From: a virus
IMG/VR virus record: IMGVR_UViG_3300002052_000213
Location: 1 to 64,000 of that record
Reading direction: 5' to 3' (one strand)
DNA length: 64,000 nt
Shown: in pieces, positions 1-64,000 of the stretch
Position numbering within the stretch: the first letter of the stretch is position 1
Layout: every line of letters begins with the position of its first letter
Position numbers and translations under genes: made by a program
The notes under the pieces: generated by a model
Database searches by the model: none
What the model was told of the DNA's origin: nothing
Seen by the model: the letters and a program-made list of their open reading frames with translations, nothing else

Positions 1-2
1 AC

Positions 3-44
3 CAACTTAGAGAACGAGGCGAAGAAATAAAGGTTAAATGGTAA
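3..44 (+). CDS. C-terminal end of an unidentified gene (partial)
   Basis: An open frame enters from the left edge and stops with TAA at 42-44, giving about 13 residues ending in EEIKVKW. It uses CGA and GGC codons, which the viral genes to the right almost never use. A hairpin plus T-run follows at once, as expected behind a real gene. Too little is present to name it, and it could be chance. Confidence 0.3.
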   Translation, partial: QLRERGEEIKVKW

Positions 45-69
45 GCTTAACCATACTCTCTTTTTTTTC
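32..69 (+). terminator. Hairpin plus T-run
   Basis: GGTTAA (32-37) pairs with TTAACC (47-52) over a 9-nt loop, and a run of eight T residues follows at 61-68. This is the form of an intrinsic terminator for a rightward gene that ends at position 44. Confidence 0.5.
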
Positions 70-301
70 TGATTTCCAAAACCATCAGAACAAATCGTAA
101 AATCCTTTTTCCTATAACAGTTTTAATCATCATATATCACAAAATCCAAGCCCAAAAAACCCATATTGTTATTATACTCTTCTCTTCATGTTTTCTAAAT
201 TCAGATTTTGGTTTCATAAGGGTTAAGTGGATGGAGAGCTTTTTCTTCTCTTGTGATAAAAATGTTTGACGTAGGGTTTAACCTAATGCTCTGCGTTATT
301 G

Positions 302-334
302 TGGTTGTCTTGTGTGTGTGCTATTTGACAACCA
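302..334. repeat. Inverted repeat, 8-bp arms
   Basis: TGGTTGTC (302-309) is the exact reverse complement of GACAACCA (327-334), with a 17-nt GT-rich loop between. A second hairpin begins seven bases downstream. The pair might be a protein-binding site or an RNA structure upstream of the ORF at 545. Confidence 0.5.
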
Positions 335-340
335 TATTAA

Positions 341-371
341 GAGATTAAGCAAAACCTCAGAGCTTAATCTC
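341..371. repeat. Inverted repeat, 10-bp arms
   Basis: GAGATTAAGC (341-350) pairs perfectly with GCTTAATCTC (362-371) across an 11-nt loop. No T-run follows at once, so it is not a typical terminator. Its closeness to the 302-334 repeat suggests a joint function. Confidence 0.5.
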
Positions 372-544
372 AACTCTCTATTTTTGTAAAGTCTGCCCAA
401 GCTGAATAAAAACGGATTGTGCAACATGAATCAGTTAAGTTTAAAGGAAAACCTCAAAAATGGTGTTAAAGATAATATCATTCTTTAAGGTTTTTTGTTC
501 ATAAGGTTTAAGCTTCTTGAATGTATATTGTCTAACAAAAAAAG

Positions 545-1087
545 GTGAAGAGCTTGAACAACACAATAGAAAAAACCTCTGAAGCTTGGAGACATGATAA
601 GAGGTTTAAGCCTATTCAACCAAAACAAGAAAAGCCTTTAGGAGTATGGTATATAGACATCTCAAGCCTTGCAGTAAGAGAGCAACACAAGACAAGATAT
701 ATGTTTGTGAGGAAAAATGTTAAACTTGAAATAGATTTTGTAACTCTGTATAATTGGAGAGCTAAGAAAGGCTTCTTTAGTTTCATACCTCATAAGTCTA
801 AAGGTCTTAAACGAATCATAAATGATTTTGTGGAGAAAATTGGAATAGACAAAAATCAAATCTACCATGATAAAAGTTTCTTATTTGGTTTTGGTGTCTC
901 TTATCATGGAGTCTCACTTAGAACACAACAACATAAACAAAAAATTGAGCATGTATTCAGCTTTAAGAGATGGGTTTACAGAGCTTTCAAAAAAGGACAA
1001 ATTAAGACCTCTAAAGACCTATTCGCAATATATCGGAAATATCTAAAGGCTAAAGGTCTTGAGGAAATTAAACCTCTAGTTCTCTAG
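545..1087 (+). CDS. DDE transposase/integrase-core-like protein, possibly truncated
   Basis: 180 residues with a GTG start (AAAGGTG context). The pattern resembles a retroviral-integrase-type catalytic core: WYID with D38, YHDKS with D109, and QKIEHVFSFKRW with E135 in a basic helix. The D109-E135 spacing is shorter than the usual 35 residues, and the N-terminal DNA-binding part common in such transposases is absent, so it may be a remnant or a domesticated protein. Codon use (CTT, CCT, CTC) differs from the viral genes. No clear terminal inverted repeats bound it. An unrelated hypothetical protein is possible. Confidence 0.45.
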   Translation: MKSLNNTIEKTSEAWRHDKRFKPIQPKQEKPLGVWYIDISSLAVREQHKTRYMFVRKNVKLEIDFVTLYNWRAKKGFFSFIPHKSKGLKRIINDFVEKIGIDKNQIYHDKSFLFGFGVSYHGVSLRTQQHKQKIEHVFSFKRWVYRAFKKGQIKTSKDLFAIYRKYLKAKGLEEIKPLVL

Positions 1088-1100
1088 ATTTTTCTAGAGA
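1081..1100 (+). terminator. Hairpin over the stop codon
   Basis: TCTCTAGA (1081-1088) and TCTAGAGA (1093-1100) form a perfect 8-bp stem with a TTTT loop. The stem covers the TAG stop of the transposase-like ORF. T-rich sequence with TCTATCT repeats follows to 1140, so it may end transcription of that ORF. Confidence 0.45.
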
Positions 1101-1267
1101 GCTATCTATTTCTATCTATCTAACTCTTTTTTCTATCTAGAGAGGATATGTATGTATAGCCTAAAATTCAAATGCTATTCTAGACAGAATGTAGAAAGCC
1201 AACTTAGTTATACTATACATAATCAGAATTTAATGTTTTTCTTCTTCTACTGTTAGAAACAGTATAG

Positions 1268-1282
1268 GAATATATTTATAAA
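1268..1282 (+). promoter_or_regulatory. TATA-type promoter for terminase genes
   Basis: GGAATATATTTATAA sits about 40 bases before the TerS start codon. It resembles the AATATTTATAT boxes before the late virion operons on the other strand. With the usual archaeal 25-bp spacing, transcription would begin near 1300. Confidence 0.5.
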
Positions 1283-1315
1283 TGATGTACATACATGAAG
1301 TAGAGGATTATTCTT

Positions 1316-1852
1316 ATGGCAATTTGTAAAATATGTGTTTCTCCTAACGTACATGAGTACGAGAAATTATATTTAGAGGATAAATATAGCTATACTGAAT
1401 TATGGAAATATGCTAAAATACAAAAGAATGAAGACTTACCTTATGATAGCTTTAGAAGACATATGAAGCTTCATGTAAAAGCTATTATAGAAGCTGGTAA
1501 AGAATTTAGTGATTTGCAAGTAGTAAAGATGAAGGAAGAAATAGACAAGACTATAGAAATATCTAAAAACCTTAGAATGACTCTAGAACCCTTACAATCC
1601 TTCTTACAAAATAAAATAGAAAATTTAAGTGATGAAACGGATAGACAATATCTTGAAGTATTGTTTAGAGGACTATCTGAGATTAGACAGATATACAAAT
1701 TAATATTAGAACATGAAGAACAATTAGATATGGGACCACAGATAGATAAAGATAGATTATATGATCAAGTAATAGAATGTTTAATAGAAGCTGAAATACC
1801 AGACATTTACATATTCAAATTTTCTAAAGCATGGGAACAAAGAGAGAAATGA
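1316..1852 (+). CDS. Probable terminase small subunit with zinc-binding N-terminus
   Basis: 178 residues starting at an ATG preceded by GAGG nine bases upstream. The N-terminus carries C4 and C7 and later H49 and H53 (RRHMKLH), a likely CCHH zinc site; the rest is predicted helical and charged. It lies directly before, and overlaps by four bases (ATGA), the terminase large subunit, the usual place of TerS. A TerS binds viral DNA and loads the packaging motor. Function is inferred from position and general form, since TerS sequences diverge strongly. Confidence 0.6.
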   Translation: MAICKICVSPNVHEYEKLYLEDKYSYTELWKYAKIQKNEDLPYDSFRRHMKLHVKAIIEAGKEFSDLQVVKMKEEIDKTIEISKNLRMTLEPLQSFLQNKIENLSDETDRQYLEVLFRGLSEIRQIYKLILEHEEQLDMGPQIDKDRLYDQVIECLIEAEIPDIYIFKFSKAWEQREK

Positions 1853-4227
1853 TTAATATAAAATTACCAGTAGGATTAACACTACAAGAGAGATTAACTT
1901 TATTGAAATGGAGAGATCCTGTAGTATTTTTTACTGATGTAACTGGAGATCCTCCATTTAAATATCAGGAACAGATATTGAAAGAAATGCCTGACTTAAA
2001 TAAATTAAGATTCCTAATAACTGCTGGTGGAAATACTGGTAAAACTAGATTATTAGCAGATATAGGATTATGGTCTCCTACTATATTAGGTCCAATGATA
2101 ATGGGAAGATCATATTCTGTAATTATAGAGTCTGGATCTCAAGAACAATCTAGGATATTATATGATTATCTAAAGACTTGGATAGAGAGTAATGATTTAA
2201 TAAGTAAATTAGTAAAAGGTGAACCTCTTAAAACTAATACAACATTTAAAGATGGTTCTTTCATAAAGGCTCTTCCTGCATCTTGGAAGTGCTATGATGA
2301 AAAAACTGAAATATTAACTAAAAGTGGATTTAAAAAATATAATGATTTAAAAATGGGAGAGTGTGTAGCTACATTAAATAAAGAAGGATTTCTAGAATGG
2401 CAAGTACCAATAAAATATTTTTCTTATAATTATGATGGACAAATGCTCAAAATAAAAAATAGAACTATGGATATTCTTGTTACATGTAATCATAAAATGT
2501 TAGTTGCTAGAAATCATTCTGATAACTTTGAGTTAATTGAAGCTAATAGTCTTCCAATAGGTGCTAAATTTAAAAGAACTGCTAAATGGAAGGGAAAGAA
2601 GAGAGAATATTTTATTATACCTTCGTACTCTGCCGATCATGGAACTTATATTGAAGAATTCTCAAAGAAAAAAATACCAATGGAAATATGGGTAGAGTTT
2701 CTTGGTTATTATCTTTCTGAAGGAAGTGTAAAAAAGGATAAATGCCATACTATAATTTCACAATCTAAGTTAATAAATCATAATAAATTTGAGAAAATTA
2801 AAAAATGTTTAGATAAGCTTCCGTTCTCATATTCAATATATAAAGAACAGGAATTTTCTATTAATTCCTCACAGCTTGGTCATTTCCTATATCCAACAAT
2901 GGGTTCTTATAATAAGAAGATACCTAAAGAAATAAAAGAATTGGATACTATATATCTTGAAATACTTTTAGATGCTTTAATGCTAGGTGATGGAGTAACT
3001 AATGAAAAACAAAGATGGTATTCTACTGTTTCAGAACAATTAAGAGATGATGTTATGGAAGTAGCTCTTAAGTTAGGGATAGGTAATTCATATTCTTTAA
3101 TTGAGGAAAGAACAAATAAATATGGAAATAAATGTTCTAAACATTTTAAGATTTATCTACATAGACACAAAAATTCATATTATAAAGGACAAAAAGAGGT
3201 AGTAAATTATAATGGAAAAATATGGTGTCTTGAGGTTCCAAATAACACTCTGTTCATTAGAAGAAATGGTAAAACTCTATGGTCTGGTAATTCAATTTAT
3301 GGACAACATAGTGATTTACTTATAATAGATGAAGCTGTAGAGGCAGGTGGAGATCTTATAGATGATAGTATAAGAGTAGTTGGTACATCTCTACATAATG
3401 GAAAAAGTGCAGGTAGAATAATTCTATCTTCTACTCCTCATAATTACATGAGTAAATTTGTTACTATGTGGGAAGATCATAAAAAGTACAATAATTGGCT
3501 AAGAAGAAGTTGGAGTGCTTTAGCTTGTCCTCTATATACTGAAGAAGTTATAGAAGAAGCTAAGAAGAAAGGTAAAATGTATTATGATATTTTCATATTG
3601 GGTAAGCCATATCCACTTATGGGAACTATGATAAATATAGAAGATTTAAAGGATGCAACTAAAGGAAATCCTATATATGTATACAATAAAGAATTTGGAT
3701 ATACTGTTATGGGATTAGATTGGGGATTTGCTCCTGATCCTACTGCTTTAGTTATTATTCAAAGAAATGATAGACAAATAAGAGTATTTTACTATAAAGA
3801 TTACCTTAGAGAAGATCCAGAGAAGATGTGTGACACTATACAAACTTTAGTTAGAAATTATAATGTAGAAAGAATATTTAGTGATAGTCATAATAAACAT
3901 ATGAATGCCTTGCTAAGGAAAAGATCAGTTCCGTTATTTGAAGTATCATTTAAAGGAGAGAAAGGATTGCTACAAGCTAATCTTACTTCATTATTTGAGA
4001 ATGGAGTTATAAAAATACCAGAAGAATATATTAGATTAATATGGCAAATAAGGCAATACACCTATGAAACTAAAGGTGGAGATGATTTCGTAGATGCTCT
4101 TATGTTAGCATGTAAAGATTATAAAACTCAGTATTTAACAGATGATATATATTATAAGAAATTCTCCAGTAGAAAGAAAAAGAAAAGTGGATATCAACAA
4201 TGGGTAGAAAAATATTCTAAACGATAG
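1849..4227 (+). CDS. terL: Terminase large subunit interrupted by an intein
   Basis: ATP-driven DNA-packaging motor and nuclease. The extein has Walker A TAGGNTGKT (about residues 57-65), Walker B LLIIDEA (about 490), and a RuvC-like nuclease with GLDWGFAPDPTA, a second acidic site at IFSDSHNKH and a third at GGDDFVDAL. A 334-residue intein (148-481) sits between the ATPase motifs; the spliced protein is about 458 residues, normal for the family. I chose the ATG at 1849 because it overlaps the TerS stop as ATGA; an ATG at 1831 is also in frame but lacks a ribosome site. The gene ends one base from the converging fibre gene. Confidence 0.95.
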   Translation: MINIKLPVGLTLQERLTLLKWRDPVVFFTDVTGDPPFKYQEQILKEMPDLNKLRFLITAGGNTGKTRLLADIGLWSPTILGPMIMGRSYSVIIESGSQEQSRILYDYLKTWIESNDLISKLVKGEPLKTNTTFKDGSFIKALPASWKCYDEKTEILTKSGFKKYNDLKMGECVATLNKEGFLEWQVPIKYFSYNYDGQMLKIKNRTMDILVTCNHKMLVARNHSDNFELIEANSLPIGAKFKRTAKWKGKKREYFIIPSYSADHGTYIEEFSKKKIPMEIWVEFLGYYLSEGSVKKDKCHTIISQSKLINHNKFEKIKKCLDKLPFSYSIYKEQEFSINSSQLGHFLYPTMGSYNKKIPKEIKELDTIYLEILLDALMLGDGVTNEKQRWYSTVSEQLRDDVMEVALKLGIGNSYSLIEERTNKYGNKCSKHFKIYLHRHKNSYYKGQKEVVNYNGKIWCLEVPNNTLFIRRNGKTLWSGNSIYGQHSDLLIIDEAVEAGGDLIDDSIRVVGTSLHNGKSAGRIILSSTPHNYMSKFVTMWEDHKKYNNWLRRSWSALACPLYTEEVIEEAKKKGKMYYDIFILGKPYPLMGTMINIEDLKDATKGNPIYVYNKEFGYTVMGLDWGFAPDPTALVIIQRNDRQIRVFYYKDYLREDPEKMCDTIQTLVRNYNVERIFSDSHNKHMNALLRKRSVPLFEVSFKGEKGLLQANLTSLFENGVIKIPEEYIRLIWQIRQYTYETKGGDDFVDALMLACKDYKTQYLTDDIYYKKFSSRKKKKSGYQQWVEKYSKR
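2290..3291 (+). mobile_element. Intein with LAGLIDADG homing endonuclease inside terL
   Basis: The intein begins with a Cys (CYDEKTEIL, splicing block A) and ends with LWSGN before an extein Ser. Block B appears as ILVTCNHKMLV with the TxxH pattern. Two LAGLIDADG-type motifs are seen, FLGYYLSEGSV and LLDALMLGDGV, so an intact homing endonuclease is likely. The penultimate residue is Gly, not the usual His, which is known in some inteins and can slow C-terminal cleavage. Insertion is just before the Walker B strand, a conserved site, as homing elements prefer. Confidence 0.9.
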
Positions 4228-4228
4228 A

Positions 4229-6592
4229 TTAAATATCATACAATACTTCTATATCACATGTTCTTCCATCTAAATCTGCTGTTAGATATATGTTTGTAGC
4301 ATCAGAAGCTGAACTACGCCATATTCTCCCATCACTTGTTTTTAATATATTTATTTTAGTTGGTGTCTTTTCTAATTCATGTGCAATTGTAGTTTCTGTA
4401 GAATTAACAGTTTTATTGGTAAGATAATTTTCTGTATCATATCCTTCATTATGTCTTATCTTTGTATTAGTACCTAAATCTCTAATTGCAGAAGCCCAAG
4501 TACCAGTAAAAACATTATGCTCTATTAGTGTTTCATCTGCTGCTGATAGAATATAAAGACCATAATTTTGAGTCATTGTTCCTTCTGATATACTTGTATT
4601 TCTTAAAATGTTTCTATCTCCGCCAATATAACAACCATAGTTGTTATATTCACAATTAAGTACCTTAATCTCTAATACGTTATCATCTCCATCAACACCA
4701 AATCCATAATGACTAAAATGATCATAAGTAAATCCTCTTACGTTATTAGAATCTCCACCTGAAGTAAACATAATACCAATTTGAGTATTTCCATGTGATA
4801 TAATGTCTAATTCATTATTAGAACCATTAATCTCTACTCCTCTTAAAGCATTACCATAAGAAACAATCTTACCACTACAATAACTATCAACATAAACTCC
4901 ATCATTAGCATTTTTATAAGATATTATATCAAGTTTAATGTAATCATTAGCTAAAATACCATATAGAGTATTCTTCCAAAATCTACCAGAAACAAATCCA
5001 TTTATAGCATTAGCATAACATCCATATTGAGTATTATGGTGTGCATTAGCATCAATAACATATCCATATTCTCCTTCTATTTCAAACCCATGTTCATCAT
5101 TAGCATAACTCTCACATCCTTCAGCAACACCATACTTACTTACTATAACTCCTCTTCCACCACAAAATGAAAATTTACATTTTAATAGAGTCCCTGCCAT
5201 TCTATAAGTACCATCATTATTCCATTTTCTAATTCTACAATTATCAAGTGTAGCTTCAGAACTAACACAAACACCATATTGTACACCAGTATTATTATCT
5301 CTATTACCATCAATAACTAGATTGTACATTATAGAGTCATCACTTATAGAAATAAAGAATGTTACTGTACTATTGTAGCTATCAACTAATTTTATAGTTG
5401 CAAACTCTGATTCTATTATTAGTCCATATTGTACTTCAAATATTGGTTTGGTAGCACTATCTGGTGTTACAGAATAACTATCATAATTTATAAATATTTT
5501 ACCTTTCTCAGGCATATCAGTACTAGCAATAGCATTAGCAATATTATCTTCTATTATTAACATAGGTTGACCATTACCTTCAGAAGAATAGGCAACATAA
5601 ACTTCTAATTTATTATTTGGAAACGTATCTCTATTTATAGTGTCAGTTATGATTGAAGGTGTATCTATCCAACCACTTGTACAATAATGTGCAATACCAA
5701 GAAATTCCCTAGAACTTGGATAAAATTCTGGATTATTATCTTTCCATAATTCATAAACACCTTCATGTCCAGAATCATAATATCTACTAACTAATAAATA
5801 ATAAATACCATTATATTTGAATGGGTGGGAACAAAATCTTCTACCATCAAATAAAGGAGCAGGTTCTTGTAAAGTCCAATCTATTAAATTTGTACAAGTT
5901 AATAACCAAATACTTCTGTCTCCACCAACAGAATTTGCAAATAGATAATATGTAGAACCTACTTTTATAATACCACTTGGATCTTGACATCCAGTTTCAT
6001 CTATAACTGGATTACTTCCAGACTTTGACCAATTTACTCCATCAGATGAAATAACTAATCCTATTTTATGTGCTCCACCAGATGATCCTCTATAAAGAGC
6101 ATACCAATCTGTTCCTTCTTTCCAAGGAACCATTACAGCAACACCATCTTGATCCCATCCACTAGCTCCAGCTTCTAATACTGGATTATTAACTGTATCA
6201 TTTGTCCAATCTACACCATTACTAGAGGTACAATGACCAATAGCAAATTTAGTGTTATAAGTGTAAGTGTAATATCCATGATATGTAGTTCCATCATACC
6301 ATACATACATGAAAATACCAAATGTATGAACTGGTGAACTTTGTTCTAATGCCCATGAATTTGATATATCATGAATTTTCTTAATAGTTTTACGCATAGT
6401 ATCTTTAAAATCTGTACTAGTTGCTGTTGAGTAAATCTTTCCTGCTTGTTCGGATTCATGACCATGTATTGCTTCAAAGTTCGATCCATTTCTTCTAATG
6501 ATAAAAGTAAATGATTTTTCTAATCCATGATCTATAACAGCATCTAATCCTTCCTTTGAACTTGGTATTTTTCCTTTATTAAATTCACTCAT
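4229..6592 (-). CDS. Tail fibre/receptor-binding protein with GH43-like beta-propeller and beta-helix
   Basis: 787 residues. About residues 80-340 show repeated blades of the five-bladed glycosidase propeller type (IGHCTSSNGVDWT, GLVISSDGVNWSK, CQDPSGIIKVGSTYYLF, CSHPFKYNGIYYLL). About 380-730 are short Asn/Gly-rich repeats of a right-handed beta-helix, and the last 60 residues form a compact head. This architecture is common in fibres that bind or cut sugars on the host. Asp residues in WDQDGV and CQDPSG may belong to a glycosidase site, but activity is not proven. It is last in the leftward virion operon. Confidence 0.75.
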   Translation of the reverse strand: MSEFNKGKIPSSKEGLDAVIDHGLEKSFTFIIRRNGSNFEAIHGHESEQAGKIYSTATSTDFKDTMRKTIKKIHDISNSWALEQSSPVHTFGIFMYVWYDGTTYHGYYTYTYNTKFAIGHCTSSNGVDWTNDTVNNPVLEAGASGWDQDGVAVMVPWKEGTDWYALYRGSSGGAHKIGLVISSDGVNWSKSGSNPVIDETGCQDPSGIIKVGSTYYLFANSVGGDRSIWLLTCTNLIDWTLQEPAPLFDGRRFCSHPFKYNGIYYLLVSRYYDSGHEGVYELWKDNNPEFYPSSREFLGIAHYCTSGWIDTPSIITDTINRDTFPNNKLEVYVAYSSEGNGQPMLIIEDNIANAIASTDMPEKGKIFINYDSYSVTPDSATKPIFEVQYGLIIESEFATIKLVDSYNSTVTFFISISDDSIMYNLVIDGNRDNNTGVQYGVCVSSEATLDNCRIRKWNNDGTYRMAGTLLKCKFSFCGGRGVIVSKYGVAEGCESYANDEHGFEIEGEYGYVIDANAHHNTQYGCYANAINGFVSGRFWKNTLYGILANDYIKLDIISYKNANDGVYVDSYCSGKIVSYGNALRGVEINGSNNELDIISHGNTQIGIMFTSGGDSNNVRGFTYDHFSHYGFGVDGDDNVLEIKVLNCEYNNYGCYIGGDRNILRNTSISEGTMTQNYGLYILSAADETLIEHNVFTGTWASAIRDLGTNTKIRHNEGYDTENYLTNKTVNSTETTIAHELEKTPTKINILKTSDGRIWRSSASDATNIYLTADLDGRTCDIEVLYDI

Positions 6593-6593
6593 T

Positions 6594-7859
6594 TTAATTA
6601 CCTGCTACTATTACTGTAGGTGCAACAGAAAATGAACCAAAGTGTATTTTATAACCCATTGGTAAATACATCATAACAGCACTTGTTAAGTCTTTTACAA
6701 TTGTATTGTCGTTATAATCCATTACTGTTATACTTACACCAGTTCCTCCTATTGATGTTATGTAAGAATCTATATGTTGTATTTCATATGTTCTATCAGC
6801 AGTAGGAACAGTATTTGTACCTATTAAGTTTATTCCATATGGAATGCTACTATCTGAGAATGGAGTAGATATAAGACCAACTGGATTAAATCCTATATTA
6901 TTATATATTCTAGCATCAATAGGACCAATTACTTCTATTGCACCATTTAAATTTTTTATAAATTCATTCGATGAAATAAGATTAAGTGAATGACCAGTAT
7001 AAAAAAATCTTACATTATGATCAGCAATTGGACTATAGAAAACATTTCCTGAAATTACATTATTTCTATTATTTGCATCTAAATGAATATCAGAATATAC
7101 ACCACTATTATCCCAACTACTATTGCTGAAAACATTTCCTATAATACTATTTCTTGAAGAATTAGCTAATGTCAGTCCTCTACCTCTATTTTTATAAAAA
7201 TAATTTCCTATAACTGCTGAATCACCAGCAAACATACCAAGACCATGATGATTATACAAAAATTTATTTCCTATAATTCTCACATCACTTCCTCCATCTA
7301 TTCTGACTCCATATGCACTAGTAGAAAAGGAGGAATGCTCAAATATATTATTTGTTATTCTCCAAGCCCATGCTATATTATCTTCTCTTATTAAACATTC
7401 TCTTGCTTTATCAAAAAAAACATCATTTATATAAATATCTTTTAATCCACCTAACTTATCATATACTATATTTCCACTTGTTTGATTTACTCCGTTACCA
7501 ATAATTGTCATACCTTCTAACGTAAAACAATAAATTGCTGTAGCTAAAGTATATTCAAACATATTGCAATTTGCATTATTTTCCATTTTTAAAAATGTAT
7601 TCTCCATTCCTTCACCAGTTATTCTTACTGCATCTACTATTGTCATAGGAGTACTGACCATATATGGATCATTTTGTTCTACTTTTCTAAGGTGTATATG
7701 CCCACCTTCAGAAAAAGAAGTAGCAATAGAATTTATTATACCTGAAAATATAGTTCCCTTGTATTCTACTTTACCACTATCTCCAGATTTAGCGTAATAT
7801 TTAGAATTTTCCTTATGTATAATCCATGAAGATTCTGATTTAATTATTCCATATCCCAT
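6594..7859 (-). CDS. Tail fibre protein with right-handed beta-helix
   Basis: 421 residues, one base from the next fibre gene. Residues about 70-330 have repeated turns with Asn and Gly (ITNNIFEHSSF, IIGNKFLYNHHG, VIGNYFYKNRGRG, SIIGNVFSNSSW), the pattern of parallel beta-helix (NosD/pectate-lyase-like) fibre shafts. The C-terminus is a smaller beta-rich domain. Likely part of the host-recognition apparatus. No catalytic site is obvious. Confidence 0.7.
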   Translation of the reverse strand: MGYGIIKSESSWIIHKENSKYYAKSGDSGKVEYKGTIFSGIINSIATSFSEGGHIHLRKVEQNDPYMVSTPMTIVDAVRITGEGMENTFLKMENNANCNMFEYTLATAIYCFTLEGMTIIGNGVNQTSGNIVYDKLGGLKDIYINDVFFDKARECLIREDNIAWAWRITNNIFEHSSFSTSAYGVRIDGGSDVRIIGNKFLYNHHGLGMFAGDSAVIGNYFYKNRGRGLTLANSSRNSIIGNVFSNSSWDNSGVYSDIHLDANNRNNVISGNVFYSPIADHNVRFFYTGHSLNLISSNEFIKNLNGAIEVIGPIDARIYNNIGFNPVGLISTPFSDSSIPYGINLIGTNTVPTADRTYEIQHIDSYITSIGGTGVSITVMDYNDNTIVKDLTSAVMMYLPMGYKIHFGSFSVAPTVIVAGN

Positions 7860-7861
7860 AA

Positions 7862-9109
7862 TTATACCTCAGCCATCCAGCTAATTTCTAAGCTTTCTCC
7901 TGCAATATGATACACTATAATGCTACCATTTAAACCTAATGTGTTCCAACTAATTTCTATTGGAATACTACTTCTAGCATTTAAAATAACTTTACTAGGT
8001 AATGTTCCTAATTCTGTATCTAATGTATCTCCATTTGCTAATAAATTTACTCCTCTTTTCATTGTGTAGACAATTAAACTACCACCAATGAACATATTAT
8101 CATCTGTTCTTAATGTGTTTACTCCCATTCTGTATAAATTAACATCTGCTAGATTATCTCCATCTCCCCATGCCAATACTGAGAATATATTAATTTGAAA
8201 TGGAGGAACTGCTTGTCCTGTTAATCCTATTTGTAGTGCAGTAAATGGACCAATTCCTTCTCTCTCAATTTTTAACATTTCACTTACTTCTAATGATCCC
8301 TCGCCTAATCTTTTTATATGAGCATCCCATTGACTTGATCTATCACCAAATCCAATTGATGAAGCAGTTCTACCAAAATATAAATTATAATCTGTATTTC
8401 CTGCTTGAAATGCATCATCTGTTCTAAGAATATTAGCAGAAAATCTATAAATATTAGTATCAAGAACAGATGCTCTATCACCAAACCATATTTTTTGTTC
8501 TGAAGAGCTTACTACAACATTAGCATTGACATCTCCAATACTTAAGTCACTATCAGTTCTAAGTACATCTACGAATCTATATAAATTTACATCTACTGAG
8601 CCAAATTCTAAAGTTCCAAGATTAGTTATATTATATCCTTCCCAATCTTTGTTTACGTCTATACTTAAATCTGATAATGATCCTACTCCTGCTCCTCCGT
8701 TTGTTGGATATGTTCCTTTAACTATTAAATTTTGAGCAACATAAAAATTATCAGAAGTTGCAAGTGTGTTATTTCCAAATCTATATAGATTTACATCCCA
8801 AATATTACTTCTATTTCCGAAATGTATAATTGGACTAGTTTCATTTAATCTGATATTATATGCTGAATCACCAACAAGAAAATCTTTATCTGTTCTTAAG
8901 GTACTTGTTCCTACTCCATATAAATTTACACCAGTTCCAAATGTTGCTCCACCTAAATTTCTAATCTTTCCACCACTAAAATCTATGTATGAAGGTCTAA
9001 TGAATATAGGATCTTCTCCTATTTTAATATCATCTACCATTCCTTCTTTTAGTATTTCCATTAAAGTTTCTTTAATTAATTCTTTGAATTCTTTTTTTGT
9101 TATGTTCAT
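7862..9109 (-). CDS. Tail fibre protein with NLYR/LRTDD beta-repeats
   Basis: 415 residues. A charged N-terminal helix (ITKKEFKELIKETL) may join it to the tail. It is followed by six or seven irregular copies of a repeat of the type VNLYRxGxNTLRTDDxFxVG plus IxFGDRxSxWD, typical of beta-strand fibre shafts. The start ATG overlaps the stop of the small upstream gene (ATGA). Together with the two genes downstream it builds the adsorption structure. Confidence 0.65.
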   Translation of the reverse strand: MNITKKEFKELIKETLMEILKEGMVDDIKIGEDPIFIRPSYIDFSGGKIRNLGGATFGTGVNLYGVGTSTLRTDKDFLVGDSAYNIRLNETSPIIHFGNRSNIWDVNLYRFGNNTLATSDNFYVAQNLIVKGTYPTNGGAGVGSLSDLSIDVNKDWEGYNITNLGTLEFGSVDVNLYRFVDVLRTDSDLSIGDVNANVVVSSSEQKIWFGDRASVLDTNIYRFSANILRTDDAFQAGNTDYNLYFGRTASSIGFGDRSSQWDAHIKRLGEGSLEVSEMLKIEREGIGPFTALQIGLTGQAVPPFQINIFSVLAWGDGDNLADVNLYRMGVNTLRTDDNMFIGGSLIVYTMKRGVNLLANGDTLDTELGTLPSKVILNARSSIPIEISWNTLGLNGSIIVYHIAGESLEISWMAEV

Positions 9110-9255
9110 GTTACATTCACTTCCAATACTTCCTTAGCTTTTAAATCAGTTACATTTCTGCTAGATATGTTTAATATTTCTGATGCAGTATCCAAAACGT
9201 CCAAAGCTGTAAATTGCATTCTTATATATGGAATTATTTTATATGCTATACTCAT
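9106..9255 (-). CDS. Small protein between tail hub and fibre genes
   Basis: 49 residues starting MSIAYKIIPYIRMQF. The ATG at 9255 lies one base after the stop of the 73-residue gene, and its TGA overlaps the fibre start (ATGA), so coupled translation is likely. No domain is recognised. Position suggests a connector or assembly factor for the fibres. Confidence 0.6.
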   Translation of the reverse strand: MSIAYKIIPYIRMQFTALDVLDTASEILNISSRNVTDLKAKEVLEVNVT

Positions 9256-9256
9256 T

Positions 9257-9478
9257 TTATTTACACCTGAATTCTGTCATTTCTAAAGTTTTTTTCTTTT
9301 CTTTATCTTTTAATTCCTCTATTAAAAGATTACCAAATGTAAGTTTTTGTATAGGTATATCTGAATCTTCACATATTAATATTAATTCTTTTCCTTTTCT
9401 AATTCCCTTTATATATTTTAATCCTAAAATATCAGCAATTTCTTTTGGTGTATATTCTCTTATTTTTATTACTTTCAA
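9257..9478 (-). CDS. Small tail-region protein of unknown function
   Basis: 73 residues. The start is TTG at 9478, overlapping the stop of the tail-hub gene (TTGA) with AAGGAG at good spacing; longer frames to 9523 run into the hub gene. The sequence YTPKEIADILGLKYI has a helix-turn-helix-like look, and the C-terminus is charged. Its place between hub and fibres suggests a tail assembly role, which is inference only. Confidence 0.55.
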   Translation of the reverse strand: MKVIKIREYTPKEIADILGLKYIKGIRKGKELILICEDSDIPIQKLTFGNLLIEELKDKEKKKTLEMTEFRCK

Positions 9479-12156
9479 TATCCTATAGCTCCTTGAAAGT
9501 AAGATACTATAACAGTTCCCCAATTACCATATGCATTATAATTATTTACAAGAATTTGATGCATTAATCCCTCTAAAGGAAGATAATTAGTTGAAGTAAT
9601 ACTTCCTTCTAAATTATTATCAACATAAAATTCTGCAAGAGGAGTATTTGGATAATATCTACATTCTAATTTATATTCTTGCCCATAATTAAAAGTTGTT
9701 AGAGGAAACATAGCACCAGTTTGTTCACATCTATTTCCATATGAATAAAGAGTTCCATCATCAGAAAAAATAAATCCAAGTCCACATCCATTCCAAGTAG
9801 TTATACCTAACATAACAACTACTTCAGTATCATCATTAGTCACTTCTGCTACTGAGCAAAAAATTAAATCTTTATCTGTTGGAACAATAGTGTGTAAACT
9901 TTTGAGGAAATTAGATTCTCCTCCTCTAGTTTTAATTAATAATCTACCAGAACTGAAAAATACTGAGCCATCTGGACTATATTCACTACTAGAATATCCA
10001 TCTTTTGATTCTCCAAACATTCCAAATTTCTTTCCTCCAAATCCCCACATTGGAGCTGATACACCTTCATCTAAAGACCACCAATCAAGTAATTCACCTC
10101 TTCCTTTAGTAATGGCAGATACATCAAATATTTTTCTCCATGCTTCAATATTCCAGAAGATATGTTCCATTTGCATTTGGAATTGTCCTAAAAGCTTTTC
10201 TATTGAAGGTAAATATCTACCAGACAACTCTAAGTTAGTAGTTAAATTAAAATCTCTAAGGGTATGATTAATTCTTCTTAAGTCAATAGTAGAGAATATA
10301 TCACCAATTATAAATGCTACTCTGCATCCTAAACTAGCTTCAAAGCTTCTTGTAGTTATTAAATTAGTTACATTTTCTATTGGATACTTATAAGCTTCAA
10401 CTACTAATGAAGATGCTAAACTACAAAGTTCATCACTTCCCAATTTACGTCTTATCATATCTGGTCCTTCTCTAATACCAAAGCTACCTATAGATTCATC
10501 ATCTCCATATTTATATGAATAATGAGTGGAAAAACTCATTCCATCAATACTAAAATAAGATGCTTTATCAGTAGTAGATAAAGGAGAATTAACTATAATT
10601 CTAACTTTAAATATATTTGACCAATCTGGATTTCCAGTAGCAACAAATTCTCCTCTTCCATATTTTTCTGTGAAAGGTATTTGGAATTTTTCTAATTTGT
10701 CTGAGCTTTTCCATGCTAACCAAGGATAGTAAATATTTGGTGGACGAAGTCTTACAATAAATCCACCACTTTCTAACCAAGAGTAAGTGTAATAATCAGA
10801 ATCAGTAGAATAAAAAATACAACTCATGTCTAAATCTTCAATATCAGCAGAAAGAGAAGGATAACAAGTTATTTGTTTGTATCCTTCAAGATATCCACCA
10901 TATTCTAAGTTTAATGGAGTAGGAAATGTTCTTTCTATCCATAAACTATTTTCATTTCCTTCTCCCCTTAAATAATAATCTCCTTTTATTCTTGCAGATC
11001 CACCTAATGCAGATATACTTATATATCCTGACCAGTTATCAGTACTTTCTGTATATTCATTATCACTTCCTATTTTCTTTCCTTCAGGTGGTCCTTTCCC
11101 AATAATACTAATAGAATTTATCATTCTTTCAGAATCAGACTCGTAGTTGAAACTCATAGCATTAGAACCAACATTATAACTTTGAAGTCTACTTCCTTTA
11201 GGAAATGCATGTAAGTCTTTACCAAAATCTACATAGAAATCCCAATCTACTCTATTTTGTGTAGGATTGGCAATATCTTCTCTTAGGATATCTCCAACAT
11301 ATCTTCCACCTTCTTCATGTTTAATTGATATTGTATGATCACTTTCTGTTACATTATAAGTAGTAAGTAAACCAAGATTTTTTAATGATGTAGTAATAGT
11401 ATCTATTACATCATCTATTTCATTTTTAACAAATCCAGTATGTTTCCTTTCAAATAGATATTTACCATATCCCTCACATTCTGTTTCATGCCATGTAGCT
11501 GTCTTACCAGTTTTAATTTCTCTATTTAATTTGACTTTACCAGTAAATTGTTTAGTGAAACTACCATTCTTTCTTAACCATATTTTAACATGACTATTCA
11601 TTAATGGGAGAGGTTCTTCATAATCATATTTAAATGTAGCATCATCGAATCCTTCTGTTAATATTCTATTTATTTCAATTTCTGTAGGATATAATCTTCT
11701 AGTTGTAGCATTAGATATAATTACATAATCTATTTCAGCTTTTTCGTTTACATCTCCCCAAATTTGTATCCATATCCTATCTGGAGAATAACCACTTCCA
11801 AATATATCAAGTGTAGCATATCCAGATGAAGTTAAGTTTACCTTTTCAACATCGTCAATACCATCTACAAGACCAATAGTAATAGAATCTGCAGTTAAAC
11901 TTGAACATTTCATAATACAATATCTAAAGTTATCAGCATCATAAGCAAGTGATGGAAAATATTTGTTTATAGCTGCAATATGTTTTCCTCCAGAAATATG
12001 TGTAGCTATTAGAGTTCCTATATCACCATTGCTATAATAATCACCATAATCTATATTCCATCCTATAGGTGCTCTTCTATTATCTAAAGTTCTCATTCCA
12101 TCATCTTCAATATGTACTTGTTCATATATTTCTACAGAACTAGAAACTGTTAACAT
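9475..12156 (-). CDS. Tail hub/tip protein with C-terminal concanavalin-like domain
   Basis: 893 residues, just after the tape measure gene, where siphovirus-type distal tail or hub proteins lie. Residues about 150-420 resemble gp37/gp27-like baseplate hub proteins (LPLMNSHVKIWLRKNG, a VDDI/GDILREDI region). The last 200 residues (from about 690) look like a LamG/concanavalin sugar-binding domain (DWWSLDEG, LECRYYPNTPLAEFYVDNN). So it may both close the tail tube and touch host glycans. Family naming is by general pattern, not a search. Confidence 0.65.
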   Translation of the reverse strand: MLTVSSSVEIYEQVHIEDDGMRTLDNRRAPIGWNIDYGDYYSNGDIGTLIATHISGGKHIAAINKYFPSLAYDADNFRYCIMKCSSLTADSITIGLVDGIDDVEKVNLTSSGYATLDIFGSGYSPDRIWIQIWGDVNEKAEIDYVIISNATTRRLYPTEIEINRILTEGFDDATFKYDYEEPLPLMNSHVKIWLRKNGSFTKQFTGKVKLNREIKTGKTATWHETECEGYGKYLFERKHTGFVKNEIDDVIDTITTSLKNLGLLTTYNVTESDHTISIKHEEGGRYVGDILREDIANPTQNRVDWDFYVDFGKDLHAFPKGSRLQSYNVGSNAMSFNYESDSERMINSISIIGKGPPEGKKIGSDNEYTESTDNWSGYISISALGGSARIKGDYYLRGEGNENSLWIERTFPTPLNLEYGGYLEGYKQITCYPSLSADIEDLDMSCIFYSTDSDYYTYSWLESGGFIVRLRPPNIYYPWLAWKSSDKLEKFQIPFTEKYGRGEFVATGNPDWSNIFKVRIIVNSPLSTTDKASYFSIDGMSFSTHYSYKYGDDESIGSFGIREGPDMIRRKLGSDELCSLASSLVVEAYKYPIENVTNLITTRSFEASLGCRVAFIIGDIFSTIDLRRINHTLRDFNLTTNLELSGRYLPSIEKLLGQFQMQMEHIFWNIEAWRKIFDVSAITKGRGELLDWWSLDEGVSAPMWGFGGKKFGMFGESKDGYSSSEYSPDGSVFFSSGRLLIKTRGGESNFLKSLHTIVPTDKDLIFCSVAEVTNDDTEVVVMLGITTWNGCGLGFIFSDDGTLYSYGNRCEQTGAMFPLTTFNYGQEYKLECRYYPNTPLAEFYVDNNLEGSITSTNYLPLEGLMHQILVNNYNAYGNWGTVIVSYFQGAIGY

Positions 12157-12158
12157 TT

Positions 12159-15100
12159 TTAATATCTACCTCCTACAGAAAACATGTCTTTAGTTATTAT
12201 CCTTTTAATTTCATTAGCTAATATACTTATATCTTTCTCTTCTCTTATAACTGGATAATTTATAGTTATAAATATATTTTGTCCTTGAGGAGCTGTCATA
12301 GGTTCTACTGGTTTTACATATACCGAATTAGGAGATCCAAAATCACTTCTCATTCCCTTTAATTCATCAATTTCCTTTTTAATTTCACTCTTTAATTCAG
12401 TAAATTCCCCTACCCAGAAAGGTCTAGTATTTTCTGCTATTTGCTCTAACCATCTTAAGTAAGGTTGATATGTAGATATAAATGATAAATATTGAATCTC
12501 TGCTCCACCACTTTCTACTTCCGTTGATATATCTCCTACAAATTCATCTGCCATTAAGGAACTAGTTCTATATCTATTTGCTGTTGCATTTCTCAACGTC
12601 ATAGATTCTCCTACCAATCTAGTTGTATCAAGAGCAGTAAACGATAAATCTTCTATACCTGTTAACATTAATTTATTTTTTCTACCTTCAATATCAAATT
12701 CTCTAGATACCAATTCTTGAGTTACAACTTGTGTTAACATAGGTAATTCTGGAATTGTAGTAGGTATTAATATTTGAGTTATCACTTGTTCCTTATCTAA
12801 TATTTCAGGTATTGTTGTAGGAATCAATATTTGTACTATTTCTTGTTCTTTATCTTCAACTTCTGGAATAGTCACTAAATCTAATTCTTGTCTTATCTCC
12901 TGAGTTAAAACTTCTGGTTGAGGTATAAATGCTGGATTTAAATATTGAGTTATAGTTTGTCTTAAATCTCTTACTTCAGGTAGCATTCCTATTTCTACTA
13001 ATCTTTGTATAATCAATTGTTCCATATTCTCTGGAACTGGTATTTCAGCTTCTATAAGAGTTTGTTCTATAGTTTGCATAAGGTTATTTGGAGGAAATAT
13101 TCTTACTTCTATCAATCTCTGTTTTATATCTTGGGTAATATCTTCTGGAATAGGAATTTCAACTGTATGTAATATTTGTTCTATTATTTGTTGTTGATTA
13201 CTTACTGGAGATATTTCTATAGGTTCTAATGTTTGCACTATACTTTGTGTTAAATCATCAACCATAGGAATAAATACTTTTATCAATTCTTGAGATATTA
13301 TCTGTTTCTGATCCTCTACTTCTGGAATTCTAGCTACTTTCAAGTTTTGAACAATAGTTTGTGTCATATCCTCTACGTTTGGGATATCTACTTCATTAAG
13401 AATTTGTGTTATAGTTTGTGTTATATTTTTAATACTAGGTATTTCAATTGTTTGTAACTCTTGAACTATTCTCTGAGTAACATCTTCTAATTCTATCTCT
13501 GGAATTTCAGCTTGTATAAGTTCTTGTGTAATTATTTGTTCCATGTTTCTTGGTTCCATAATGTCTACTTCAACTAAAGATTGAATTATCTGTTGAGTTA
13601 AATTCTCCACTCTAGGTATTCTAGTTTCTATTAATTCTTGTGTTATAAGTTGATTCATGTTTCTAATATTTGGTATTTCTACCGTTTGTAATTGTTGAAC
13701 TATAATTTGAGTTAAATCTTCTATTTCAGGTGTCTGTACTTCTATTAGCTCTTGTCTAATGATTTGTTTTAAATCTTCTACTCTTGTAGGTCTAACTTCT
13801 CTTATTTCTTGTATTATTCTCTGAGTTAAATCTGGTACATTAGGTATTTCAGCTTTATCTAGAACCTGAGTAATTCTCTGTCTTATATCTTCAACTCTAG
13901 GAATATCTACTTCTTCTAATCTTTGTCTAATTTCTTGTACAATGTTATCTACTATTGGAATCCTAGCTTCAATTAATCTTTGAGTAATAGTTTGGATAAT
14001 ATCTCTAGGTTCAGTAATATCTGCTTCATCTAATTCTTGAGTTATACTTTGAATTAATTCTTTAGGAATAGGAATCTCTACTGCATCTAATACTTGTGTA
14101 ATAATTTGAGTTTTATCTCTGATTCTAGGTATTTCCGTTTCTCTTAATATCTGTGTTATATATTGTATTTTATCTTCTATAGTTGGATATTCTGCTAATG
14201 TAAGTTCTTGTATAATTTCTTGATATTGAGCACTCGCTTCAGGTATATCTACTGGTATAAATTCTTGTGTAATTCTCTGTCTTTGATCACTTATAGTTGG
14301 TACATTAACTCTTATTAGTTCTTGTTCTATTATTTGACGCATATCTTCTACATCAGGTATAGGAACTTGTATTAATCTTTGTGTAATAGTTTGTACTATA
14401 TCTTGTATTTCTACTTCTGGTATCTCTGCTGTTCTTAAATGTTGTCTTATTATTTGATCTACATTCTCTACTGTTGGAATCTCCACTTCTCTAAGTTCTT
14501 GAATTATAGTCTGTGTCATGTCTTCTTTAACAGGTATTTCTATCTCTTCAAGTAATTGATAAATAGTGTAAGTTTGATCTTCAACTATAGGTATATCAGG
14601 CATTACTCTACCTAGAGTTTGGAATATGAATTGAGTTTGATCTTGTACTTCTGGAATTTCATAAGGAACTAATACTTGAAGTATTTCTTGATGAGGTACT
14701 TCAGGTATTTGTGTTTCTATTAATTCTTGATATATATTTTGAGTTATATCTTGTAACTCGGGAACTTCTATTTCTTCCATTATTGGAAATATTGTTATTA
14801 CTTTCTCTATATCTCTAATTTCAGCTAATTCTAGTCTTTTTACTTCATCTCCTAAACTCTTTACTTCAGTTGTACTTTCTTTCAAAGCACTTACTAAAGA
14901 ATCTTCAATAAGAATATCTTCCCAACTTTTTGTAGTTCCTATTCCTTGCTCTATTTCTTTCATCATATTTCTCATTTCTTTTTTCATTCTTTCCATTTCA
15001 CTAGTTGCATAAGCTTGTGCTATTGCTAATGATATAAATGTTCCAACTAAGAATGTTCCAATTCCTAAAACTACAGACATCGCAAATGCAGCTCCCATAG

Positions 15101-16832
15101 AAGAAGTTTGTAAGTAATTCATCATACCACTTAAAATACCAGTTTTTCCTGCTGCTACAATTGCTGAATCCCCTGCTTTATCTTCCATAAATGCAGTAAG
15201 ACTTACTTGAACTGCTGCTCCTGTTGCTTGCTTACCAGTAAGTCCTAATGTTCCACCAAAAAAAGCTTCTTTCATAGATGCTGAAATTGCACTATCTCCT
15301 GCCATGCCTTGTAAGATACTTAATTTCATTAAGAAATCCATTACAGTAAGTCCTGTTCTTATCATTGTTGGAAATGCTCCAAATATTAGCATTCCCCAAG
15401 ACATAGCATACTGGAATGCACTTTGTCTAGCTGATTCTAACGTAGCTTTTAATGCAAACTGAGCTTCCTTTACTCTAATTGTTGCTTGTCTAGCTTCTTC
15501 TGATCCTGCTCCATATTCAAACAATATTTCATTATATTCTCTTTGAGCTTCAGATAAACTCATGGCAGATCTAGTTAAAGACCAAGATTGTCTTTCCATT
15601 TCTACCTCTCTTCTAGTCATTCTAGCTATGCTCATAGCAGTAAACATCATTCCTAATCCAGCCCAAAATATGTCTCTAGTAAATTCTCTCATTACTACTC
15701 CAGTAGCACCTATACTTGCCATAAATCTTCTTTGTACTTCAGATATTTCTCTAAGTCTTATTCTCATAAATCCTAGTTGAGCTATCATTTCTTTTGCAGG
15801 TTCTACTCCACCAGTTAATAATGCTCTCCTGAAATCTCTAAACTCTGTAGCTCCTATACCTACTTGATTCATAGTTATCTTAAAAACATCAGACCAGTAT
15901 TTCCATATTTGACTAGATGTAAATCCAGCTTCATTTAATTTATCTAATGTTCCTTGAATCATTCCTACAGCATCACTAACAGTAGCTATAGGTCTATGAA
16001 ACTTTTCTAATTCGGTAAGAAAAACTTTAAGTCCGAATACTCCTTCTTCTTTAAATATCTTAATTAAGTCATTAGCTACTGGAGAAGCTATTTCCATTTG
16101 TTTCATCATATTTTTAAGTGAGCCACCTAGATATTCCATAGTCTTATTAAACTCTAATCCAGCTACACTAACAGATCTTAAAACTCTAAATATTGTTGTT
16201 ACTCCTTGAGAGAAAGATGTTATAGGTTGATTTAATGCTTTATAACTTTCAAGTAGAACAGCATTTCCTTCTGCATCTTTCTTTATTGATTGATTTAATA
16301 TGTTAACTCCTTGTTCTAACGATATAAGATCTTTATTAAAAGCTGTAAAAGCATTTGAAGTATAACCAGTTCTTAATCTTAATTTTTCCATAGCTTCTAC
16401 TGCTGGACCAAATAACTCTTCCCATGCTCTCATCTCTTCAAGATTTTTTCTAAGTTTTGGAACAAATTTATCGAATGATAATCCACCTAGACGTAATGTT
16501 TTGATATGAGCTAACATCTTTTCACTTGCATTCTCTATAATTTCTAAATATTTAGTCCAGTGTCTTCCAGCAAATTCAGTATTAGTTACTGTGTCTTTAG
16601 CTAATTCATTTATTCCTGCAGCTAAAGCTGGATCAAGTTTAGGTCTAGTAAATCCTTCTATAATAGGAGTTGCACTTCTAGCTACTTTAGCTAAATTAGA
16701 TACTCCAGTACTAACTTTTGCACTAACTGTATTAATTTTCTCTAGACTCTTAGCTAATTCACCTACTTCCTCAGCACCTGTTACACTAGCTAATATTTTT
16801 ACATTTATTACAACATCTTCAGGAGTACTCAT
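12159..16832 (-). CDS. Tape measure protein with about 36 copies of a 19-residue repeat
   Basis: 1557 residues. It sits between the tail chaperone genes and tail hub, and has the usual hydrophobic stretches (about residues 385-420, 480-500, 590-625) of a tape measure, which sets tail length and helps DNA entry. Residues about 689-1376 are some 36 tandem units of the form IPxVEDxTQxIxQxLxxVE, nearly all 19 residues. I start at the ATG at 16832, seven bases behind GAGG; the ATG at 16838 is too close to that site. The DNA copies are diverged, so the pattern is kept by selection on the protein. Confidence 0.9.
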   Translation of the reverse strand: MSTPEDVVINVKILASVTGAEEVGELAKSLEKINTVSAKVSTGVSNLAKVARSATPIIEGFTRPKLDPALAAGINELAKDTVTNTEFAGRHWTKYLEIIENASEKMLAHIKTLRLGGLSFDKFVPKLRKNLEEMRAWEELFGPAVEAMEKLRLRTGYTSNAFTAFNKDLISLEQGVNILNQSIKKDAEGNAVLLESYKALNQPITSFSQGVTTIFRVLRSVSVAGLEFNKTMEYLGGSLKNMMKQMEIASPVANDLIKIFKEEGVFGLKVFLTELEKFHRPIATVSDAVGMIQGTLDKLNEAGFTSSQIWKYWSDVFKITMNQVGIGATEFRDFRRALLTGGVEPAKEMIAQLGFMRIRLREISEVQRRFMASIGATGVVMREFTRDIFWAGLGMMFTAMSIARMTRREVEMERQSWSLTRSAMSLSEAQREYNEILFEYGAGSEEARQATIRVKEAQFALKATLESARQSAFQYAMSWGMLIFGAFPTMIRTGLTVMDFLMKLSILQGMAGDSAISASMKEAFFGGTLGLTGKQATGAAVQVSLTAFMEDKAGDSAIVAAGKTGILSGMMNYLQTSSMGAAFAMSVVLGIGTFLVGTFISLAIAQAYATSEMERMKKEMRNMMKEIEQGIGTTKSWEDILIEDSLVSALKESTTEVKSLGDEVKRLELAEIRDIEKVITIFPIMEEIEVPELQDITQNIYQELIETQIPEVPHQEILQVLVPYEIPEVQDQTQFIFQTLGRVMPDIPIVEDQTYTIYQLLEEIEIPVKEDMTQTIIQELREVEIPTVENVDQIIRQHLRTAEIPEVEIQDIVQTITQRLIQVPIPDVEDMRQIIEQELIRVNVPTISDQRQRITQEFIPVDIPEASAQYQEIIQELTLAEYPTIEDKIQYITQILRETEIPRIRDKTQIITQVLDAVEIPIPKELIQSITQELDEADITEPRDIIQTITQRLIEARIPIVDNIVQEIRQRLEEVDIPRVEDIRQRITQVLDKAEIPNVPDLTQRIIQEIREVRPTRVEDLKQIIRQELIEVQTPEIEDLTQIIVQQLQTVEIPNIRNMNQLITQELIETRIPRVENLTQQIIQSLVEVDIMEPRNMEQIITQELIQAEIPEIELEDVTQRIVQELQTIEIPSIKNITQTITQILNEVDIPNVEDMTQTIVQNLKVARIPEVEDQKQIISQELIKVFIPMVDDLTQSIVQTLEPIEISPVSNQQQIIEQILHTVEIPIPEDITQDIKQRLIEVRIFPPNNLMQTIEQTLIEAEIPVPENMEQLIIQRLVEIGMLPEVRDLRQTITQYLNPAFIPQPEVLTQEIRQELDLVTIPEVEDKEQEIVQILIPTTIPEILDKEQVITQILIPTTIPELPMLTQVVTQELVSREFDIEGRKNKLMLTGIEDLSFTALDTTRLVGESMTLRNATANRYRTSSLMADEFVGDISTEVESGGAEIQYLSFISTYQPYLRWLEQIAENTRPFWVGEFTELKSEIKKEIDELKGMRSDFGSPNSVYVKPVEPMTAPQGQNIFITINYPVIREEKDISILANEIKRIITKDMFSVGGRY
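12703..14765 (-). repeat. 57-bp coding repeat array in the tape measure gene
   Basis: About 36 units encoding IP-(x)-[VI]-x-[DN]-x-x-Q-x-I-x-Q-x-L-x-x-x-x. A few units differ by one or two residues (for example those containing IPEVEIQDIVQ and IPEVPHQEILQ). The total span is about 36 times 57 bp. Units are similar in protein but not identical in DNA. Confidence 0.9.
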
Positions 16833-16851
16833 ATTCATCCCTCATATTATA

Positions 16852-17429
16852 TTATATTCTCCTAGTTTTAACTTTTGTCTTTCCTCTACCAGAAGGTCTT
16901 CTTCTTTGTTCTTGAGTTTTACTCTTTAATTTAGCCTCTTCAGTCTTTATCATCATGTTTAACCATGCTATCTGAAGATCTGTTCTACTTAAGAAATCTT
17001 CTTTAGCTTGTTCCCAAGAAAAATCTTTAAGCTTTAAGTATTGGTAGAAATCTTTACTTAAATTGCCCTCTGCTGTTGTAAAAAATCTCTCATAGACTTT
17101 CTAGTTTTCTCTGTTAACTTAGTAACTCTTTGGCTCCAATCCCAAGTCACAGCTTCTAAGATTGCATCTATTTTTGGAGAAGGACAATCTAAATATTCCT
17201 TGTATGTAATTTTAGGTTCTACAAGCATTTTAAGAGCCAATCTATTAGATATTTCTGTGGCTTGTTCAATGTCACTCATATCTTTCCATAAGGGACTTTT
17301 CATTGCTTCTTGTCTAACTTCTATTTTATCTCTAGTTGTGGGATCTCTAACTTTTACAGTAATATCTAAACTCTCTATTGGTAGATCTCTAGGTTCATTA
17401 GAGAGTAATTCTTGTAAGGTTATTTCCAT
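16852..17429 (-). CDS. Frameshifted tail assembly chaperone (gpGT-like long form)
   Basis: If ribosomes slip back one base at 17085-17079, the 117 residues up to DFL continue in the -1 frame as TTAEGNLSKDFYQYLK and end with KTKVKTRRI at the TAA at 16852, a 192-residue protein. The extension has no good start of its own and normal viral codon use. This is the G/GT arrangement known between tail tube and tape measure genes in tailed phages. The extension is helical, then very basic. Confidence 0.75.
17058..17429 (-). CDS. Tail assembly chaperone, short form (gpG-like)
   Basis: 123 residues, between tail tube and tape measure, the classic chaperone place. The start is the ATG at 17429, three bases behind the tail tube stop. 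The sequence is mixed alpha/beta with a helical C-terminus (SMRDFLQQQRAI). The stop lies 18 bases after a slippery heptamer, so most ribosomes should make this form and a minority the longer one. Confidence 0.75.
   Translation of the reverse strand: MEITLQELLSNEPRDLPIESLDITVKVRDPTTRDKIEVRQEAMKSPLWKDMSDIEQATEISNRLALKMLVEPKITYKEYLDCPSPKIDAILEAVTWDWSQRVTKLTEKTRKSMRDFLQQQRAI
17079..17085 (-). promoter_or_regulatory. -1 frameshift slippery site T TTT TTA
   Basis: In the frame of the chaperone gene the codons read GAT TTT TTA, so the heptamer is in correct X XXY YYZ register. After a -1 slip the frame stays open for 75 codons. Confidence 0.75.
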
Positions 17430-17432
17430 ATT

Positions 17433-18299
17433 TTACCACTGAGCTATACTGGTGTCGTCAACTATTTGAATACCTCTAGTTGCTGCTGTTGATGGCATAG
17501 CTATCCAAGTGAACTCAACTTCATATACATCATGTCCAGTGAATTCATCTGGTAGTTCATTAAACCATATAGAGTTACAGTATATTGATAAACTACCTCT
17601 TCCTAAGCCCATAACAGTTATAGTAAGTTCATGTCCACCCTGAGTAAAGTATTGGATATCTGCTTGTCCACATGTAATTCCACCAGTAACTTCCAATCTT
17701 TGTTCTCGAATCTTAGTTGGTTGTTTTCCTTGTCCACATGCATATCTTGATTCTAGGTTGTTATTAAATTCTACATATCCACTTTGTACTTCAGTTAAAG
17801 CATTACCATCTAATTGTACAATTACAGATGCTCCTGTCATAGCTTCTACAGACCAATCAGTATCTCCAGCTACTGCTATAGTTTCAGCTATAGTTCCTAA
17901 CATTTCCATTTCATAAGTAACGAATTCACCTGCTGAAAAATTAATTCTTAATCTGTCACACTTAGCTCCATGTATAGTTAAACTATCTGATTCTGATTCT
18001 GCACTTACAGTACATTCTGGAATATCTGTTAGAACAGTAATTGTACTTGGATTAGCATCTAACCATGCAGGATTAACACTTCCTAAAGCCAAATAAAATG
18101 GTTTACCAGACACAAGTTCTGCTTCTATTCTTGCAGTATATTCTTTAGCTCCTTCAGTAATGTCAACATCAAATCTTGTTCCAGATGCTACTTCCTGCTC
18201 AATTAGATTAAATACTTCACTTGCTTCAAATGATATTGGAAAGTTTACTATAGTTCCACCTAGTCCTGCTGCACCAGTAATACTAACTTTTCTTGTCAT
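17433..18299 (-). CDS. Major tail tube protein
   Basis: 288 residues, beta-rich, with an own TATA box and a strong GAGGAG ribosome site, fitting a highly expressed protein. It sits directly before the chaperone pair. The protein has a GAAGLGGTI start and repeated short beta strands; Cys residues (CGQGKQ, TCGQAD, YCNSIW) occur. The C-terminal strand (YEVEFTWIAM) is typical of tube proteins. Assignment rests on gene order and general form. Confidence 0.7.
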   Translation of the reverse strand: MTRKVSITGAAGLGGTIVNFPISFEASEVFNLIEQEVASGTRFDVDITEGAKEYTARIEAELVSGKPFYLALGSVNPAWLDANPSTITVLTDIPECTVSAESESDSLTIHGAKCDRLRINFSAGEFVTYEMEMLGTIAETIAVAGDTDWSVEAMTGASVIVQLDGNALTEVQSGYVEFNNNLESRYACGQGKQPTKIREQRLEVTGGITCGQADIQYFTQGGHELTITVMGLGRGSLSIYCNSIWFNELPDEFTGHDVYEVEFTWIAMPSTAATRGIQIVDDTSIAQW

Positions 18300-18331
18300 A
18301 ATCCACTCCTCTTAATATAATGTTCAAGTAT

Positions 18332-18346
18332 CCCTATATAAATATT
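18332..18346 (-). promoter_or_regulatory. TATA-type promoter of the tail tube gene
   Basis: On the minus strand the sequence is AATATTTATATAGGG, about 40 bases before the start codon at 18299. It is close to the boxes at 20697 and 24016. Confidence 0.6.
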
Positions 18347-18359
18347 ATTCTTACTCACT

Positions 18360-19229
18360 CTACTCTACTGTTGGTAATTCTTTCATACCTATTAATTTCT
18401 TTCTTAAGTTAAAGTTAGAACTTCTAACGTATATTTTCCTCATTATTCTATCTAGAGGAGATAATCCTAATGGAGTAAATAGAGTTACGTTAGGTAATTG
18501 TGTTCTTTTAAGAAATAGTCCTCTTTCTCCATAACTTAATATTTTATCTACCTCATCAGGATATTGAGAATACACTAATATCATACCTACTATATTACCT
18601 AAAGCTAAAGAATCATGACAATATCTTTCTTCAGTTCTTCTATCAACTATATCAACTGCTATTCTAGGTAATTTATCTAAAGTAATAGTGTCATCTGGAT
18701 ATGTAGGATATATCCAATCATTTATATCTATGTTAAACATTAAATCAAAACTAACAGTAGTCCAAGTACTATTTGTACTTTCTTTAGGTATTCCCATTTG
18801 ATAATTAGTCATTACAGTATCTCTACCTATTTTATAATAATTAGTAGAATCTTGATTACTACTTTCAAACACTAACCAATATTTGTTTTTAGATATTAAT
18901 TTAGAGTATAAACAACTTTTACTATCCCATGTATCGTTAGTAATATCTGAAGGAGAGAATGTAACAGATTTAACTTTAGTTCCTGAGGGAGCATCATTAG
19001 TGTCTGTTTGTACTGATACTGTAAGATCATCTAATGTACTTCCTACAGTATTACAATATACTGATATAGAATTCATTCTAGTAGTAAAAGGATAGAATGA
19101 TTGAGCATATTTGGTATCTATACTCATTCCAGTATAGAATGTATTTCCTACAGTATTTCTAGGATATAAATAATCTCTAAGAACATCTGTAATATCTTTC
19201 TTTATACCCCAAAAATCTATGTACGACAT
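18360..19229 (-). CDS. Probable tail terminator/completion protein with inserted beta domain
   Basis: 289 residues. The ends (KKDITDVLRDYLYP and the region RIAVDIVDRRTEERY to the C-terminus) look like a tail completion fold, and the position between neck protein and tail tube agrees. The middle (about 30-170) is a beta-sandwich-like block with FYPFTTRMNSISVYCN and KYWLVFESSN, as in choice-of-anchor or carbohydrate-binding modules. The ATG overlaps the previous stop as TAATG. Such an insert would point outward from the neck. Confidence 0.5.
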   Translation of the reverse strand: MSYIDFWGIKKDITDVLRDYLYPRNTVGNTFYTGMSIDTKYAQSFYPFTTRMNSISVYCNTVGSTLDDLTVSVQTDTNDAPSGTKVKSVTFSPSDITNDTWDSKSCLYSKLISKNKYWLVFESSNQDSTNYYKIGRDTVMTNYQMGIPKESTNSTWTTVSFDLMFNIDINDWIYPTYPDDTITLDKLPRIAVDIVDRRTEERYCHDSLALGNIVGMILVYSQYPDEVDKILSYGERGLFLKRTQLPNVTLFTPLGLSPLDRIMRKIYVRSSNFNLRKKLIGMKELPTVE

Positions 19230-19660
19230 TATTTCAATCCCTCTTTAACAGATGATATCATAATTTCTTTTATGGTAGGTATTAAAATAGTTACTATAGC
19301 TCTAACTCTCATAGGATCTATTTCTACAATGTCTAATGGTCTTCTATCTTCTGGTTCTATATATCTTAAATAAAATAAGTATCTACATCTTTTACTAGCA
19401 TCTAATATTTCTTCTTCTTTTGATTTTAAGTATTCTATAATTCTAACTTCAGAAGGAGCAACATGTACTTCTTTTTTAGATACCATATACACTTCAGTTT
19501 GATATCCTTCTACTTCTTCATTAAGTCTACCTTGAATAAGTTTTCCAGATTCTAATAGTGCAGGAGAAATATAAGTTAAATGTTCTAGAGAATTAGCAAG
19601 ATTTTTTACTTTTCTAGTAGCTTCTTCTAATCCTTCTTTCTCTAGATTTACTTCAAACAT
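19229..19660 (-). CDS. Neck protein, HK97 gp10-like
   Basis: 143 residues from the ATG at 19660, one base behind the upstream stop; a longer frame starts inside that gene. The N-terminal helix (LEEATRKVKNLANSL) and the place after the head-closure gene fit the gp10/minor tail family that joins head and tail. The C-terminus IPTIKEIMISSVKEGLK is helical, as in that family. Sequence identity cannot be judged here. Confidence 0.5.
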   Translation of the reverse strand: MFEVNLEKEGLEEATRKVKNLANSLEHLTYISPALLESGKLIQGRLNEEVEGYQTEVYMVSKKEVHVAPSEVRIIEYLKSKEEEILDASKRCRYLFYLRYIEPEDRRPLDIVEIDPMRVRAIVTILIPTIKEIMISSVKEGLK

Positions 19661-19661
19661 A

Positions 19662-20006
19662 TTATATCCTCTCCACAACTAATTCTCTAAAGAAATCTCT
19701 TTCATTATGTTCGTTTATCTTATACTCTATATTCTCATATAGAATTCTATCATTATCACTCAAGTCTTCCTCTTCTTTAAATAACATTAGAAGATCTCCA
19801 TCATATGCTCTACCAAAAGGAAACACTAACTCTATCCATCCACCTATATTAGACACTAAAGCTCTACTAGTAATTGTAGTGTCATATGTAATATAAGAAG
19901 TTCCTCTATCTTCATCTCTATGCATAGTAGCTTTCCTTATTTTAACTACTTTACCTTCTTTCCTAATTAATGTCTTTACTAGAAATCCACCTTTAATGAA
20001 AGTCAT
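19662..20006 (-). CDS. Probable head-closure (stopper) protein
   Basis: 114 residues, beta-rich, with a good AGAGGAG ribosome site. It lies third after the capsid gene, where head-tail stopper proteins occur. Features include RGTSYITYDTTI and a region GRAYDGDLLMLFKEEE that may be the plug loop. Assignment is by gene order. Confidence 0.5.
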   Translation of the reverse strand: MTFIKGGFLVKTLIRKEGKVVKIRKATMHRDEDRGTSYITYDTTITSRALVSNIGGWIELVFPFGRAYDGDLLMLFKEEEDLSDNDRILYENIEYKINEHNERDFFRELVVERI

Positions 20007-20017
20007 AGCTATCTCCT

Positions 20018-20662
20018 CTAATATTCATCTAGGTATTTTTCTCCCATAGTAATATCTTTCTGTTTCTTCTTTACATATGGTCTTTTATTAAATGCATTTA
20101 TAGCTTCATTATATCTTTGTTTCAAGTCCATATATGGTTTAGTGTGTCTCCAAGAGAATGCACCCATTCTCGAACTTTGAGGAATTAATAGATATTCAGA
20201 AAATATATAATCATAAGTTGCCCATAAATTAGCTGCTCTTCTAAGTAATCCATAGTCAGGTTTATGTTTATAATAATAATAATCTATTGACACTGCATCA
20301 AAAGTAGCAGAAGGTATAGAAGACAAATATACTTTACCAAAGTCAGGATTAATAGAAGAAACTCCCCATGTTATTCTAGTTGATATACTTTCTACATCTC
20401 CCCATACATATACAGTTACATCTGCTGTATTAACTACACAATCATAATTAGTGTCTGCAATATGTTTATGATTAGTTTCTAATGTTCCTGTATTTCCATT
20501 TGGAGAACCATCTATTATTTCATTCATAACTCCTATAGCTACATCATTAAAAACTATAGTATCTGCTTGTTCTATATAAAAATCTAATTTACTATCTGGT
20601 ATATCACTTTCATCTAATCCAGCATATTTTCGTATAGATCTAGGATCTGCATAATGAGACAT
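20018..20662 (-). CDS. Probable head-tail adaptor (connector) protein
   Basis: 214 residues, first gene behind the capsid gene. It begins ADPRSIRKYAGLDESDIPDSKLDFYIEQAD in general form, like gp6/gp15 adaptors that start with a short helix bundle. The middle 50-130 is beta-rich and the C-terminus helical (LLRRAANLWATYDYIF). It has its own TATA box and a GAGGG ribosome site. Confidence 0.6.
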   Translation of the reverse strand: MSHYADPRSIRKYAGLDESDIPDSKLDFYIEQADTIVFNDVAIGVMNEIIDGSPNGNTGTLETNHKHIADTNYDCVVNTADVTVYVWGDVESISTRITWGVSSINPDFGKVYLSSIPSATFDAVSIDYYYYKHKPDYGLLRRAANLWATYDYIFSEYLLIPQSSRMGAFSWRHTKPYMDLKQRYNEAINAFNKRPYVKKKQKDITMGEKYLDEY

Positions 20663-20696
20663 TTATTTCCCTCTTAATGATACTATACACTGTTCT

Positions 20697-20710
20697 CATA
20701 TAAATATTTT
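20697..20710 (-). promoter_or_regulatory. TATA-type promoter for neck genes
   Basis: AAAATATTTATATG on the minus strand, about 40 bases before the adaptor start. It lies just behind the terminator hairpin of the capsid gene, so neck genes can be expressed apart from the capsid gene. Confidence 0.55.
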
Positions 20711-20726
20711 CAAAAAATAAAATAAG

Positions 20727-20752
20727 TCTTATTCCCCACAAGAGGAATAAGA
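20727..20752 (-). terminator. Hairpin behind the major capsid gene
   Basis: TCTTATTCC (20727-20735) and GGAATAAGA (20744-20752) form a 9-bp stem, extendable inside by G-U and G-C pairs. On the minus strand it is followed by CTTATTTTATTTTTTG. This looks like an intrinsic terminator or attenuator. Confidence 0.6.
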
Positions 20753-20775
20753 AACCATACACTTTTACTCAGTTA

Positions 20776-21906
20776 TTAGCTAACTGGTAAAGTGCTTGGG
20801 AACGTATTCTTTCCAGACATAACTAAACAGGCTGCTAGAGTATCTGTGATACCAAATCCTCTTTCTGCATAGAAGTAGTATGCAACCATGTCTTTCTCAT
20901 AGACATCATCTCTGTAAGAACGTAGTTCTTCTTTGTGTACATCATATCCAAGTCTTGAAGTATCTACAACTATAGCACATCCTTCTGGAAGTCTCCTAGA
21001 TTCAGTGATAACTTTTAGTCCCCATACCTTTCCTATTTCTGCATTCATTAGTGGTTCTCTTCCACCATAAGCAGAAGCATCCAAGAAATTAACCTTGTCA
21101 TCATATAATAGGCTAGGCATGTCATTCCAAGACATCACTACAACATTAGGATCTCTACCATGAGAGATTAGCTTAGCTTTTCCTTTAAGGATACCCCAAG
21201 CGTTAATTCCAGTTTCTTGACTTCCTGGTTGAGCACCAGTGATTGCAAGTAGATTTCTACCTGGTACTTGGTAGTGTATTGTATTAACTGCAGCTAGAGT
21301 TGAATACAGATATATGCTTCCTGCAGCATAATCTATACCTTTGATAGTTCCTGCCATTGAAGTCTTGACAGAGTTTACTGTCCATACTGGAGCTGTCATA
21401 GGATATACTGAAGAGCCAGTAGCAAAACCTGTTACCGTTTCTGCAGCTTGTTTGTTAGAAGCATATATTAGTTGGTAATATGCAGCATCATCTATTTGTT
21501 CCTTGTATTGAAGACCTACTTCATAGATGTTATCTTTTATAACATCTCTCATAGCAAACTTAATTGCTTCTCTAGTTATCTTCAACCAACCAGCAACTTT
21601 GTACACTCCAATTGTAGTTCCAGTGTAAGCTGTTAAACCTACTGTTGCTTTTAGACTTGTAACATCTTTACCTTCAATTGCACCTGCTGTAGTCTCTATA
21701 GTGAATCCACCTGCAGCATTAGCTGAGGGGAATATCACTTCTTTACCTGGTTTGTTAAGGATATCTCTGTTTACTCTGTATAGTTGTGCCCAAGTAACTT
21801 TCTTGTGCACAATTTCCTCAAAAGTTGCAGCTATAACTTCAGGAGTAATAATACCTACATCTGCAGCAGAAATTGACTCGCCTGTTAGTTCCTCTATGTC
21901 TAACAC
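20776..21906 (-). CDS. Major capsid protein, HK97 fold
   Basis: 376 residues with a GTG start behind AAGGTGAG. It has the HK97 pattern: an N-terminal arm, the extended loop region (GGFTIETTAGAIEGKDVTS), the long spine helix (TREAIKFAMRDVIKDNIYEV) and the C-terminal P/A-domain strands (FFYAERGFGI-type ending as YYFYAERGFGI). It stands alone between a promoter and a terminator, so it is probably the most strongly transcribed gene. Its codons are slightly richer in G and C than the neighbours. Confidence 0.85.
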   Translation of the reverse strand: MLDIEELTGESISAADVGIITPEVIAATFEEIVHKKVTWAQLYRVNRDILNKPGKEVIFPSANAAGGFTIETTAGAIEGKDVTSLKATVGLTAYTGTTIGVYKVAGWLKITREAIKFAMRDVIKDNIYEVGLQYKEQIDDAAYYQLIYASNKQAAETVTGFATGSSVYPMTAPVWTVNSVKTSMAGTIKGIDYAAGSIYLYSTLAAVNTIHYQVPGRNLLAITGAQPGSQETGINAWGILKGKAKLISHGRDPNVVVMSWNDMPSLLYDDKVNFLDASAYGGREPLMNAEIGKVWGLKVITESRRLPEGCAIVVDTSRLGYDVHKEELRSYRDDVYEKDMVAYYFYAERGFGITDTLAACLVMSGKNTFPSTLPVS

Positions 21907-21953
21907 TCTTTCTCACCTTTTTTATAATTATTAATATGTATAGACATAGAAGG

Positions 21954-21964
21954 CATATAAAAAG
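21954..21964 (-). promoter_or_regulatory. TATA-type promoter of the capsid gene
   Basis: CTTTTTATATG on the minus strand, about 50 bases before the GTG start of the capsid gene. The GGTGA ribosome site lies close to the start. Confidence 0.5.
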
Positions 21965-21985
21965 ATATTGGTGAAAATAGAAAAT

Positions 21986-22237
21986 TTAGTATCTTAATCT
22001 TTTCTTACCGTCTGCAATTATGAAATCTACACACTTTTCTATAAGTTCTGAAGAAAGTATTTCCTCTTCCTGTAATGCTTCTCTTTCTTTGGGAGTCATA
22101 GATAAAAGTAGAGCTTTTCTCGTATCTCCATCTATTCTCTGATTATTCTTTCTAAGCCCTACTATTTCATCTTTTAAAGCTTTTTGTGTTTTTAATATTT
22201 CTTGTAGAATAGGTACTAATTCATCTGCAGTTACCAT
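21986..22237 (-). CDS. Small helical protein between protease/scaffold and capsid
   Basis: 83 residues, overlapping the end of the upstream gene by seven bases. It is predicted helical with a coiled-coil-like start (VPILQEILKTQKALKDEIVGLRK, charged) and a TPKEREALQEEE stretch. Position before the capsid gene suggests a capsid assembly helper. No family is recognised. Confidence 0.6.
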   Translation of the reverse strand: MVTADELVPILQEILKTQKALKDEIVGLRKNNQRIDGDTRKALLLSMTPKEREALQEEEILSSELIEKCVDFIIADGKKRLRY

Positions 22238-23979
22238 TTCTCTTGATCCCTCTCAATGATTAGAGTAGCAGCTTTCTCTAGCATATCTCCTTCTTTCTTC
22301 TTGATTATGTTTAATAGTTCTTTCTTTGTCCATTTCTTAGGTTGTGGAGTAACTATCTTTGCTTCCTCTTCTTTACTTTCTTCTTTAACTTCCTCTTTCT
22401 TCTCTTCTTTTACTTCTTCTTTCTTTGGCTCTTCCTTTGCTTCCTTTTCCTTACTTTCCTCTTCTTCTGGTTTCTTTTCCTTACTTTCTGATACTTCTTC
22501 TTTCTTTTCCGTACTTTCCTTTGGTGTTTCTTTAGGTGTTTCCTTAACTTCCTCTTTAGGTGCTTCTTTAGGCTCTTCTTTAACTTCTTTCTTTGATTCC
22601 TCTGATAATTCCTCTTTTGATAGATTATATTTCTCACAACTTATTAAATGATCTACAAATTCTCTTTCTGTATTAAAGATACCTTCACAATATTTACACT
22701 TCATATTTATTGACAATGTATTCTTTCTAACATCACAATGAGGGAAATGTTTACTTATACTATCAAATAATTCATTACAATATGGACATCTTTTTCTTTT
22801 CATTTCTTCTTCACATTCACTACATTCTTCTGTCTTCTCTTTATATTCTTCCTCTTCTTCAGATTTCTCTGCTACTTTATGACCTGTAGCTTTCATACGT
22901 TTCTCTATTCTATTTCTCATCCAACTCCACTCTGCATCTGAATATCCACCTTTACTCTTATTCTCTGGTTTACCAGAATAAGCCCATGCAGCTCTTAAAT
23001 GTGCATCATCCATAGGATATTTAAAGTTACATGGATCTGCAAACATACTTTCAGGTACATTAGCATATTCACTTGGTTTAGTTACATGCCCACCATGTTC
23101 TAGTTTAGGAGATACGGGATATTTAGCACATCTAGTTTTCATAGCATTTATTTCTCCTTCTGTTGCTTTATGTTCTTCTATATCTTCAGATAAAGTAGTT
23201 TTTCTTGGAACTATTCCTTCTTTCTTCTCTTTCTTTTCTAAGCTACATTCAGTAAGCCAGTGTTCTAAATAATCTTGAAAGATAGGAAATGATGCTTTAC
23301 ACTTAGGACATAAGAATGTCTTCAATTCTGTGTAGATTACTTGAACTCTATGTTCACCAGTCAATAAATCACTCATTTCTTCACTCCTCTTTTCTTCCTT
23401 TTCTTCTTTTATACCATAATATTGAAGGGATAAATCTTCAGTATGAAATACATTACAATTACTACATGCAGGAAATTGTGTTAAAGTGTTATTCATAGGT
23501 CTCAAATCTACTGCTTTAGTGTAATCACCTACTGACACTTTACGTTCTTTAAGTCTCATAGAAGTAGCAGTAAATCTACCAGTTTTAATATCTTCTATTG
23601 CTTTTGGATTATCTATTATAGATGAATATAGTGCAGCTTTTATTGTTGGATTATATTCTACATAGTCATGAGTACCAACTACATCATCTTCATATTCATC
23701 TGTTCTCTCATGTTCTACTGTCATATTCATTCCTAGAATATAATCTTTAAAGTTATTCACCATTTTCTCTATTTCTTCACCTGAATAATAAATACCATTA
23801 TGCATTCCTTCCGCAAGTAATATACCAGTTATTTTAAGTTTATCTTTAAGATCTTCTATTGAAATAGCAGATAAAGATTCAACTTCTAAATCCTGTATAT
23901 GTGATTTTAATAATTCTCTCATAATTCTATTTTCTTCTAATATTTCAGTATATATACCTTGAGAATCTTCTACTTTCAT
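22231..23979 (-). CDS. Prohead protease fused to zinc fingers and a Glu/Lys-rich scaffold-like tail
   Basis: 582 residues. About 45-185 resemble a capsid maturation protease (GMHNGIYYSGEEIE, MTVEHERTDEYEDD with a His, IKTGRFTATSMR with a Ser). Three CxxC-x(n)-H-x(n)-C fingers follow at about 223-246, 393-412 and 422-446. Between them, about 285-370, is a block with KYPMDDAHLRAAWAYSG like the DUF6582 module of phage capsid proteins. Then comes an E/K/P repeat tail (456-545) and a C-terminal helix. Such a tail could scaffold the capsid and be cut away. The start has a GAGGG site and its own TATA box. Confidence 0.7.
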   Translation of the reverse strand: MKVEDSQGIYTEILEENRIMRELLKSHIQDLEVESLSAISIEDLKDKLKITGILLAEGMHNGIYYSGEEIEKMVNNFKDYILGMNMTVEHERTDEYEDDVVGTHDYVEYNPTIKAALYSSIIDNPKAIEDIKTGRFTATSMRLKERKVSVGDYTKAVDLRPMNNTLTQFPACSNCNVFHTEDLSLQYYGIKEEKEEKRSEEMSDLLTGEHRVQVIYTELKTFLCPKCKASFPIFQDYLEHWLTECSLEKKEKKEGIVPRKTTLSEDIEEHKATEGEINAMKTRCAKYPVSPKLEHGGHVTKPSEYANVPESMFADPCNFKYPMDDAHLRAAWAYSGKPENKSKGGYSDAEWSWMRNRIEKRMKATGHKVAEKSEEEEEYKEKTEECSECEEEMKRKRCPYCNELFDSISKHFPHCDVRKNTLSINMKCKYCEGIFNTEREFVDHLISCEKYNLSKEELSEESKKEVKEEPKEAPKEEVKETPKETPKESTEKKEEVSESKEKKPEEEESKEKEAKEEPKKEEVKEEKKEEVKEESKEEEAKIVTPQPKKWTKKELLNIIKKKEGDMLEKAATLIIERDQEKW

Positions 23980-24015
23980 AAGATTTATTCCCTCTTATTA
24001 AGATGTATCTTATTT

Positions 24016-24032
24016 GATATATAAATATTCCT
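24016..24032 (-). promoter_or_regulatory. TATA-type promoter of the protease/scaffold gene
   Basis: GGAATATTTATATATCA on the minus strand, about 45 bases before the start at 23979. It is the clearest copy of the motif shared with 18332 and 20697. Confidence 0.6.
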
Positions 24033-24033
24033 T

Positions 24034-26262
24034 TTAATCTTCATCTAATATTAATTGCATAAACATCTTCCTAAAATCTTTTTCTCCTGTTAAACTTAAA
24101 GTTTCTACAGTTGGATATACATTTGTACTTAATAGAGATAATTCTGCAATATCTTCAAATATAGTATGACTTAAAATTGATAGACATTCACTTGTTTCTC
24201 TATATAATATTCCTCTTAATGATAATTCCAAAGTTAAATATTTCTGTACAGTTCCAATTATTTTTAATGTACTTTGTATAGGAGCAAACATATCTCCTTT
24301 TATTAGTAATTTTATTTCATATCTTTCAGTGTAGATTGCTCTTCTACGAGGTACTCTCCTTCTTACTCTTCTTGGAGGAGCTACTGCTTCTTCTCCTTCT
24401 AAAATAGCATCTGTAACTATTGTTCTAGTTTTAAGTAAACTAACTAAGAATGAATCTGTTTCTATAATTCTAGTTCCTATTTTCTTTAAGACACCATCAG
24501 ATTCTACTATTCTTTGAGATATTATTTTAAGTATACTATCAGTTAGAATTTCTCTACTGTAAATGCCTTTTAATATACTGTCAGTGTATATTATTCTTTC
24601 TAATGTTCCTGTTAATATTGCATCAGATAATATTGTTCTCTGGAATATACCTTTAAGTATTGAATCTGTTAATACTGTTCTTTCTAATGTTTTATATAGT
24701 ATGGAATCTGTTATTAGTTCTTTACTTAATGTACCCTTTAGAATGGCATCAGTGATTATAGTTACTCCTAATCCAACAATGTAAGCATCTGTTACGATTG
24801 TTCTCTTAGTTATAGTTTCCTCTAAATATGCATCTGTAACAAAATCTCTAATTTCAGTCTTTGATAGAACACTATCAGTTTCTATTTCTCTAGAAAATAC
24901 ACTTTTAAGAATAGTATCTGATTTAAGTGTTTTTTCTATTGTTGAAAGTAATATAGCATCTATTGATATATCTCTAGTTAAAGTTCCTATTAAAATACCA
25001 TCAGTTAAAAGTGTTCTAGTTAATAACTCACTAAGGATTACATCTGTTAAAATACTTCTTTCTTTTATACTTTTAAGGACACTATCACTAAGAATTATTT
25101 TTACAAATCTGTTTATTATATATGCATCTGTCTTTATTGCTCTAGTGTATATTCCTTTTAGTGTGGAGTCAGATAAAATAGTTCTTATAAATCTATTTAC
25201 AAGATAACTATCAGTTTGAATTTCTCTTATTGAAGCTAATTGCAAAATAGAATCTGATAATATTTCTCTAGAAACCGTTTCTAGTAAATAAGCATCTGTA
25301 TAAATTTCTCTTACAGGAACTGATACAAGATTAACATCTGTGAGAACATCTCTAGTGGAAGATAACTTTAATATAGAATCAGATAGAGTATCTCTTGTTA
25401 GTGTTTTAATTAAAATACTGTCAGTTACCATATCTCTGCTTGTTATTCCAGTAAGATTAGCATCTGTTAATAGTGTTCTTGTATATTGTCCTTTTAGAAC
25501 TGCATCAGATAAGACATCTCTACTTAACGTACCTTTTAGTATAGCATTAGATTCTATTGTTCTAGATACTATTATTTTTAATATAGCATCAGATTCTATT
25601 TCTCTTTGTGTTGTTTGTTTTAATACACTATCTGATAAAACTGTTCTAGTTAATCTATTTACTAAATAACTATCAGTTAAAACTTCTCTAATGGAAGATA
25701 TTAATAATATACCATCAGTTAATACTTCTCTTTCTCCTTGTTGCATTAATATTGCATCAGTAAGAACTTCTCTTTCATATTGGACAGCACCTTCAGTATA
25801 ATAAACTGTTACTTGACAATAATCTGCTCCCCAATATGCTCCAGATTTACCATCAGCAGTAGCTGTTATTCTTATTCTAAAATTAGTTGATTTTATATGT
25901 GCTCCTGTCCAAGTTCCATTCCAATTATCTTCAGCACCACCAAGTATTTTATCTACACAATCAGCACAAGTAGAACCTGTACCTGGATCAGTAACTTCTT
26001 TTAATACCCATGTATCAGTCGAATCTTTAAGTTCTACATCAATATCATCATCTGTATCTCCAGCTATACAATGTATTAATACTTCAATTCCATCTATAGT
26101 TGCTCCATCTGACATCACAGAGAAATTAAAACTAAATTCACCAGATACTGCATTCTTATTACCAGATGTACAACTTCCACTATGAGAACCTATAAAGTTA
26201 GATTCATTACTCCAATTACCTGCAGCTTGAAGAGTAGTAGCATTTCTAGTTTCACTTGCCAT
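24034..26262 (-). CDS. Virion-type protein with 33 copies of a 14-residue repeat
   Basis: 742 residues. Residues 1-160 are a beta-sandwich-like domain with several Cys (CTSGN, HCIAGD, CADCVDK) of the type found in surface decoration proteins. Residues about 163-625 are 33 tandem units of 14 residues, pattern R-x-[ILV]-x-[ST]-D-[AS]-[IVY]-L-x-x-x-x-x, probably one beta turn or hairpin each. A Pro/Arg-rich linker (PPRRVRRRVPRRR) and a beta-rich end follow. Likely a fibre or rod on the capsid or neck; no known family is recognised. Confidence 0.65.
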   Translation of the reverse strand: MASETRNATTLQAAGNWSNESNFIGSHSGSCTSGNKNAVSGEFSFNFSVMSDGATIDGIEVLIHCIAGDTDDDIDVELKDSTDTWVLKEVTDPGTGSTCADCVDKILGGAEDNWNGTWTGAHIKSTNFRIRITATADGKSGAYWGADYCQVTVYYTEGAVQYEREVLTDAILMQQGEREVLTDGILLISSIREVLTDSYLVNRLTRTVLSDSVLKQTTQREIESDAILKIIVSRTIESNAILKGTLSRDVLSDAVLKGQYTRTLLTDANLTGITSRDMVTDSILIKTLTRDTLSDSILKLSSTRDVLTDVNLVSVPVREIYTDAYLLETVSREILSDSILQLASIREIQTDSYLVNRFIRTILSDSTLKGIYTRAIKTDAYIINRFVKIILSDSVLKSIKERSILTDVILSELLTRTLLTDGILIGTLTRDISIDAILLSTIEKTLKSDTILKSVFSREIETDSVLSKTEIRDFVTDAYLEETITKRTIVTDAYIVGLGVTIITDAILKGTLSKELITDSILYKTLERTVLTDSILKGIFQRTILSDAILTGTLERIIYTDSILKGIYSREILTDSILKIISQRIVESDGVLKKIGTRIIETDSFLVSLLKTRTIVTDAILEGEEAVAPPRRVRRRVPRRRAIYTERYEIKLLIKGDMFAPIQSTLKIIGTVQKYLTLELSLRGILYRETSECLSILSHTIFEDIAELSLLSTNVYPTVETLSLTGEKDFRKMFMQLILDED
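24388..25773 (-). repeat. 42-bp coding repeat array, 33 units
   Basis: Units such as REVLTDAILMQQGE, RTLLTDANLTGITS and REILTDSILKIISQ follow without gaps; only three are 13 or 15 residues long. The span is 33 times 42 bp. Copies are not identical in DNA. Confidence 0.9.
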
Positions 26263-26554
26263 TATCCCTCACCATCTTATAACCACATTTCTGTGGAAGA
26301 TTATAGTTTGGAGGTAGATGTGCAATATCATCTGGATTTGGGAATGGTAAACACTCTTCTATATAATATTTCCTTTCTATTTCTGAAGCATTATTAGCTT
26401 CTCCTATCTTAAACTTACACTCATATTCAGTATCGGATATTTTAATTAAAAATTTACATACTCCATGTTCGTTTAACATAAAAGAGGAATTCATTAATGG
26501 TGTTCTACAACATTCTCCACATTTGTTACAATATCCTTCTCGTTTCCAAGACAT
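26252..26554 (-). CDS. YkgJ-like Cys-cluster protein
   Basis: 100 residues with the CNKCGECCRT motif near the N-terminus, then CKFL, YECKF and a late CGYK, the pattern of YkgJ/UPF0153 proteins thought to bind a metal or iron-sulfur cluster. Its stop overlaps the repeat-protein start, so the two are coupled. Its role in a virion operon is unknown; modifying a virion protein is one idea. Confidence 0.65.
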   Translation of the reverse strand: MSWKREGYCNKCGECCRTPLMNSSFMLNEHGVCKFLIKISDTEYECKFKIGEANNASEIERKYYIEECLPFPNPDDIAHLPPNYNLPQKCGYKMVRDNGK

Positions 26555-26931
26555 TATAACATCTCCTCTGGTATGAATTTTATAGGTCTAAACCAACGAT
26601 GATTCTTATAGAATCTATCAACTACTTCTATATGCCCATCTTCAAATAAAAATAATATATTTTGAAAATTAACTCCTTCTTTAGTTTCTTGCCATCCTAC
26701 AATATAGACAACTTCTTTAATTCCACTACCTACTCTTAATGCTATTCTTTTTCTATATATCAATCTCTTATTTTGATCTAAATGCAGAACTATAACTGGA
26801 ATAGTGTTATTATATAAAATAAAAGTAGTTAATTTACTACGATCTATTAGAGAATATTTATTCTCAGAATCATCTTCATTGTATTGACTTAGATAAGTTC
26901 CATCATTATATATTGCTTTCCAATGGAACAT
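26554..26931 (-). CDS. Hypothetical protein of the virion operon
   Basis: 125 residues beginning MFHWKAIYNDGTYLSQYNE. It is beta-rich, with a GWQETKEGVNFQNILFLFEDG stretch in two parts reminiscent of small phage proteins of unknown role. It is directly joined to the YkgJ-like gene. No function can be assigned. Confidence 0.6.
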   Translation of the reverse strand: MFHWKAIYNDGTYLSQYNEDDSENKYSLIDRSKLTTFILYNNTIPVIVLHLDQNKRLIYRKRIALRVGSGIKEVVYIVGWQETKEGVNFQNILFLFEDGHIEVVDRFYKNHRWFRPIKFIPEEML

Positions 26932-26951
26932 TGTATTGTTCCTCCTTTAGG

Positions 26952-27536
26952 TTACACTTCGTCATACTGGAATGTCAGTGTTTCTGCTGTTAAAGCTCCT
27001 GGTACAGCACTAGGTCTTACTTCCAATTGAAGTACTACATAATCAGATGTTTCACCTATAGAATCTATACTGTTACCAGTTTCAGATATACTAACAGTAA
27101 ATGGTGATCCAGATGTGTATGTTTCTCCATCTGTTCTAGCAGTTATGTCAGGATGATTAGCTACCATTTCATTTCCAGTATCTCCTGGAGTACCAGTAGC
27201 TACTGCATATCCAGCATCTGAACCAGAATTCTTAGTTGGAGTTTCATCTCCTACCCAAAGAGTACAATCAGTCCATCCAATTCCACCATCTGTATAAAAC
27301 ACTATATTGTCTACTTTAGTACTAGGTGCTATTGTACAGAATAAATATATAGATTTCCAATAACCATATTTGGAACCTGCAGTAGGTATAGGTATTGGAT
27401 TCTCTAAATCAATTGTGTTAAAATCATCTGTTCTATGTCTTAGAGTTCCATCTCTCGTTACATGAATATTCTCTTCAGTACCTGGGGTATCATTAGATCC
27501 ACCTATATCACAAAATACATCAAACGATGCTACCAT
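26952..27536 (-). CDS. Putative capsid decoration or minor virion protein
   Basis: 194 residues, beta-rich, acidic and Thr/Gly-rich (PGTEENIHVTRDG, ATGTPGDTGNEM), ending in LTFQYDEV. It has its own TATA box and a very strong AAAGGAGG ribosome site, so it is probably made in quantity. These traits and its place in the capsid module suggest a virion protein; no family is recognised. Confidence 0.5.
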   Translation of the reverse strand: MVASFDVFCDIGGSNDTPGTEENIHVTRDGTLRHRTDDFNTIDLENPIPIPTAGSKYGYWKSIYLFCTIAPSTKVDNIVFYTDGGIGWTDCTLWVGDETPTKNSGSDAGYAVATGTPGDTGNEMVANHPDITARTDGETYTSGSPFTVSISETGNSIDSIGETSDYVVLQLEVRPSAVPGALTAETLTFQYDEV

Positions 27537-27566
27537 ATTATTTTCCTCCTTTTATTTTATTAATCT

Positions 27567-27580
27567 CCTATATTATAAAG
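27567..27580 (-). promoter_or_regulatory. TATA-type promoter of the decoration-like gene
   Basis: CTTTATAATATAGG on the minus strand, about 35 bases before the start codon. A strong AAAGGAGG ribosome site lies between. Confidence 0.45.
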
Positions 27581-27587
27581 ATTACTC

Positions 27588-27908
27588 TTATGCGTAATAT
27601 ACTATTAACATCTTTATTCTTAATTCAACATTTAAAGATTTCTCAAATTTGAGTGAAGGACTCCATTTAATTTCCATTTGTTCAGTTTCATAAGGTTGTA
27701 TTACTTTAGGAGCTGAAAGAATTTTTAATCCATCAATTTTAGGTAACGTATATTCCATATCTTCTAATACACCAGAATTATCATTGTAAATATATAATGT
27801 CATTGTCTTCTCTGTTCCAGCTTCTACTCTACCAAAATGTAAAGTAAACTTTTCATCCTCAGAAGGAATTACTTCTTCTTTCTTTTCTTTATCTAAATAG
27901 AATTTCAT
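27588..27908 (-). CDS. Ig-like beta-sandwich protein
   Basis: 106 residues from the ATG at 27908, which overlaps the phosphoesterase stop as ATGA with GGAG ten bases before. The pattern HFGRVEAGTEKTMTLYIYND and PYETEQMEIKWSP resembles an immunoglobulin-like or cadherin-like domain used in virion surface proteins. It contains no enzyme motif. Confidence 0.5.
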   Translation of the reverse strand: MKFYLDKEKKEEVIPSEDEKFTLHFGRVEAGTEKTMTLYIYNDNSGVLEDMEYTLPKIDGLKILSAPKVIQPYETEQMEIKWSPSLKFEKSLNVELRIKMLIVYYA

Positions 27909-28600
27909 TTTTCTTGTGTCTCCAACCAACTCTTAATTAATTTAAGTTTGCTTTCCTTTAATTCTCTATCTAAGTCTTCATCTTTACCTTTTATTTCCTT
28001 TTCTATAGCTTTTCTTTCCTTCATTTTTTCTTCCACATATAATTGTAATATAGATTCTCCTACAATATCCTTTATAGTTAAATCTTTCTTTTTTGGTTTC
28101 TTGATTTCTGGTATTTCTATAAACTTTTCTTCATCTGGTTTATATTTTTTAAAATACCATTTAGCATCAGATCCTCTAGCAAATAGATAATCTCCTTTTA
28201 TTTTATTTCCATTAAATCTAAATATTTTCAAAGTTGGATTATTTTCTATAAGACTTACTTCACCATAATCTATAACATCAATTGTAGAAGACATATCTCC
28301 TACTTTACGTTTTAAATTATTTCCTTCTTTAATAAACCATTTCTCAGGTTCATAAGATAATTTTGGTAACACTAAAGAACTATCATTTTCTAATATATCA
28401 CTCCATAAATTAAACTCTAGTAACTGATCTGGTGCTATTCTTATCCTCAAATCCCAATGAGGTTGTTTTTCTTCTAGAGTATGCTTATGATATACAAATT
28501 CTAATTTATCTAATTCTTCAGAAGATAATTTATTAATATAATCAGGTATATCATTCTCTAATTTCTTAGAAGTGTCAATCATGTCTTCAGTTATCTTCAT
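27905..28600 (-). CDS. LigD-type 3'-phosphoesterase domain protein
   Basis: 231 residues from the ATG at 28600 (GAGGAG seven bases before). Residues about 35-150 match the phosphoesterase domain of bacterial/archaeal LigD: FVYHKH with His, then PHWDLRIR with His, Asp and Arg, and late KIKGDYLFARGS followed by WYFKKY. In LigD this domain trims 3' ends during end joining. The C-terminus is a Lys/Glu-rich helix. It overlaps the ligase-like gene, suggesting they work together. The LigD match is by motif, not by search. Confidence 0.65.
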   Translation of the reverse strand: MKITEDMIDTSKKLENDIPDYINKLSSEELDKLEFVYHKHTLEEKQPHWDLRIRIAPDQLLEFNLWSDILENDSSLVLPKLSYEPEKWFIKEGNNLKRKVGDMSSTIDVIDYGEVSLIENNPTLKIFRFNGNKIKGDYLFARGSDAKWYFKKYKPDEEKFIEIPEIKKPKKKDLTIKDIVGESILQLYVEEKMKERKAIEKEIKGKDEDLDRELKESKLKLIKSWLETQEK

Positions 28601-30215
28601 AATCTTCTCCTCTATTACTAGATTGTCCTTCATAATAATAACCTTTTAGGTAATGACATTTAAATATATTTGCTAAATCACATGATATTGGAAATTCTAT
28701 ATTTTCTTTACTTAAATTACACCAAGATTCTCTATAATATGGACATGTTTCTAACTGTAGAGATTCTATAAATTTAATATTTGTTAATTTACTCCATTCT
28801 TCAGTTTTATTATTAGCAATTTTAATAGGATATTTACTATCTGCTACTTTAGCTATCATATTTTTTGATATTTTATATAACTCAGTAACATTAGATGTTA
28901 ATAGATTAGGAGATTCACAAGCACAGGAACTACGTACATAATGTAAGAATCTAGAATTTTCAGGTATTACATCAGGTATTTTATTCCATCTCTCATAATA
29001 ACCTTTATTGTTTAAAGATTCTCCATCTAAATATAAGATATCATGTACATGAAATACCATACAATTTTCTTGTTCTGGAGATATCTTTTCTAAGATATCT
29101 TTATGAAGTTCTTCACAAATAGATGATTTCATTTTTGCTGACTTTACTATTTTTTTATTACAGTTATATAATACCATTTCAGAATCTAATATAAAATTAT
29201 GATCTATACCCATCAATTCATTAATTACATTAGGTATTAAAGAAGAAATATCTCTTTCATCTTCACAGAATATTCCTATTTTATCTCCTTCTTTATGAAT
29301 AGTAAATCTTTTGCCTTTATAATCATTTTGTATTATTATTCCTCTATCCAAATATTTACTAGCCCATACTTTATAGAAAGTGTTATAATTTGAAAATTCA
29401 TTCTTATTACCAGTTTTAGTTTTTAGTACATCAAATTTCATAAATGGTTTAATCTCAAAAATTTTAGGCTCTTCTATACTTTGTTCCTGTTTAGAAGTTT
29501 TAAATAATCCATGTTGAAACAAAGGAATATTATCTCCTTTATATATTCCATTAGGATCAAATATTACATTTATCATGTTAGATAACCAAGAAGGTTCTAT
29601 ACTTTTTATAGCATATATGACTCTAGGATCTACTTCTCTTTTAAATATTAAATCTATTCCTCTAATTTTAGATGTTTTTCCTTTGTTTACTATATCTCCA
29701 CTTATATATGCTTCCCAAGGTTCTCCTTTAATTGCTACTGAAGAAGGAAAAGATTTCAGTACTTCTTCTAGAGTTACATATTCTCCTAATGGTTCTTCGA
29801 TATAAGAATCTACTTCATCAATGTCAAAATGTGGATATCCTCTATTTTCTAATTCTTCTTTAACTTTTATGTGTATATCATACATTTTATTAGCATGAGA
29901 GTATGCATGTAATATAATTAATTCGTCTAGAGTTGCTTCTTCAGTATTTTTCTTAGTTCCAAATACTTTAGGAATTATAGCTTCTATAGCTATTGAATCC
30001 ATTAATTCTTGTAACATATGATGACTAATAGGTTTAGTTTCGTCTATTCCTCTTTTTCTAATAGTAGCATAAAATACACTCCATCCACCTTGACATCCTC
30101 TAATAGAAGTTCCATCTGTAAATTTTCTAGTTACTTTCTTAGGATTTCTTGCACAATATTTCGGATTATTTACCATACTTCTAGCCATATTTTTGAATGA
30201 AGCATGTATTGGCAT
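28587..30215 (-). CDS. Inactive-looking ATP-ligase-fold protein with a nucleotidyltransferase-like segment
   Basis: 542 residues. About 240-430 follow the ATP-dependent ligase pattern: a motif I region reading QNDYKGKRFTIH, then ILDSEMVLY (motif III) and HVHDILYLDGESL (motif IV). In active ligases motif I is E-x-K-Y-D-G-x-R with the catalytic Lys; here K and D are exchanged (DYKG), so adenylation is doubtful. Around 160-190, YISGDIVNKGKTS and GIDLIF recall a small nucleotidyltransferase. The C-terminus holds a Cys cluster. Coupled to the LigD-type phosphoesterase in a virion operon. Confidence 0.6.
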   Translation of the reverse strand: MPIHASFKNMARSMVNNPKYCARNPKKVTRKFTDGTSIRGCQGGWSVFYATIRKRGIDETKPISHHMLQELMDSIAIEAIIPKVFGTKKNTEEATLDELIILHAYSHANKMYDIHIKVKEELENRGYPHFDIDEVDSYIEEPLGEYVTLEEVLKSFPSSVAIKGEPWEAYISGDIVNKGKTSKIRGIDLIFKREVDPRVIYAIKSIEPSWLSNMINVIFDPNGIYKGDNIPLFQHGLFKTSKQEQSIEEPKIFEIKPFMKFDVLKTKTGNKNEFSNYNTFYKVWASKYLDRGIIIQNDYKGKRFTIHKEGDKIGIFCEDERDISSLIPNVINELMGIDHNFILDSEMVLYNCNKKIVKSAKMKSSICEELHKDILEKISPEQENCMVFHVHDILYLDGESLNNKGYYERWNKIPDVIPENSRFLHYVRSSCACESPNLLTSNVTELYKISKNMIAKVADSKYPIKIANNKTEEWSKLTNIKFIESLQLETCPYYRESWCNLSKENIEFPISCDLANIFKCHYLKGYYYEGQSSNRGEDYEDN

Positions 30216-30545
30216 TTATCCTACTTCCTCTATGATGTCTACCCAAAATGGAGTCCAAGTAGTTATTGCTCCAGGTTCAATTACTTCTATATCACCTATA
30301 TACTTTCCTACTTTATCAGTATCTCCATCCTCTAAGGTATATCTAATAGTTCCAGAAGTAGAATAAATATTACATGTATTATCAATAGTTAAAGTACTTT
30401 CACCATACTTCTTAAGGTGAATAGTTACTGTAGTAGCATTTGTTAAATCGTATAATGTTTCACTATCACTCTCATATAGAACAAATTCTAAATATTGACC
30501 ATAATCTCCCTGTACTATAGTAGCTTCAGTAATCATTTCTACCAT
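30216..30545 (-). CDS. BppU-like Ig domain protein
   Basis: 109 residues. TEATIVQGDYGQYLEFVLYE, then VTIHLKKYG, IRYTLEDGDT and GKYIGDIEV follow the N-terminal domain of phage baseplate upper proteins, an Ig-like fold. It may connect fibres to the virion. It starts two bases behind the preceding stop. Confidence 0.55.
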   Translation of the reverse strand: MVEMITEATIVQGDYGQYLEFVLYESDSETLYDLTNATTVTIHLKKYGESTLTIDNTCNIYSTSGTIRYTLEDGDTDKVGKYIGDIEVIEPGAITTWTPFWVDIIEEVG

Positions 30546-30547
30546 TA

Positions 30548-31195
30548 TTATACCTTCTTTTTAATATATTTATCTAGAAGTATTTTAGTATTATGTAAGT
30601 TAACTTTGAGTTTGTCATTTCCTAATGGTATATTTAGAGTTTTTTTAACATTACTATTATAATACGTTATATTCTCAATTTTAAGCATATAATTAGGATT
30701 TCCCATATTTCCTATATATGTTTCACTAGTAGTCCAACCACTTATATAATTTCTCTTAAGGAAATATGTTATTGTCCAAGTTTTTTTAGCTAATCCGAAA
30801 TAATTTAATTCTTCTGTGATAAATGCATATCCTTCAAAATGTCTTCTCCAAGAATAATATTCACCAAATTTAGTATAAAGTCTTACTCCTAGATAAGCCC
30901 TTTTAGGAAATTCAAATGGACCTATTGTACATGTATTTTGTAAATTCTCCTCTCCTACAGTGCTTTTGTAAACAACTGCAACTGGTTCTCCATCAGTAAT
31001 TTCTGTTTCAGTAATAGCATCAATATCGTAAATAAATACTCTTATTCCTAGATAAACTGTTAAATAACCATACTGTGTATGTGCACTATATAATTGATCA
31101 TGATTACTTATATCTAGAAGATATTTACCCCAAGTAGAAAAATCATGTAATTCACCTGTAAAGTATCTAGTTTCAGAATTAGTTTCTTCTACCAT
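30548..31195 (-). CDS. Hypothetical virion-operon protein
   Basis: 215 residues; the ATG at 31195 is preceded by GTGATC, part of the archaeal ribosome site, so I prefer it to the GTG at 31204. The protein is beta-rich and aromatic (GEYYSWRRHFEGYAF, TWTITYFLKRNYISG) with a basic C-terminus. No family is recognised. The location suggests a minor virion protein. Confidence 0.6.
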   Translation of the reverse strand: MVEETNSETRYFTGELHDFSTWGKYLLDISNHDQLYSAHTQYGYLTVYLGIRVFIYDIDAITETEITDGEPVAVVYKSTVGEENLQNTCTIGPFEFPKRAYLGVRLYTKFGEYYSWRRHFEGYAFITEELNYFGLAKKTWTITYFLKRNYISGWTTSETYIGNMGNPNYMLKIENITYYNSNVKKTLNIPLGNDKLKVNLHNTKILLDKYIKKKV

Positions 31196-31221
31196 TTTGA
31201 TCACTTATATTTAAGTTTAAG

Positions 31222-31233
31222 TTATTTATATAC
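31222..31233 (-). promoter_or_regulatory. Possible TATA box
   Basis: GTATATAAATAA on the minus strand, about 30 bases before the ATG at 31195. It overlaps the end of the upstream gene. Confidence 0.35.
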
Positions 31234-31912
31234 TTTTTAACTTTAATATATTTTTTATAAATGGAGGAAGACGTATTCCAGAACCAATTCTTATATAATC
31301 AATATGTTCTTCGGAATATGAATCAGTATATATTACTATTTTACCATCATTAGAAGTTAATGGAAGTAGTAAATTATAGCTCCATATCTTTACTCCATTT
31401 CTATATATAGTAGTAACATCATTGTCACTATCTATTATAAAAGACCAAATATAGAATTTTGTTGTATCTGTATTGATGTAAAAATTAATAAAACTTCCTC
31501 CAGAAATTATAACAGATATACGATCAGAATATATTCTAATCGAAATAGTATGTACGCCATTATTGAATATGAAAGCTATATGTTTTGATATATTAATAAT
31601 GTCGCATTTGAACTTACTTTCTACGGTATAAAGATTTGGTAATCCACCAGTAATAACTTTTTCTCTTGCAACATAGTCTCCATCTGTATATTGATGTAGT
31701 TGACCTACTGGATCTATTTCTGATATTCCACTCCCTTCTGGAAAAGATGATTTAATCCAATTTCCTAATGAATTCCAATTCTCATTAAGTAAATCCCAAT
31801 TCTTGTCTACATTCTTAAATGTTGTTTTACTCTTTAATTGATTTTCTTTAAGTTTTAATTTTAATTGATTTTCATTAAGTTTTAATTTTAAGATATCAGT
31901 AACATTACTCAT
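31226..31912 (-). CDS. Concanavalin-like virion protein with a repeated N-terminal helix
   Basis: 228 residues from the ATG at 31912, preceded by GTGATT. The start holds repeats of LKLNENQLK and LKLKENQLK, perhaps a coiled coil. Residues about 70-215 resemble a LamG/concanavalin lectin fold (YTVESKFKCDI, FYIWSFIIDSDNDVTTIYRNG, DYIRIGSG). Probably a sugar-binding virion part. Confidence 0.5.
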   Translation of the reverse strand: MSNVTDILKLKLNENQLKLKLKENQLKSKTTFKNVDKNWDLLNENWNSLGNWIKSSFPEGSGISEIDPVGQLHQYTDGDYVAREKVITGGLPNLYTVESKFKCDIINISKHIAFIFNNGVHTISIRIYSDRISVIISGGSFINFYINTDTTKFYIWSFIIDSDNDVTTIYRNGVKIWSYNLLLPLTSNDGKIVIYTDSYSEEHIDYIRIGSGIRLPPFIKNILKLKSI

Positions 31913-31958
31913 TTTAATCACTAATATCTACCTAAAATATATTTAATATTCTTTTCTA

Positions 31959-32813
31959 TTACATATATCCTAGATATCTAAGACGTTCCATAATCTTATC
32001 TTTTTGTTTTCTTCCTTCTCTCTCTCCACCAGATGAAACATTTATTTCATATTGAAAATCATCTATTGTTGTAGCTTTACTTTCTATTGGAGTAGTACAT
32101 TGCATACATCCTAAACTTCTAAATCTTAGACCATCTTTAGAGAAATATAAAGGATTAACTGGAACATCATATGTTTTAATATATTCCCAAATATCTAATT
32201 CGGTCCAATGTAATATTGGATGTACTCTTACATGCTCACAATCTTTACCAAAATCTGATTGATATAGTTCCCATAGTTCAGGTTCTACTAAAGACACTAA
32301 AGGAGCATCTCCTTCTTTAAGTTCTTCTTTAGTCTTCTCTCTAACTACTTTCCATTCCCACATATGTGTTCTTGGGCTAAAATAATGTTCTTTACTTCTT
32401 ACTCCTAATTCATCCCATCTTATACCTAAAATAGCAGCATCATAATGTTCTTTCTGAAATAATTCCTTTAATGCCATAGTTTTTCTACACATACAACAAT
32501 TAAATATTCCATCCTCACTTTCTAAATCTATTTCCTTACAATCTTCTTTCTTAGCTATCTTTAGTGGTATATGCCACCCAGAGGATATCATATCTCTGAA
32601 CTTATACATTTGAGGAAATAATTTACCTGTATCTATATGTACTATATCAAATGGTATTTCATAAAACATATTAAATATCATATGTAACAATACTGTACTA
32701 TCTTTACCAGTACTCCATAACATACATGGTTTCTTGAATCTAGCTTTAGCTTCTCTTAGAATAAATTCTGTTTTACTTATTAAACTTTTTAAATCTCTAT
32801 AGTAATATTTCAT
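31959..32813 (-). CDS. cysD: CysD-like PP-loop ATP sulfurylase/PAPS-reductase family protein
   Basis: 284 residues. The PP-loop MLWSTGKDSTVLLHM, HIDTGKLFPQMYKFRD, the ending RFRSLGCMQCTTPIESKATT and EREGR follow CysD, the catalytic subunit of sulfate adenylyltransferase, along nearly the whole length; the family also contains PAPS reductases. CysD makes APS from ATP and sulfate. The GTPase partner CysN, APS kinase and a sulfotransferase are not visible in the window, so it may use host partners or do another nucleotide reaction. It is last in the sugar cassette. Confidence 0.75.
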   Translation of the reverse strand: MKYYYRDLKSLISKTEFILREAKARFKKPCMLWSTGKDSTVLLHMIFNMFYEIPFDIVHIDTGKLFPQMYKFRDMISSGWHIPLKIAKKEDCKEIDLESEDGIFNCCMCRKTMALKELFQKEHYDAAILGIRWDELGVRSKEHYFSPRTHMWEWKVVREKTKEELKEGDAPLVSLVEPELWELYQSDFGKDCEHVRVHPILHWTELDIWEYIKTYDVPVNPLYFSKDGLRFRSLGCMQCTTPIESKATTIDDFQYEINVSSGGEREGRKQKDKIMERLRYLGYM

Positions 32814-33612
32814 TTAACTCAACTTCTTTTACTATAATATTTCCTTCATATTCGTATGATATAGCTACTTTATTTCTTCTTCCGAAACATGGATATGCTG
32901 ATATAACGAAATCTTTAGTTCTTATAACTTTATCCATATTTAAAATATTAAAGATATTATCACTAGACAATATTCCTTCTCCTTGAAAAGTTAATGGATG
33001 AGAACTCCATATTGGAACATGTAAAGTTTCTTCATCAAAATGTTTCCCTATTGGAAACTTATATTTTTTTAAATCTGTCTTTGAACCATGATCTGAAGTA
33101 ATTACAATATTATCAAATATTTCTCTATATTTTTCTATAATAGGATTAATTTCTCCATAACAGAATTTAAGTTCTTCTTCATATGTTTTATGAATGAAAT
33201 GATGTTTACTCATTACAAAATGTCCTCCTCTTAGATGAATAAATATAATTAATGATTCTTCATTTACAGTAACATTAATGTCCTTTTCTATTTGTTTTAT
33301 AATTTCTTTTTTAGATGTATTTACATTAATTTTACTTAAAATTGGAAGGAAAGAATATTTTTTACTAATTTTATAATCATCAAAGATAGTTCTATAGGTA
33401 TGAAAACACATTCCAGCTCTCCATATTTTTCCTTTATCTTTAATAGAATATAAAAGAAGTTCAGGAGTTGTTAATCCAGTTATCATTGAAAATATAGATG
33501 GAAGAGTCCAATTACAATTAGCTATACATTCATATTTATAAAAATCTTTAAAATTTAAAATGTGCGAATAAGAATAATTAACAGCATCTAAAACAACAAA
33601 TAAAGTTCTCAT
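32797..33612 (-). CDS. Alkaline-phosphatase-superfamily protein (first of three)
   Basis: 271 residues from the ATG at 33612, which overlaps the FkbM stop as ATGA and has GGGAG before it. LFVVLDAVNY holds the first metal Asp, CNWTLPSIFSMITGL the nucleophile site, and IVITSDHGS the late metal ligands. The nucleophile is Thr, not the Cys/Ser in CxPxR that sulfatases convert to formylglycine, so phosphotransferase or phosphodiesterase activity is more likely. It may add or remove a phosphate-linked group on a glycan. Confidence 0.65.
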   Translation of the reverse strand: MRTLFVVLDAVNYSYSHILNFKDFYKYECIANCNWTLPSIFSMITGLTTPELLLYSIKDKGKIWRAGMCFHTYRTIFDDYKISKKYSFLPILSKINVNTSKKEIIKQIEKDINVTVNEESLIIFIHLRGGHFVMSKHHFIHKTYEEELKFCYGEINPIIEKYREIFDNIVITSDHGSKTDLKKYKFPIGKHFDEETLHVPIWSSHPLTFQGEGILSSDNIFNILNMDKVIRTKDFVISAYPCFGRRNKVAISYEYEGNIIVKEVELNEILL

Positions 33613-34238
33613 TTTTTCTCCCAATATGGTCCAATATTAGTAAACCCTTCTTTATTTAATATTTTAGTACATACTCCCTTTGCTCCACTATGCCAAGAAA
33701 TAAATAATTTCATTTGAGGATTATTTCTTAACAAATTTATCATTCCTGGTATAGCATATCTTTCTGCTCCTTGAATATCTAGTTTAATTAAATCTAAACG
33801 ATCTTTAATTATTTCATCTAGTGCTATTACTCTATATTTACTCCAAGGAGGATATGTTCTACCTGGAGGTGTAGAATGTTGTAAATCAGATAATCCAAGA
33901 CACAATGGTATTACATTTTTAAATCCATTAATAAAGGTAGCAATCATTAACCTAGTAAAATGTTTATAATATGGTTCAAAAGCATATACTATTCCTGTAT
34001 TTTCCATTTTCTTAGCAGCTAAGAATGCATAATATCCAGTTTGTGATCCACCATCTACCACTATCATATCCTTCTCTACTACACCTTTCCAAGATTCTGA
34101 TTGTCTATTTTCCCATCTACCTGAATTTGCTATTGATTTTTCACTTGATCCTTTACTAGTTTTAGAGAAGCAATATTTAATTCCAAAGTGTTCTATTATT
34201 TCATAATCATCTAGAATTGTATTTGAAATTTTATTCAT
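33609..34238 (-). CDS. FkbM-family methyltransferase
   Basis: 209 residues. MIVVDGGSQTGYYAFLAAKK is the SAM-binding loop, followed by YAFEPYYKHF, VIALDEI and LIKLDIQGAERYAIPG, the sequence of the FkbM family, which O-methylates sugars and small molecules. It overlaps both neighbours and probably methylates a sugar built by this cassette. Confidence 0.8.
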   Translation of the reverse strand: MNKISNTILDDYEIIEHFGIKYCFSKTSKGSSEKSIANSGRWENRQSESWKGVVEKDMIVVDGGSQTGYYAFLAAKKMENTGIVYAFEPYYKHFTRLMIATFINGFKNVIPLCLGLSDLQHSTPPGRTYPPWSKYRVIALDEIIKDRLDLIKLDIQGAERYAIPGMINLLRNNPQMKLFISWHSGAKGVCTKILNKEGFTNIGPYWEKK

Positions 34239-35004
34239 TTAAATCAACTTCTAACCAAGGAATTTCCAATAGAGTTCTATATTGATGCAAATCTGGTCCA
34301 TGACCTACATAACCATTCTCTTCAGGAAATCCTAATGCTTCTCCATGATCTGAGCTTATTACTACTTTCTTATTCTTAGGAATTTCTTTTAATAAATTCT
34401 TAACTTCGTCTAATATCAATATCACATTGCTGATATATCCTTCTCTACATTCATCTATGCTTAAATTTCCTCTTTTAACATAATCCCACATTATTCCCTG
34501 AAATCTCTTTCTTTCATCTATATTCATTTCCTGTAAATGTTTCTTTTCTTTGTTTTCTGTCCATTCTAAAAGAAGTCCCCTTCCTTTATTTCCTTGTGGA
34601 TGTTCTAACCAAGGAAAGTGAGGTTGTAAATAATGAATTATTATTCTTTTATCTGGATATTTTTTAATTGTATTTATACCTATTCTAGTTATAGTATCTG
34701 GTCTTACTCCATTTAACTCTTCATCCCATCCTATATCCCAAGCATCTACAATAGTAAAGAAATGCTCTCTATTTATTTTACTTAATTTAAAATTCGTAAC
34801 CATAGGATTTCCAGATACATATATTAATTCAGGGTATGGTTTAGTGAAGTTATCTCTTAACCACATCCAAGTTCCAGTATTAAGAGATTCTACTTTCTTT
34901 AATTTGCCTTTAATATTATTAAACATCTCAAATACGTCATATCTCATAGCATCTAACAATATTAAAATATCCCATTTCTCTTTCATAACTTTTATTTTTT
35001 TCAT
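34231..35004 (-). CDS. Alkaline-phosphatase-superfamily protein (second of three)
   Basis: 257 residues. ILLDAMRYDVFEMF is the N-terminal metal site, IIHYLQPHFPWLEH the middle, VVISSDHGEALG and GHGPD the C-terminal site. It is a clear paralogue of the gene at 39244. A Thr in the TGTWMWLRDNF region is the likely nucleophile. The ATG overlaps the preceding stop as ATGA. Similar proteins occur in archaeal surface-polysaccharide clusters. Confidence 0.7.
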   Translation of the reverse strand: MKKIKVMKEKWDILILLDAMRYDVFEMFNNIKGKLKKVESLNTGTWMWLRDNFTKPYPELIYVSGNPMVTNFKLSKINREHFFTIVDAWDIGWDEELNGVRPDTITRIGINTIKKYPDKRIIIHYLQPHFPWLEHPQGNKGRGLLLEWTENKEKKHLQEMNIDERKRFQGIMWDYVKRGNLSIDECREGYISNVILILDEVKNLLKEIPKNKKVVISSDHGEALGFPEENGYVGHGPDLHQYRTLLEIPWLEVDLNE

Positions 35005-35567
35005 TTTAACATACCTATTTTAGTTTCCAATTCTTTTATAATATTTTTTACTTTATTTAAATTTTTAGATAATATAGTTATTCCATGCCTCTTACTATAA
35101 GAAGTAAATTCATATTTATATATATTAGAAAATAATTCAATTGCCTTTAATTCTTTAGGGTTTATAGTTGTATTTTTCATCACTATAAACCCATCTTCTT
35201 TAAGAAGATTATGTATAAGTGTTAATTGTTTAAAGTAATGAGATTTATCTGAATTTAGATCTAAATCAACAAAGCACATATCTACTTGAATATCTAAATT
35301 AGGAAGAACATCTAAATCATATCCTTCTATAAATTTCCAATGTGGATGATTTTTATATCTTACAATAAATTGTTTTCCTCTTCCATTATCTATACTATAT
35401 AATATTCCCTCTAACCCTAATAACATAATCCTTGTTGATCTACCAATACCTATTCCTAATTCTAAAATAGTACCATTTCCTATAGATTTAGCTAGTTCAT
35501 ATAATAGAATACCATGTTCATGTAAATAATCTCCACCTATTCTACGAATTTTATTATAAATTTCCAT
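35001..35567 (-). CDS. Class I SAM-dependent methyltransferase
   Basis: 188 residues with ILELGIGIGRSTRIML (SAM loop), LYSIDNGRGKQF, DMCFVDLDLN and a TLIHNLLKEDGFIVMKN strand, a Methyltransf_24-like arrangement. The substrate is probably a sugar or sugar nucleotide because of the neighbours. It overlaps the aminotransferase gene. Confidence 0.75.
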   Translation of the reverse strand: MEIYNKIRRIGGDYLHEHGILLYELAKSIGNGTILELGIGIGRSTRIMLLGLEGILYSIDNGRGKQFIVRYKNHPHWKFIEGYDLDVLPNLDIQVDMCFVDLDLNSDKSHYFKQLTLIHNLLKEDGFIVMKNTTINPKELKAIELFSNIYKYEFTSYSKRHGITILSKNLNKVKNIIKELETKIGMLK

Positions 35568-36684
35568 TATCCCACTTCTTTACAGTTTTAATAATATAAT
35601 GAACATCTTCATTAGTTAAATCTTGATGAATAGGAATATGCATAATATTTTTTTCTGTTCTTTCAGTATTTAATAAATCCTTTCTTATTGGACCAAATAT
35701 GGACCATTTATCATTCCTATGATAAAGTTGACTAACTTCTATATTGCTTTTCTTCATATATTTAGCAAAGTTATTTCTAGCCCATACATGAATTGGGAAT
35801 ATCCAATAATTAGAAGTTTTATTCTGAGAATAATCTAATAAATGTACATTTCCTAAGAAGGATAATTCTTCAATATATCTTTCAGCAATTTCTTGTCTTC
35901 TTTTATATACTTCATCAAAATATTTTAAAGATTCTATCCCAAATGTAGCTGTAATGTCATTCATGTTATATTTATATCCTAAATTATAGATATCTTTAGG
36001 AAATGTTCCTAAGTCTGTACTTACTCTATCTTTTTTATTTATACCAAACCATGAAAGAGTTTCTAGAAAATGTTTGATAAAGATATCATCTGTAACTACT
36101 GCTCCACCATCTCCACATGTAATAATCTTTACTACTTGAAATGAGAAGCATACAAATTCATTTTTATAAAAGTTACCAATATATCTATTCTCAAATTTAG
36201 ATCCTAAAGCTTGTGCTGCATCTTCTATAAGTACCAAATTATTTCTAATAGCTATTTTATGAAGTTCCCATAAATCACATGGATAACCAGCATAATGTAC
36301 ACACATTATTGCTTTAGTTTTATCTGTTATTCTATGTTCTATATCTTTAGGATCTATATTTAATGTTTCATATTTTATATCAGCAAATACTGGTTTAGCA
36401 TTTTGTTCTAATATGGAAGTGTTAGTAGCTTCCATAGTCCAAGGAGTAGTTATTACTTCATCTCCTACTCCTACTCCTGCTACTGCTAAAGATAATCTTA
36501 AAGCACTAGTGCATGAATTAGTAAGAATTAAATAAGGAAATCTAAATTTATCTTCTAGTAATTCAGTAAAAAGTTTAGCCTTTTCTCCTGTGTTTAGCCA
36601 TCCACTATCTATAGTTTTCTTTACTTCCTCACTAGCTTCTTTTGGGATGAATGGCGAGAACAATCTTATAGTATCTTTATGCAT
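35554..36684 (-). CDS. DegT/DnrJ/EryC1-family sugar aminotransferase
   Basis: 376 residues, full length for the family. NSCTSALRLSLAVAGVGVGD, DEVITTPWTMEATNTS, LIEDAAQALGSKF and the PLP-lysine region FSFQVVKIITCGDGG are all present. These PLP enzymes convert a keto group of a nucleotide sugar to an amino group. The substrate could come from the epimerase/dehydratase in the same cassette. Confidence 0.9.
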   Translation of the reverse strand: MHKDTIRLFSPFIPKEASEEVKKTIDSGWLNTGEKAKLFTELLEDKFRFPYLILTNSCTSALRLSLAVAGVGVGDEVITTPWTMEATNTSILEQNAKPVFADIKYETLNIDPKDIEHRITDKTKAIMCVHYAGYPCDLWELHKIAIRNNLVLIEDAAQALGSKFENRYIGNFYKNEFVCFSFQVVKIITCGDGGAVVTDDIFIKHFLETLSWFGINKKDRVSTDLGTFPKDIYNLGYKYNMNDITATFGIESLKYFDEVYKRRQEIAERYIEELSFLGNVHLLDYSQNKTSNYWIFPIHVWARNNFAKYMKKSNIEVSQLYHRNDKWSIFGPIRKDLLNTERTEKNIMHIPIHQDLTNEDVHYIIKTVKKWDNGNL

Positions 36685-37912
36685 TTTTAATTCTCCATTT
36701 ATTAGATAAAATAAAATCTCTTAAATGATTAAAATGTTCTGTTAATTCTTCACTACTACAGAAATCAGTTTCTATAACTGATTTAGAAGGATATCTAAAG
36801 AAATATTTAGAAAAATCTCTGGTAATAATTCTAACTCCATATTTCTCTGGATTCTTCCATATATCACAACTAGGAAATGGGATAAATAATGTAACTGGAG
36901 CTTTATCTGGTTGAGTATCTATAACAAATTGTTTAGTTTTCTCTATAGTTTCCCATGTTTCACCTGGGAGTCCAGCCATTAAAAATAATTTTACTCCTAT
37001 ATTATATTCCTTAAGTATTTCAATAGCTTTTTTAGATTGATTAACCGTTATTCCTTTATTCATTAATTTAAGTATACTATCATCTGCTGTTTCTATACCT
37101 AAGTTTACTTCTTTACATCCCATTCTAACTAACATTTCACATATTTCATCATTTAAAGCATCTACTCTAGCTTGACATCTAAACAATATATGTAAAGATT
37201 CAAATACTAGAGTTAATTCTCTGAGTCTTTTTTTATTCATAGTAAAATGATCATCTAATAAATCAAAATGTCTACAATTATATCTTTCAATTAAGAACTT
37301 TATCTCATTAGCAACATATTCTGTGCTATGAAATCTTACCGATTGAGGAATATTAGCACAGAAAGCACAGTTATATGGACAACCTCTAGATGTTATAATG
37401 GTAGTTGCAATTGGATCTTCATCATAAATAAATCCATATCCGCCCCATACACTCTTAGTTACTATTCTATTATCTTTCATTAAATGTCTAGCTGGAAATG
37501 GAATAGAATCTATATTTTTAATACTTTCACCATATATTATACCTTTATTTCCATTAGCAATTAAATCTAATATTGTTTTTTCTCCATCTCCAACAATTAT
37601 ATTATCATAATATCCTAGAAAGTCTTCAGGTAGATTACTAGCATGAGCACCACCTATAACTGAATTACCATCTCTTTTACTGAGATATTTTCCAATCTTC
37701 TTTGCATCCTCAGCTTCTGTAGTTGTTGCAGTTACTCCGTATAAATCACCTTTGGGTATTAAATTAAGATTAGAATTTTCTCTTAAATCACATATTTTAA
37801 CTCTATGACCTTCCTTCTCTAGTATTGCTCCTATATACAATAAACCTAATGGGGGATATACTGTAGGTTCATTTAATAAAGGAGCTGGTGGAATTATTAG
37901 AATTATTTTCAT
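36677..37912 (-). CDS. B12-binding-domain radical SAM protein
   Basis: 411 residues. The N-terminal 130 residues are a cobalamin-binding-like fold (IIPPAPLLNEPTVYPPLGLL, SVIGGAHASNLP). The radical SAM cluster motif is SRGCPYNCAFCAN at about 173-185, followed by LGIETADDSILKLMNKG and LFLMAGLPGETWE. Family members methylate or rearrange unreactive carbons. In this cassette it may C-methylate a sugar or lipid. Confidence 0.85.
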   Translation of the reverse strand: MKIILIIPPAPLLNEPTVYPPLGLLYIGAILEKEGHRVKICDLRENSNLNLIPKGDLYGVTATTTEAEDAKKIGKYLSKRDGNSVIGGAHASNLPEDFLGYYDNIIVGDGEKTILDLIANGNKGIIYGESIKNIDSIPFPARHLMKDNRIVTKSVWGGYGFIYDEDPIATTIITSRGCPYNCAFCANIPQSVRFHSTEYVANEIKFLIERYNCRHFDLLDDHFTMNKKRLRELTLVFESLHILFRCQARVDALNDEICEMLVRMGCKEVNLGIETADDSILKLMNKGITVNQSKKAIEILKEYNIGVKLFLMAGLPGETWETIEKTKQFVIDTQPDKAPVTLFIPFPSCDIWKNPEKYGVRIITRDFSKYFFRYPSKSVIETDFCSSEELTEHFNHLRDFILSNKWRIKNA

Positions 37913-37923
37913 TTATATCCACA

Positions 37924-38895
37924 TTAGAAATTGAGTATACTTTTCCAATAACTTTCATTATTTTTGTACCATTGAATAGTCTTCTTTATACCATTTGCTA
38001 AAGTTTCTTTCGGTTTCCAATTCAATTCATATCTCATCTTATTTCCATCTAGAGCATATCTGAAATCATCTTTTAATCTATACCCAGAGAATCCTTTAAA
38101 TAAATATTCCTTATTCATTAATTTTAATATTAAATTAACTATATCAGGTACTGATTTATATGTAGCTGGTGGTATATGATATATTTCTCCCACATTTCCC
38201 TTAGTTGCTATTACATCCATAGCATTACTAGAATCTCCTACATATATCCATCCTCTAATAGACTCTCCTTTATATAATGTGAATGATTCTTCAGATAGAG
38301 CCTTAGTAATTATTTTAGCTATTAATTTCTCTGGGTGTTGATATGGACCAAACATATTCATAGATCTTACAAATACTACTGGAACTTTAAAACACTCACT
38401 ATAAGATCTACAATACATTTCTGCAGAAGCTTTAGAAGCTGAGTAAGGATTCTGAGGATAAAATCTACTATCTTCTTTATAATATACGCCTAATGGTGCA
38501 TCACCAAATATCTCATCTGTACCCATATAGATAAATAATGGTTTCTTTTTTAGATATCTAATTATTTCTAATAGTGAAACTGTGCCTAAGATATTATTTC
38601 TTATGAACTCTTCGACACACATAAAACTTTTATCTACATGTGTAGAAGCTGCTAAATGATATACTATCTCAGTATTGTTTCCTATGGTTTCCTGAAATAG
38701 TAGTTTATTATTAATATCTCCAGATATAAACTTATAATTAGGATTTTCTTCTAAATCTTTCATATATATAGGATTAGAATCATAAGTACTTTTATCATAG
38801 TTAATAATTATCTTATCTTTATATGTATCTAATAAATATCTTATTAGATTAGTACCAAAGAATCCTGAACCACCTGTTACAATTATTTTATTCAT
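37924..38895 (-). CDS. NAD-dependent sugar epimerase/dehydratase (dTDP-glucose 4,6-dehydratase-like)
   Basis: 323 residues. GGSGFFGTNLIRYL is the NAD site, YMGTDEIFGDA carries the T-D-E dehydratase triad, and YSASKASAE the catalytic Tyr and Lys. RfbB-type enzymes make 4-keto-6-deoxy sugars, good substrates for the aminotransferase nearby. The stop overlaps no gene; the start overlaps the cupin stop. Confidence 0.9.
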   Translation of the reverse strand: MNKIIVTGGSGFFGTNLIRYLLDTYKDKIIINYDKSTYDSNPIYMKDLEENPNYKFISGDINNKLLFQETIGNNTEIVYHLAASTHVDKSFMCVEEFIRNNILGTVSLLEIIRYLKKKPLFIYMGTDEIFGDAPLGVYYKEDSRFYPQNPYSASKASAEMYCRSYSECFKVPVVFVRSMNMFGPYQHPEKLIAKIITKALSEESFTLYKGESIRGWIYVGDSSNAMDVIATKGNVGEIYHIPPATYKSVPDIVNLILKLMNKEYLFKGFSGYRLKDDFRYALDGNKMRYELNWKPKETLANGIKKTIQWYKNNESYWKSILNF

Positions 38896-39242
38896 TTAAC
38901 TTTACTCCTAAGTTCTTCATCAGTTATTGTTTCTTTATTAGGTTCCCACCATTCCATTATCCAATTATCAGCTTTAGATTCTAGAAGATGCGGAATATTG
39001 GGAGGGCAAACTATCATGTTTCCTTCTTTTAATTCAAATCTTATATCCTCTTTAGGATATTTATGAATAAATATTACTTCACCTTTAAGTATCACTCTGT
39101 ACTCTAAAACATTATGTGAGTGCCCACCTCTTAGATATCCTTTCTTAGTAAAGAATATCATAAGCTCTTGTAAAGGATCATCTTGTAACCTAAAAGAATA
39201 AACTTCTCCTCTCTTATCACTTTGTTCTAATTTAAATCTCAT
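38892..39242 (-). CDS. Cupin-domain protein
   Basis: 116 residues. GGHSHNVLEYRVILKGEV and the later CPPNIPHLLES are the two cupin metal-binding motifs. In sugar clusters such proteins can be isomerases or simple binding proteins; the exact role is not visible. Confidence 0.75.
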   Translation of the reverse strand: MRFKLEQSDKRGEVYSFRLQDDPLQELMIFFTKKGYLRGGHSHNVLEYRVILKGEVIFIHKYPKEDIRFELKEGNMIVCPPNIPHLLESKADNWIMEWWEPNKETITDEELRSKVK

Positions 39243-39243
39243 A

Positions 39244-39990
39244 TTATTTCACTCTAAACCAAGGTACTTTCCTTAAAGCTTCATTCACTATTCCTTTACC
39301 ATGACCAAATGTTTCACCTTTATATCCTAACATTTCTCCATGATCTGATGTTATATATACAACCTTATCAGTATTAATATTCTCAATAAGTTTTTTAACC
39401 TCTTCTAAGACAATTAAAAAATTAGCTATGTATCCTTCTCTCACTTCTTCTACATTTACTTTATCTCCAACATATTGCCATACCATTCCTTCAAGTTTCT
39501 GTAATTCTTCTCTAGTTAGAAATCTTTTATTTTTATCTTGTAAATAATCTCTCAGATTACCTCTTCCAACTCTTTTCTTAAATGATAGAAAGGGAGAATG
39601 TGGTTGCAGATAATGTATTATAAATCTCTTATCTGGATTCTCATCCATAGCTTGAATACTTGCTCTAGTAACTGAAGAAGGATGTACTGCATTTATTTTT
39701 TCATCCCAAGCCCAATCCCATACTTCTATGAGTCTATAAAATGGATTTTCAATTTTTAACTTATTGTTTAACTTCCATTCTGATACCCAAGCATTTCCTG
39801 ATACATATACTATATCTTTACATTCTCTATCAAAGTTATTATAAACCCATTCCTCTGTACAAGAACCTAAAGAATATCTAGGTTCTAATGTTCCAGATAT
39901 ATCATTGAATAATTCAAATACATCATATCTACATGCATCTAATATTATGAGAATATCCCATTCTTCATCTAATATTTTAAGAGCTTTCAT
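39244..39990 (-). CDS. Alkaline-phosphatase-superfamily protein (third of three)
   Basis: 248 residues. IILDACRYDVFELF, IIHYLQPHSPFLSF and VVYITSDHGEMLG with GHGKG match the paralogue at 34231 along the whole length. SCTEEWVYNNF aligns with its TGTWMW region and supplies a Thr as possible nucleophile. The ATG overlaps the glycosyltransferase stop as ATGA. Confidence 0.7.
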   Translation of the reverse strand: MKALKILDEEWDILIILDACRYDVFELFNDISGTLEPRYSLGSCTEEWVYNNFDRECKDIVYVSGNAWVSEWKLNNKLKIENPFYRLIEVWDWAWDEKINAVHPSSVTRASIQAMDENPDKRFIIHYLQPHSPFLSFKKRVGRGNLRDYLQDKNKRFLTREELQKLEGMVWQYVGDKVNVEEVREGYIANFLIVLEEVKKLIENINTDKVVYITSDHGEMLGYKGETFGHGKGIVNEALRKVPWFRVK

Positions 39991-40727
39991 TTTAGTGCTT
40001 CCATAAGTCTCTTTTTTCTAGGTAAAATATAACCTTCTTTTACAACATCTTCTAAAGGAAATACAGGCATATTTTTCATAAATTCTATCAAGTCTTCAAA
40101 AGTATTTACATTATATTCATCATATAAACTTCTAACATTAGGTAACTTCTTTAATTTCCCTTGAAGTATCTCTAATCTTTTTCTATAATGTTCATTGTCT
40201 ATATTTCTAAAATGTACTATAATATGTTTTATTTTTTTAAATATAGGAGATGTACCACTAAATCTAGCATCTATCATATCATGAGTTTCGTTTCTAGGAT
40301 TATAATATCTCAATTTATCTACTGGTCCTCCCCTAAATTGTGGATCAGGGTATCTTTCTTTCTTACATTTATCTTGATAAACAATAGTTGCTCTTGCTGA
40401 CACTGGAAATGCGTCAGATTCCTTTTCCCATAAGTCTTTTAATTCATCATATATATCTACATTAATCATTTCATCAGAGTCTAGATAATAAACATGAGAA
40501 GTTTTACATTCTCTAATAAGAAAATTATAAGCATTTATCCATTTACCTGTTATTTGTGGTCCTGTAAATACTGTAACATTATCCTGTTTTTCTAAATATT
40601 CTAATGTTCCATCAGTAGAATTTGAGTCAAGAACAATTATATCATCAAATTTCTTTAAACTCTCTATACAGTGTTTAATAGAGTATATACAATTATATGT
40701 TAAAACTATACCAGTAATTGTTATCAT
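39987..40727 (-). CDS. Family 2 glycosyltransferase
   Basis: 246 residues. ITGIVLTYNCIYSIKHCIES, VLDSNSTDGTLEYL and YYLDSDEM (the DxD-type metal site) are GT2 hallmarks. No membrane segment is seen, so it should act in the cytoplasm, moving a sugar onto a growing glycan or a protein. It overlaps the GT4 gene by ATGA. Confidence 0.85.
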   Translation of the reverse strand: MITITGIVLTYNCIYSIKHCIESLKKFDDIIVLDSNSTDGTLEYLEKQDNVTVFTGPQITGKWINAYNFLIRECKTSHVYYLDSDEMINVDIYDELKDLWEKESDAFPVSARATIVYQDKCKKERYPDPQFRGGPVDKLRYYNPRNETHDMIDARFSGTSPIFKKIKHIIVHFRNIDNEHYRKRLEILQGKLKKLPNVRSLYDEYNVNTFEDLIEFMKNMPVFPLEDVVKEGYILPRKKRLMEALK

Positions 40728-42052
40728 TTTTTAGTTTCATTCCTTTCTATTACTTCATCTAAATCTTCTATTGTCTTTTTCATTTTCTTTTTAATTTGTT
40801 TCTTTTTGATTTTCTTATATAATTTTCTAAATTCCTCTTGCTTCTTCTTATCTTCCATATTTCTTTTCTTTTGTTCTAGTTTAGGAACTTCTTCTAAGAA
40901 TGGAATCCAATAATTTTCCACTACTCTATCCCAATCATAATCCATAGCTAACTTTCTAGCTTTGTTGCCAAATGTAATTATTTTCTTAGGATGATTATAT
41001 GCATCTTCTATAGTATCTGCTATTGAATATACATCTGGTAAAGCAGTACAAGCATTAATAGCTGTGGTTAATATATTTTCTCCACTACAGAAATTTTTAA
41101 CTAACCATCCACATTTACCATAATCTACCATTTCACTCATACTGGAGAAATCAGTTACTATGTTAGGTCTTCCACATGCATTAGATTCCATAATAGGAAG
41201 ACCAAATCCTTCTCTCTTAGATGGGTATAATTGAAAATCAAATGAATTATACATTAAACACATTTCCTCATCTGTTAATCTAATATGAGACAAAACTGGA
41301 TCAGTAAATCTAACTATTTCATCTAATCCTTGCTTATGCACAAATCTTGGTAAAGGTAACCCTCTAGTGTCTGTTGGATTAGTGTGACAATATACAAATA
41401 TATCTTTTCTAGCATCTGGGTTATTATCAAAAAATAATCTTAATGCAACAAAACATCTAGCCCATGATTTTCTATCTTCTTTATCACTATTAGCAGCTAC
41501 TCTACCAATTACTACTGCTTCTGGAGGAAATCTAGTTTCTTTTCTAGCTTCTTTTATAGGTATTGGATGATATGTTTTAACATCTACTCCATGAGGAACA
41601 TAATAACTATCTATTCCTACATTCTTTAATTCCTCCATTTGAAACTTACATAGAGCTAGAACATAGTTATATTCCTTAGTTAAATTAATTAATTCCTCTG
41701 GATAGTTAGTATGATCTTGTGGAGAATATAAAACATTTATAAAAGGCATCTTAGGAAACCAAGGAAATGCCCACCAATCTGTATGTAATATACACATATC
41801 TGGTCTAAGTCTCTTAGCATGTAATTGACAAGATACTTTACCAAATTGACCTATCTTGCTAGGTAAATGAGGTACTCCTTCAATTTTCATAGTACCTCCT
41901 GGCTCTAAACCATAATATGCTGACACAAATACATTATATCCTCTTTGTATTATTCTACTAGTTACATTTCTAGTTACATTACCATATCCACTTTTAACAA
42001 ATGCAGCTACAGAGTGCCATAAAATTCGTAATAATTCTTTTTCATTAGACAT
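40724..42052 (-). CDS. Family 4 glycosyltransferase
   Basis: 442 residues. The N-terminal half has FVKSGYGNVTRNV (nucleotide-sugar domain) and the C-terminal half YPSKREGFGLPIMESNACGRP, the E(x7)E retaining GT4 motif. The last 60 residues are Lys-rich and may bind the membrane or nucleic acid. It is the first gene of the sugar cassette and directly follows a strong hairpin that ends two bases before the start. Confidence 0.85.
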   Translation of the reverse strand: MSNEKELLRILWHSVAAFVKSGYGNVTRNVTSRIIQRGYNVFVSAYYGLEPGGTMKIEGVPHLPSKIGQFGKVSCQLHAKRLRPDMCILHTDWWAFPWFPKMPFINVLYSPQDHTNYPEELINLTKEYNYVLALCKFQMEELKNVGIDSYYVPHGVDVKTYHPIPIKEARKETRFPPEAVVIGRVAANSDKEDRKSWARCFVALRLFFDNNPDARKDIFVYCHTNPTDTRGLPLPRFVHKQGLDEIVRFTDPVLSHIRLTDEEMCLMYNSFDFQLYPSKREGFGLPIMESNACGRPNIVTDFSSMSEMVDYGKCGWLVKNFCSGENILTTAINACTALPDVYSIADTIEDAYNHPKKIITFGNKARKLAMDYDWDRVVENYWIPFLEEVPKLEQKKRNMEDKKKQEEFRKLYKKIKKKQIKKKMKKTIEDLDEVIERNETKK

Positions 42053-42054
42053 TA

Positions 42055-42078
42055 AACATCTCTCAAAAGAGAGATGTT
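42055..42078 (-). promoter_or_regulatory. 10-bp perfect hairpin next to the GT4 start
   Basis: AACATCTCTC (42055-42064) pairs with GAGAGATGTT (42069-42078) over an AAAA loop. On the transcript it ends two bases before the AUG of the glycosyltransferase and contains the only GAGA-like ribosome site. It could act as a switch on translation or as a terminator of the operon to the right. Confidence 0.55.
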
Positions 42079-42094
42079 ACAACATCTTTATTTA

Positions 42095-42394
42095 TCATAT
42101 CTCTACTATAATTTTTCCCCATATACCTTTAAAAGTATCTAAATCATACTTTGTTAGAATTTCATCTAACTCTTCCCATGAGGAAAAATTCTTATTATCA
42201 CTTTGCACTAATCCAGCTTTAGTTATTAAAGCATATGTCTGAAAGTCTTCTGCTACCTTTACTATGATATTTGATATTAATATTAGAAACCCACCAATTT
42301 CTTTATCTTTGTATTTCTTTCTATTTTTTACATACTTTACTACTTCTTCAAATGTTTTCTTATTCCAGAACATATAATGATGTTCAACTCTCAT
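42095..42394 (-). CDS. Hypothetical protein
   Basis: 99 residues, start overlapping the upstream stop as ATGA. It begins MRVEHHYMFWNKKTFEEV and has one hydrophobic stretch (GGFLILISNIIVKVAED). No family is recognised. It ends the small-gene operon just before the sugar cassette. Confidence 0.6.
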   Translation of the reverse strand: MRVEHHYMFWNKKTFEEVVKYVKNRKKYKDKEIGGFLILISNIIVKVAEDFQTYALITKAGLVQSDNKNFSSWEELDEILTKYDLDTFKGIWGKIIVEI

Positions 42395-42666
42395 TTATAA
42401 TGCTCCTCCAACATATCTAACATATTAAATATTGGAACTTTATCTTCTAATGCTCTCTCTGCTAACTCTGGATTTATTTGTGATAGTACTTCTACAATGA
42501 ATTTCTTTCTTGCTTTACCATATGCTATCTGAATACTAGATTCTGATTCTAATACATCATCATCTAGTATTTCTTTGCATATCATTAGCTCTCTATATCT
42601 CCTATCAGATAGATTATCCAAGTAATTTGGATTTCTTATTTTATCAGCTAAAGATAAATTCTTCAT
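42391..42666 (-). CDS. Hypothetical helical protein
   Basis: 91 residues, rich in Leu, Glu and Lys, predicted all-helical (NPYLDNLSDRRYREL-like order NPNYLDNLSDRRYREL, then KARKKFIVEVLSQINPELAER). It is coupled to the next gene and lies directly behind the eS30 homologue. No function can be assigned. Confidence 0.6.
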   Translation of the reverse strand: MKNLSLADKIRNPNYLDNLSDRRYRELMICKEILDDDVLESESSIQIAYGKARKKFIVEVLSQINPELAERALEDKVPIFNMLDMLEEHYK

Positions 42667-42678
42667 GTTTACTCAACT

Positions 42679-42903
42679 TTATAGTAAATTGTCAACCTTT
42701 TTAAGATTAGTTTTACTTCTTAATAATCTCTCATATCTCTTTCTATTTGCAACTCTAGGACATTTATGTTTTCTATGATGATAATACTTACGTTTCTCAA
42801 GCTTCCCTCTTCTTGATACTTTTTCCTCTTCTCTAAATCCTCTTTTGAACTGTAATCTATCTCTCATTTTACCTGCTTTACTTAATGATCCATGACTAGG
42901 CAT
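42679..42903 (-). CDS. rps30e: Homologue of archaeal ribosomal protein eS30
   Basis: 74 residues. The start MPSHGSLSKAGKMRDR matches the conserved opening of archaeal/eukaryotic eS30 (M-P-x-H-G-S-L-x-K-A-G-K-V-R), and CPRVANRKRYERLLR matches its ending P-R-x-x-N-R-x-x-Y. Between them is a basic insert of some 25 residues with Arg/Lys/His, longer than usual. eS30 lies near the decoding site of the small subunit. A virus copy could replace the host protein in ribosomes. The match is by eye but covers both ends. Confidence 0.75.
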   Translation of the reverse strand: MPSHGSLSKAGKMRDRLQFKRGFREEEKVSRRGKLEKRKYYHHRKHKCPRVANRKRYERLLRSKTNLKKVDNLL

Positions 42904-42906
42904 TGT

Positions 42907-43083
42907 CTATTTTACCATCCTTTCTAATAATGAAATAATTCTATTTAACAAATTACATACATCATTTAATGTTTTTGTTGTATATTCTTCTGCACATATT
43001 GGACAATAATCTACTCCTACAAAGTCTCCATGTTTTAAACATTTAATCCATTTATATTCTTCATTATTAAATATATTTTCCAA
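42907..43083 (-). CDS. Small zinc-ribbon-like protein
   Basis: 58 residues with a TTG start directly behind the stop of the phosphoesterase gene. CLKHGD, then YCPICAEEY, gives a C-x2-H...C-x2-C zinc site; the rest is a helix (NDVCNLLNRIISLLERMVK). Weak ribosome site, but the frame fills the gap exactly. Confidence 0.55.
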   Translation of the reverse strand: MENIFNNEEYKWIKCLKHGDFVGVDYCPICAEEYTTKTLNDVCNLLNRIISLLERMVK

Positions 43084-44229
43084 TTAATCCACTTTCACTT
43101 TCTCTATTTCTTCTAGATGTTTAAGTAACTTCTCAGCATAATATCTCATGTTTTTATATTCTAATGCAGAGTCTTCAAGTTCATCAGTATATACATCTGG
43201 ATCTGGTTTTATAGGAATAACACCTACTTCATTATCAAAGAATAAATACATAAGTACTCCACTTGGTCTTTGACTAATAGTTTTCTCCCATCTTTGAAAT
43301 GCACCAGTACTATCTAATATGAATGATTCAAAGTTCATATCTGTAGATAACCAATGATAGTGACCTATACATACTCTCTCTATTGGTATTCCTTTAAGTC
43401 TATATTGACCTATTATTTTCCATACATCTCTAATTAAATCATAACTTATTGGATAGTAAGCATTAGAACCATATCCATGAGTGAAAAGTATATTAAAATT
43501 TCCTAAGTCTTCTCCAATGTTATATATCATATGATGTCCACCATACTTTACATTATCCATAGCTCTTTTAATATACATAGCATAATTCTCTGCTAACTTC
43601 TCATGTGTACCTTTAATAATGAAAACATCATTCACTTCAAGTGTTTTACTTATTTGATCTATAGTGTCCTTAATCACCATTTCTGCTAATGCTGTTTGCC
43701 AATGACCTCTAGAAGTTATTGTTCTAACTTCTTGTAATCTAAATACTCCTCTTCCACATACAATATCTCCATTCAATATTATATTTATATGTGGAATGTT
43801 AAAAGTAGATGTTAATACTTTAAGAACTAATTTTACATTATGAATTGTTGACCAATAAGTTAATGGTAAATGATCAGTATCACCAAGATGTAAATCACTT
43901 ATAACTAGAGTTACTCTAGCTTCTCCAGTTTTATTCTTTTCAAATGCTTTAATGGGAATTGGTACAAAAATACTTTTTCTATCTTTAAACTTATATTTTA
44001 ATGGTTTAAGTTTCTTAAGATCTTCTAAAAGTATTTCTCGTATTTCTTCATCAGTAAATTCATCTGTAGTTTCTTGTTCTTTTCTAGGAATATTCCATTT
44101 ATACATTCTTCTTGAAATAGTTGATCTTGCACAACCATACATGTTTGCTATTTCAGTCATAGTTTTATCTTCTTTCCAATATAGTTTAAGTAATTCTTCT
44201 TTACTTAAATCTTCTAAATTTAATGCCAT
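43084..44229 (-). CDS. Helix-turn-helix protein fused to a calcineurin-like phosphoesterase
   Basis: 381 residues. Residues 1-50 are a helix-turn-helix (MTEIANMYGCARSTISRRM). From about 100 on, the metallophosphoesterase motifs occur in order: SDLHLGD, NGDIVCG, GTHEK, FTHGYG and GHYHW. The fusion suggests a nuclease or phosphatase guided to DNA. Related HTH-phosphoesterase proteins occur in archaeal viruses and mobile elements, but the substrate is unknown. Confidence 0.75.
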   Translation of the reverse strand: MALNLEDLSKEELLKLYWKEDKTMTEIANMYGCARSTISRRMYKWNIPRKEQETTDEFTDEEIREILLEDLKKLKPLKYKFKDRKSIFVPIPIKAFEKNKTGEARVTLVISDLHLGDTDHLPLTYWSTIHNVKLVLKVLTSTFNIPHINIILNGDIVCGRGVFRLQEVRTITSRGHWQTALAEMVIKDTIDQISKTLEVNDVFIIKGTHEKLAENYAMYIKRAMDNVKYGGHHMIYNIGEDLGNFNILFTHGYGSNAYYPISYDLIRDVWKIIGQYRLKGIPIERVCIGHYHWLSTDMNFESFILDSTGAFQRWEKTISQRPSGVLMYLFFDNEVGVIPIKPDPDVYTDELEDSALEYKNMRYYAEKLLKHLEEIEKVKVD

Positions 44230-44233
44230 ATTA

Positions 44234-44383
44234 TCACTTCTTATCTAATTCTTGTATAACTTGTATAAGGTACTTTTGGAATTTACAATCTGAAGGACAA
44301 TCAACTAGTGAGTAAGGACATAAATCTAAACACACATACTTGCTTATTTTCTTTAAGATTGCATATATTTCCTTATTGCTCAC
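44234..44383 (-). CDS. Cys-rich microprotein
   Basis: 49 residues; GTG start with an excellent GAGGAG seven bases before it, overlapping the MazG-like stop by 11 bases. CLDLCPYSLVDCPSDC gives four Cys, likely one zinc or iron-sulfur site, between two helices. It has no recognised family. A similar Cys-rich microprotein occurs at 61130. Confidence 0.65.
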   Translation of the reverse strand: MSNKEIYAILKKISKYVCLDLCPYSLVDCPSDCKFQKYLIQVIQELDKK

Positions 44384-44717
44384 TTTTATACTCCTCTAAC
44401 AATTTTTTCCACTCTTCAACCCCTTTAAACCCATATTTATCCTTTCTATTCCAATTCTTATATAGTTTATCCTTAAATACTTTATCAGGATCTAATTCAG
44501 GACAATAGAGCCTCCAAGCATCTAGACACATAAAGAATATATCTATTATTTCTTCTGCTACATCCTCTTTAGGTAATCCCTTTCTCCATTTACTAGCTAC
44601 TTCTCCTATCTCTGAACTAGCATTAAGTAATTTTATAGGAACAAATATAGGATGATTTCCATGTCCTTTAGCTTTTACTAATTTACCTATTTCTTCCATC
44701 ATTTCTTTAAGATGCAT
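44373..44717 (-). CDS. MazG-like nucleotide pyrophosphohydrolase
   Basis: 114 residues. LLNASSEIGEVASKWRKG and VAEEIIDIFFMCLDAWRL carry the E-x2-E and E-x2-D metal-binding motifs of MazG/all-alpha NTP pyrophosphatases. Such enzymes hydrolyse dNTPs or modified NTPs and are common in viruses, where they clean the pool or blunt alarmone signals. Confidence 0.8.
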   Translation of the reverse strand: MHLKEMMEEIGKLVKAKGHGNHPIFVPIKLLNASSEIGEVASKWRKGLPKEDVAEEIIDIFFMCLDAWRLYCPELDPDKVFKDKLYKNWNRKDKYGFKGVEEWKKLLEEYKSEQ

Positions 44718-44826
44718 CTATTTCACCTATACCATTACATTCTTCACAAGTATATGCCTTTTTATTATCAAACAAGGTTCCAGTTCCTTTACACTTAGGA
44801 CATTTCTTTTTAAATTTAAAATTCAA
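44707..44826 (-). CDS. DnaJ-type zinc-finger microprotein
   Basis: 39 residues with a TTG start, overlapping both neighbours by 11 bases. CPKCKGTGTL and CEECNGIGEI are two CxxCxGxG halves of a DnaJ-like zinc centre, complete in this tiny protein. AAGGA stands before the start. It may bind a protein partner or RNA. Confidence 0.65.
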   Translation of the reverse strand: MNFKFKKKCPKCKGTGTLFDNKKAYTCEECNGIGEIDAS

Positions 44827-45007
44827 TCCATCCTTCTTTAGCTTGGAAATTTGATTCTTCACCAGAAATCACTTTTCGTATGCACTCAACACAAACACTC
44901 TTCATCATGCGTAAATCAGTCTCAAAGTAGCAGTTTGGGCATAGTTTATGTTGTTCATCAATCTTATCTCCAATTTTAATATAATAATCACATTTAAGAT
45001 ATTTCAT
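44816..45007 (-). CDS. Small zinc-ribbon protein
   Basis: 63 residues from the ATG at 45007, two bases behind the upstream stop; a longer frame to 45025 would overlap that gene. LCPNCYFET and VCVECIRK form a CxxC...CxxC zinc ribbon. The role is unknown. Confidence 0.6.
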   Translation of the reverse strand: MKYLKCDYYIKIGDKIDEQHKLCPNCYFETDLRMMKSVCVECIRKVISGEESNFQAKEGWIEF

Positions 45008-45009
45008 AT

Positions 45010-45162
45010 TTAAATCCACCACCAAATATTCTTTTCATAAAATGAACTATCTATACTATAGTAATCACATTTATTACATTGACTCCAGTGAGTCCATTCA
45101 TCAAAGCTCTTTCTCCATCCTCTATCTCTTATACTTTTACTTCCGCATTCAGGACATTTCAT
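45010..45162 (-). CDS. Small zinc-ribbon protein
   Basis: 50 residues, MKCPECGSKSIRDRGWRK at the start and QCNKCDYY in the middle, a CxxC...CxxC ribbon, ending in NIWWWI. It overlaps the membrane microprotein stop region and is followed closely by another zinc-ribbon gene. Confidence 0.65.
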   Translation of the reverse strand: MKCPECGSKSIRDRGWRKSFDEWTHWSQCNKCDYYSIDSSFYEKNIWWWI

Positions 45163-45163
45163 A

Positions 45164-45286
45164 TTAACAACCAATCCCATTTAAGATACAATAGATTGTA
45201 ACTATTATTATTATTATGATTATAAGGAATCCCACTAAAATAGATGGATCTTCTCTTATTTTATATCTTAAATTTTTTCTACTCAT
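45164..45286 (-). CDS. Single-pass membrane microprotein
   Basis: 40 residues; ATG overlaps the HAD stop (ATGA). A charged start (SRKNLRYKIREDPS) is followed by one membrane segment of mostly Ile (LVGFLIIIIIIIVT). It probably sits in the host membrane. Function unknown. Confidence 0.6.
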   Translation of the reverse strand: MSRKNLRYKIREDPSILVGFLIIIIIIIVTIYCILNGIGC

Positions 45287-45759
45287 TGTGATTTTAAGCT
45301 CCGTAACCCATATTGTATAATCTTAATATTAGGACATAATTCTCTTAACCATTTAATAATATCTGGAGTATCTTCAAAGTACACTTCTACTTTTTCTTCT
45401 TTTAATATCTTAGCTTTCTTCTCTGCTAATTTCTTAAACCATGTATCTAATTCTTTCTTACTAAATTGTCCAAATGGTGCTCTATGATTACAGAATATTA
45501 ACTTATTATAACTTATTTTATTTCTCTTTAACCATTCTTTAGTAGTTTCTTTAAGATAATTAGGTCTTCCTGTAATTAATATCACTTTATCATTAGGAAA
45601 GTTAGATATTAACTGAGGATCTAACTCTAATTTTCTATATGCATAATAATATTTCTCTATATTATCTCTAGCCTCTTTATCTGTTAATGAATCTATTACT
45701 CTTAACATAGGTAAATCTATATCAGCTATAACTCCGTCAATGTCTACTCCAATTATCAG
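45283..45759 (-). CDS. HAD-like phosphatase with a CTG start
   Basis: 158 residues if translation begins at CTG 45759. The first ATG (45708) would omit IGVDIDGVIADID, the HAD motif with the catalytic DxD, which is in frame upstream. The only stop in frame, TAA, is directly before the CTG. AGGTGA lies seven bases before the CTG, and CTG overlaps the TGA of the HD gene. LITGRPNY (motif II) and YFEDTPDI (motif IV) follow, so the fold is complete. It may dephosphorylate a nucleotide, like its neighbours. Confidence 0.7.
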   Translation of the reverse strand: MIIGVDIDGVIADIDLPMLRVIDSLTDKEARDNIEKYYYAYRKLELDPQLISNFPNDKVILITGRPNYLKETTKEWLKRNKISYNKLIFCNHRAPFGQFSKKELDTWFKKLAEKKAKILKEEKVEVYFEDTPDIIKWLRELCPNIKIIQYGLRSLKSQ

Positions 45760-46310
45760 TTAAATATCACCTTCTTTCTACTTGCTATATAATCAGCTAC
45801 ACATAATATATATCCCAATAAGTCATCAGGTTCTGGACAATATTTATTTAACCAATGTGACATATGAGTAGATATTATTCTAGCTATTTTAAATAATCTC
45901 CAATCTGGATTTTTAGTTTCTAATATATATTTTCCAACTATAAAAGATGAAAGTAAAGGATGATAAAAGTATGCTTCATTACTTCTCCATAGCTTACCCA
46001 CATATAATTTCTGAAACTCTTTATCATTATGTTCTTCTGATATAAATATACAATTAGAAATATCATGTAATATACTAGCAGATATAAGAATATCTCTTTC
46101 ATCACCTTGAATATTAAATTCTCTCATAAGTTCATATAAAATATCTAACACTTCTTCTATATGTTTTTCCTGAGACTCTCCATGATGATATTCCCTAGAT
46201 ATAGAACTTGGAATACTTTTCATTTTATCTGTATATTCACCTAGTATGTAAGAAGTCATAGTGTATACTTCTTTATTATAGATATCTTTTAAAGCATCTT
46301 CTATTTTCAA
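45756..46310 (-). CDS. HD-domain phosphohydrolase
   Basis: 184 residues with a TTG start behind GGAG. YHHGESQEKHIEEVL, SASILHDIS (the HD pair), THMSHW and VADYIA are the metal ligands of an HD phosphohydrolase. Substrates of the family include nucleotides. Its neighbours (HAD, deaminase, MazG) suggest a role in the nucleotide pool. Confidence 0.75.
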   Translation of the reverse strand: MKIEDALKDIYNKEVYTMTSYILGEYTDKMKSIPSSISREYHHGESQEKHIEEVLDILYELMREFNIQGDERDILISASILHDISNCIFISEEHNDKEFQKLYVGKLWRSNEAYFYHPLLSSFIVGKYILETKNPDWRLFKIARIISTHMSHWLNKYCPEPDDLLGYILCVADYIASRKKVIFN

Positions 46311-46312
46311 TA

Positions 46313-46579
46313 TTATGTTCTCCAGAAATCATCATCCATAAATCTTCTCATCATATCTAAGATATCTTGTGATGGTCTTCTAACTATTCTTTTATACTTC
46401 TGAAATGCTTTATCCATAGGTTCTCTACTCCATCTTTCTTTTCCACTAGTTTCAAAATCTCTTAAATCTGATAATAGTTCTCCTATTACCCATGCCCAAT
46501 AGTCTTCATTATCTTTATCTTGTTCTTTCTTCTCTACTGCTTCTTCTATATGTTGTTTAACTGTTTCTCTATATTCCAA
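46313..46579 (-). CDS. Hypothetical protein
   Basis: 88 residues from the TTG at 46579, two bases behind the deaminase stop, with GGAG nine bases before. A longer frame to 46642 would overlap the deaminase by 61 bases and is not needed. It is helical and charged, with WAWVIGELLSDLRDFETSG and a Met/Asp-rich end. In phages a similar small helical protein often follows deaminases, but I cannot name it. Confidence 0.55.
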   Translation of the reverse strand: MEYRETVKQHIEEAVEKKEQDKDNEDYWAWVIGELLSDLRDFETSGKERWSREPMDKAFQKYKRIVRRPSQDILDMMRRFMDDDFWRT

Positions 46580-46581
46580 TT

Positions 46582-47049
46582 TTATTTCTCCAGTATGTGA
46601 TCTATTGAACTTTTTAATGCTTCCTTTATAGTAATGTGCCAAATTCCACCATGTTTCTTCTCTTTAAGATCTTTAACTCCACAATAGTTCAATAATCTAC
46701 TACAAATGGTACAAGCAAAGAAATTAGATTTCCATAAACTACCATCAGGTCTTCTTCCTATAATGTATAGTGTAGAACCTTTAACCATATTAGGTTTATT
46801 CCTTAAAGCATCTATTAATGTCATCCATTCACTATGAATAGCATAACATAGTGCAGAATTCTTTCCTACTTCTAAATTCTTTATCTTATTTTTTATACAG
46901 TAAGTAGCACATTCTGGATTCAGAGCATAGTTATGTCCTCTACCTATCACTACTCCATCTTTCACTAAGCAACTACCAAAGTGTATTAGACAACAATTAG
47001 ATTTTAATAGTTCTTCTTCACATATATTCCAGAAAAAATCTTCATTCAT
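46582..47049 (-). CDS. Cytidine/dCMP deaminase-like protein
   Basis: 155 residues. AIHSEWMTLIDAL has the H-x-E catalytic pair and FFACTICSRLLNYCGV the CxxC zinc ligands of deoxycytidylate deaminases. The usual Pro before the first Cys is Ala. A dCMP deaminase makes dUMP, the substrate of ThyX encoded at 63345, which suits an AT-rich genome. Confidence 0.75.
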   Translation of the reverse strand: MNEDFFWNICEEELLKSNCCLIHFGSCLVKDGVVIGRGHNYALNPECATYCIKNKIKNLEVGKNSALCYAIHSEWMTLIDALRNKPNMVKGSTLYIIGRRPDGSLWKSNFFACTICSRLLNYCGVKDLKEKKHGGIWHITIKEALKSSIDHILEK

Positions 47050-47058
47050 ATCTATACC

Positions 47059-47238
47059 TCAATATACTTTAGTCATTTCTCCAAATCTTTTACTATAAAC
47101 TTTATTACCACATTTTGTATGAGTCATTATCATTGTTCCACACATAGGACAGAATTCTTCCTTAATTTCAGTAGGATGAATCCATCCACATTTAATGCAT
47201 TCATATACTCTATGTGGAGGCATTATTCCCTTTCTCAT
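47059..47238 (-). CDS. Small zinc-ribbon protein
   Basis: 59 residues; two possible ATG starts (47238 and 47223). I chose the first because AAGGAG is about 11 bases before it. YECIKCGWIHP, FCPMCGTM and a third C (TKCGNK) form a rubredoxin-like ribbon. Role unknown. Confidence 0.6.
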   Translation of the reverse strand: MRKGIMPPHRVYECIKCGWIHPTEIKEEFCPMCGTMIMTHTKCGNKVYSKRFGEMTKVY

Positions 47239-47569
47239 CAATATAACACTCCTTCTTTAAGTCTAAATAATTACTTTCATCTAAATATGTATCCATAAGA
47301 GATTCATTCATAGGATCAGTTCCTTCATTCCAGAAATTCAATTGTCTTATTATCTTATGTATCTGATGCCATAAAGCAGTACCATAAGATTTTTCTAATG
47401 GTATCCTATATCCATGCTTCATTAGTACTGCTTGTATATCAGCCATTACTTTAAAGTTAGCTAATATATCAGCATCTATCTTAGCATAGTCATGTCCTTT
47501 AGCTTCTCTTATCTTCATTCTTTTTTCAAAGTCTTCTCTTTCTATTTTTAATGCTTCTTCTATTTTCAT
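47210..47569 (-). CDS. DUF1599-like protein (nucleotide-modification-associated type)
   Basis: 119 residues. REAKGHDYAKIDADILANFKVM and LWHQIHKIIRQL, then SLMDTYLDESNYLDL, fit the pattern of phage DUF1599/Nmad1 proteins, which genome context ties to nucleotide modification or metabolism. Here it stands with deaminase, HAD and HD genes, in agreement. Confidence 0.6.
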   Translation of the reverse strand: MKIEEALKIEREDFEKRMKIREAKGHDYAKIDADILANFKVMADIQAVLMKHGYRIPLEKSYGTALWHQIHKIIRQLNFWNEGTDPMNESLMDTYLDESNYLDLKKECYIDEKGNNAST

Positions 47570-47571
47570 AT

Positions 47572-47799
47572 CTAACTCTTCTCTATCATTTTTAAAACAT
47601 AATCTATTTCTTCTTTTACTCTATCTTCTTCTGCTATCAATCTTTCTAATCTTTTTTGTAGTATATCTATTCTTCTCTGTCCCCATACAGGGATTGGTAT
47701 TTTAAGAATAGTACCACATTTGTAACATTTAATTTCTTTCATGTCAACTACTATTTCTTCTATCTCTGATTCTTTATCTTCTTTTATAGGTTTATTCAT
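47572..47799 (-). CDS. Small protein with CxxC and coiled coil
   Basis: 75 residues. A KCYKCGTIL half-ribbon is followed by a coiled coil (RIDILQKRLERLIAEEDR). A dimer could bring two CxxC pairs together into one zinc site. Function unknown. Confidence 0.6.
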   Translation of the reverse strand: MNKPIKEDKESEIEEIVVDMKEIKCYKCGTILKIPIPVWGQRRIDILQKRLERLIAEEDRVKEEIDYVLKMIEKS

Positions 47800-47800
47800 A

Positions 47801-48328
47801 TTATTTCCTTCTTCTTAACTGCCATATTTCTATATCTAATTCATAAGGATTTTTATTCAACTCTTCACATTTCTTAAGAAATTCGATTTCTAATTTTTTA
47901 TAGGATTGTTCTTCGATTCCTTGTTCTTTTAACCAATTTCTAATATGCCTATCTATAACAGCTACTTTATCTCCTCTAGTGTTTCTTAAAAACATAGAAG
48001 CTAACTTTAATCCAATTCCTCTTACTTTTGATATTAATTCATCTCTAGATATGTTCCTTAAATCTATAGTAGAGTTTCCAAATTCTTTAATATATGTACT
48101 TGTTTGATTTGGAAATCTATGTCCATTCTTCTTCAATATTTCTCTGATTTCATTTAATGTTTTATTTTTAATAGAATCTCTAATTGTCATATCATAAGAA
48201 TCTAATTCATCAAATATTTCACAAACTCTTGTATAAGGCATTGCTCTATCAAGTAAACAAAATACAAGAAATTTATCAAGTTCTTTATCTGTAAAATGTT
48301 TAACTTTATCTATATCATGAAGACTCAT
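47801..48328 (-). CDS. HhH-GPD DNA glycosylase, Ogg-like
   Basis: 175 residues. The helix-hairpin-helix VRGIGLKLASMFLRN contains the catalytic Lys of bifunctional glycosylases, and VAVIDRHIRNWL the catalytic Asp. This short form resembles archaeal Ogg2-type 8-oxoguanine glycosylase/lyase. It would remove oxidised bases from viral or host DNA. Confidence 0.75.
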   Translation of the reverse strand: MSLHDIDKVKHFTDKELDKFLVFCLLDRAMPYTRVCEIFDELDSYDMTIRDSIKNKTLNEIREILKKNGHRFPNQTSTYIKEFGNSTIDLRNISRDELISKVRGIGLKLASMFLRNTRGDKVAVIDRHIRNWLKEQGIEEQSYKKLEIEFLKKCEELNKNPYELDIEIWQLRRRK

Positions 48329-48653
48329 AATTCATATCTCTAATGTCTGATTCTTTTATTAAAACTCTAGGAACATTAAACATAATTTCTATACTTTTCT
48401 TAAACTCATTCAATCTATTATAATTATACCAGTAAAATTTAATTACAAAGTTTTTATACCTATGTTCAGTAAGTAAGCTATATAATTTATCTATCTCATA
48501 AGTTTCACAGCAATTAATATGAACATATGGTTCAGGATAATGTCCACAGCTACAAGTAGTATTAAATCCATTATTTCTAAGTAACTTCACAAGATTTCTA
48601 AGTGGTTCTTCTATTTTTAATTTATACCAATCTTCATTTTCCAATTTATTCAA
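48315..48653 (-). CDS. Hypothetical protein with CxC and His cluster
   Basis: 112 residues from a TTG at 48653 (AGGA four bases before); TTG codons at 48671 and 48644 are alternatives. FNTTCSCGHYPEPYVHINCC is a possible metal site. Such small proteins with a TCSCGHE-like motif occur often in phages, but no function is known to me. Confidence 0.5.
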   Translation of the reverse strand: MNKLENEDWYKLKIEEPLRNLVKLLRNNGFNTTCSCGHYPEPYVHINCCETYEIDKLYSLLTEHRYKNFVIKFYWYNYNRLNEFKKSIEIMFNVPRVLIKESDIRDMNYESS

Positions 48654-48849
48654 GTGTTCCTGAAATATCAAATTCTTTTGTCTGTAATCTTTTCTTTGGT
48701 TCTGGAATTATAAAAGTCTTTAGTTTCTTAAGTTTCTTATTGTATTCTTTATATCTATAAGTTAATAATTCTCTCCACAATGGGCAATATTCACAATCTG
48801 TAGGTACTACTTCTAAATGACATTCTATCTCATAATATCTACATTTCAT
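48646..48849 (-). CDS. Small Cys-containing protein
   Basis: 67 residues. CRYYEIECHLEVVPTDCEYC has four Cys in the first 22 residues, probably a metal site; the rest is basic helix (YKEYNKKLKKLK). It overlaps the portal stop by 11 bases. Confidence 0.6.
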   Translation of the reverse strand: MKCRYYEIECHLEVVPTDCEYCPLWRELLTYRYKEYNKKLKKLKTFIIPEPKKRLQTKEFDISGTLE

Positions 48850-50281
48850 TCCTAAGCCTTTCCGTTAATTCTTCCATAAATTCCTCTGCATCTTCAGGAG
48901 GTCTTTCTCTTACTTCTTTTTCTGGTTCTTCTTCTGGTAACTTACCAGTTTTCTTCCATTCATATATCATATCATCTAACATACTTGTTGGTAGATCTTC
49001 TAATTGTCTTAAATGTTTCTCTAACTCTGGATCATATTTAATTAGTGCTCTTCTAGCTAATGTAGCTATTCTTCTAGCTTTAGCTAAAGTAGTAGCAGGT
49101 ATTTTAGATTTAAATTTCATAGCAGTAAGATTTTCTCTAGGTATTCCATTAGCATCCATATATTTGTAAAATATTTTTTCTAATATTTGATCAGCTAATC
49201 TTACTTGTAATGCTTCTACTCTATATTCAAATTCTATAGCTTTAACATCTGCATATGCTGTTCTTCCTGTTTGTGGTGGCTCCATTACTAGTGATACAGA
49301 TTTACCTAATCCTGTACACATAATGTCAGCATAGTAATAAAGTAATCTTTCACTTCCTGTAAGATCTGGAGAAGGTAATCTTTCTACTTGGATTTTATTT
49401 ATTCCTTTAAAGGTAAATATATTATCTGTTTCTATATCCTCAAATTCTTCTGCTATCTTATCTACTTGTTCATTAGTTGGAACTACGTTTTCATCTCCTA
49501 CTGTAATTATTAATCCACCACTTCTATATGCTCCTTCACCTACATTTCTAGAAATATTTAATCTAATAATAGCTTGTCTATAAGTTGATTCTAAAGGAGT
49601 ACATCCTAGAAATGATTCTCCTAATCCCCATAACTTAAAATGAGAAATTCTATCTCTACCATCACTTCTTACTCTTATGTTCTTTTCTCCTACTTCTATT
49701 ACATTCTTCTTCCATTTAATTTTCTCAAAATAAATACCACCAGATCTAACAAATCCAGTAAAGTCACCGTCTTTCTCTAATTTAACAAATCCTGTTTGTT
49801 CATCTCTAATATAATCTATGTATTTTGGATTCACTATCTGAGCTTTTGTTATGTCTTTTTCATCAGTTGTATAACCAAGTTCTACCCATGCATTACCAGC
49901 TAAGAAGGAATCTCTAACTATTTCTTCCATTAATCTATTAAGTTTAATAGTCTTTGCCCATTCTAATAATTGTTTTACTGTTTCTTTCTCTCCTTCTAGA
50001 AAGTATCCTGGACCAATCATCCAATCTATATAATCATTGATTACTCTAAAAGTTAAAGCATCTAAATGATATAATTTCTCTAATTTACTTAATGGAACTG
50101 TCTTAGTTACTCTTTCTTCAAGTTGTGCAAATAGAGTGCTATCATCTTTATTCTTACCTGCATGTGTAGTAACCACATATAAGTCAGATGATAATTCAGT
50201 AGTTTCTTCTTTAGGTTTTGGACTAATAGAATTTGCTAAAGTCTTACGAATACTATTGATGGCATCTCTTACTGCACTCAT
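48839..50281 (-). CDS. Portal protein
   Basis: 480 residues. The pattern of a phage portal is visible: LYHLDALTFRVINDYIDWMIGPGY, SFLAGNAWVELGY, ISHFKLWGLGESFLGCTPLE, and the helix of the ring with ERLLYYYADIMCTGLGK. The C-terminus is acidic (PEEEPEKEVRERPPEDAEE). Portals form the 12-fold ring through which TerL moves DNA. It is far from the capsid genes (27 kb) and from terL (45 kb), unusual for tailed viruses. Confidence 0.85.
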   Translation of the reverse strand: MSAVRDAINSIRKTLANSISPKPKEETTELSSDLYVVTTHAGKNKDDSTLFAQLEERVTKTVPLSKLEKLYHLDALTFRVINDYIDWMIGPGYFLEGEKETVKQLLEWAKTIKLNRLMEEIVRDSFLAGNAWVELGYTTDEKDITKAQIVNPKYIDYIRDEQTGFVKLEKDGDFTGFVRSGGIYFEKIKWKKNVIEVGEKNIRVRSDGRDRISHFKLWGLGESFLGCTPLESTYRQAIIRLNISRNVGEGAYRSGGLIITVGDENVVPTNEQVDKIAEEFEDIETDNIFTFKGINKIQVERLPSPDLTGSERLLYYYADIMCTGLGKSVSLVMEPPQTGRTAYADVKAIEFEYRVEALQVRLADQILEKIFYKYMDANGIPRENLTAMKFKSKIPATTLAKARRIATLARRALIKYDPELEKHLRQLEDLPTSMLDDMIYEWKKTGKLPEEEPEKEVRERPPEDAEEFMEELTERLRNEM

Positions 50282-50291
50282 CTATTTATTC

Positions 50292-50498
50292 CTACTTAGT
50301 TTTTAGAGTTTCTAACAGAATATCTCCTTCTCTAAGTAAAAGGTATATTCCTGCTCCAACTAAAACTCCACCTATAGCTCCAAATCCTAATGCTAATTCT
50401 ATATTTCCTTGAGCATACTGATCTTGAGCTGCTGTAAGGAAAAATACACCTATAGATATAAGAGTAGTTGAAGTTGTTAGAGTAAATTTCTTCACCAT
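50292..50498 (-). CDS. Small membrane protein with two membrane segments
   Basis: 68 residues with AGAGGT before the start. Two membrane segments (ISIGVFFLTAAQ-type and GFGAIGGVLVGAGIYLLL) with a short loop, as in holins. First of a four-gene membrane/protease cluster. Holin-like function is a guess. Confidence 0.6.
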   Translation of the reverse strand: MVKKFTLTTSTTLISIGVFFLTAAQDQYAQGNIELALGFGAIGGVLVGAGIYLLLREGDILLETLKTK

Positions 50499-50513
50499 AT
50501 TTAAACCTCTTTT

Positions 50514-50963
50514 TTATATATATTTTGCTAATTTATATCTTATTCGGTTAATACTTAAAACATAGAATAGAAACATAAGTGATATAGAGATAAAATACCA
50601 ACATGGAATACAATCTCCCCAAGATAACTGTACATAACAACCAGCACATGTCCATTCATCAGGTCTAATGAATCTTCCTAACCATACAAAATATAATCTA
50701 TCTTCTACGAATGTCATTAAAGCTATATTTCCTATACCATAAAATAATGAAGCTAATCTATTCTTTTTCTTAATAGCATCATCTATGAAAGGATACCATG
50801 CCATTATAATAACTAACATTAACATAAAGAAATGATATATTGATGGTTTTGGAAATAAGAAAATACTTTTGTTACTTGCTGGTAACAATATTGTTTCTAT
50901 TTTTGCATACCATAATGACCATAGAATACACATAATAGTGCTTATAGAATATTCTAATTTCAT
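50514..50963 (-). CDS. Polytopic membrane protein
   Basis: 149 residues with about four membrane segments (for example FFMLMLVIIMAWYPF and FISISLMFLFYVLS). Two Cys pairs (CAGC, CIPC) lie in the outer loop between segments three and four, perhaps a disulfide or metal site. Coupled to the next gene by ATGA. Confidence 0.6.
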   Translation of the reverse strand: MKLEYSISTIMCILWSLWYAKIETILLPASNKSIFLFPKPSIYHFFMLMLVIIMAWYPFIDDAIKKKNRLASLFYGIGNIALMTFVEDRLYFVWLGRFIRPDEWTCAGCYVQLSWGDCIPCWYFISISLMFLFYVLSINRIRYKLAKYI

Positions 50964-51196
50964 TTAACATTCACCTTATTTGATAATGTTATTAAATCTT
51001 GTATACTTAACAATATATATCCAACATAAACTATAAAGGCTCCTATTAAATAATGATGAGGAATAGGTAATCCTTCAAATGTACCACTCCAAATAGGTGA
51101 ACCTAAAGTATAAGCAAATTCAAATGCTCCCCAAAGAAAAGTAAAATATCCTGCATTAAAAAGTATATGCCATATAAGCCTATACTTAAGGGACAA
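50960..51196 (-). CDS. Membrane protein
   Basis: 78 residues; TTG start behind GAGGT and overlapping the protease stop region. Two membrane segments (HILFNAGYFTFLWGAFEF and LIGAFIVYVGYILLS). Function unknown. Confidence 0.55.
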   Translation of the reverse strand: MSLKYRLIWHILFNAGYFTFLWGAFEFAYTLGSPIWSGTFEGLPIPHHYLIGAFIVYVGYILLSIQDLITLSNKVNVK

Positions 51197-52175
51197 TATA
51201 TTCTACCTCTAAGTCAGACTCTACAAAGTCATAATGACAGTAGATAGTACTAACATTACTTCCTGCAAATAAGTTACCAAGTAAGAAATCATCTTCCATA
51301 GCTAATATTAAACTACTAGAGTCTCCACCTGCTGAGAATCCATTCTTCATAACTAAACCACATGGACCAAACATTAATGTTCCTCTACTATACCTAACAC
51401 TTCCATACCAATCATTATCATATAGTTTACCATCTTTAGTGTATCCAGTTGTTCTACCAAATTTATGAAGTAATTCTCCTTCAATTCCTCTTCTCTTTCC
51501 CTTTGGTGCTCCTATCTGCTCTACTTCAAATATTACATCTGATAGAGGTATTGTTATTTTAACTAACCCTATATCAACTCTATTTATGAGTGTATCTCTC
51601 TTGAAGAATCTATACATTTTATATAATGTATTTCTATATGGACATTTAAAATCAGTAAACTTTAGTTCAACATATCTCCATAATTCTCCTACTTTATCGT
51701 TTAAATCTCCAGTATCATATTTACTTGGTACTGTATATGGAGTCAACTTAGGTAAAGTATTTTCATTTGCACAACAATGATTGTTAGCTAATATACCTAT
51801 AAATTGTTCTTCCAATAGTTTCTTATTCTTAGCAAATCCACCAACTGTACAAGCAGTAGCAGTAAGATAATATGACATACCACTACATCCTGCTCTTACT
51901 GGTCTAGGATTATCTTTACAAGATAAAGCTACTACTTCTCCAATTTCAACTATATCAGTAGGAATACCATCTATTTCTTTAGGTACTAAATCCTTTAGAG
52001 ATACAAGTTCTTTAGGTAATTTCTTTTCTACATATATTCTAAAACTAGGTTTATCTGGATATATTATACCTTCACTTTCTTTAGGTTTTAAAGTACCAGA
52101 AAACCCATTTACATTCCTTTTCTTTTTAAGTTCTTTCCAATATTTGTCAATTAAACCATTTATCACAGTATCCAT
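51186..52175 (-). CDS. Trypsin-like serine protease
   Basis: 329 residues from the ATG at 52175, two bases behind the upstream stop. The triad is visible as ILANNHCCAN (His), RVDIGLVKI (Asp) and FSAGGDSSSLIL (Ser in GDSS). The N-terminal 90 residues (PDKPSFRIYVEKK) resemble Nal1-like proteases. No signal peptide is seen. It could mature the virion or attack the host envelope. Confidence 0.75.
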   Translation of the reverse strand: MDTVINGLIDKYWKELKKKRNVNGFSGTLKPKESEGIIYPDKPSFRIYVEKKLPKELVSLKDLVPKEIDGIPTDIVEIGEVVALSCKDNPRPVRAGCSGMSYYLTATACTVGGFAKNKKLLEEQFIGILANNHCCANENTLPKLTPYTVPSKYDTGDLNDKVGELWRYVELKFTDFKCPYRNTLYKMYRFFKRDTLINRVDIGLVKITIPLSDVIFEVEQIGAPKGKRRGIEGELLHKFGRTTGYTKDGKLYDNDWYGSVRYSRGTLMFGPCGLVMKNGFSAGGDSSSLILAMEDDFLLGNLFAGSNVSTIYCHYDFVESDLEVEYIVP

Positions 52176-52176
52176 A

Positions 52177-52467
52177 TTAAACACCAAAAGCATGTAAAAC
52201 TAATGTTATAATTATACCACCAGCAACAGCTCCAGAAATTGAAAATATTAATTCTCTCCAATCTCTTCTTTTTTTCTTATTTTCATTTTTAATTTCTTTC
52301 ATATATGAATTAAAATTATCTGTACATGAGTCCATTTTATCTGACAATGTAGTAAATTTATCTTCAATCATTTCAGTTATTCTTAGAAATCTCTCATTAC
52401 AGAATTTAGCTGTTATAAAATGTGGATTAGTTGGGTTTTCATAATCAACACTATTTTCATCACTCAT
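52177..52467 (-). CDS. Small protein with coiled coil and C-terminal membrane segment
   Basis: 96 residues from the ATG at 52467, with GGTGA five bases before; the ATG at 52482 overlaps the polymerase stop but has no ribosome site. Residues about 20-65 form a coiled coil (MIEDKFTTLSDKMDS) and the end is one membrane segment (GAVAGGIIITLVLHAF). The form resembles hemolysin XhlA-like lysis proteins. Confidence 0.55.
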   Translation of the reverse strand: MSDENSVDYENPTNPHFITAKFCNERFLRITEMIEDKFTTLSDKMDSCTDNFNSYMKEIKNENKKKRRDWRELIFSISGAVAGGIIITLVLHAFGV

Positions 52468-52481
52468 GATATTCACCAGCA

Positions 52482-54932
52482 TTATACAAATTTAGTAAGA
52501 GGTACATATCCTTTTACTTCCTTCTCCAATTTATCAATATTTATATCAATTAAAGATAATATATCCTCACTTTTATTTATTACTGTTTTCTCTTTCATTA
52601 TTTCATAATCTACAGTAAATCCTTCTGGTATTTCTTCTACTTTATTAAATGCTATTGCATCTACTTTATGTTGTCTAGTTCCTTCTCTAGTTGTTACTGA
52701 AAACATAGTTGGATATTGTTCTGGTATATCCTTAATATATGCTAAGTAAAATCTCTTACCAACTTCTAATGGAATATGTAGGATATCCCTAGAATATAGA
52801 AATGCTTTAAGATGGTATGATGGAGTTTTATAATCTTCTGGTTTCTGAGTTAATCTTAATGGCATAGCTATGTCCTGTATAGTTTTACTGTTAAAATTAT
52901 CACAATAATCTAGAAATGTTCTCTCTACTTCATATGAAGTAGCACCATTTAAAATTTTCTTAAGTAATATTTCTTGTACTTCTTGAGTAACTACAGCTTG
53001 ATCTCGTTTTACTAACTCTAGTCCTTTCCACTCATAAGTTCCATCTTCTCTCTTTCCACCATATCTTTTCTTAGTTAATAAAGCTAATGTAGTAAATAAT
53101 TTATCTTTCTCTAATTCTAATGAACTAGAAGTTTTTAATTTTTCTTTAAGTAAATTTTCTACAAATTTATTTAACATAGAAATTATCTTATCTATTTCAT
53201 TAGGATTATTTATATGTATAAATAAACTATCTGTGTCTCCATACACTACAGTATATCCTAATTTCTCTAGATATTCATATGTTGCTTCTTGAATCATTCT
53301 TCCTACATAAGTAATAGCTGCTGCTATTCTAGGTTCATATAATCTAGCTGCTGGTTTCCTTTCTTTCCAATTACCAGAGAATCCGAACTTACCATATTCT
53401 GCATTTATTAGAGACTTTAATCCATCTGCTACTGCCTTATGATATTTATGTTCTTTACTATCTGAAGGATATTGTTTAGCTAATTTCTTATGAGGTTTTC
53501 TTAATGGTTCTAATTTATCAAATGCTTTAATAACAAAAGAAGGAACAGTAGATGTTTGAAACATTCCCTGTAAATTTTCTATTTCAAAGAATGTTCCTTC
53601 AAATTTTCCTGGAATAAAAGTAGTATATCCTATATTTAATACTCTAACAATAGAAGGATACATAGCTGACCAATCTACTACTAAAACATTAGTGTATTTA
53701 CCAGTTTTACATTTGAATACTTTAGCTCCTTCATAATCTATATGTTGATAATATCTTCTACTAGGAAGAACTACATTCTCTTCCTTAGCATTTCTTAAAT
53801 CTAAAATATCAGCTACTCTTGATCTATAAATTGTATCTGAAAGATTGCATCCAACTGTTCTTCTAATAGTATCAAAATAAGTGAATAATTGTAACTCTTC
53901 ATTTAATATTTTAACTAATTCCACATCTCTTAAGTTTCTTTTAAATACTTTCTTATAATCTTCTCTCCACATATCAGGTACATTTTCATTATGGTAAAAT
54001 GCATCTAAGTTAAGTTCTTTTTTAGCTATAAATTCTAATGTTTCAAATTTTTGTTTTCTCAATGTGGTTCTATACATTTCTCCTATATCTAAAATCTGTA
54101 ATCCAGATATCTTAGCTCCATCTCCAAATATTCTAGCTATATTCATAGGAGATAATCTTCTAGGATTAAGTTTTAATGCTCTCATTCTACCTATAGTATA
54201 TTTCATGTCCCAAGGAGAGAATGTAATAATAACATCTGGTTGTATAATGTCAAATAAATTAATTAATTTAATTAGTAACTCTTCTTCTGATTTCAAATGG
54301 TATAAATTTATTTTCTTACCTTTTTCTATCAGAATTTTTTCAAGTATCTTTTTATTTATTTTCTTAGTAGATAGTATATGATATTCATCTGTATACTCAT
54401 CATATATTCCATATACTATTATTTCTCCTCTAAAGTTATCTATGTCTTCTTCGTTTTCATAATCAACTTCTATATCTATTATTAATTTCTTAAATCTAGA
54501 TGGAGCATCTATTGGTCCCATAATTTCTTTAGTGTAGATGCTGTATTCTATACCAGTATAAATTAATAAATCTATTAAAAATCTTAGAGGAAACAATATA
54601 TCTGCTTCATAACTTTTAACGTTTATATCTCTTAATAATTTCTTTAATGAACCAACTTGAGGAGGAGTAAAAGTATATACTCTGGTTAATCTATTTCCAG
54701 ATAAATCTCTATATCCTCTCTGAGCTTCTTTAACATAATAATATTTGTCTTGTATAATTTTATAATCTTTATTCTGCATATAAAAATAAGGAATAAACCA
54801 ATCAACTAAAACTTCTATTCTATTAAAATTAGAATCTCTACAAAAAAGATGGAGAAGTGGATGTCTATATCTATCAATGATAGTGTCTTGTCTTTCTATA
54901 GAATAATCTACAGTGCAAACTGATAATTTCAT
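52482..54932 (-). CDS. polB: Family B DNA polymerase
   Basis: 816 residues. The 3'-5' exonuclease is present: LIIDIEVDYEN (Exo I, about 151) and ITFSPWDMKYT (Exo II). Polymerase motifs: VVDWSAMYPSIV (A, about 419), KSLINAEYGKFG (B, about 510) and VYGDTDSLFI (C, about 566). No TPR1/TPR2 insert of protein-primed polymerases is evident, so RNA-primed replication is likely. It replicates the viral genome. Confidence 0.95.
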   Translation of the reverse strand: MKLSVCTVDYSIERQDTIIDRYRHPLLHLFCRDSNFNRIEVLVDWFIPYFYMQNKDYKIIQDKYYYVKEAQRGYRDLSGNRLTRVYTFTPPQVGSLKKLLRDINVKSYEADILFPLRFLIDLLIYTGIEYSIYTKEIMGPIDAPSRFKKLIIDIEVDYENEEDIDNFRGEIIVYGIYDEYTDEYHILSTKKINKKILEKILIEKGKKINLYHLKSEEELLIKLINLFDIIQPDVIITFSPWDMKYTIGRMRALKLNPRRLSPMNIARIFGDGAKISGLQILDIGEMYRTTLRKQKFETLEFIAKKELNLDAFYHNENVPDMWREDYKKVFKRNLRDVELVKILNEELQLFTYFDTIRRTVGCNLSDTIYRSRVADILDLRNAKEENVVLPSRRYYQHIDYEGAKVFKCKTGKYTNVLVVDWSAMYPSIVRVLNIGYTTFIPGKFEGTFFEIENLQGMFQTSTVPSFVIKAFDKLEPLRKPHKKLAKQYPSDSKEHKYHKAVADGLKSLINAEYGKFGFSGNWKERKPAARLYEPRIAAAITYVGRMIQEATYEYLEKLGYTVVYGDTDSLFIHINNPNEIDKIISMLNKFVENLLKEKLKTSSSLELEKDKLFTTLALLTKKRYGGKREDGTYEWKGLELVKRDQAVVTQEVQEILLKKILNGATSYEVERTFLDYCDNFNSKTIQDIAMPLRLTQKPEDYKTPSYHLKAFLYSRDILHIPLEVGKRFYLAYIKDIPEQYPTMFSVTTREGTRQHKVDAIAFNKVEEIPEGFTVDYEIMKEKTVINKSEDILSLIDINIDKLEKEVKGYVPLTKFV

Positions 54933-55987
54933 TTCTTTTCAAAGCACTCTGGAGTTTTACTTGTAACTTCTGTTTCCCATTTCTCTTCTATTGTCCATTT
55001 CTCTATCCAATCTCTTATAGCTTCAGCAACCATTTGATTAGAATCCATATTACCTCTTCTTTTCTGTATTGGTTTAGAATATTTGAAGAGTGTTTTAGGT
55101 AATCTAAATTGTCTAAGTTCGTAATTTTCTATATTCTGTAGTACTTCCATCCTAAATTCTAAATCTACAGGAATATTTCTTCCTATATCTTTAGCCATAC
55201 TCTCTAAATCTCTAGACTTAGCACCATTAATACAATAAAGTAATACTTTCTCTATCTTCTCATAGTTAGGAATACCATTAATATGTTTACACCAATCACT
55301 ATCTATAATTCTAATCACTAAAGCTCTATATCTTAATCCTTGAGGTAATTGATCCCATAGTTTCTTACATTTTAATCTAAGTTTCTCCAATATCATAAGC
55401 TTTTCATCTAATACTGGAGTTTCATCTAAAGTTGGTTGTGCTTTCTTTTCTTTCTCTTTTTTCTCTTTTTTCTTTTCTTCCTTCAGTACTTCTTCTTTCT
55501 TATGTTCTTCTATAACAGAATTTCTTAATGCTTGTGGTCCTTTAGCTTCATTGTACCAATTATATACTGAAGGTAAACTTGCACCCATTAATTTAGCTAT
55601 CTTATCAAATTGTAATTTTCCAACTTCATGTAATTCTATAACTGCTTTTCCTTTATCTACAGACTCTACATCTCTATGTTGATGATTTTCTTGGAAAGAA
55701 GTACACATTTCACATATCCAAGAATCATATTCTAAGCCTTCAAAGTCATACATAACATATGGAACATTTCTTTTAGTTTCTATACATGATAGATATCTTC
55801 TTTGTCCAGCTATTATTTCCATTTTAGGGTTTACAATAACTCTATTTGTTACTCCATCTTCTGCTATTGACATTGATAACAATTCTAAAGCTTCTTTGTT
55901 TATAGGACTCTTTCTAACATTATTTTTAGAAATAGTGAATGCAGAAGGAGGAGCTTCTCCTTCTTTAACAAGTCTTCCAATAGGCAA
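54929..55987 (-). CDS. ParB-like nuclease-domain protein
   Basis: 352 residues; TTG start behind GGTGA. IVNPKMEIIAGQRRYLSCIE is the ParB/Spo0J core, and KIAKLMGASLPSVYNWYNE a helix-turn-helix. A Lys/Glu coiled linker (KKEKKEKEKKA) leads to a helical C-terminus. It may bind an origin or control region, or help segregate the genome. A second ParB-like gene is at 59770. Confidence 0.8.
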   Translation of the reverse strand: MPIGRLVKEGEAPPSAFTISKNNVRKSPINKEALELLSMSIAEDGVTNRVIVNPKMEIIAGQRRYLSCIETKRNVPYVMYDFEGLEYDSWICEMCTSFQENHQHRDVESVDKGKAVIELHEVGKLQFDKIAKLMGASLPSVYNWYNEAKGPQALRNSVIEEHKKEEVLKEEKKKEKKEKEKKAQPTLDETPVLDEKLMILEKLRLKCKKLWDQLPQGLRYRALVIRIIDSDWCKHINGIPNYEKIEKVLLYCINGAKSRDLESMAKDIGRNIPVDLEFRMEVLQNIENYELRQFRLPKTLFKYSKPIQKRRGNMDSNQMVAEAIRDWIEKWTIEEKWETEVTSKTPECFEKK

Positions 55988-56007
55988 ATTTCATCACCAG
56001 TATATTA

Positions 56008-57000
56008 TTAGTTCCTTTGGAAGTAATTTGGTAAAGGGAATATACCTTCTGCATTTATATTGTATTGCACTTGTTCATTGAATACTCCTTTCATTATGTT
56101 TCCTGCTAACAATACTTTAGTGTCTAATCCAAAGTCTAAAGGTAAATGTTCTGGAATCCATACAGTATAAGATCCACCCCACATTTCTTCATCATCTACT
56201 TCCATTTTTCTGTTTCCTTGATCATTTACTGAATATTCTATTTCCCTAGCAATACATCTAATCAATAGTGGGTATGATTGATTAGTTCTATCATCATTCT
56301 TAGGATCTTTATTCATGCCAAATGCTTTTTCTATATCTGATACTTTCCAAATCTTGTATCCAGAATTCAAAATAAGATTGGCTTTTTCATCCCAAGAGAG
56401 ATCTCCATTAGGGCTAGGATCAAACTTAGTTACTGACTTTGCATTTATTTTATGCATATTTAAATCAGTCTTTCCTACAGTTCCTCTGAACATATACATT
56501 TTATAGAATTCATATGGTTTATCTTCTTTAGCTACATCATCATTAAAGTTCAATGTAAAGAACTTTATTTCTTCCATTTGTCTTCCTTTTCCTGCTACAC
56601 CATACATAGTTCTAGAGTATGAATGTCCTTTCAATGGTTGACCAATATTAGGATTATCTTTAAAGTTTACTTGATCTCTAGTATCAAGAGGTATTCCATC
56701 TCTACTAACTATTTTAAGTTTATTGATGGCAAAATCTCTTGTATTTGGATTTTCATACATTTTCTTAGCTTTTCTCTTCATAAGATCTACAAAGTCTATA
56801 ATTCCAGTATCTCCAAAGATAAATCCTGACCACATTATAGCAGAACTTCTTAAACTTCCGCTTTCTCTTAGAATATCTCCTTTCAATCTATCTAATGCTT
56901 TAGCTTTGTTATCAAATTCCTTGCATAATTCTTCATATCTCTCTGTTATTTCCTCAATTGGTATCCCTGATTTCTCAGAATATTTCTTTAATATTTCTAT
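56008..57000 (-). CDS. Possible single-strand DNA-binding (RPA-like) protein with a non-standard start
   Basis: The frame with good coding character runs to 57000 (330 residues), but no ATG, GTG or TTG exists before 56886. The upstream 38 codons encode a convincing helix (YSEKSGIPIEEITERYEEL). The codon after the in-frame TAA plus AAA is ATA, with GGAGG exactly eight bases before it, so ATA may initiate. The middle (YKMYMFRGTVGKTDL) is beta-rich, like an OB fold, and the place beside PolB fits an RPA. RPA identity is a guess. Confidence 0.5.
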   Translation of the reverse strand: MEILKKYSEKSGIPIEEITERYEELCKEFDNKAKALDRLKGDILRESGSLRSSAIMWSGFIFGDTGIIDFVDLMKRKAKKMYENPNTRDFAINKLKIVSRDGIPLDTRDQVNFKDNPNIGQPLKGHSYSRTMYGVAGKGRQMEEIKFFTLNFNDDVAKEDKPYEFYKMYMFRGTVGKTDLNMHKINAKSVTKFDPSPNGDLSWDEKANLILNSGYKIWKVSDIEKAFGMNKDPKNDDRTNQSYPLLIRCIAREIEYSVNDQGNRKMEVDDEEMWGGSYTVWIPEHLPLDFGLDTKVLLAGNIMKGVFNEQVQYNINAEGIFPLPNYFQRN

Positions 57001-57003
57001 TTT

Positions 57004-57243
57004 TTATTCCTCCTTTTTCTTTTTAATATTAAAAACCAGATCTTTATATCTTTCTTTTAATTTACTAAAACAATAATCTATATGCTCATTTTGTTTGTCA
57101 AATTCTAATTTGGAAAAATCATTTATAAATACCATAATTGAATCCCAAGTATCTTTCTTCTTTTTTCCTATTAGAATGAAAGTATCGCCCTCTTTGAAAT
57201 CACTTGTTTCTGGAAAAATTAGTTTTTTACCCAATTTTAACAT
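57004..57243 (-). CDS. Hypothetical protein, first gene of the leftward replication operon
   Basis: 79 residues, beginning MLKLGKKLIFPETSDFKEGD. The first half is beta-rich (GDTFILIGKKKKDTWDS) and the last third a Lys/Glu helix. It has no ribosome site, about 30 bases from the predicted transcript start. Its end carries the GGAGG site for the next gene. Confidence 0.6.
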   Translation of the reverse strand: MLKLGKKLIFPETSDFKEGDTFILIGKKKKDTWDSIMVFINDFSKLEFDKQNEHIDYCFSKLKERYKDLVFNIKKKKEE

Positions 57244-57341
57244 CTTTTATAATATCTTATTTCTTGAGATATTTAAGTCTGTCTGAGACACACTTTTATA
57301 TTTCCTTGCATATATTAGATTAAAGAAAAATGTGATTTAAA
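57244..57341. promoter_or_regulatory. Divergent control region between the leftward and rightward operons
   Basis: TTTTATATTT at 57294-57303 reads as a TATA box on both strands. Predicted starts are near 57273 (leftward) and 57325 (rightward). An overlapping palindrome is listed separately. This region separates all late-type leftward genes from the rightward early-type genes. Confidence 0.65.
57275..57295. promoter_or_regulatory. 21-bp near-palindrome, operator candidate
   Basis: AAGTCTGTCTGAGACACACTT, centred on G57285, has nine of ten paired positions complementary, including a perfect TGTCT-G-AGACA core. It lies between the shared TATA box and the leftward start. A dimeric repressor could close both promoters from here. 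Confidence 0.6.
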
Positions 57342-57506
57342 ATGAGTGAGAAAATAAAAACTAAAACAGAAGAAGAAAGAATACAATCTGCTTTAAAGTA
57401 TGCAGGTATGGCTATTAGACAACTATCACATTGTACTTCATCTAAAGCCTTAAGAGCCTTTCAGAAATGGGCTGAAGGACTAGCTATACTTGGAGAAGAA
57501 GATTAA
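57342..57506 (+). CDS. Small helical protein, first rightward gene
   Basis: 54 residues (MSEKIKTKTEEERIQSALKY...), start behind GTGATT, stop overlapping the DHH start as TAATG. It is all-helical with a central basic segment (SKALRAFQKW). As the first gene behind the divergent promoter it might be a regulator; no motif proves this. Confidence 0.6.
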   Translation: MSEKIKTKTEEERIQSALKYAGMAIRQLSHCTSSKALRAFQKWAEGLAILGEED

Positions 57507-58486
57507 TGAATATATATCAACATTTAAAAGATAAAGAACCACTTATAGTAGCAACTCATTATGATGCTGATGGATGTTATAGTGCTGCATTGTTATCTAC
57601 AGTATTTGAAATAGATAGAGTATTCTTTCCTTGGATATTTGGAGATTATAATGAAATAAAAGAAACAGTAGGAGATGAAGAGAAAATATATGTTCCTGAT
57701 GTAGTGCTTGATCTTGGTTCACCTATGTCTAACACTCCAAAAGAAATGGTGATAATAGATCATCACAAAATATCAGAAGTATCTCCTACTGATTTCTATA
57801 TACATGATTTCATTCCAACTACAGGGATAATATATAATTTATTTAAAGAACATATACCTAATGAAGAGAAATGGAAAGTAGTAGGTGGATTAGTAGGAGA
57901 TGGACAAGCAGAGAAAGTTCCTATAGAGATATGGGATATGTTTCCTATACTATTAGAAACTAGAGGTAATATCTACAGAGGACAATATGGTAAGTTTAAA
58001 GAATATCCATATCCTTTGTATAAACATTTATCTTCTCCTATAAATGCTTCATGCAGAATGGGTAATCCTGAGATGGCATATAAAATAATATGTAGAGCTA
58101 CAAATCCTATTGATATTCTAGAGAATATAGCATTAAAGAATGATGTAGAATCTATAGACCAAGAAATTAGAAATATATTCAGAGAAGGAATAGTTGAAAA
58201 TAATGTTACTCATTATTGTAGTGTTGTTTCAATAAGAAGTGATAAAAGGGTAGGATCTAGAATTTGTAGTACATTAGGTTCTATGAATTACTCTAAAACT
58301 TGGGTGGTAATTAATGATGGAACTAAGAAATTCTCTATTAGAGGAGACTTAGCAGATTATATAGGAACTAAATTAGAAGATTATGGATTTGCTTGTGGTG
58401 GACACTCTGGTTTCTGGGGTGGATACTTGAAGAAAGATCAAGAAAGTAAAGACATCATTAAAATGTTAAGAGCTGTATTAAAATGA
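57506..58486 (+). CDS. DHH-family phosphoesterase, RecJ/GAN-like
   Basis: 326 residues. THYDADGCYSAALL (DxD motif), VVLDLGSP, VIIDHHKIS (DHH) and late CGGHSGFWGGYL (DHHA1 GGH) follow the single-strand nuclease/phosphoesterase family order. Archaeal relatives work at replication forks with the GINS complex (GAN). Probably a viral replication nuclease. Confidence 0.85.
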   Translation: MNIYQHLKDKEPLIVATHYDADGCYSAALLSTVFEIDRVFFPWIFGDYNEIKETVGDEEKIYVPDVVLDLGSPMSNTPKEMVIIDHHKISEVSPTDFYIHDFIPTTGIIYNLFKEHIPNEEKWKVVGGLVGDGQAEKVPIEIWDMFPILLETRGNIYRGQYGKFKEYPYPLYKHLSSPINASCRMGNPEMAYKIICRATNPIDILENIALKNDVESIDQEIRNIFREGIVENNVTHYCSVVSIRSDKRVGSRICSTLGSMNYSKTWVVINDGTKKFSIRGDLADYIGTKLEDYGFACGGHSGFWGGYLKKDQESKDIIKMLRAVLK

Positions 58487-58656
58487 GAAAAATAATATGC
58501 GACAAATGCCAAAAAGTTATTGATTTAGAGTGTGAAACATGGGAATTAAGTGTAGTAAGACCTAGCGGATCTACTCATACCTATGAATCAATTTTAATTG
58601 ATTTATGTAATAAATGTTGGGAAGAAATAAAGGAATTTATTTTTAGAGATTATTAA
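58483..58656 (+). CDS. Small zinc-ribbon protein
   Basis: 57 residues; ATG overlaps the DHH stop (ATGA). ICDKCQKVIDLEC and LCNKCWEE form a zinc ribbon around a beta middle (WELSVVRPSG). The pattern is like phage zinc-ribbon proteins of unknown role. Confidence 0.65.
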   Translation: MRKIICDKCQKVIDLECETWELSVVRPSGSTHTYESILIDLCNKCWEEIKEFIFRDY

Positions 58657-58657
58657 A

Positions 58658-58951
58658 ATGAATATAACTGAACATGTAATAAATTCTCTATGTGCTCAAT
58701 CTCCATTATTTAAAAGATTCTTTGATACACACTTTGAGATAATAAGGAAACAATCTTTAGTACCTAAAATTACTGATGGTAAACCTACTTTTCCTACAAA
58801 AACAGCAATGCATCATAAAGATATAACATTTGAAGAGAAACTTAGATATTATGAACAGGATATTAATGAATGGAATAGAGAACAAAAGTACTTTCCTAAG
58901 AAATATATAATGATAAGTTTTAGTCTTGAAGAAATATCAGGTTGGGAATAA
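58658..58951 (+). CDS. Hypothetical protein
   Basis: 97 residues, one base behind the zinc-ribbon stop. A helical start (NITEHVINSLCAQSPLFKRF) is followed by a loop with HHKDITFEEKLRYYEQDI. No family is recognised. Confidence 0.6.
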   Translation: MNITEHVINSLCAQSPLFKRFFDTHFEIIRKQSLVPKITDGKPTFPTKTAMHHKDITFEEKLRYYEQDINEWNREQKYFPKKYIMISFSLEEISGWE

Positions 58952-59149
58952 ATGAAAAAGAAAGAGGAAGCTGATTTATTAACAAAGATTTTCATATTTA
59001 TTGTTAGTTTAATTGTTATATGCTCTGTCATATATGGTCTTCTTGATTTTATACAATTGAGCTTTCCTCTTAATTTTATGTATTCTTTAATAAGTTTATG
59101 TATGTTTGGAATATATCTATTTTCAATGTTAGAAATATATGGAGTATGA
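58952..59149 (+). CDS. Small membrane protein
   Basis: 65 residues; a charged start (KKKEEADLL) and two membrane segments (FIFIVSLIVICSVIYGLL and FMYSLISLCMFGIYLFS). It starts directly behind the previous stop. Function unknown. Confidence 0.6.
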   Translation: MKKKEEADLLTKIFIFIVSLIVICSVIYGLLDFIQLSFPLNFMYSLISLCMFGIYLFSMLEIYGV

Positions 59150-59153
59150 GATA

Positions 59154-59555
59154 ATGAAATATCAAATTATGGAAGTAACATCTATGGAAGATTTGCTAAA
59201 GGTAAGTAGAAACTTTATATTTAAAATGAGTTTTGGAAGTATTCATATCTATTATTCTGGTGTAACTGGTGGAGAATTTGTTGGATTAAATGTATTTGTT
59301 ACTGAACATGACTACATAGGAGAATTACAATTATCCTCACAAGGTAAAATAGAGAAAATAAAGGAAATGAGTCCACATTCCTATTCAGTAATATTTGTAA
59401 GTGATGACACTTTACTTAGACCAATATTAGCTAATTATATAGTGAATAAATTTGGATATAGTAAGAAAATAATGGATCAGACAGCTAGTGTTTTAACTAG
59501 ATTAATATCAGATAAAATGAGTGCTGAATCTAATGACAGAAATACTAAAGTATGA
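59154..59555 (+). CDS. Hypothetical protein
   Basis: 133 residues from the ATG at 59154, nine bases behind GGAG; an ATG at 59139 is less well placed. Alternating beta strands (HIYYSGVTGGEFVGLNVF) and a helical C-terminus. It resembles small archaeal virus proteins in general form only. Confidence 0.5.
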   Translation: MKYQIMEVTSMEDLLKVSRNFIFKMSFGSIHIYYSGVTGGEFVGLNVFVTEHDYIGELQLSSQGKIEKIKEMSPHSYSVIFVSDDTLLRPILANYIVNKFGYSKKIMDQTASVLTRLISDKMSAESNDRNTKV

Positions 59556-59739
59556 TAGAGTATCATACAGAACTTGGAAAGTATTAACTACTAAAAAGGA
59601 ATATTTAGTAAGTTTAGATTATAGAGGATGGCATTGTGATTGTTTCTATTATAGTGTTAAAAAAAGAATATGTAGTCATATCAAATATGTCAAAGAACAT
59701 GAGCATATTGATAACACCCCTGAAGATTCCTTGAAATAG
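59533..59739 (+). CDS. SWIM-type zinc-finger protein
   Basis: 68 residues from the ATG at 59533. WHCDCFYYSVKKRICSHIK matches the SWIM finger CxCx(n)CxH, often involved in DNA or protein binding and found beside recombinases. It precedes the ParB-like and RadA genes. Confidence 0.7.
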   Translation: MTEILKYDRVSYRTWKVLTTKKEYLVSLDYRGWHCDCFYYSVKKRICSHIKYVKEHEHIDNTPEDSLK

Positions 59740-59769
59740 GATGAAATCATTTTTTGATAGGGTGATTAA

Positions 59770-60675
59770 GTGAGAAATACTCAAGAAATAGAAATAGAAA
59801 AAATAGAGTTAGATGGAAATATAAGAAGTGAACCAACAGAAGAAGGAGTTAGAAGAATAAAAAATTCAATTCCTCCAAGAGTTGAGAAAAGTCTTCCACC
59901 ACTTATCAATCCAATAAGTGTAGAAAAAATTAATGGAACTTATAAATTAATAAGTGGTAAACAAAGACTACTTGCTATGATAGACTTAGGATATAAGACA
60001 ATTGAAGCATTTGTATTTAAGAATCATCCAATGAAAGATTGGGAAAGCCATGATGAGAATAGAGCATCTAATGATTTATCTTGGTATGATTATGCTAAAT
60101 TCTATAAACATAAGAATGAGGAAGGTATGACTCAAACTGATATAGGAAAGAGAGCTGATTTGAGTCAAATTTCAATAGGTAAAATGATAAGAGCTTATGA
60201 AGTTTGTGAAATATTCGGCACCGAATATTTGATGAGGCATCCATATCCAACTATATATGAAATGAGTTTAGCTCCTAGAGAAGATTGGGATAAAATAGTT
60301 AAATTGATAGTTAACAAGAATTTCTCAGATAAGAAAGTAAGGGCAGTAGTTAATGAAACCAAAGAAATTAGAGATATGATTCTAACAATAGAAGATGAGA
60401 AGAAGCAAACTTGGGCTAGAAATCAAATAGAACCATTACTTTATACAGAGAATATGAATAAACTTATTGCTATGGATATAATATTGAGAGCTAGAGGACT
60501 TTATATGGAAACTCCTGAAGTAGTATTCCATCTATCTGATATGATAAAGAGAATGAAGAAATTTAGTGAAACATATACTAAAAATTCTGAATATAAAGAA
60601 TGGGAAGAAGATGGTATTCTTAAATTCCAACTTACAGGTTGGATAAAATCAGAAATGTTAGAAGTTGGTAAGTAA
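59770..60675 (+). CDS. ParB-like protein (second copy)
   Basis: 301 residues; GTG start behind GGTGA. INGTYKLISGKQRLLAMIDLGY is the ParB/sulfiredoxin-like core and MTQTDIGKRADLSQISIGKM a helix-turn-helix. It differs much from the copy at 54929. As an early-type gene it may be a regulator. Confidence 0.8.
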   Translation: MRNTQEIEIEKIELDGNIRSEPTEEGVRRIKNSIPPRVEKSLPPLINPISVEKINGTYKLISGKQRLLAMIDLGYKTIEAFVFKNHPMKDWESHDENRASNDLSWYDYAKFYKHKNEEGMTQTDIGKRADLSQISIGKMIRAYEVCEIFGTEYLMRHPYPTIYEMSLAPREDWDKIVKLIVNKNFSDKKVRAVVNETKEIRDMILTIEDEKKQTWARNQIEPLLYTENMNKLIAMDIILRARGLYMETPEVVFHLSDMIKRMKKFSETYTKNSEYKEWEEDGILKFQLTGWIKSEMLEVGK

Positions 60676-61133
60676 TGGTAGAAATAATGACTATTAATGA
60701 ATGGAAAGAGAAATATCCTAAATTAGCTAAAGAAACATTAGAAATACTAAAAACACATGAGCCTATATTAGATTATCTAAAAGGTAGAATGAAGAAAGTT
60801 TCTATTAGTGAAAAGAAAATATTTGATAGAGCTTCATTACCTATAAGGATAGTAGAAGCTACTAAATCAAGGATTGTTTCTTTTAGTAATGAAGTTAGAA
60901 TCTTAGATGGTAAACCTCTATCTGAAGTTTCTTCTCAACAAAGAAAAGCATATATGATACAAGATAATTTAAGATGGAGAACTGCTGATTCTTCTAAAGA
61001 GATTACAGAAAATATAAAAGAACTAAATAGAATTTCTACTAAACTTTCTAATATGCCTAAAAATGTAGATGATATGAAGAAAAATGATAGAAGAATTCTA
61101 AATAATCTAATGAAAAGAGTGTGGATGTTTTGA
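60675..61133 (+). CDS. Hypothetical helical protein
   Basis: 152 residues, starting at the last base of the ParB-like stop (TAATG). Strongly helical, Lys/Glu-rich, with WKEKYPKLAKETLEILKTH and NNLMKRVWMF. No family is recognised. Confidence 0.6.
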   Translation: MVEIMTINEWKEKYPKLAKETLEILKTHEPILDYLKGRMKKVSISEKKIFDRASLPIRIVEATKSRIVSFSNEVRILDGKPLSEVSSQQRKAYMIQDNLRWRTADSSKEITENIKELNRISTKLSNMPKNVDDMKKNDRRILNNLMKRVWMF

Positions 61134-61249
61134 GTGGCAAATATTGTGAAATATTAAGAGATATATGTCTTTTTGTTGAAAGAGAAATATCTCCATATAA
61201 TTACGATGATGATATATATTGTAAAGAATATTGTCTTAAGAGGGGATAG
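61130..61249 (+). CDS. Cys-containing microprotein
   Basis: 39 residues; TTG start overlapping the previous stop as TTGA. CEILRDICLFV and IYCKEYCLKRG give four Cys. The end carries the GAGGGGA ribosome site of radA. Its layout resembles the microprotein at 44234. Confidence 0.45.
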   Translation: MSGKYCEILRDICLFVEREISPYNYDDDIYCKEYCLKRG

Positions 61250-61251
61250 AA

Positions 61252-62229
61252 TTGGTTGAATTAGAAGAAATAGCAGGTCTTGGACCTAAAACATCAGAAG
61301 AATTAAGATCTAAAGGAATTAAAAATCCAGAAAAACTTTCAACTATGAGAGCAGATGAACTTAAAGAAATTTTAAAAGTTAGTAGAGCTAAAGCAACTAA
61401 GATTATACAATCAGCTAAAATATTAGCTCCTTCTATAACTTTTAAAACAGCTAAAGAAGTACTAGATTATAGAACCAAGCATATACAGTATATTAGCACT
61501 AATAGTAGAAAACTGGATTCTATATTATTTAAACATGATAAGACTTCAGGTGGAGTACAAACAGATGCTATAACTGCACTTGCTGGTAACTTATCATCTG
61601 GTAAAACTCAGTTATGTCATCAATTAGTGTTGAATATGATATCTAAATTTAATAGAAAAGGTGCATGGATAGAAACAGAATCTCAAACATTTAAACCAGA
61701 AAGATTAACAGAAATGGCTCAAGGACAAGGTAAAGAAATAAACTTAGATGATGTATTAGTTGTTGAATCTCAAGATGTAGATGATCCTGTATCTTTGTTT
61801 AGAGCCTTAGAATACATAGAAGAGAAGATAAAAGATGGAACAGATATTGGAATAATAATTATAGATTCATACTCTGCTCCATTTAGAGGATTCTATACTG
61901 GAAGAGAAATGCTTACACCTAGATCAGTAGAAACTGGAAGACATATGTTACTCATGAATAAGATAGCATCTAAGTATAATGTAGCTATAGTGTTAACTAT
62001 TCAAACTATGGGAGTACCTGATGCTGGACAACAACTAGGAGTACAGATGAAACAAGGAATTAAACATAAGTTGTATGGTGGATCAGTATTAGAACATGGT
62101 GTTACATTCTGGATATCTTGTTATCAAATATCTAGTACAGAAAATACTTGGGGATGTTGTACATTTGATTGTCCATTACCTAGAGATACTGCTGTATTTA
62201 GAATAGATGAATCGGGTATACGAGATTGA
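61252..62229 (+). CDS. radA: RadA recombinase
   Basis: 325 residues; TTG start behind GAGGGGA. An N-terminal helix-hairpin-helix (EIAGLGPKTSEELRSKGI) precedes the RecA core with Walker A GNLSSGKTQLCHQ and Walker B GIIIIDSYSAPFRG. The L2 region (MGVPDAGQQLGVQ) is altered from the usual. RadA performs strand exchange in archaea; this supports an archaeal host and recombination-dependent viral replication. Confidence 0.9.
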   Translation: MVELEEIAGLGPKTSEELRSKGIKNPEKLSTMRADELKEILKVSRAKATKIIQSAKILAPSITFKTAKEVLDYRTKHIQYISTNSRKLDSILFKHDKTSGGVQTDAITALAGNLSSGKTQLCHQLVLNMISKFNRKGAWIETESQTFKPERLTEMAQGQGKEINLDDVLVVESQDVDDPVSLFRALEYIEEKIKDGTDIGIIIIDSYSAPFRGFYTGREMLTPRSVETGRHMLLMNKIASKYNVAIVLTIQTMGVPDAGQQLGVQMKQGIKHKLYGGSVLEHGVTFWISCYQISSTENTWGCCTFDCPLPRDTAVFRIDESGIRD

Positions 62230-62456
62230 TAACTACCCTTTATTTTATAAAAGATAAAACTAAAGCAAAGATACTTGAAATTAGAAGTGGTAGAAGAGCT
62301 AGAAGTAGATTAGAAGCTTTAGGATTAACTTATGGAGAAATAATTGAGAAAGTATCTTCTCTAGAAGGAGGTCCTATTTTAATTAAAGTTAGAGAAAGTG
62401 TTATAGCTCTTGGAAGAGGAGAAGCATTAAAAGTATATGTAGAGGTATCAGAATGA
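62226..62456 (+). CDS. FeoA-like SH3 domain protein
   Basis: 76 residues; TTG overlaps the RadA stop (TTGA). RSRLEALGLTYGEIIEKVSS and GGPILIKVRESVIALGRGEA follow the FeoA domain pattern. FeoA normally helps the iron transporter FeoB or forms part of iron regulators. Next to RadA in a virus its role is open. Confidence 0.65.
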   Translation: MITTLYFIKDKTKAKILEIRSGRRARSRLEALGLTYGEIIEKVSSLEGGPILIKVRESVIALGRGEALKVYVEVSE

Positions 62457-62713
62457 GTAATTCTCCTAAAGAACAATTTTATCAGATAATTATTAATTGG
62501 AATTTACCTTACTATGCTACTAAGGCTTTATTTAAGATATTAGAGAAATCAAAAACACCTAGAGAATTTGAATATAAAGTATTAGAATTATCCCATAAAC
62601 TTAAGCAAGTAAGGAAGTTAAGTGATTATTATAATGATAATTGGCATAGCGAACACTGTGAATGTAATGAATGCTTAGGTATTAAAAGAATGGCATGGAG
62701 AATAGATTTTTGA
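62453..62713 (+). CDS. Small protein with YYxDNWH-CxC motif (copy 1)
   Basis: 86 residues, ATG overlapping the FeoA-like stop. A helical first part is followed by LSDYYNDNWHSEHCECNECLG. The same motif ends the protein at 63065, so the two are paralogues. A metal site of Cys and His is likely. Confidence 0.65.
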   Translation: MSNSPKEQFYQIIINWNLPYYATKALFKILEKSKTPREFEYKVLELSHKLKQVRKLSDYYNDNWHSEHCECNECLGIKRMAWRIDF

Positions 62714-63048
62714 TAAACTGTTATTTCTGTCATAAAGAAGCTACAATTAGATGTGATTGGTGTAATACTCCATTTTGTAAGAAACATTTTAAAAGACACA
62801 ATAATCTAGAATGTTACTGGATAGAAGAACAAGAAAGGATTAAGAAATATGGTTCAATTGTTTCAGTACAAAAGCCAAGTCTTCCAACTAGAGTATTAAG
62901 AACATCTGAATTAATAAAAAAGAGAAAGAGAAAGAAAATAGATTATTATGAATCCGCACTAGAAGATCCATTATTCTATATTCCAATATTAGGTCCAATT
63001 CTCCATTTTCTATCTTGGGATTATGCAGAAAGAGTACAGAGAAATTGA
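62710..63048 (+). CDS. AN1/B-box-like zinc-finger protein
   Basis: 112 residues from a TTG at 62710 overlapping the previous stop (TTGA), with GGAG before; ATG 62695 is an alternative. CYFCHKEATIRCDWCNTPFC and KKHFKRHNNLEC give eight Cys/His, an AN1- or B-box-like double finger. Then come a basic linker (KKRKRKK) and a hydrophobic end. Confidence 0.6.
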   Translation: MINCYFCHKEATIRCDWCNTPFCKKHFKRHNNLECYWIEEQERIKKYGSIVSVQKPSLPTRVLRTSELIKKRKRKKIDYYESALEDPLFYIPILGPILHFLSWDYAERVQRN

Positions 63049-63064
63049 TGAGGAAGAATAGATA

Positions 63065-63358
63065 ATGAATGATGAATCAGTTATGGAAAGAAAAAATTCA
63101 ATATTAAAGAAGCTTTTTAAAGGATGGAAAATTCCTCAATTTATGCAGAAAGAAATTATGACAGCAATTATACAATCTAACTTAGACACCACATATAAAT
63201 TAGCTTCATGGTTATTGATTTGGTCTGGGAAATTAGAGAATATGGCTAATGAATTACTAGATTATTATAGAGATAACTGGCATCATGTAGAATGTAGTTG
63301 TGATCTCTGTGAATATGAAAAATATAAAAGAGGAGATTTTCCATATGATGAAAGTTAA
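63065..63358 (+). CDS. Small protein with YYxDNWH-CxC motif (copy 2)
   Basis: 97 residues. The end LLDYYRDNWHHVECSCDLCE repeats the motif of the gene at 62453; the helical first halves are also similar. GAGGA lies before the ATG. The two copies flank a zinc-finger gene. Confidence 0.65.
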   Translation: MNDESVMERKNSILKKLFKGWKIPQFMQKEIMTAIIQSNLDTTYKLASWLLIWSGKLENMANELLDYYRDNWHHVECSCDLCEYEKYKRGDFPYDES

Positions 63359-63935
63359 ACTAATGGCGTACACTCAGAATCCAGAATTAACAATAACTAA
63401 AGCTATGAGGGGATGTAGACACAAAGATCCAGCATATAAAATAGAATTAGATAAACCAATAGAATACTACATTAGATTAGCTAAACAAAGTGGACATTAT
63501 TCAGTGTTAGAACATGCTTCCTTTACTTTTTCTGTAGAAGGAATATCTAGAACTTGTTCTCATCAATTAGTTAGACATAGAATAGCTAGTTATAGTCAAC
63601 AAAGTACTAGAGTTGTTAAACCTAAAGAAATAGTGATTCCTAAATCTGTACAAGATGATATGAATTGGAATTTATATGTTCAAGATTTTCTAAAAAAAGT
63701 ATGGATAGCATATGATGATATGGTTGAAAGTGGAATACCAAGAGAAGATGCTAGATATTTCTTACCTATGGGAAGTACTACTAATATTGTAATCACTATG
63801 AATGGTAGAGAACTTCTGCACTTTTTTAAGTTAAGATTACATCCACCTGCACAATGGGAGATACAAGAGTTAGCTAAGAGAATGTTAAAAGAAGTCAAGA
63901 ATGTAGCTCCTACTATTTTTGAAGATGTAAAATAA
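63345..63935 (+). CDS. thyX: Flavin-dependent thymidylate synthase
   Basis: 196 residues from the ATG at 63345 (GGAG nine bases before). HYSVLEHASFTFSVEG and the signature RHRIASYSQQSTR of ThyX are complete, as is the ending helix. ThyX makes dTMP from dUMP with flavin and folate. With the deaminase at 46582 it forms a dTMP route. It is common in archaeal viruses. Confidence 0.95.
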   Translation: MMKVKLMAYTQNPELTITKAMRGCRHKDPAYKIELDKPIEYYIRLAKQSGHYSVLEHASFTFSVEGISRTCSHQLVRHRIASYSQQSTRVVKPKEIVIPKSVQDDMNWNLYVQDFLKKVWIAYDDMVESGIPREDARYFLPMGSTTNIVITMNGRELLHFFKLRLHPPAQWEIQELAKRMLKEVKNVAPTIFEDVK

Positions 63936-64000
63936 TGAAGATAGATGATTTAGTAGATATAGAATCACTTCAAGGAGTAGAATTAGAACTTAGTGAGTAT
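63935..64000 (+). CDS. Start of an unidentified gene (partial)
   Basis: ATG overlaps the thyX stop (TAATG). Twenty-two codons are present, MKIDDLVDIESLQGVELELS and on, acidic. It continues the rightward operon past the window edge. Confidence 0.6.
   Translation, partial: MKIDDLVDIESLQGVELELSEY

Follow-up and report, generated by a model that had tools for sequence, protein, structure and literature searches.

Tandem 19-residue units in a viral tape measure protein and in tape measures of unrelated families

In phage lambda, the genes for the tail tube and for the tail chaperones G/GT are followed by the tape measure protein (TMP) gene, and to our knowledge no repeat array has been described in the lambda TMP, gpH. 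It is an old question whether tape measures are built from units, and the repeats described so far are aromatic ones of 11 and 11-11-18 residues (PMC3271669, PMC5099701). In phage TP901-1, deletion of C-terminal repeats of the TMP shortens the tail by 0.145 nm per residue; loss of many repeats is tolerated, and about 60 C-terminal residues are required (PMC5099701). The C-terminal helix of the lambda TMP has been located in the tail tip (PMC10721106).

The virus analyzed here resembles lambda in having a tube gene, a frameshifted G/GT pair, a long TMP gene and distal tail genes. As in TP901-1 and other aromatic-repeat TMPs, its tandem repeats come after a hydrophobic region and are followed by a short C-terminal tail, units are gained and lost, and chaperone genes are found upstream. 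However, the unit of the array has 19 residues, not 11 or 18, and lacks Trp/Phe markers. Unlike the aromatic repeats, it carries Gln-x-Ile-x-Gln-x-Leu plus Ile-Pro, its conservation alternates rather than being helical, and the motif is common to unrelated TMP families. Searches with the unit gave no Pfam or NCBIfam family above cut-off and no specific PHROG, and a literature search, which covered few subscription papers, found no published description. Repeat-bearing TMPs are thus already known, and it is the 19-residue Q-x-I-x-Q-x-L unit itself that we rate as new.

The tape measure gene and its neighbors

The ORF at 12159-16838 of the window (the whole 64,000-nt stretch analyzed), encoding a protein referred to here as P0001, is the tape measure gene by synteny, in agreement with the preliminary description of this DNA. 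The gene order is tail tube (Phage_tube_2), G/GT with a frameshift, the TMP ORF and a distal tail gene (Table 1). The sequence agagaTTTTTTAcaac contains a canonical -1 slippery heptamer, T_TTT_TTA, precisely at the junction of the G and T frames. The same order was found in a second virus contig (G001), in which the tube protein, the chaperone and the distal gene product show 31%, 41% and 33% identity, respectively, the chaperone gene carries its own T_TTT_TTA, and the TMP (1280 aa) has 29 units. The identification of P0001 therefore follows from the gene order and its repetition in this homologous virus. Profile searches of P0001 against Pfam and NCBIfam gave nothing above cut-off, and among TMP profiles the only match was a weak one to phrog_167 (E = 0.008, aa 28-666), unlike the array-bearing TMPs of other phages, which match TMP profiles strongly.

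Table 1. Features of the tail region, with positions in the window.
Feature	Position	Strand	Basis
Tape measure protein gene, 1559 aa (P0001)	12159..16838	-	ORF, weak PHROG match, synteny, G001 homologue
TMP core segment, aa 375-497	15348..15716	-	38% identical to G001 TMP over 123 residues
Hydrophobic, transmembrane-like segment, aa 579-609, preceding the array	15012..15104	-	
Array of about 36 units, consensus E-V-E-I-P-E-V-E-D-L-T-Q-T-I-T-Q-E-L-I	12708..14774	-	Unit cutting, spacing, shuffling
C-terminal strand-helix tail, IFITIN...REEKDISILANEIKR...GGRY	12162..12275	-	Like tails of other array-bearing TMPs
Tail assembly chaperone G, 123 aa	17058..17429	-	ORF; 41% identical to G001 counterpart
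Slippery heptamer T_TTT_TTA for the -1 frameshift from G into the T frame	17079..17085	-	Conserved in G001
T part of GT chaperone, -1 frame	16852..17086	-	Frame analysis
Tail tube protein	17436..18299	-	Profile match, Phage_tube_2 (E = 3.3e-15)
Distal tail gene adjoining the TMP gene	9475..12156	-	33% identical to same-place gene in G001

The 19-residue units here and in other tape measures

When cut at Q.[IV].Q motifs, aa 689-1377 of P0001 yield about 36 tandem units of 19 residues, the number given in the preliminary description; its coordinates for the array, 12703-14765, shift slightly to 12708-14774. The unit length is nearly constant, as had also been noted, with a spacing of exactly 19 in 31 of 36 cases and of 17, 20 or 21 in the rest. 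In the 720 residues around the array, 29 Q.[IV].Q pairs stand exactly 19 residues apart, compared with a maximum of one and a mean of 0.011 in 2000 shuffles of the same region. In the window, a DNA pattern of three motifs in succession has 24 matches, where 0 are expected. Self-identity of the array at lag 19 is 37%, and its autocorrelation peaks at lags 19 and 38. Together with a content of only 15 aromatic residues per 700 and no Trp, these lags bear out the earlier remark that the unit differs from the 11-residue aromatic repeats.

The near-invariant core of the unit is Q-x-I-x-Q-x-L (Gln12 and Ile14 in 34, Gln16 in 35 and Leu18 in 33 of 35 units). The consensus first proposed, IPxVEDxTQxIxQxLxxVE, is correct, but its Pro (Pro5, 28/35), like Ile4 (27/35), is less conserved than this core. 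The units of P0001 are old. Pairs of units are on average 54% identical in DNA, and the invariant positions are encoded by varying synonymous codons, which indicates that selection rather than recent copying maintains the motif. Two database matches to the repeats were set aside: Pfam NNH3 on aa 1040-1187 (E = 0.00088, below cut-off) was judged a repeat artefact, and a PDB sequence match to the designed circular repeat protein 7rdr (E = 3e-5) was judged compositional.

Direct protein searches with P0001 detected no relatives in IMG/VR, species genomes, or phage and plasmid records, and the tail tube and capsid used as search bait uncovered no close virus. Relatives were found with the DNA pattern of three Q.[IV].Q motifs set at intervals of 19 residues, applied to viral contigs and species genomes; matches to a loose pattern were mostly low-complexity Gln/Pro proteins and were excluded after reading. 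The unit is present in P2-like GpT proteins (G006-G008, G002, L047, L161, L149, L152 and L155), in the TMP of a sheath-encoding clostridial prophage (G003; 19 units, every spacing 19) and in further TMPs (G004 and L068). The spacing is exactly 19 in 27 of 28 cases in G001 (29 units) and in all cases in L047 (9 units), G006-G008 (6 units each) and G002 (at least 12 units in this count).

The bodies of the array-bearing TMPs are unrelated, belonging to phrog_28, phrog_1533, phrog_991, PhageMin_Tail and TIGR01760. The tubes encoded beside them are of the Phage_tube_2, Phage_tube FII and DUF2001 families, with sheath genes beside DUF2001 in G003 and beside FII in G006, and the neighborhoods thus include both contractile tails and a siphovirus-like tube. 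Where a homologue could be followed over its full length, its array is located after the TMP body and ahead of the C-terminal part. The strand-helix C-terminal tail is common to many array-bearing TMPs, and the P2-like GpT proteins of phages KL3 (Burkholderia) and Alfacinha1 (Acidovorax), the named TMPs closest to that of G002, have a similar tail but lack a 19-residue array at the site where the others carry it. Among named relatives of array-bearing TMPs (KL3, Alfacinha1 and KP12), none carried an array, and a taxon-wide search around G003 returned G003 alone.

The 19-residue spacing is specific. With a two-unit DNA pattern at this spacing, 11 of 18 loci fall in TMPs, whereas control patterns at spacings of 20 (57 loci) and 18 (14 loci) gave in-frame matches without a TMP array, in low-complexity proteins and other sequences.

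A point against the preferred reading given below is that PHROGs did not recognize some of the ORFs with arrays (L088, L160 and L121) as TMPs. The one at L160:1-2523 (-), in a viral contig, encodes 841 aa with about five Pro-TQxIxQ units in the N-terminal third. The TMP at L161:1669-5334 (-) has a 61-residue super-repeat composed of two 19-residue units and a 23-residue insert. One Bacillota contig (SIG201) encodes two proteins of about 700 aa (L110:850-3057 and L123:5395-7488) in which TQTVxQV and EQVVKQV motifs recur at intervals of about 19 residues; the former of the two proteins matched no PHROG or Pfam family.

Conformation, copy number and tail length

Conservation within the unit alternates strictly with every second residue, with a moment of 1.10 at 180 degrees against 0.12 at 100 degrees. 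Charged residues amount to 0.6% at positions 2, 4, 12, 14, 16 and 18 versus 35% on the alternating face. The constant spacing of 19, the in/out alternation and the uncharged inner positions are all features by which beta-solenoids are recognized in sequences. Structure prediction of several units had been proposed from the start as a check. AlphaFold2 placed strands at these rarely charged positions in six units of P0001, with low confidence (mean pLDDT 40). For 14 units of G003 with the C-terminus, it again placed strands there, now as a regular solenoid (mean pLDDT 51.5, array mostly 50-67). The best structural matches of these low-confidence models were the SufB/SufD beta-helix (Z 14.8 by VIA, rmsd 3.0 over 212, for the G003 model) and the beta-solenoid of curli CsgA (Z 9.4), proteins of unrelated function and without sequence match. 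Curli rungs have about 20 residues and carry Gln ladders; a Pfam scan of the array protein up to E = 1 detected no curlin family, and a Foldseek search with the predicted array gave no match at E <= 0.001 in PDB or BFVD. AlphaFold2 also folds random repeats into beta-solenoids (PMC11795689), and for this reason, and because of their low confidence, we give the models limited weight.

From the alternation, together with these models, the unit is probably a beta-strand, solenoid-like element rather than a plain helix. Two facts count against the beta reading: most known TMPs are helical, rising by about 1.5 A per residue, and TMPs in solved tail tips are trimers; three separate solenoids would hardly fit in the tube lumen.

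The alternative that survives best, although we consider it rather unlikely, is that each unit forms a short amphipathic alpha helix, running from position 10 to position 2 of the next unit and followed by a Pro linker, so that the array would be a kinked rod serving as an ordinary tape that measures about 1.5 A for each residue, about 28 A for each unit and about 100 nm in all. The hydrophobic moment of positions 10-22 is indeed helix-like, peaking at 80-110 degrees in every family, and D/N at position 9 and P/E at positions 7-8 suit a helix N-cap, most strongly in the PEELTQ variant of the unit, which resembles a helix start. Known TMPs are helical, and 0.145 nm per residue fits TP901-1 (PMC5099701). 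However, helix geometry would place Gln12 and Gln16, invariant and never charged, on the open, solvent side, whereas a strand places them with Ile14 and Leu18. The every-second-residue conservation also speaks against a helix, 19 residues make a non-integer number of helix turns, and regular helix in the array is absent from both AlphaFold2 runs.

A bolder form of the beta reading, which we regard as doubtful, is that the array forms a rod, either beta-solenoid or triple beta-helix, in which Gln residues line up as an inner ladder, and that it is a widespread and undescribed repeat of many TMPs. If so, it would break the rule that TMPs are helices at 1.5 A per residue. Such a rod could fold only outside the tube, after exit, which would help to pull the TMP out, and it could reach through the host envelope with a length set in whole units.

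The number of units per TMP ranges from 0 to 36. Changes by whole units, which the preliminary description had predicted for relatives, were found in one close pair. The TMPs of G002 and G006 are 83% identical and have the same residues leading into the array, but G006 has 6 units and G002 at least 13, a lower bound given that the G002 array runs to the contig end. The extra units of G002 are recent duplications, in frame and of 38 residues (114 bp), with 79-100% DNA identity within each class. The arrays of P0001 and G001 also differ in copy number; when they were compared for a common duplication history, no unit-by-unit alignment was clearly better than the rest (0.415 for the best shift, mean 0.371). 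A search of plasmids and E. coli genomes gave no copy-number variants of the array.

Our preferred reading, to which we assign a probability of roughly 0.6, is that the array is a modular TMP insert of fixed units, most likely beta, which changes in whole units and contributes to tail length. The insert joins the hydrophobic TMP body to the C-terminal strand-helix tail, and the latter may dock in the tail tip, by analogy with lambda gpH. Each unit would repeat the same structural element, which is most likely of beta-strand type: positions 12-18 would form a strand with Q12, I14, Q16 and L18 on the same face and, after a turn, positions 2-4 a second, short strand, and positions 5-11 would make up a Pro-Asp loop. 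The units may stack or string together, so that the protein would change its length by one or more whole units at a time, as multiples of 57 bp are duplicated in register or lost. By analogy with TP901-1 and lambda, the array would be a length-giving insert just above the tip, and we infer from this a contribution to tail length.

It is also possible that the units bind chaperone. In lactococcal phages, the aromatic repeats have been proposed to be bound by a chaperone that coats the TMP (PMC3271669, PMC5099701), and the units could likewise be docking sites for G/GT, coating the TMP until replaced by the tube. The G/GT pair directly upstream, the frameshift conserved in G001 and the look of an invariant short motif at fixed spacing, as in a repeated binding site, are consistent with this, as is the lactococcal precedent. 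Nevertheless, the same motif occurs beside unrelated tube families, and array-less relatives of the same TMP family (KL3 and Alfacinha1) retain chaperone genes, which makes docking unlikely as the explanation of the array. A neutral, recombination-prone spacer of drifting length, kept only by gene conversion, is very improbable in spite of the 0 to 36 copies among TMPs, the recent duplications in G002 and the tolerance of TP901-1 to losing many repeats (PMC5099701), because units only 54% identical in DNA keep Q12, I14, Q16 and L18 at 94-100% with synonymous variation, and the spacing of 19 persists across unrelated families.

If the array is a modular insert contributing to tail length, its span depends on the conformation: 36 units would extend over about 100 nm as a helix (28.5 A each) but only about 17 nm as a solenoid (4.8 A each), by simple arithmetic. 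It had been suggested that the unit matches a period of the tail tube. Tube rings are 38.5-42.8 A thick (PMC8718954), while 19 residues correspond to about 28 A as a helix or about 4.8 A as a rung. Neither step equals one ring, and thus the match is unsupported; the idea is further opposed by the occurrence of the same unit beside tubes of at least three families, some accompanied by a sheath gene and others not. The TMPs with 6 and at least 13 units in 83%-identical bodies, and the homologues with 29 and about 36 units, offer a natural series for tail length per unit. The step per unit should differ widely among a helix, a beta-solenoid and an extended chain, and micrographs could therefore decide the conformation of this segment.

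Other genes of the window

Downstream of the tail genes, the window encodes a right-handed beta-helix (NosD-like) protein (6594-7859, -), possibly a tailspike. The large terminase (Terminase_6C; 1831-4227, +) contains an intein with a LAGLIDADG homing domain (LAGLIDADG_3). An ATP-dependent DNA ligase (28587-30215, -) and a family B DNA polymerase (52482-54932, -) are also encoded, and a ParB-like gene adjoins that of the polymerase. Finally, the region 31000-42052 (-) carries a cluster of genes for a glycosyltransferase, a DegT/DnrJ aminotransferase and a radical SAM/B12-binding protein, which is suggestive of virus-borne modification of surface sugars or lipids.

Follow-up and report, generated by a model that had tools for sequence, protein, structure and literature searches.

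The window, by which we mean the whole stretch of DNA analyzed (64,000 bases of a 65,235-base IMG/VR virus record, 29% GC), carries in a late virion operon two overlapping minus-strand genes, one for a protein with a DNA ligase fold (P0001) and one for a LigD-type phosphoesterase (PE; P0002). On balance, we lean towards the view that this pair descends, in reduced and probably non-catalytic form, from a DNA end-repair toolkit linked to the virion. It appears to be a degenerate member of a family of virion-locus repair proteins that seems little described. Repair enzymes are usually regarded as replication-phase proteins. In many uncultured viruses, however, the set of ligase, PE, and nucleotidyltransferase is found at the head-assembly locus, several times with the head-maturing protease fused, and it is a directly testable claim that certain virions may contain a break-repair kit of their own. 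The window virus, in which an apparently dead ligase is retained, is a natural experiment that can show if the job of the toolkit is partly to bind DNA and not to seal it. The positions of all features are listed in Table 1.

Table 1 Features of the ligase–PE region and its virion operon (window positions)
Feature	Position	Strand	Evidence or remark
Ligase-fold protein P0001, 542 aa	28587..30215	-	PF01068, E 1.2e-15
Nucleotidyltransferase motif, residues 171-189, ISGDIVNKGKTSKIRGIDL	29649..29705	-	Gly in place of the first DxD Asp
Ligase motif I, residues 297-303, NDYKGKR (relatives KKYDGxR)	29307..29327	-	Alignment with 35 relatives
Ligase motif IV, residues 450-456, SKNMIAK (relatives SEGxxxK)	28848..28868	-	Residues absent just before motif
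C-terminal Cys cluster, residues 491-520 (C491, C499, C512, C520)	28656..28745	-	Counterpart in relatives
LigD-type phosphoesterase P0002, 242 aa as listed	27905..28633	-	Fold and profile matches to LigD PE
PE metal-site motif, residues 46-63, FVYHKHTLEEKQPHWDLR (H51, H59, D61, R63)	28445..28498	-	Sequence alignment
BppU_N-like protein, synteny marker, directly upstream of ligase gene	30216..30545	-	PF10651, E 0.0068, below cut-off
ASH-domain-like small virion-operon protein, synteny marker, adjoins PE gene	27588..27929	-	PF15780, below cut-off
Head-maturation-protease-like protein	22231..23979	-	Homologues in L065, L088, L090, L103
Major capsid protein	20776..21906	-	PHROG major head protein, E 1.2e-12; PF25209, E 1.2e-5, just under cut-off

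The tailed virus encoded in the window has archaeal features; its genes include those for an intein-bearing terminase, a DNA polymerase of family B, a recombinase of the Rad51/RadA type, a tail tube of the phage type, and the major capsid protein. The large terminase (1831–4227) is interrupted at about residues 154–487 by the intein, which has a LAGLIDADG-like endonuclease signal. On the 5′ side of the P0001/P0002 pair lie the BppU_N-like and other beta-rich proteins. The 3′ side holds the small ASH-like protein, several more genes, the head-protease-like gene, and the capsid gene, and the genes separating the pair from the latter two are in part fiber-like. The head-protease-like protein matches the head protease of L066 with an hhalign probability of 97, and the L066 protein links to XkdF at 88; the direct profile comparison of the window protein with XkdF is weak (only 10.7). 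By these profiles, it is a separate counterpart of the XkdF domain that is fused in relatives. Between the head protease and the ligase region, a 742-aa protein (24034–26262) contains many degenerate repeats of about 17 residues (REVLTDxILxxTLSR), and its C-terminus has homologues in L065 and L090.

P0001 as a chance open reading frame is ruled out by the probability of 542 codons remaining open at its base composition (p ~4e-25) and by homologues with the same gene order; its codon-position composition is normal. The protein comprises an N-terminal domain, a degenerate nucleotidyltransferase domain, a degenerate ligase adenylation domain, and a C-terminal Cys cluster. The Pfam family DNA_ligase_A_M (PF01068) matches residues 289–464. 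An AF2 model built on an alignment with 20 relatives resembles ATP-dependent DNA ligases across the adenylation domain and superimposes on the A. fulgidus ligase 3gde with Z 21.4 (194 residues, rmsd 2.3). The model is confident in parts only (mean pLDDT 69.7) and weak outside the adenylation domain; the part before residue 160 was unmatched in the PDB structure comparison, which tests the N-terminal part poorly. The ligase fold proposed in a sequence-only reading of this DNA is thus present. The nucleotidyltransferase-like segment pointed out in that reading is homologous to the DID-type motif of relatives but reads GID. A profile of this region gave only insignificant matches in the PDB (terminal transferase, E 1.3), and the domain is identified by the motif and by the weak match of one relative to NTP_transf_2 (E 0.03). 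The Cys cluster, noted in the same reading, is matched by the C-termini of L065/L091, L090, L095, L096, and others.

The catalytic losses were defined by comparing 36 near-complete ligase domains, namely that of the window and those of 35 relatives from viral and MAG contigs. In motif I of P0001 (N297-D298-Y299-K300-G301), Asp298 occupies the position of the Lys nucleophile, which is present in 35/35 relatives, and two residues further on, the Asp or Asn of the relatives is Lys. The Glu and Gly of motif IV, again found in all 35 relatives, are replaced by Lys451-Asn452. The first Asp of the nucleotidyltransferase DxD, kept in 10/10 aligned relatives, is Gly, and the domain is predicted to be without one metal ligand. 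About 185 residues following motif V in L065 have no counterpart in P0001; by their position, they probably represent the OB domain. Likewise, L065 has a metallo-beta-lactamase domain and three PE repeats, and the window has a counterpart for just one of these repeats and none for the domain. Motif III (LDSE346), motif IIIa (HDILYLDG), Lys456 of motif IV, and the Lys of motif V are kept. Hence, the earlier statement that ligase motifs III and IV are present holds for motif III and for the Lys of motif IV but not for its Glu-Gly. Of the features of an active ATP-dependent DNA ligase, the adenylation fold is found; as the nucleophile, the motif IV Glu, and the putative OB domain are lost, P0001 can hardly form ligase-AMP.

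That motif I reads DYKG where active ligases have KYDG was confirmed (NDYKG in the window, KKYDG in relatives). A sequencing error is unlikely since neither the change from Lys to Asp nor the reverse can arise from fewer than two base changes. A motif shifted elsewhere in the relatives, which would have undermined the earlier reading, is ruled out because their KxDG is at the very same position. A pattern search for other viruses with an exchanged D-[YF]-K-G motif returned none, and the exchange is known from the window alone. According to the alignment, it is real, lineage-specific, and part of a wider catalytic loss in an open reading frame. The idea of a coordinated swap defining a new system is not upheld: the exchange is one of several lineage-specific losses, and other family members look intact.

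Simple peptide-pattern scans with P0001 and P0002 in viral and genome contigs and tblastn in INPHARED phages, all of low sensitivity, yielded no relatives. The relatives were recovered via a degenerate DNA pattern for the nucleotidyltransferase motif and subsequent alignments. They are parts of giant multi-enzyme proteins, with the nucleotidyltransferase, the ATP-dependent ligase, and LigD-type PE repeats joined in one or two proteins. In 34 giant proteins, Pfam domains were tallied as ligase (30), metallo-beta-lactamase (8), XkdF head protease (at least 8, in which it terminates the protein), D12 DNA methylase (6), pyrimidine-dimer glycosylase-like (3), 2H phosphoesterase (2), PNK 3′-phosphatase (1), and C5 methylase (1); NCBIfam LigD_PE was found in 6 and a queuine-transferase family of PHROGs in 4. 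At the loci examined, their genes are located between those for portal and capsid: L043 has, in this order, terminase, portal, giant protein, and capsid, and L066 has portal, ligase protein, PE protein, head protease, and capsid. Inteins inside catalytic motifs, which interrupt motif I of the ligase in L016/L058 and L059 and the first of the PE repeats in the L092 virus, fit conserved, functional motifs in those relatives; inteins in or near ligase/PE catalytic motifs were seen in L016/L058, L059, L060, and L103. TGT/DpdA-like N-terminal segments occur in the giant proteins L018, L022, L041, and L058, and queuosine-pathway-like genes lie near L041 and L058, which hints at deazaguanine DNA modification in those viruses.

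The capsid link suggested by the sequence-only reading is real and stronger than could be known then, with several relatives fused to the head-maturation protease. The ancestral toolkit would have been a multi-enzyme DNA end-repair system at the portal-protease-capsid locus of tailed viruses, several of them archaeal. From the head-protease fusions seen in several relatives, and from the location of the relatives' genes between those for portal and capsid, we infer that these proteins are head-carried. They would be loaded into the head, cut during maturation, and repair genome nicks or ends in the capsid or just after entry. The window has the homology to this family across nucleotidyltransferase and ligase, a PE in the next gene, and the coding in a virion operon but not the intact nucleotidyltransferase and ligase active sites. 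Its ligase fold and Cys cluster probably serve as a non-catalytic DNA-binding or scaffold part, and P0001 could present DNA to the PE protein, which is predicted to retain its metal site, or keep that protein in the virion. For the window virus, a role in packaging, holding, or trimming is plausible. A wider generalization is tentative: many tailed viruses, including archaeal ones, would package in the head a break-repair toolkit of nucleotidyltransferase, ligase, and PE with varying nuclease, phosphatase, methylase, and glycosylase domains, which would be freed by the head protease and mend the genome inside the capsid or upon entry. In that case, the ligase of the window virus would have become a non-catalytic DNA-end clamp that works together with a PE whose active site is altered.

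P0002 has no match in Pfam. Its profile, made with 15 relatives, matches the archaeal LigD phosphoesterases 3p43 (E 1.4e-8) and 3p4h (E 1.5e-6) in the PDB, all top five Foldseek matches of its model are LigD PE, and the model aligns to 3p4h and 3p43 with Z 14.6, compared with Z 4.0 for the best non-PE chain. Hence, the LigD-like phosphoesterase named in the earlier reading has the PE fold, and its only strong PDB matches are LigD PE domains. The two open reading frames overlap as listed, and the PE gene probably starts at Met12 (28600), giving 231 aa, because a ribosome-binding-like AGAGGAG lies upstream and this start fits the N-termini of relatives (MKITERM, MRITQDM). P0002 is the equivalent of the third PE repeat (PE-c) of the relatives plus their C-terminal helices.

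Residues of the PE site were assigned from a sequence alignment and not from coordinates. P0002 carries FVYHKH...HWDLR, which aligns with the metal triad His42, His48, and Asp50 plus Arg52 of PaeLigD from Pseudomonas (PMC8656161), and the H, H, D, and R are kept in the third PE repeat of 12/12 clade members, window included. His84 and Tyr88, essential in PaeLigD (PMC8656161), align with Glu95 and Trp99 in the anion-binding positions of P0002 (EPEKW). The Tyr88 position is Trp in 12/12 third PE repeats, the His84 position varies, and the first PE repeat in most relatives reads [EQ]PxxW, as opposed to HPxxY in LigD. Of the features of the LigD 3′-phosphoesterase superfamily, P0002 has the beta-barrel fold and, by alignment, the metal triad with Arg52 but not the His84/Tyr88 pair. 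The viral PE group is likely metal-binding; its activity is unsure family-wide because of the Trp at the Tyr88 position and the variable His84 position. The HWDLR spacing pattern gave four matches, two of which (L002, L004) are chance matches. The other two, L003 and L005, are near-identical PE-ligase proteins of 147–176 kb viruses with KVDGA in motif I and a His near the PE His84 position.

These residues bear on a second explanation, in which the pair is, as proposed in the sequence-only reading, a dedicated capsid-linked system acting on DNA ends. The inactive ligase would serve as the clamp and the PE as the enzyme that trims 3′ ends at packaging or after injection, and end-holding would be what was selected and no by-product of reduction. 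The virion-operon position, the seemingly intact metal triad of the PE, and the retention of ligase motifs III and IIIa and the motif V Lys are in line with it. We nevertheless regard it as unlikely. As the ligases of relatives at the same place appear catalytically intact, the ancestral role was probably not confined to end-holding, and the PE differs at both the His84 and Tyr88 positions.

Descent from an intact toolkit, as we prefer to read the pair, can be followed in gene order and phylogeny. The sequence-only reading had suggested looking for the same pair beside capsid genes in other archaeal viruses, and homologues with the same gene order were found, the closest in an Archaeoglobales MAG. 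Its contig G003:C6 is syntenic with the window: a BppU-like gene is followed by a metallo-beta-lactamase-nucleotidyltransferase-ligase-Cys protein (1219 aa), a three-PE-repeat protein (762 aa), an ASH-like gene, a head protease, a capsid gene, and a homologue of window gene 20018. This contig of 24,094 bases is apparently also IMG/VR 3300014914_000538 (L091), which agrees with it in length and ORFs. The order BppU-like, ligase, PE is common to the window, L065, and L090, with the BppU_N-like homologues 5′ of the ligase gene in L065 and L090 and the ASH-like homologues after the PE gene in L065/L091 and L090. The closest virus-like contigs thus have the gene order of the window but intact enzymes. 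In the ligase tree, L092 (55.7 kb) is the sister of the window (support 98/90), and both are nested among intact ligases in a clade to which contigs of the Archaeoglobales MAG also belong; L092 also has the portal, PAPS reductase, concanavalin-like, epimerase, protease, and capsid genes of the window. In 392 genomes of the phylum of this MAG, the next-best matches after the MAG are in separate ORFs of about 500–620 aa and align across the adenylation domain only, as ordinary cellular ligases would. Contigs G003:C3 and G003:C6 of the MAG, B35_G2 (L060, L065–L068), have portal, head-protease, and capsid genes and look viral; they are probably virus contigs binned with the MAG.

The same tree raises the question of ongoing decay, i.e., that the toolkit became useless in the window lineage and the P0001 gene is now functionless and on its way out. 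The end branch of the window is long (0.96, median 0.3) and its row has an unusual amino-acid make-up; every catalytic module is hit, the OB segment is deleted, and two PE repeats are lost. Against this, a frame of such length stays open at 29% GC with normal codon-position composition, and the Cys cluster, the gene overlap, and the PE-c metal residues are retained. We consider decay rather improbable.

Two further explanations concern what P0001 might still do. T4 gp63 is an RNA ligase that also promotes tail-fiber attachment. By analogy, the ligase fold could have been retained as an assembly factor for the adjoining fiber-like genes, which would suit the direct neighbors (BppU_N-like and other beta-rich proteins) and the BppU-like, ligase, PE order shared with L065 and L090; this is quite improbable, as the neighbors in other relatives are portal, protease, and capsid genes and not fibers. 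Least probable of all, and hardly credible, is a nucleotidyltransferase with rearranged chemistry that uses Lys300 of DYKG or another residue, or a partner protein as substrate: Lys300 is two residues from the normal nucleophile and the motif III Glu and the motif IV and V lysines are kept, but the motif IV Glu-Gly and the OB domain are gone too.

The preferred reading, a reduced descendant of a virion-linked toolkit, can be set beside known systems. One published genome with such a protein was found, the ANMV-1 virus (KP703175.1), whose AJP62006.1 is annotated only as "ATP-dependent DNA ligase." This protein (866 aa) unites nucleotidyltransferase, ligase, and PE repeats, and its gene directly follows the portal gene. 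Unlike in the window, motif I (VQKKFDGVH) and motif IV are intact, an OB-like segment and the first PE repeat are present, and one gene takes the place of two. That portal gene, KP703175.1:1913-3193 (L105), is identified by its match to portal proteins (PHROG 146, E 2e-30); its annotation is MutT-like phage hydrolase. Bacterial LigD and archaeal NHEJ operons also pair a PE fold with a DNA ligase adenylation fold, where PE, ligase, and polymerase occur either as domains or as genes of their own. In contrast, no polymerase domain was found in the proteins studied here, and the window ligase is predicted to be catalytically dead, its PE is without equivalents of His84 and Tyr88, and both are coded with head genes. 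The archaeal stand-alone PE 3p43 and 3p4h, the closest solved folds to P0002, share its metal residues; at the positions of His84 and Tyr88, P0002 carries Glu95 and Trp99. Polyvalent and head-packaged phage enzymes, as described in passages of two papers (Iyer et al. 2017, PMC5512222; 2022, PMC9503650), resemble the relatives in being multi-enzyme and coded with or fused to head genes. One such case is a Nudix domain fused to a capsid-processing peptidase, for which packaging was inferred (PMC9503650). The nucleotidyltransferase-ligase-PE combination is undescribed in those passages, and a literature search in open-licence papers gave no account of these proteins.

Further genes of the window were noted. 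Inside the virion operon (31959–42052), a PAPS-reductase gene stands beside a block of methyltransferase, aminotransferase, radical SAM, epimerase, and glycosyltransferase genes, several of which are also present in the L092 virus. DNA and nucleotide genes at 46582–48328 and 63300–63935 encode a cytidine deaminase-like protein, an 8-oxoguanine glycosylase (PF22175, E 4e-19), and ThyX (E 7e-60).

Follow-up and report, generated by a model that had tools for sequence, protein, structure and literature searches.

A virus-encoded homologue of ribosomal protein eS30 with an insert common to several archaeal viruses

Background

We describe a divergent homologue of the ribosomal protein eS30 encoded by a tailed archaeal virus, the 65,235-base IMG/VR record IMGVR_UViG_3300002052_000213; the stretch analysed here, positions 1 to 64,000 of that record, is referred to as the window. 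The gene is carried by seven virus contigs, namely the window (G000) and six more in IMG/VR, and in four of them the protein is lengthened ahead of its conserved C-terminal block. The original prediction for this DNA, a virus-encoded eS30 homologue with a basic insert between conserved ends, is thus borne out both by profile matches and by the six additional contigs, among which three show an insert of this kind as well.

An eS30 homologue encoded by the virus

The gene (Table 1) lies within a dense array of same-strand ORFs and is read from an ATG at 42903 to a stop codon at 42681-42679; the plus strand of this interval has many stops and no open frame. Its 74-residue product, MPSHGSLSKAGKMRDRLQFKRGFREEEKVSRRGKLEKRKYYHHRKHKCPRVANRKRYERLLRSKTNLKKVDNLL, begins MPSHGSLSKAGK and carries the block PRVANRKRYER. 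No second eS30 was found in the 65,235-base record.

Table 1. Position of the eS30 homologue, its parts and other features of the window
Feature	Coordinates	Strand	Evidence or remark
Phage-capsid-like protein, presumed major capsid protein	20776..21906	-	Pfam match just under cut-off; led to related viruses and to the Thermoproteota link
Downstream small ORF	42391..42666	-	Begins 12 bases past the eS30 stop, at 42666; matches no family
Viral eS30 homologue, 74 aa	42679..42903	-	ORF, profile matches and PDB match
Residues 60-74, variable C-terminal tail	42682..42726	-	AlphaFold2; continuation of a helix predicted (low confidence)
Residues 49-59, PRVANRKRYER, conserved eS30 C-terminal block	42727..42759	-	
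Residues 20-48, basic middle region with an excess of about 19 aa over cellular eS30	42760..42846	-	Ends in HHRKHKCP (viral KH-x2-P pattern)
Residues 1-16, N-terminal tail MPSHGSLSKAGKMRDR	42856..42903	-	PDB match; S. solfataricus counterpart (Pro2) touches h44 near the A site (PMC11698992)
Upstream small ORF, 58 aa, CxxC motif	42907..43083	-	Same array; stop at 42907, 3 bases before eS30; no Pfam match
HTH and calcineurin-like phosphoesterase	43084..44229	-	In contig G401 a phosphoesterase homologue is about 4 kb away from eS30

The profile search against eS30 families that had been proposed along with the prediction came out in its favor. The NCBIfam model NF006817 (S30e) recovers the window protein with E=3.9e-8 (33 bits, curated cut-off 75) and the Pfam model PF04758 (S30) with E=0.014 (16 bits, cut-off 27), while its best PDB match is the archaeal S30e in 9fhl (E=1.5e-4), with two matched stretches that correspond to both ends of the protein. 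A profile of our own, built from 53 distinct cellular eS30 proteins of Thermoproteota, assigns 32.5 bits to the window protein, 39.9 to that of contig G005 and 30.2 to that of G401, against a top score of 16.7 bits in 300,000 shuffles of these three proteins. At the level of sequence comparison the homology of the window protein to eS30 is secure; as its scores fall under both curated cut-offs, we regard it as a divergent homologue or variant instead of an equivalog of cellular eS30.

Cellular archaeal eS30 proteins (NF006817, PF04758) and the viral protein are basic and display the same order of elements, an N-terminal tail of the form MPSHGSL-x-KAGK followed by the PRVxNRxxYE block, which in the window protein occupies residues 49-59. 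Pro2 and His4 of the tail are present in all seven viral proteins and in 53/53 of the cellular proteins. Beyond these common elements the window protein departs from the cellular pattern in several respects: at 74 residues it is longer than any of the 53 (49-64 residues), the PR block has its conserved Pro at residue 49 instead of residue 30 (the position in 53/53), its C-terminal tail is unrelated, and the TPK at residues 17-19, found in all 53, is lost, as it is in G401 and G402. Most Thermoproteota have one cellular eS30 per genome. As a separate observation, one Candidatus Bathyarchaeum genome has two eS30 paralogues (L005 and L009, 3001-3189), both of 62 residues; for a ribosomal protein such a duplication is unusual.

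The viral genome and its relatives

That the gene resides in a genuine virus genome is evident from the terminase, capsid and Rad51-family matches in the record, which also encodes a DHH protein, ThyX and a dCMP-deaminase-like protein, and from a morphogenesis module that is syntenic in G401 and in a Thermoproteota contig. Tblastn of the window eS30 against INPHARED phages and a search of PHROGs returned no match, and neither did the window capsid and portal in INPHARED. The window PolB has distant haloarchaeal virus matches alone in INPHARED, and at just 23-25% identity these place the virus far from described families; its search in IMG/VR with single-sequence patterns, which were too strict for the purpose, gave no match.

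The long form of eS30 is encoded, besides the window, by L002 in G005 (58 kb), L079 in G401 (56 kb) and L146 in G412 (121 kb), and a near-canonical form of 56-63 residues by L083 in G402 (136 kb), L084 in G403 (77 kb) and L092 in G404 (133 kb). The total of seven contigs is a minimum: the scans relied on short exact peptide patterns, which missed G412, a contig recovered through its capsid alone. Most of the six further contigs have capsid or replication genes in common with the window. In a gene-by-gene comparison of the first six contigs (window included, G412 left aside), the capsid and adjoining genes are common to the window, G401, G402 and G404, and in G401 capsid, portal, terminase and adjoining genes are syntenic with the window. 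G005 and G404 both have PolB, DHH and many more genes (29 matches), and what links G403 to the window is mainly PolB and a trypsin-like protein. Among the capsid-related contigs of more than 50 kb in the IMG/VR scan, eS30 is found in G401, G402, G404 and G412, or 5/8 counting the window; none was seen in the capsid-bearing contigs G405, G406 and G410, which may be incomplete.

Several other features of these genomes deserve mention in their own right. The terminase ORF (1831-4227, plus strand, 798 aa) has an intein-like insert with a LAGLIDADG match, and long stretches of it are matched in G005 by a glycosyltransferase ORF (50193-52553) and a large ORF (23282-26110), which suggests inteins there too. 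The trypsin-like protein (51186-52193, minus strand), protease-looking and lacking a Pfam match, is 40% identical to its G403 counterpart in otherwise distant viruses. A putative tape-measure protein of 1559 aa (12159-16838, minus strand) contains dozens of short repeats like 'IPxVxDxTQxIxQxLxEVE', and another protein (24034-26262, minus strand) consists of a repeat of about 16 residues, 'R-x-I-L-T-D-S-I-L-K-G', which is unusual in the virion region. A ten-kb sugar/envelope block (31959-42052, minus strand) encodes PAPS-reductase-like, DegT aminotransferase, GDP-mannose dehydratase-like and glycosyltransferase proteins along with radical-SAM-like and alkaline-phosphatase/sulfatase-like ORFs, and may modify host-surface or virion glycans. 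Finally, there are two ParB-like proteins, one (54929-55987, minus strand) with a weak, under-cut-off Pfam match to sigma-70 region 4 and the other (59770-60675, plus strand) judged by eye alone.

The virus-specific insert

The four long viral proteins have 11-19 extra residues ahead of the Pro-Arg block, the Pro of which is displaced to residue 49 in the window, 43 in G005, 41 in G401 and 43 in G412. All four have a Gly and then H-x2-KH-x2-P-[RK], and the KH-x2-P-[RK] part of this signature occurs in 0/53 of the cellular eS30 proteins. As these 53 are mostly the best-scoring cellular matches, the weakest-scoring ones were examined as well: none of the 12 of 20 that were readable has an insert, and in 20/20 the profile match spans as many codons as profile positions. 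The viral KH before the PR block might be equated with that in the EKHKEVPRV of some cellular forms; we rejected this correspondence as the spacing differs and the excess residues are still there. The length excess and the displaced PR block are firm observations, with the exact borders of the insert remaining uncertain because the Pfam alignment runs the middle region against eukaryotic eS30 almost without gaps.

The occurrence of the long form in distant viruses suggests a viral lineage of the protein, and the three near-canonical forms, which in the case of G403 reach roughly 50-70% identity to cellular eS30, suggest a separate or later capture. An eS30 tree, which had also been envisaged as a means to place the host, has 56 usable columns, very long viral branches and weak supports; with so few columns it does not decide between a viral lineage and separate captures, and it provided no host placement.

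Residence and selection

In viromes, genes for ribosomal proteins are frequently marked as cellular contamination, and this gene is short, so one might take it for a fragment of a cellular eS30 present in a viral contig by chance and devoid of any role. We find this hardly credible: recurrence in seven different contigs already contradicts it, no cellular genes adjoin eS30, and the GC content of the gene (0.302) is that of its surroundings (0.293 for the record). Moreover, at least three downstream neighbors are kept between G005 and G412, and the coding sequence is conserved where synonymous sites are saturated. When the window gene is compared with its relatives, conservation is lowest at codon position 3, and the G005 and G412 proteins, 60% identical, give pS 0.86 and pN 0.30 by a rough Nei-Gojobori estimate that, being saturated, has qualitative value only. 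The eS30 protein sequence is thus under selection. In G404 the gene has another position, flanked by homologues of two genes that are direct neighbors in G005, and this implies that it moved or was gained more than once.

The host

TACK and Asgard are the only archaea described as having eS30 (PMC11698992). We detected it in 282/300 sampled Thermoproteota genomes and, at the same threshold, in Sulfolobus alone among 14 control genomes. One Thermoproteota genome bin includes a 23-kb contig, G234, that encodes the same capsid as the window (E=1.9e-46) and, in preserved order, other homologues of window genes; G234 has an ordinary cellular form as its own eS30 (L042), and the contig could be a binned virus contig instead of a provirus. 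More distant capsid relatives are present in 52/257 genomes of the class of Bathyarchaeum. The distribution of eS30 taken together with the G234 capsid link indicates that the host of the window virus is probably a member of Thermoproteota, in keeping with the TACK/Asgard clue first drawn from the presence of the gene; a host lacking eS30 is unlikely.

A proposed role in the host ribosome

The proximity of eS30 to the decoding centre, on which the original prediction built, is documented for Saccharolobus solfataricus: eS30 is located in the mRNA entry channel of its 30S subunit, with Pro2 touching h44 next to the A site and the protein touching h16 as well (PMC11698992). In eukaryotes the eS30 tail contacts eIF1A, and a conserved His within it stabilises codon-anticodon pairing (PMC11698992); on our reading of the common HGSL motif, viral His4 would correspond to this residue. 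The expectation that rRNA-contact residues be retained thus holds for the N-terminal tail (Pro2, His4), with those of the middle region perhaps partly lost, TPK being gone. Given the retention of Pro2 and His4 and the position of the insert between the N-terminal tail and the PR block, the viral protein would, we infer, sit at the eS30 site and change the environment of the entry channel or A site.

We consider it somewhat probable, from these sequence features, that a captured and remodelled eS30 replaces or competes with the host eS30 in the 30S subunit and alters initiation or decoding. In such a scenario an archaeal eS30 would have been captured by a virus, then remodelled, and would be expressed during infection to bind the host 30S at the eS30 site, either replacing host eS30 or beside it. 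The conserved N-terminal tail would reach helix 44 next to the A site, the PRVxNRxxYE block would anchor near h16 at the mRNA entry channel, and the basic insert between both anchors might make extra contacts at the channel. The outcome could be ribosomes biased to viral mRNAs, or a changed state of initiation or elongation. There is precedent in viral bS21 and bL12, which enter host ribosomes, with viral bS21 altering ribosome activity (PMC6375957). Counted against this proposal are the scores below both cut-offs, the TPK loss, the eS30-less G405, G406 and G410, and the AlphaFold2 model of the window protein, whose mean pLDDT of 55.6 means that the insert is not placeable in the 30S by docking. 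More tentatively, an archaeal tailed-virus lineage might possess its own eS30 class, with a dedicated insert that yields specialised infection ribosomes and switches decoding or mRNA selection (e.g. leaderless versus leadered) at the entry channel and A site.

With their basic character and their place between the two anchors, close to h16 and the entry channel, the extra residues could also serve to poison the ribosome: the viral protein would enter the 30S, and its insert would block the entry channel or the access of aIF1A, causing host translation to stop or ribosomes to hibernate instead of being retuned to viral mRNAs. E. coli ribosomes with phage bS21 were about 5% active (PMC6375957), although this result may stem from host incompatibility. 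We regard such a shut-off factor as unlikely, since late in infection a tailed virus depends on the ribosomes of its host and replacement fits better than poisoning with the three other viruses whose near-canonical eS30 has no long insert. Yet another conceivable function lies outside the ribosome, with a protein of eS30 descent repurposed as a basic nucleic-acid binder in DNA compaction, packaging or RNA binding. The very basic composition (26 K+R versus 7 D+E in 74 residues), the lost TPK and the long tree branch would be compatible with it; however, conservation is strongest at Pro2 and His4, the decoding-site contacts, and in parts of the PR..NR..Y block, residues that bare nucleic-acid binding is not expected to keep in seven viruses, and we deem it quite improbable.

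Carried by at least seven virus contigs, of which four encode the virus-specific insert, this small-subunit protein of the decoding site suggests that viruses have repeatedly remodelled the eukaryote-like TACK ribosome. According to the structure paper (PMC11698992), the function of archaeal eS30 had not been illuminated by any earlier work, so the viral forms are also of use as natural variants for probing the roles of the tail and middle region.

Comparison with known viral ribosomal proteins

The literature that we searched, most subscription journals being outside its scope, contains no report of a viral eS30 in archaea. In the list of viral ribosomal proteins by Mizuno et al. 2019, eS30 appears only as the antisense fau of a murine retrovirus (PMC6375957). 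This fau/eS30 of FBR murine sarcoma virus, the only earlier listed viral eS30 that we found, is an untranslated antisense capture by a retrovirus, unrelated in origin and effect to the archaeal-virus protein. With the bS21, bL12, bL9 and other proteins of the same list (PMC6375957), the viral eS30 shares the theme of tailed viruses capturing a small, peripheral protein of the ribosome that probably replaces the host copy; here, in contrast, the protein is the archaeal/eukaryotic eS30, the virus is archaeal, and a viral-specific insert is common to several viruses. Closest in their setting are the ribosomal proteins of archaeal viruses, of which L21e of Hafunaviridae was the first (PMC8651126) and bL19 of Kunpengvirus, a virus of Bathyarchaeia, followed, its authors noting that L21e had been the sole case before (PMC10848311). 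Within the literature searched these two are the only ones reported, and both are proteins of the large subunit, whereas eS30 belongs to the small one, at the decoding site.
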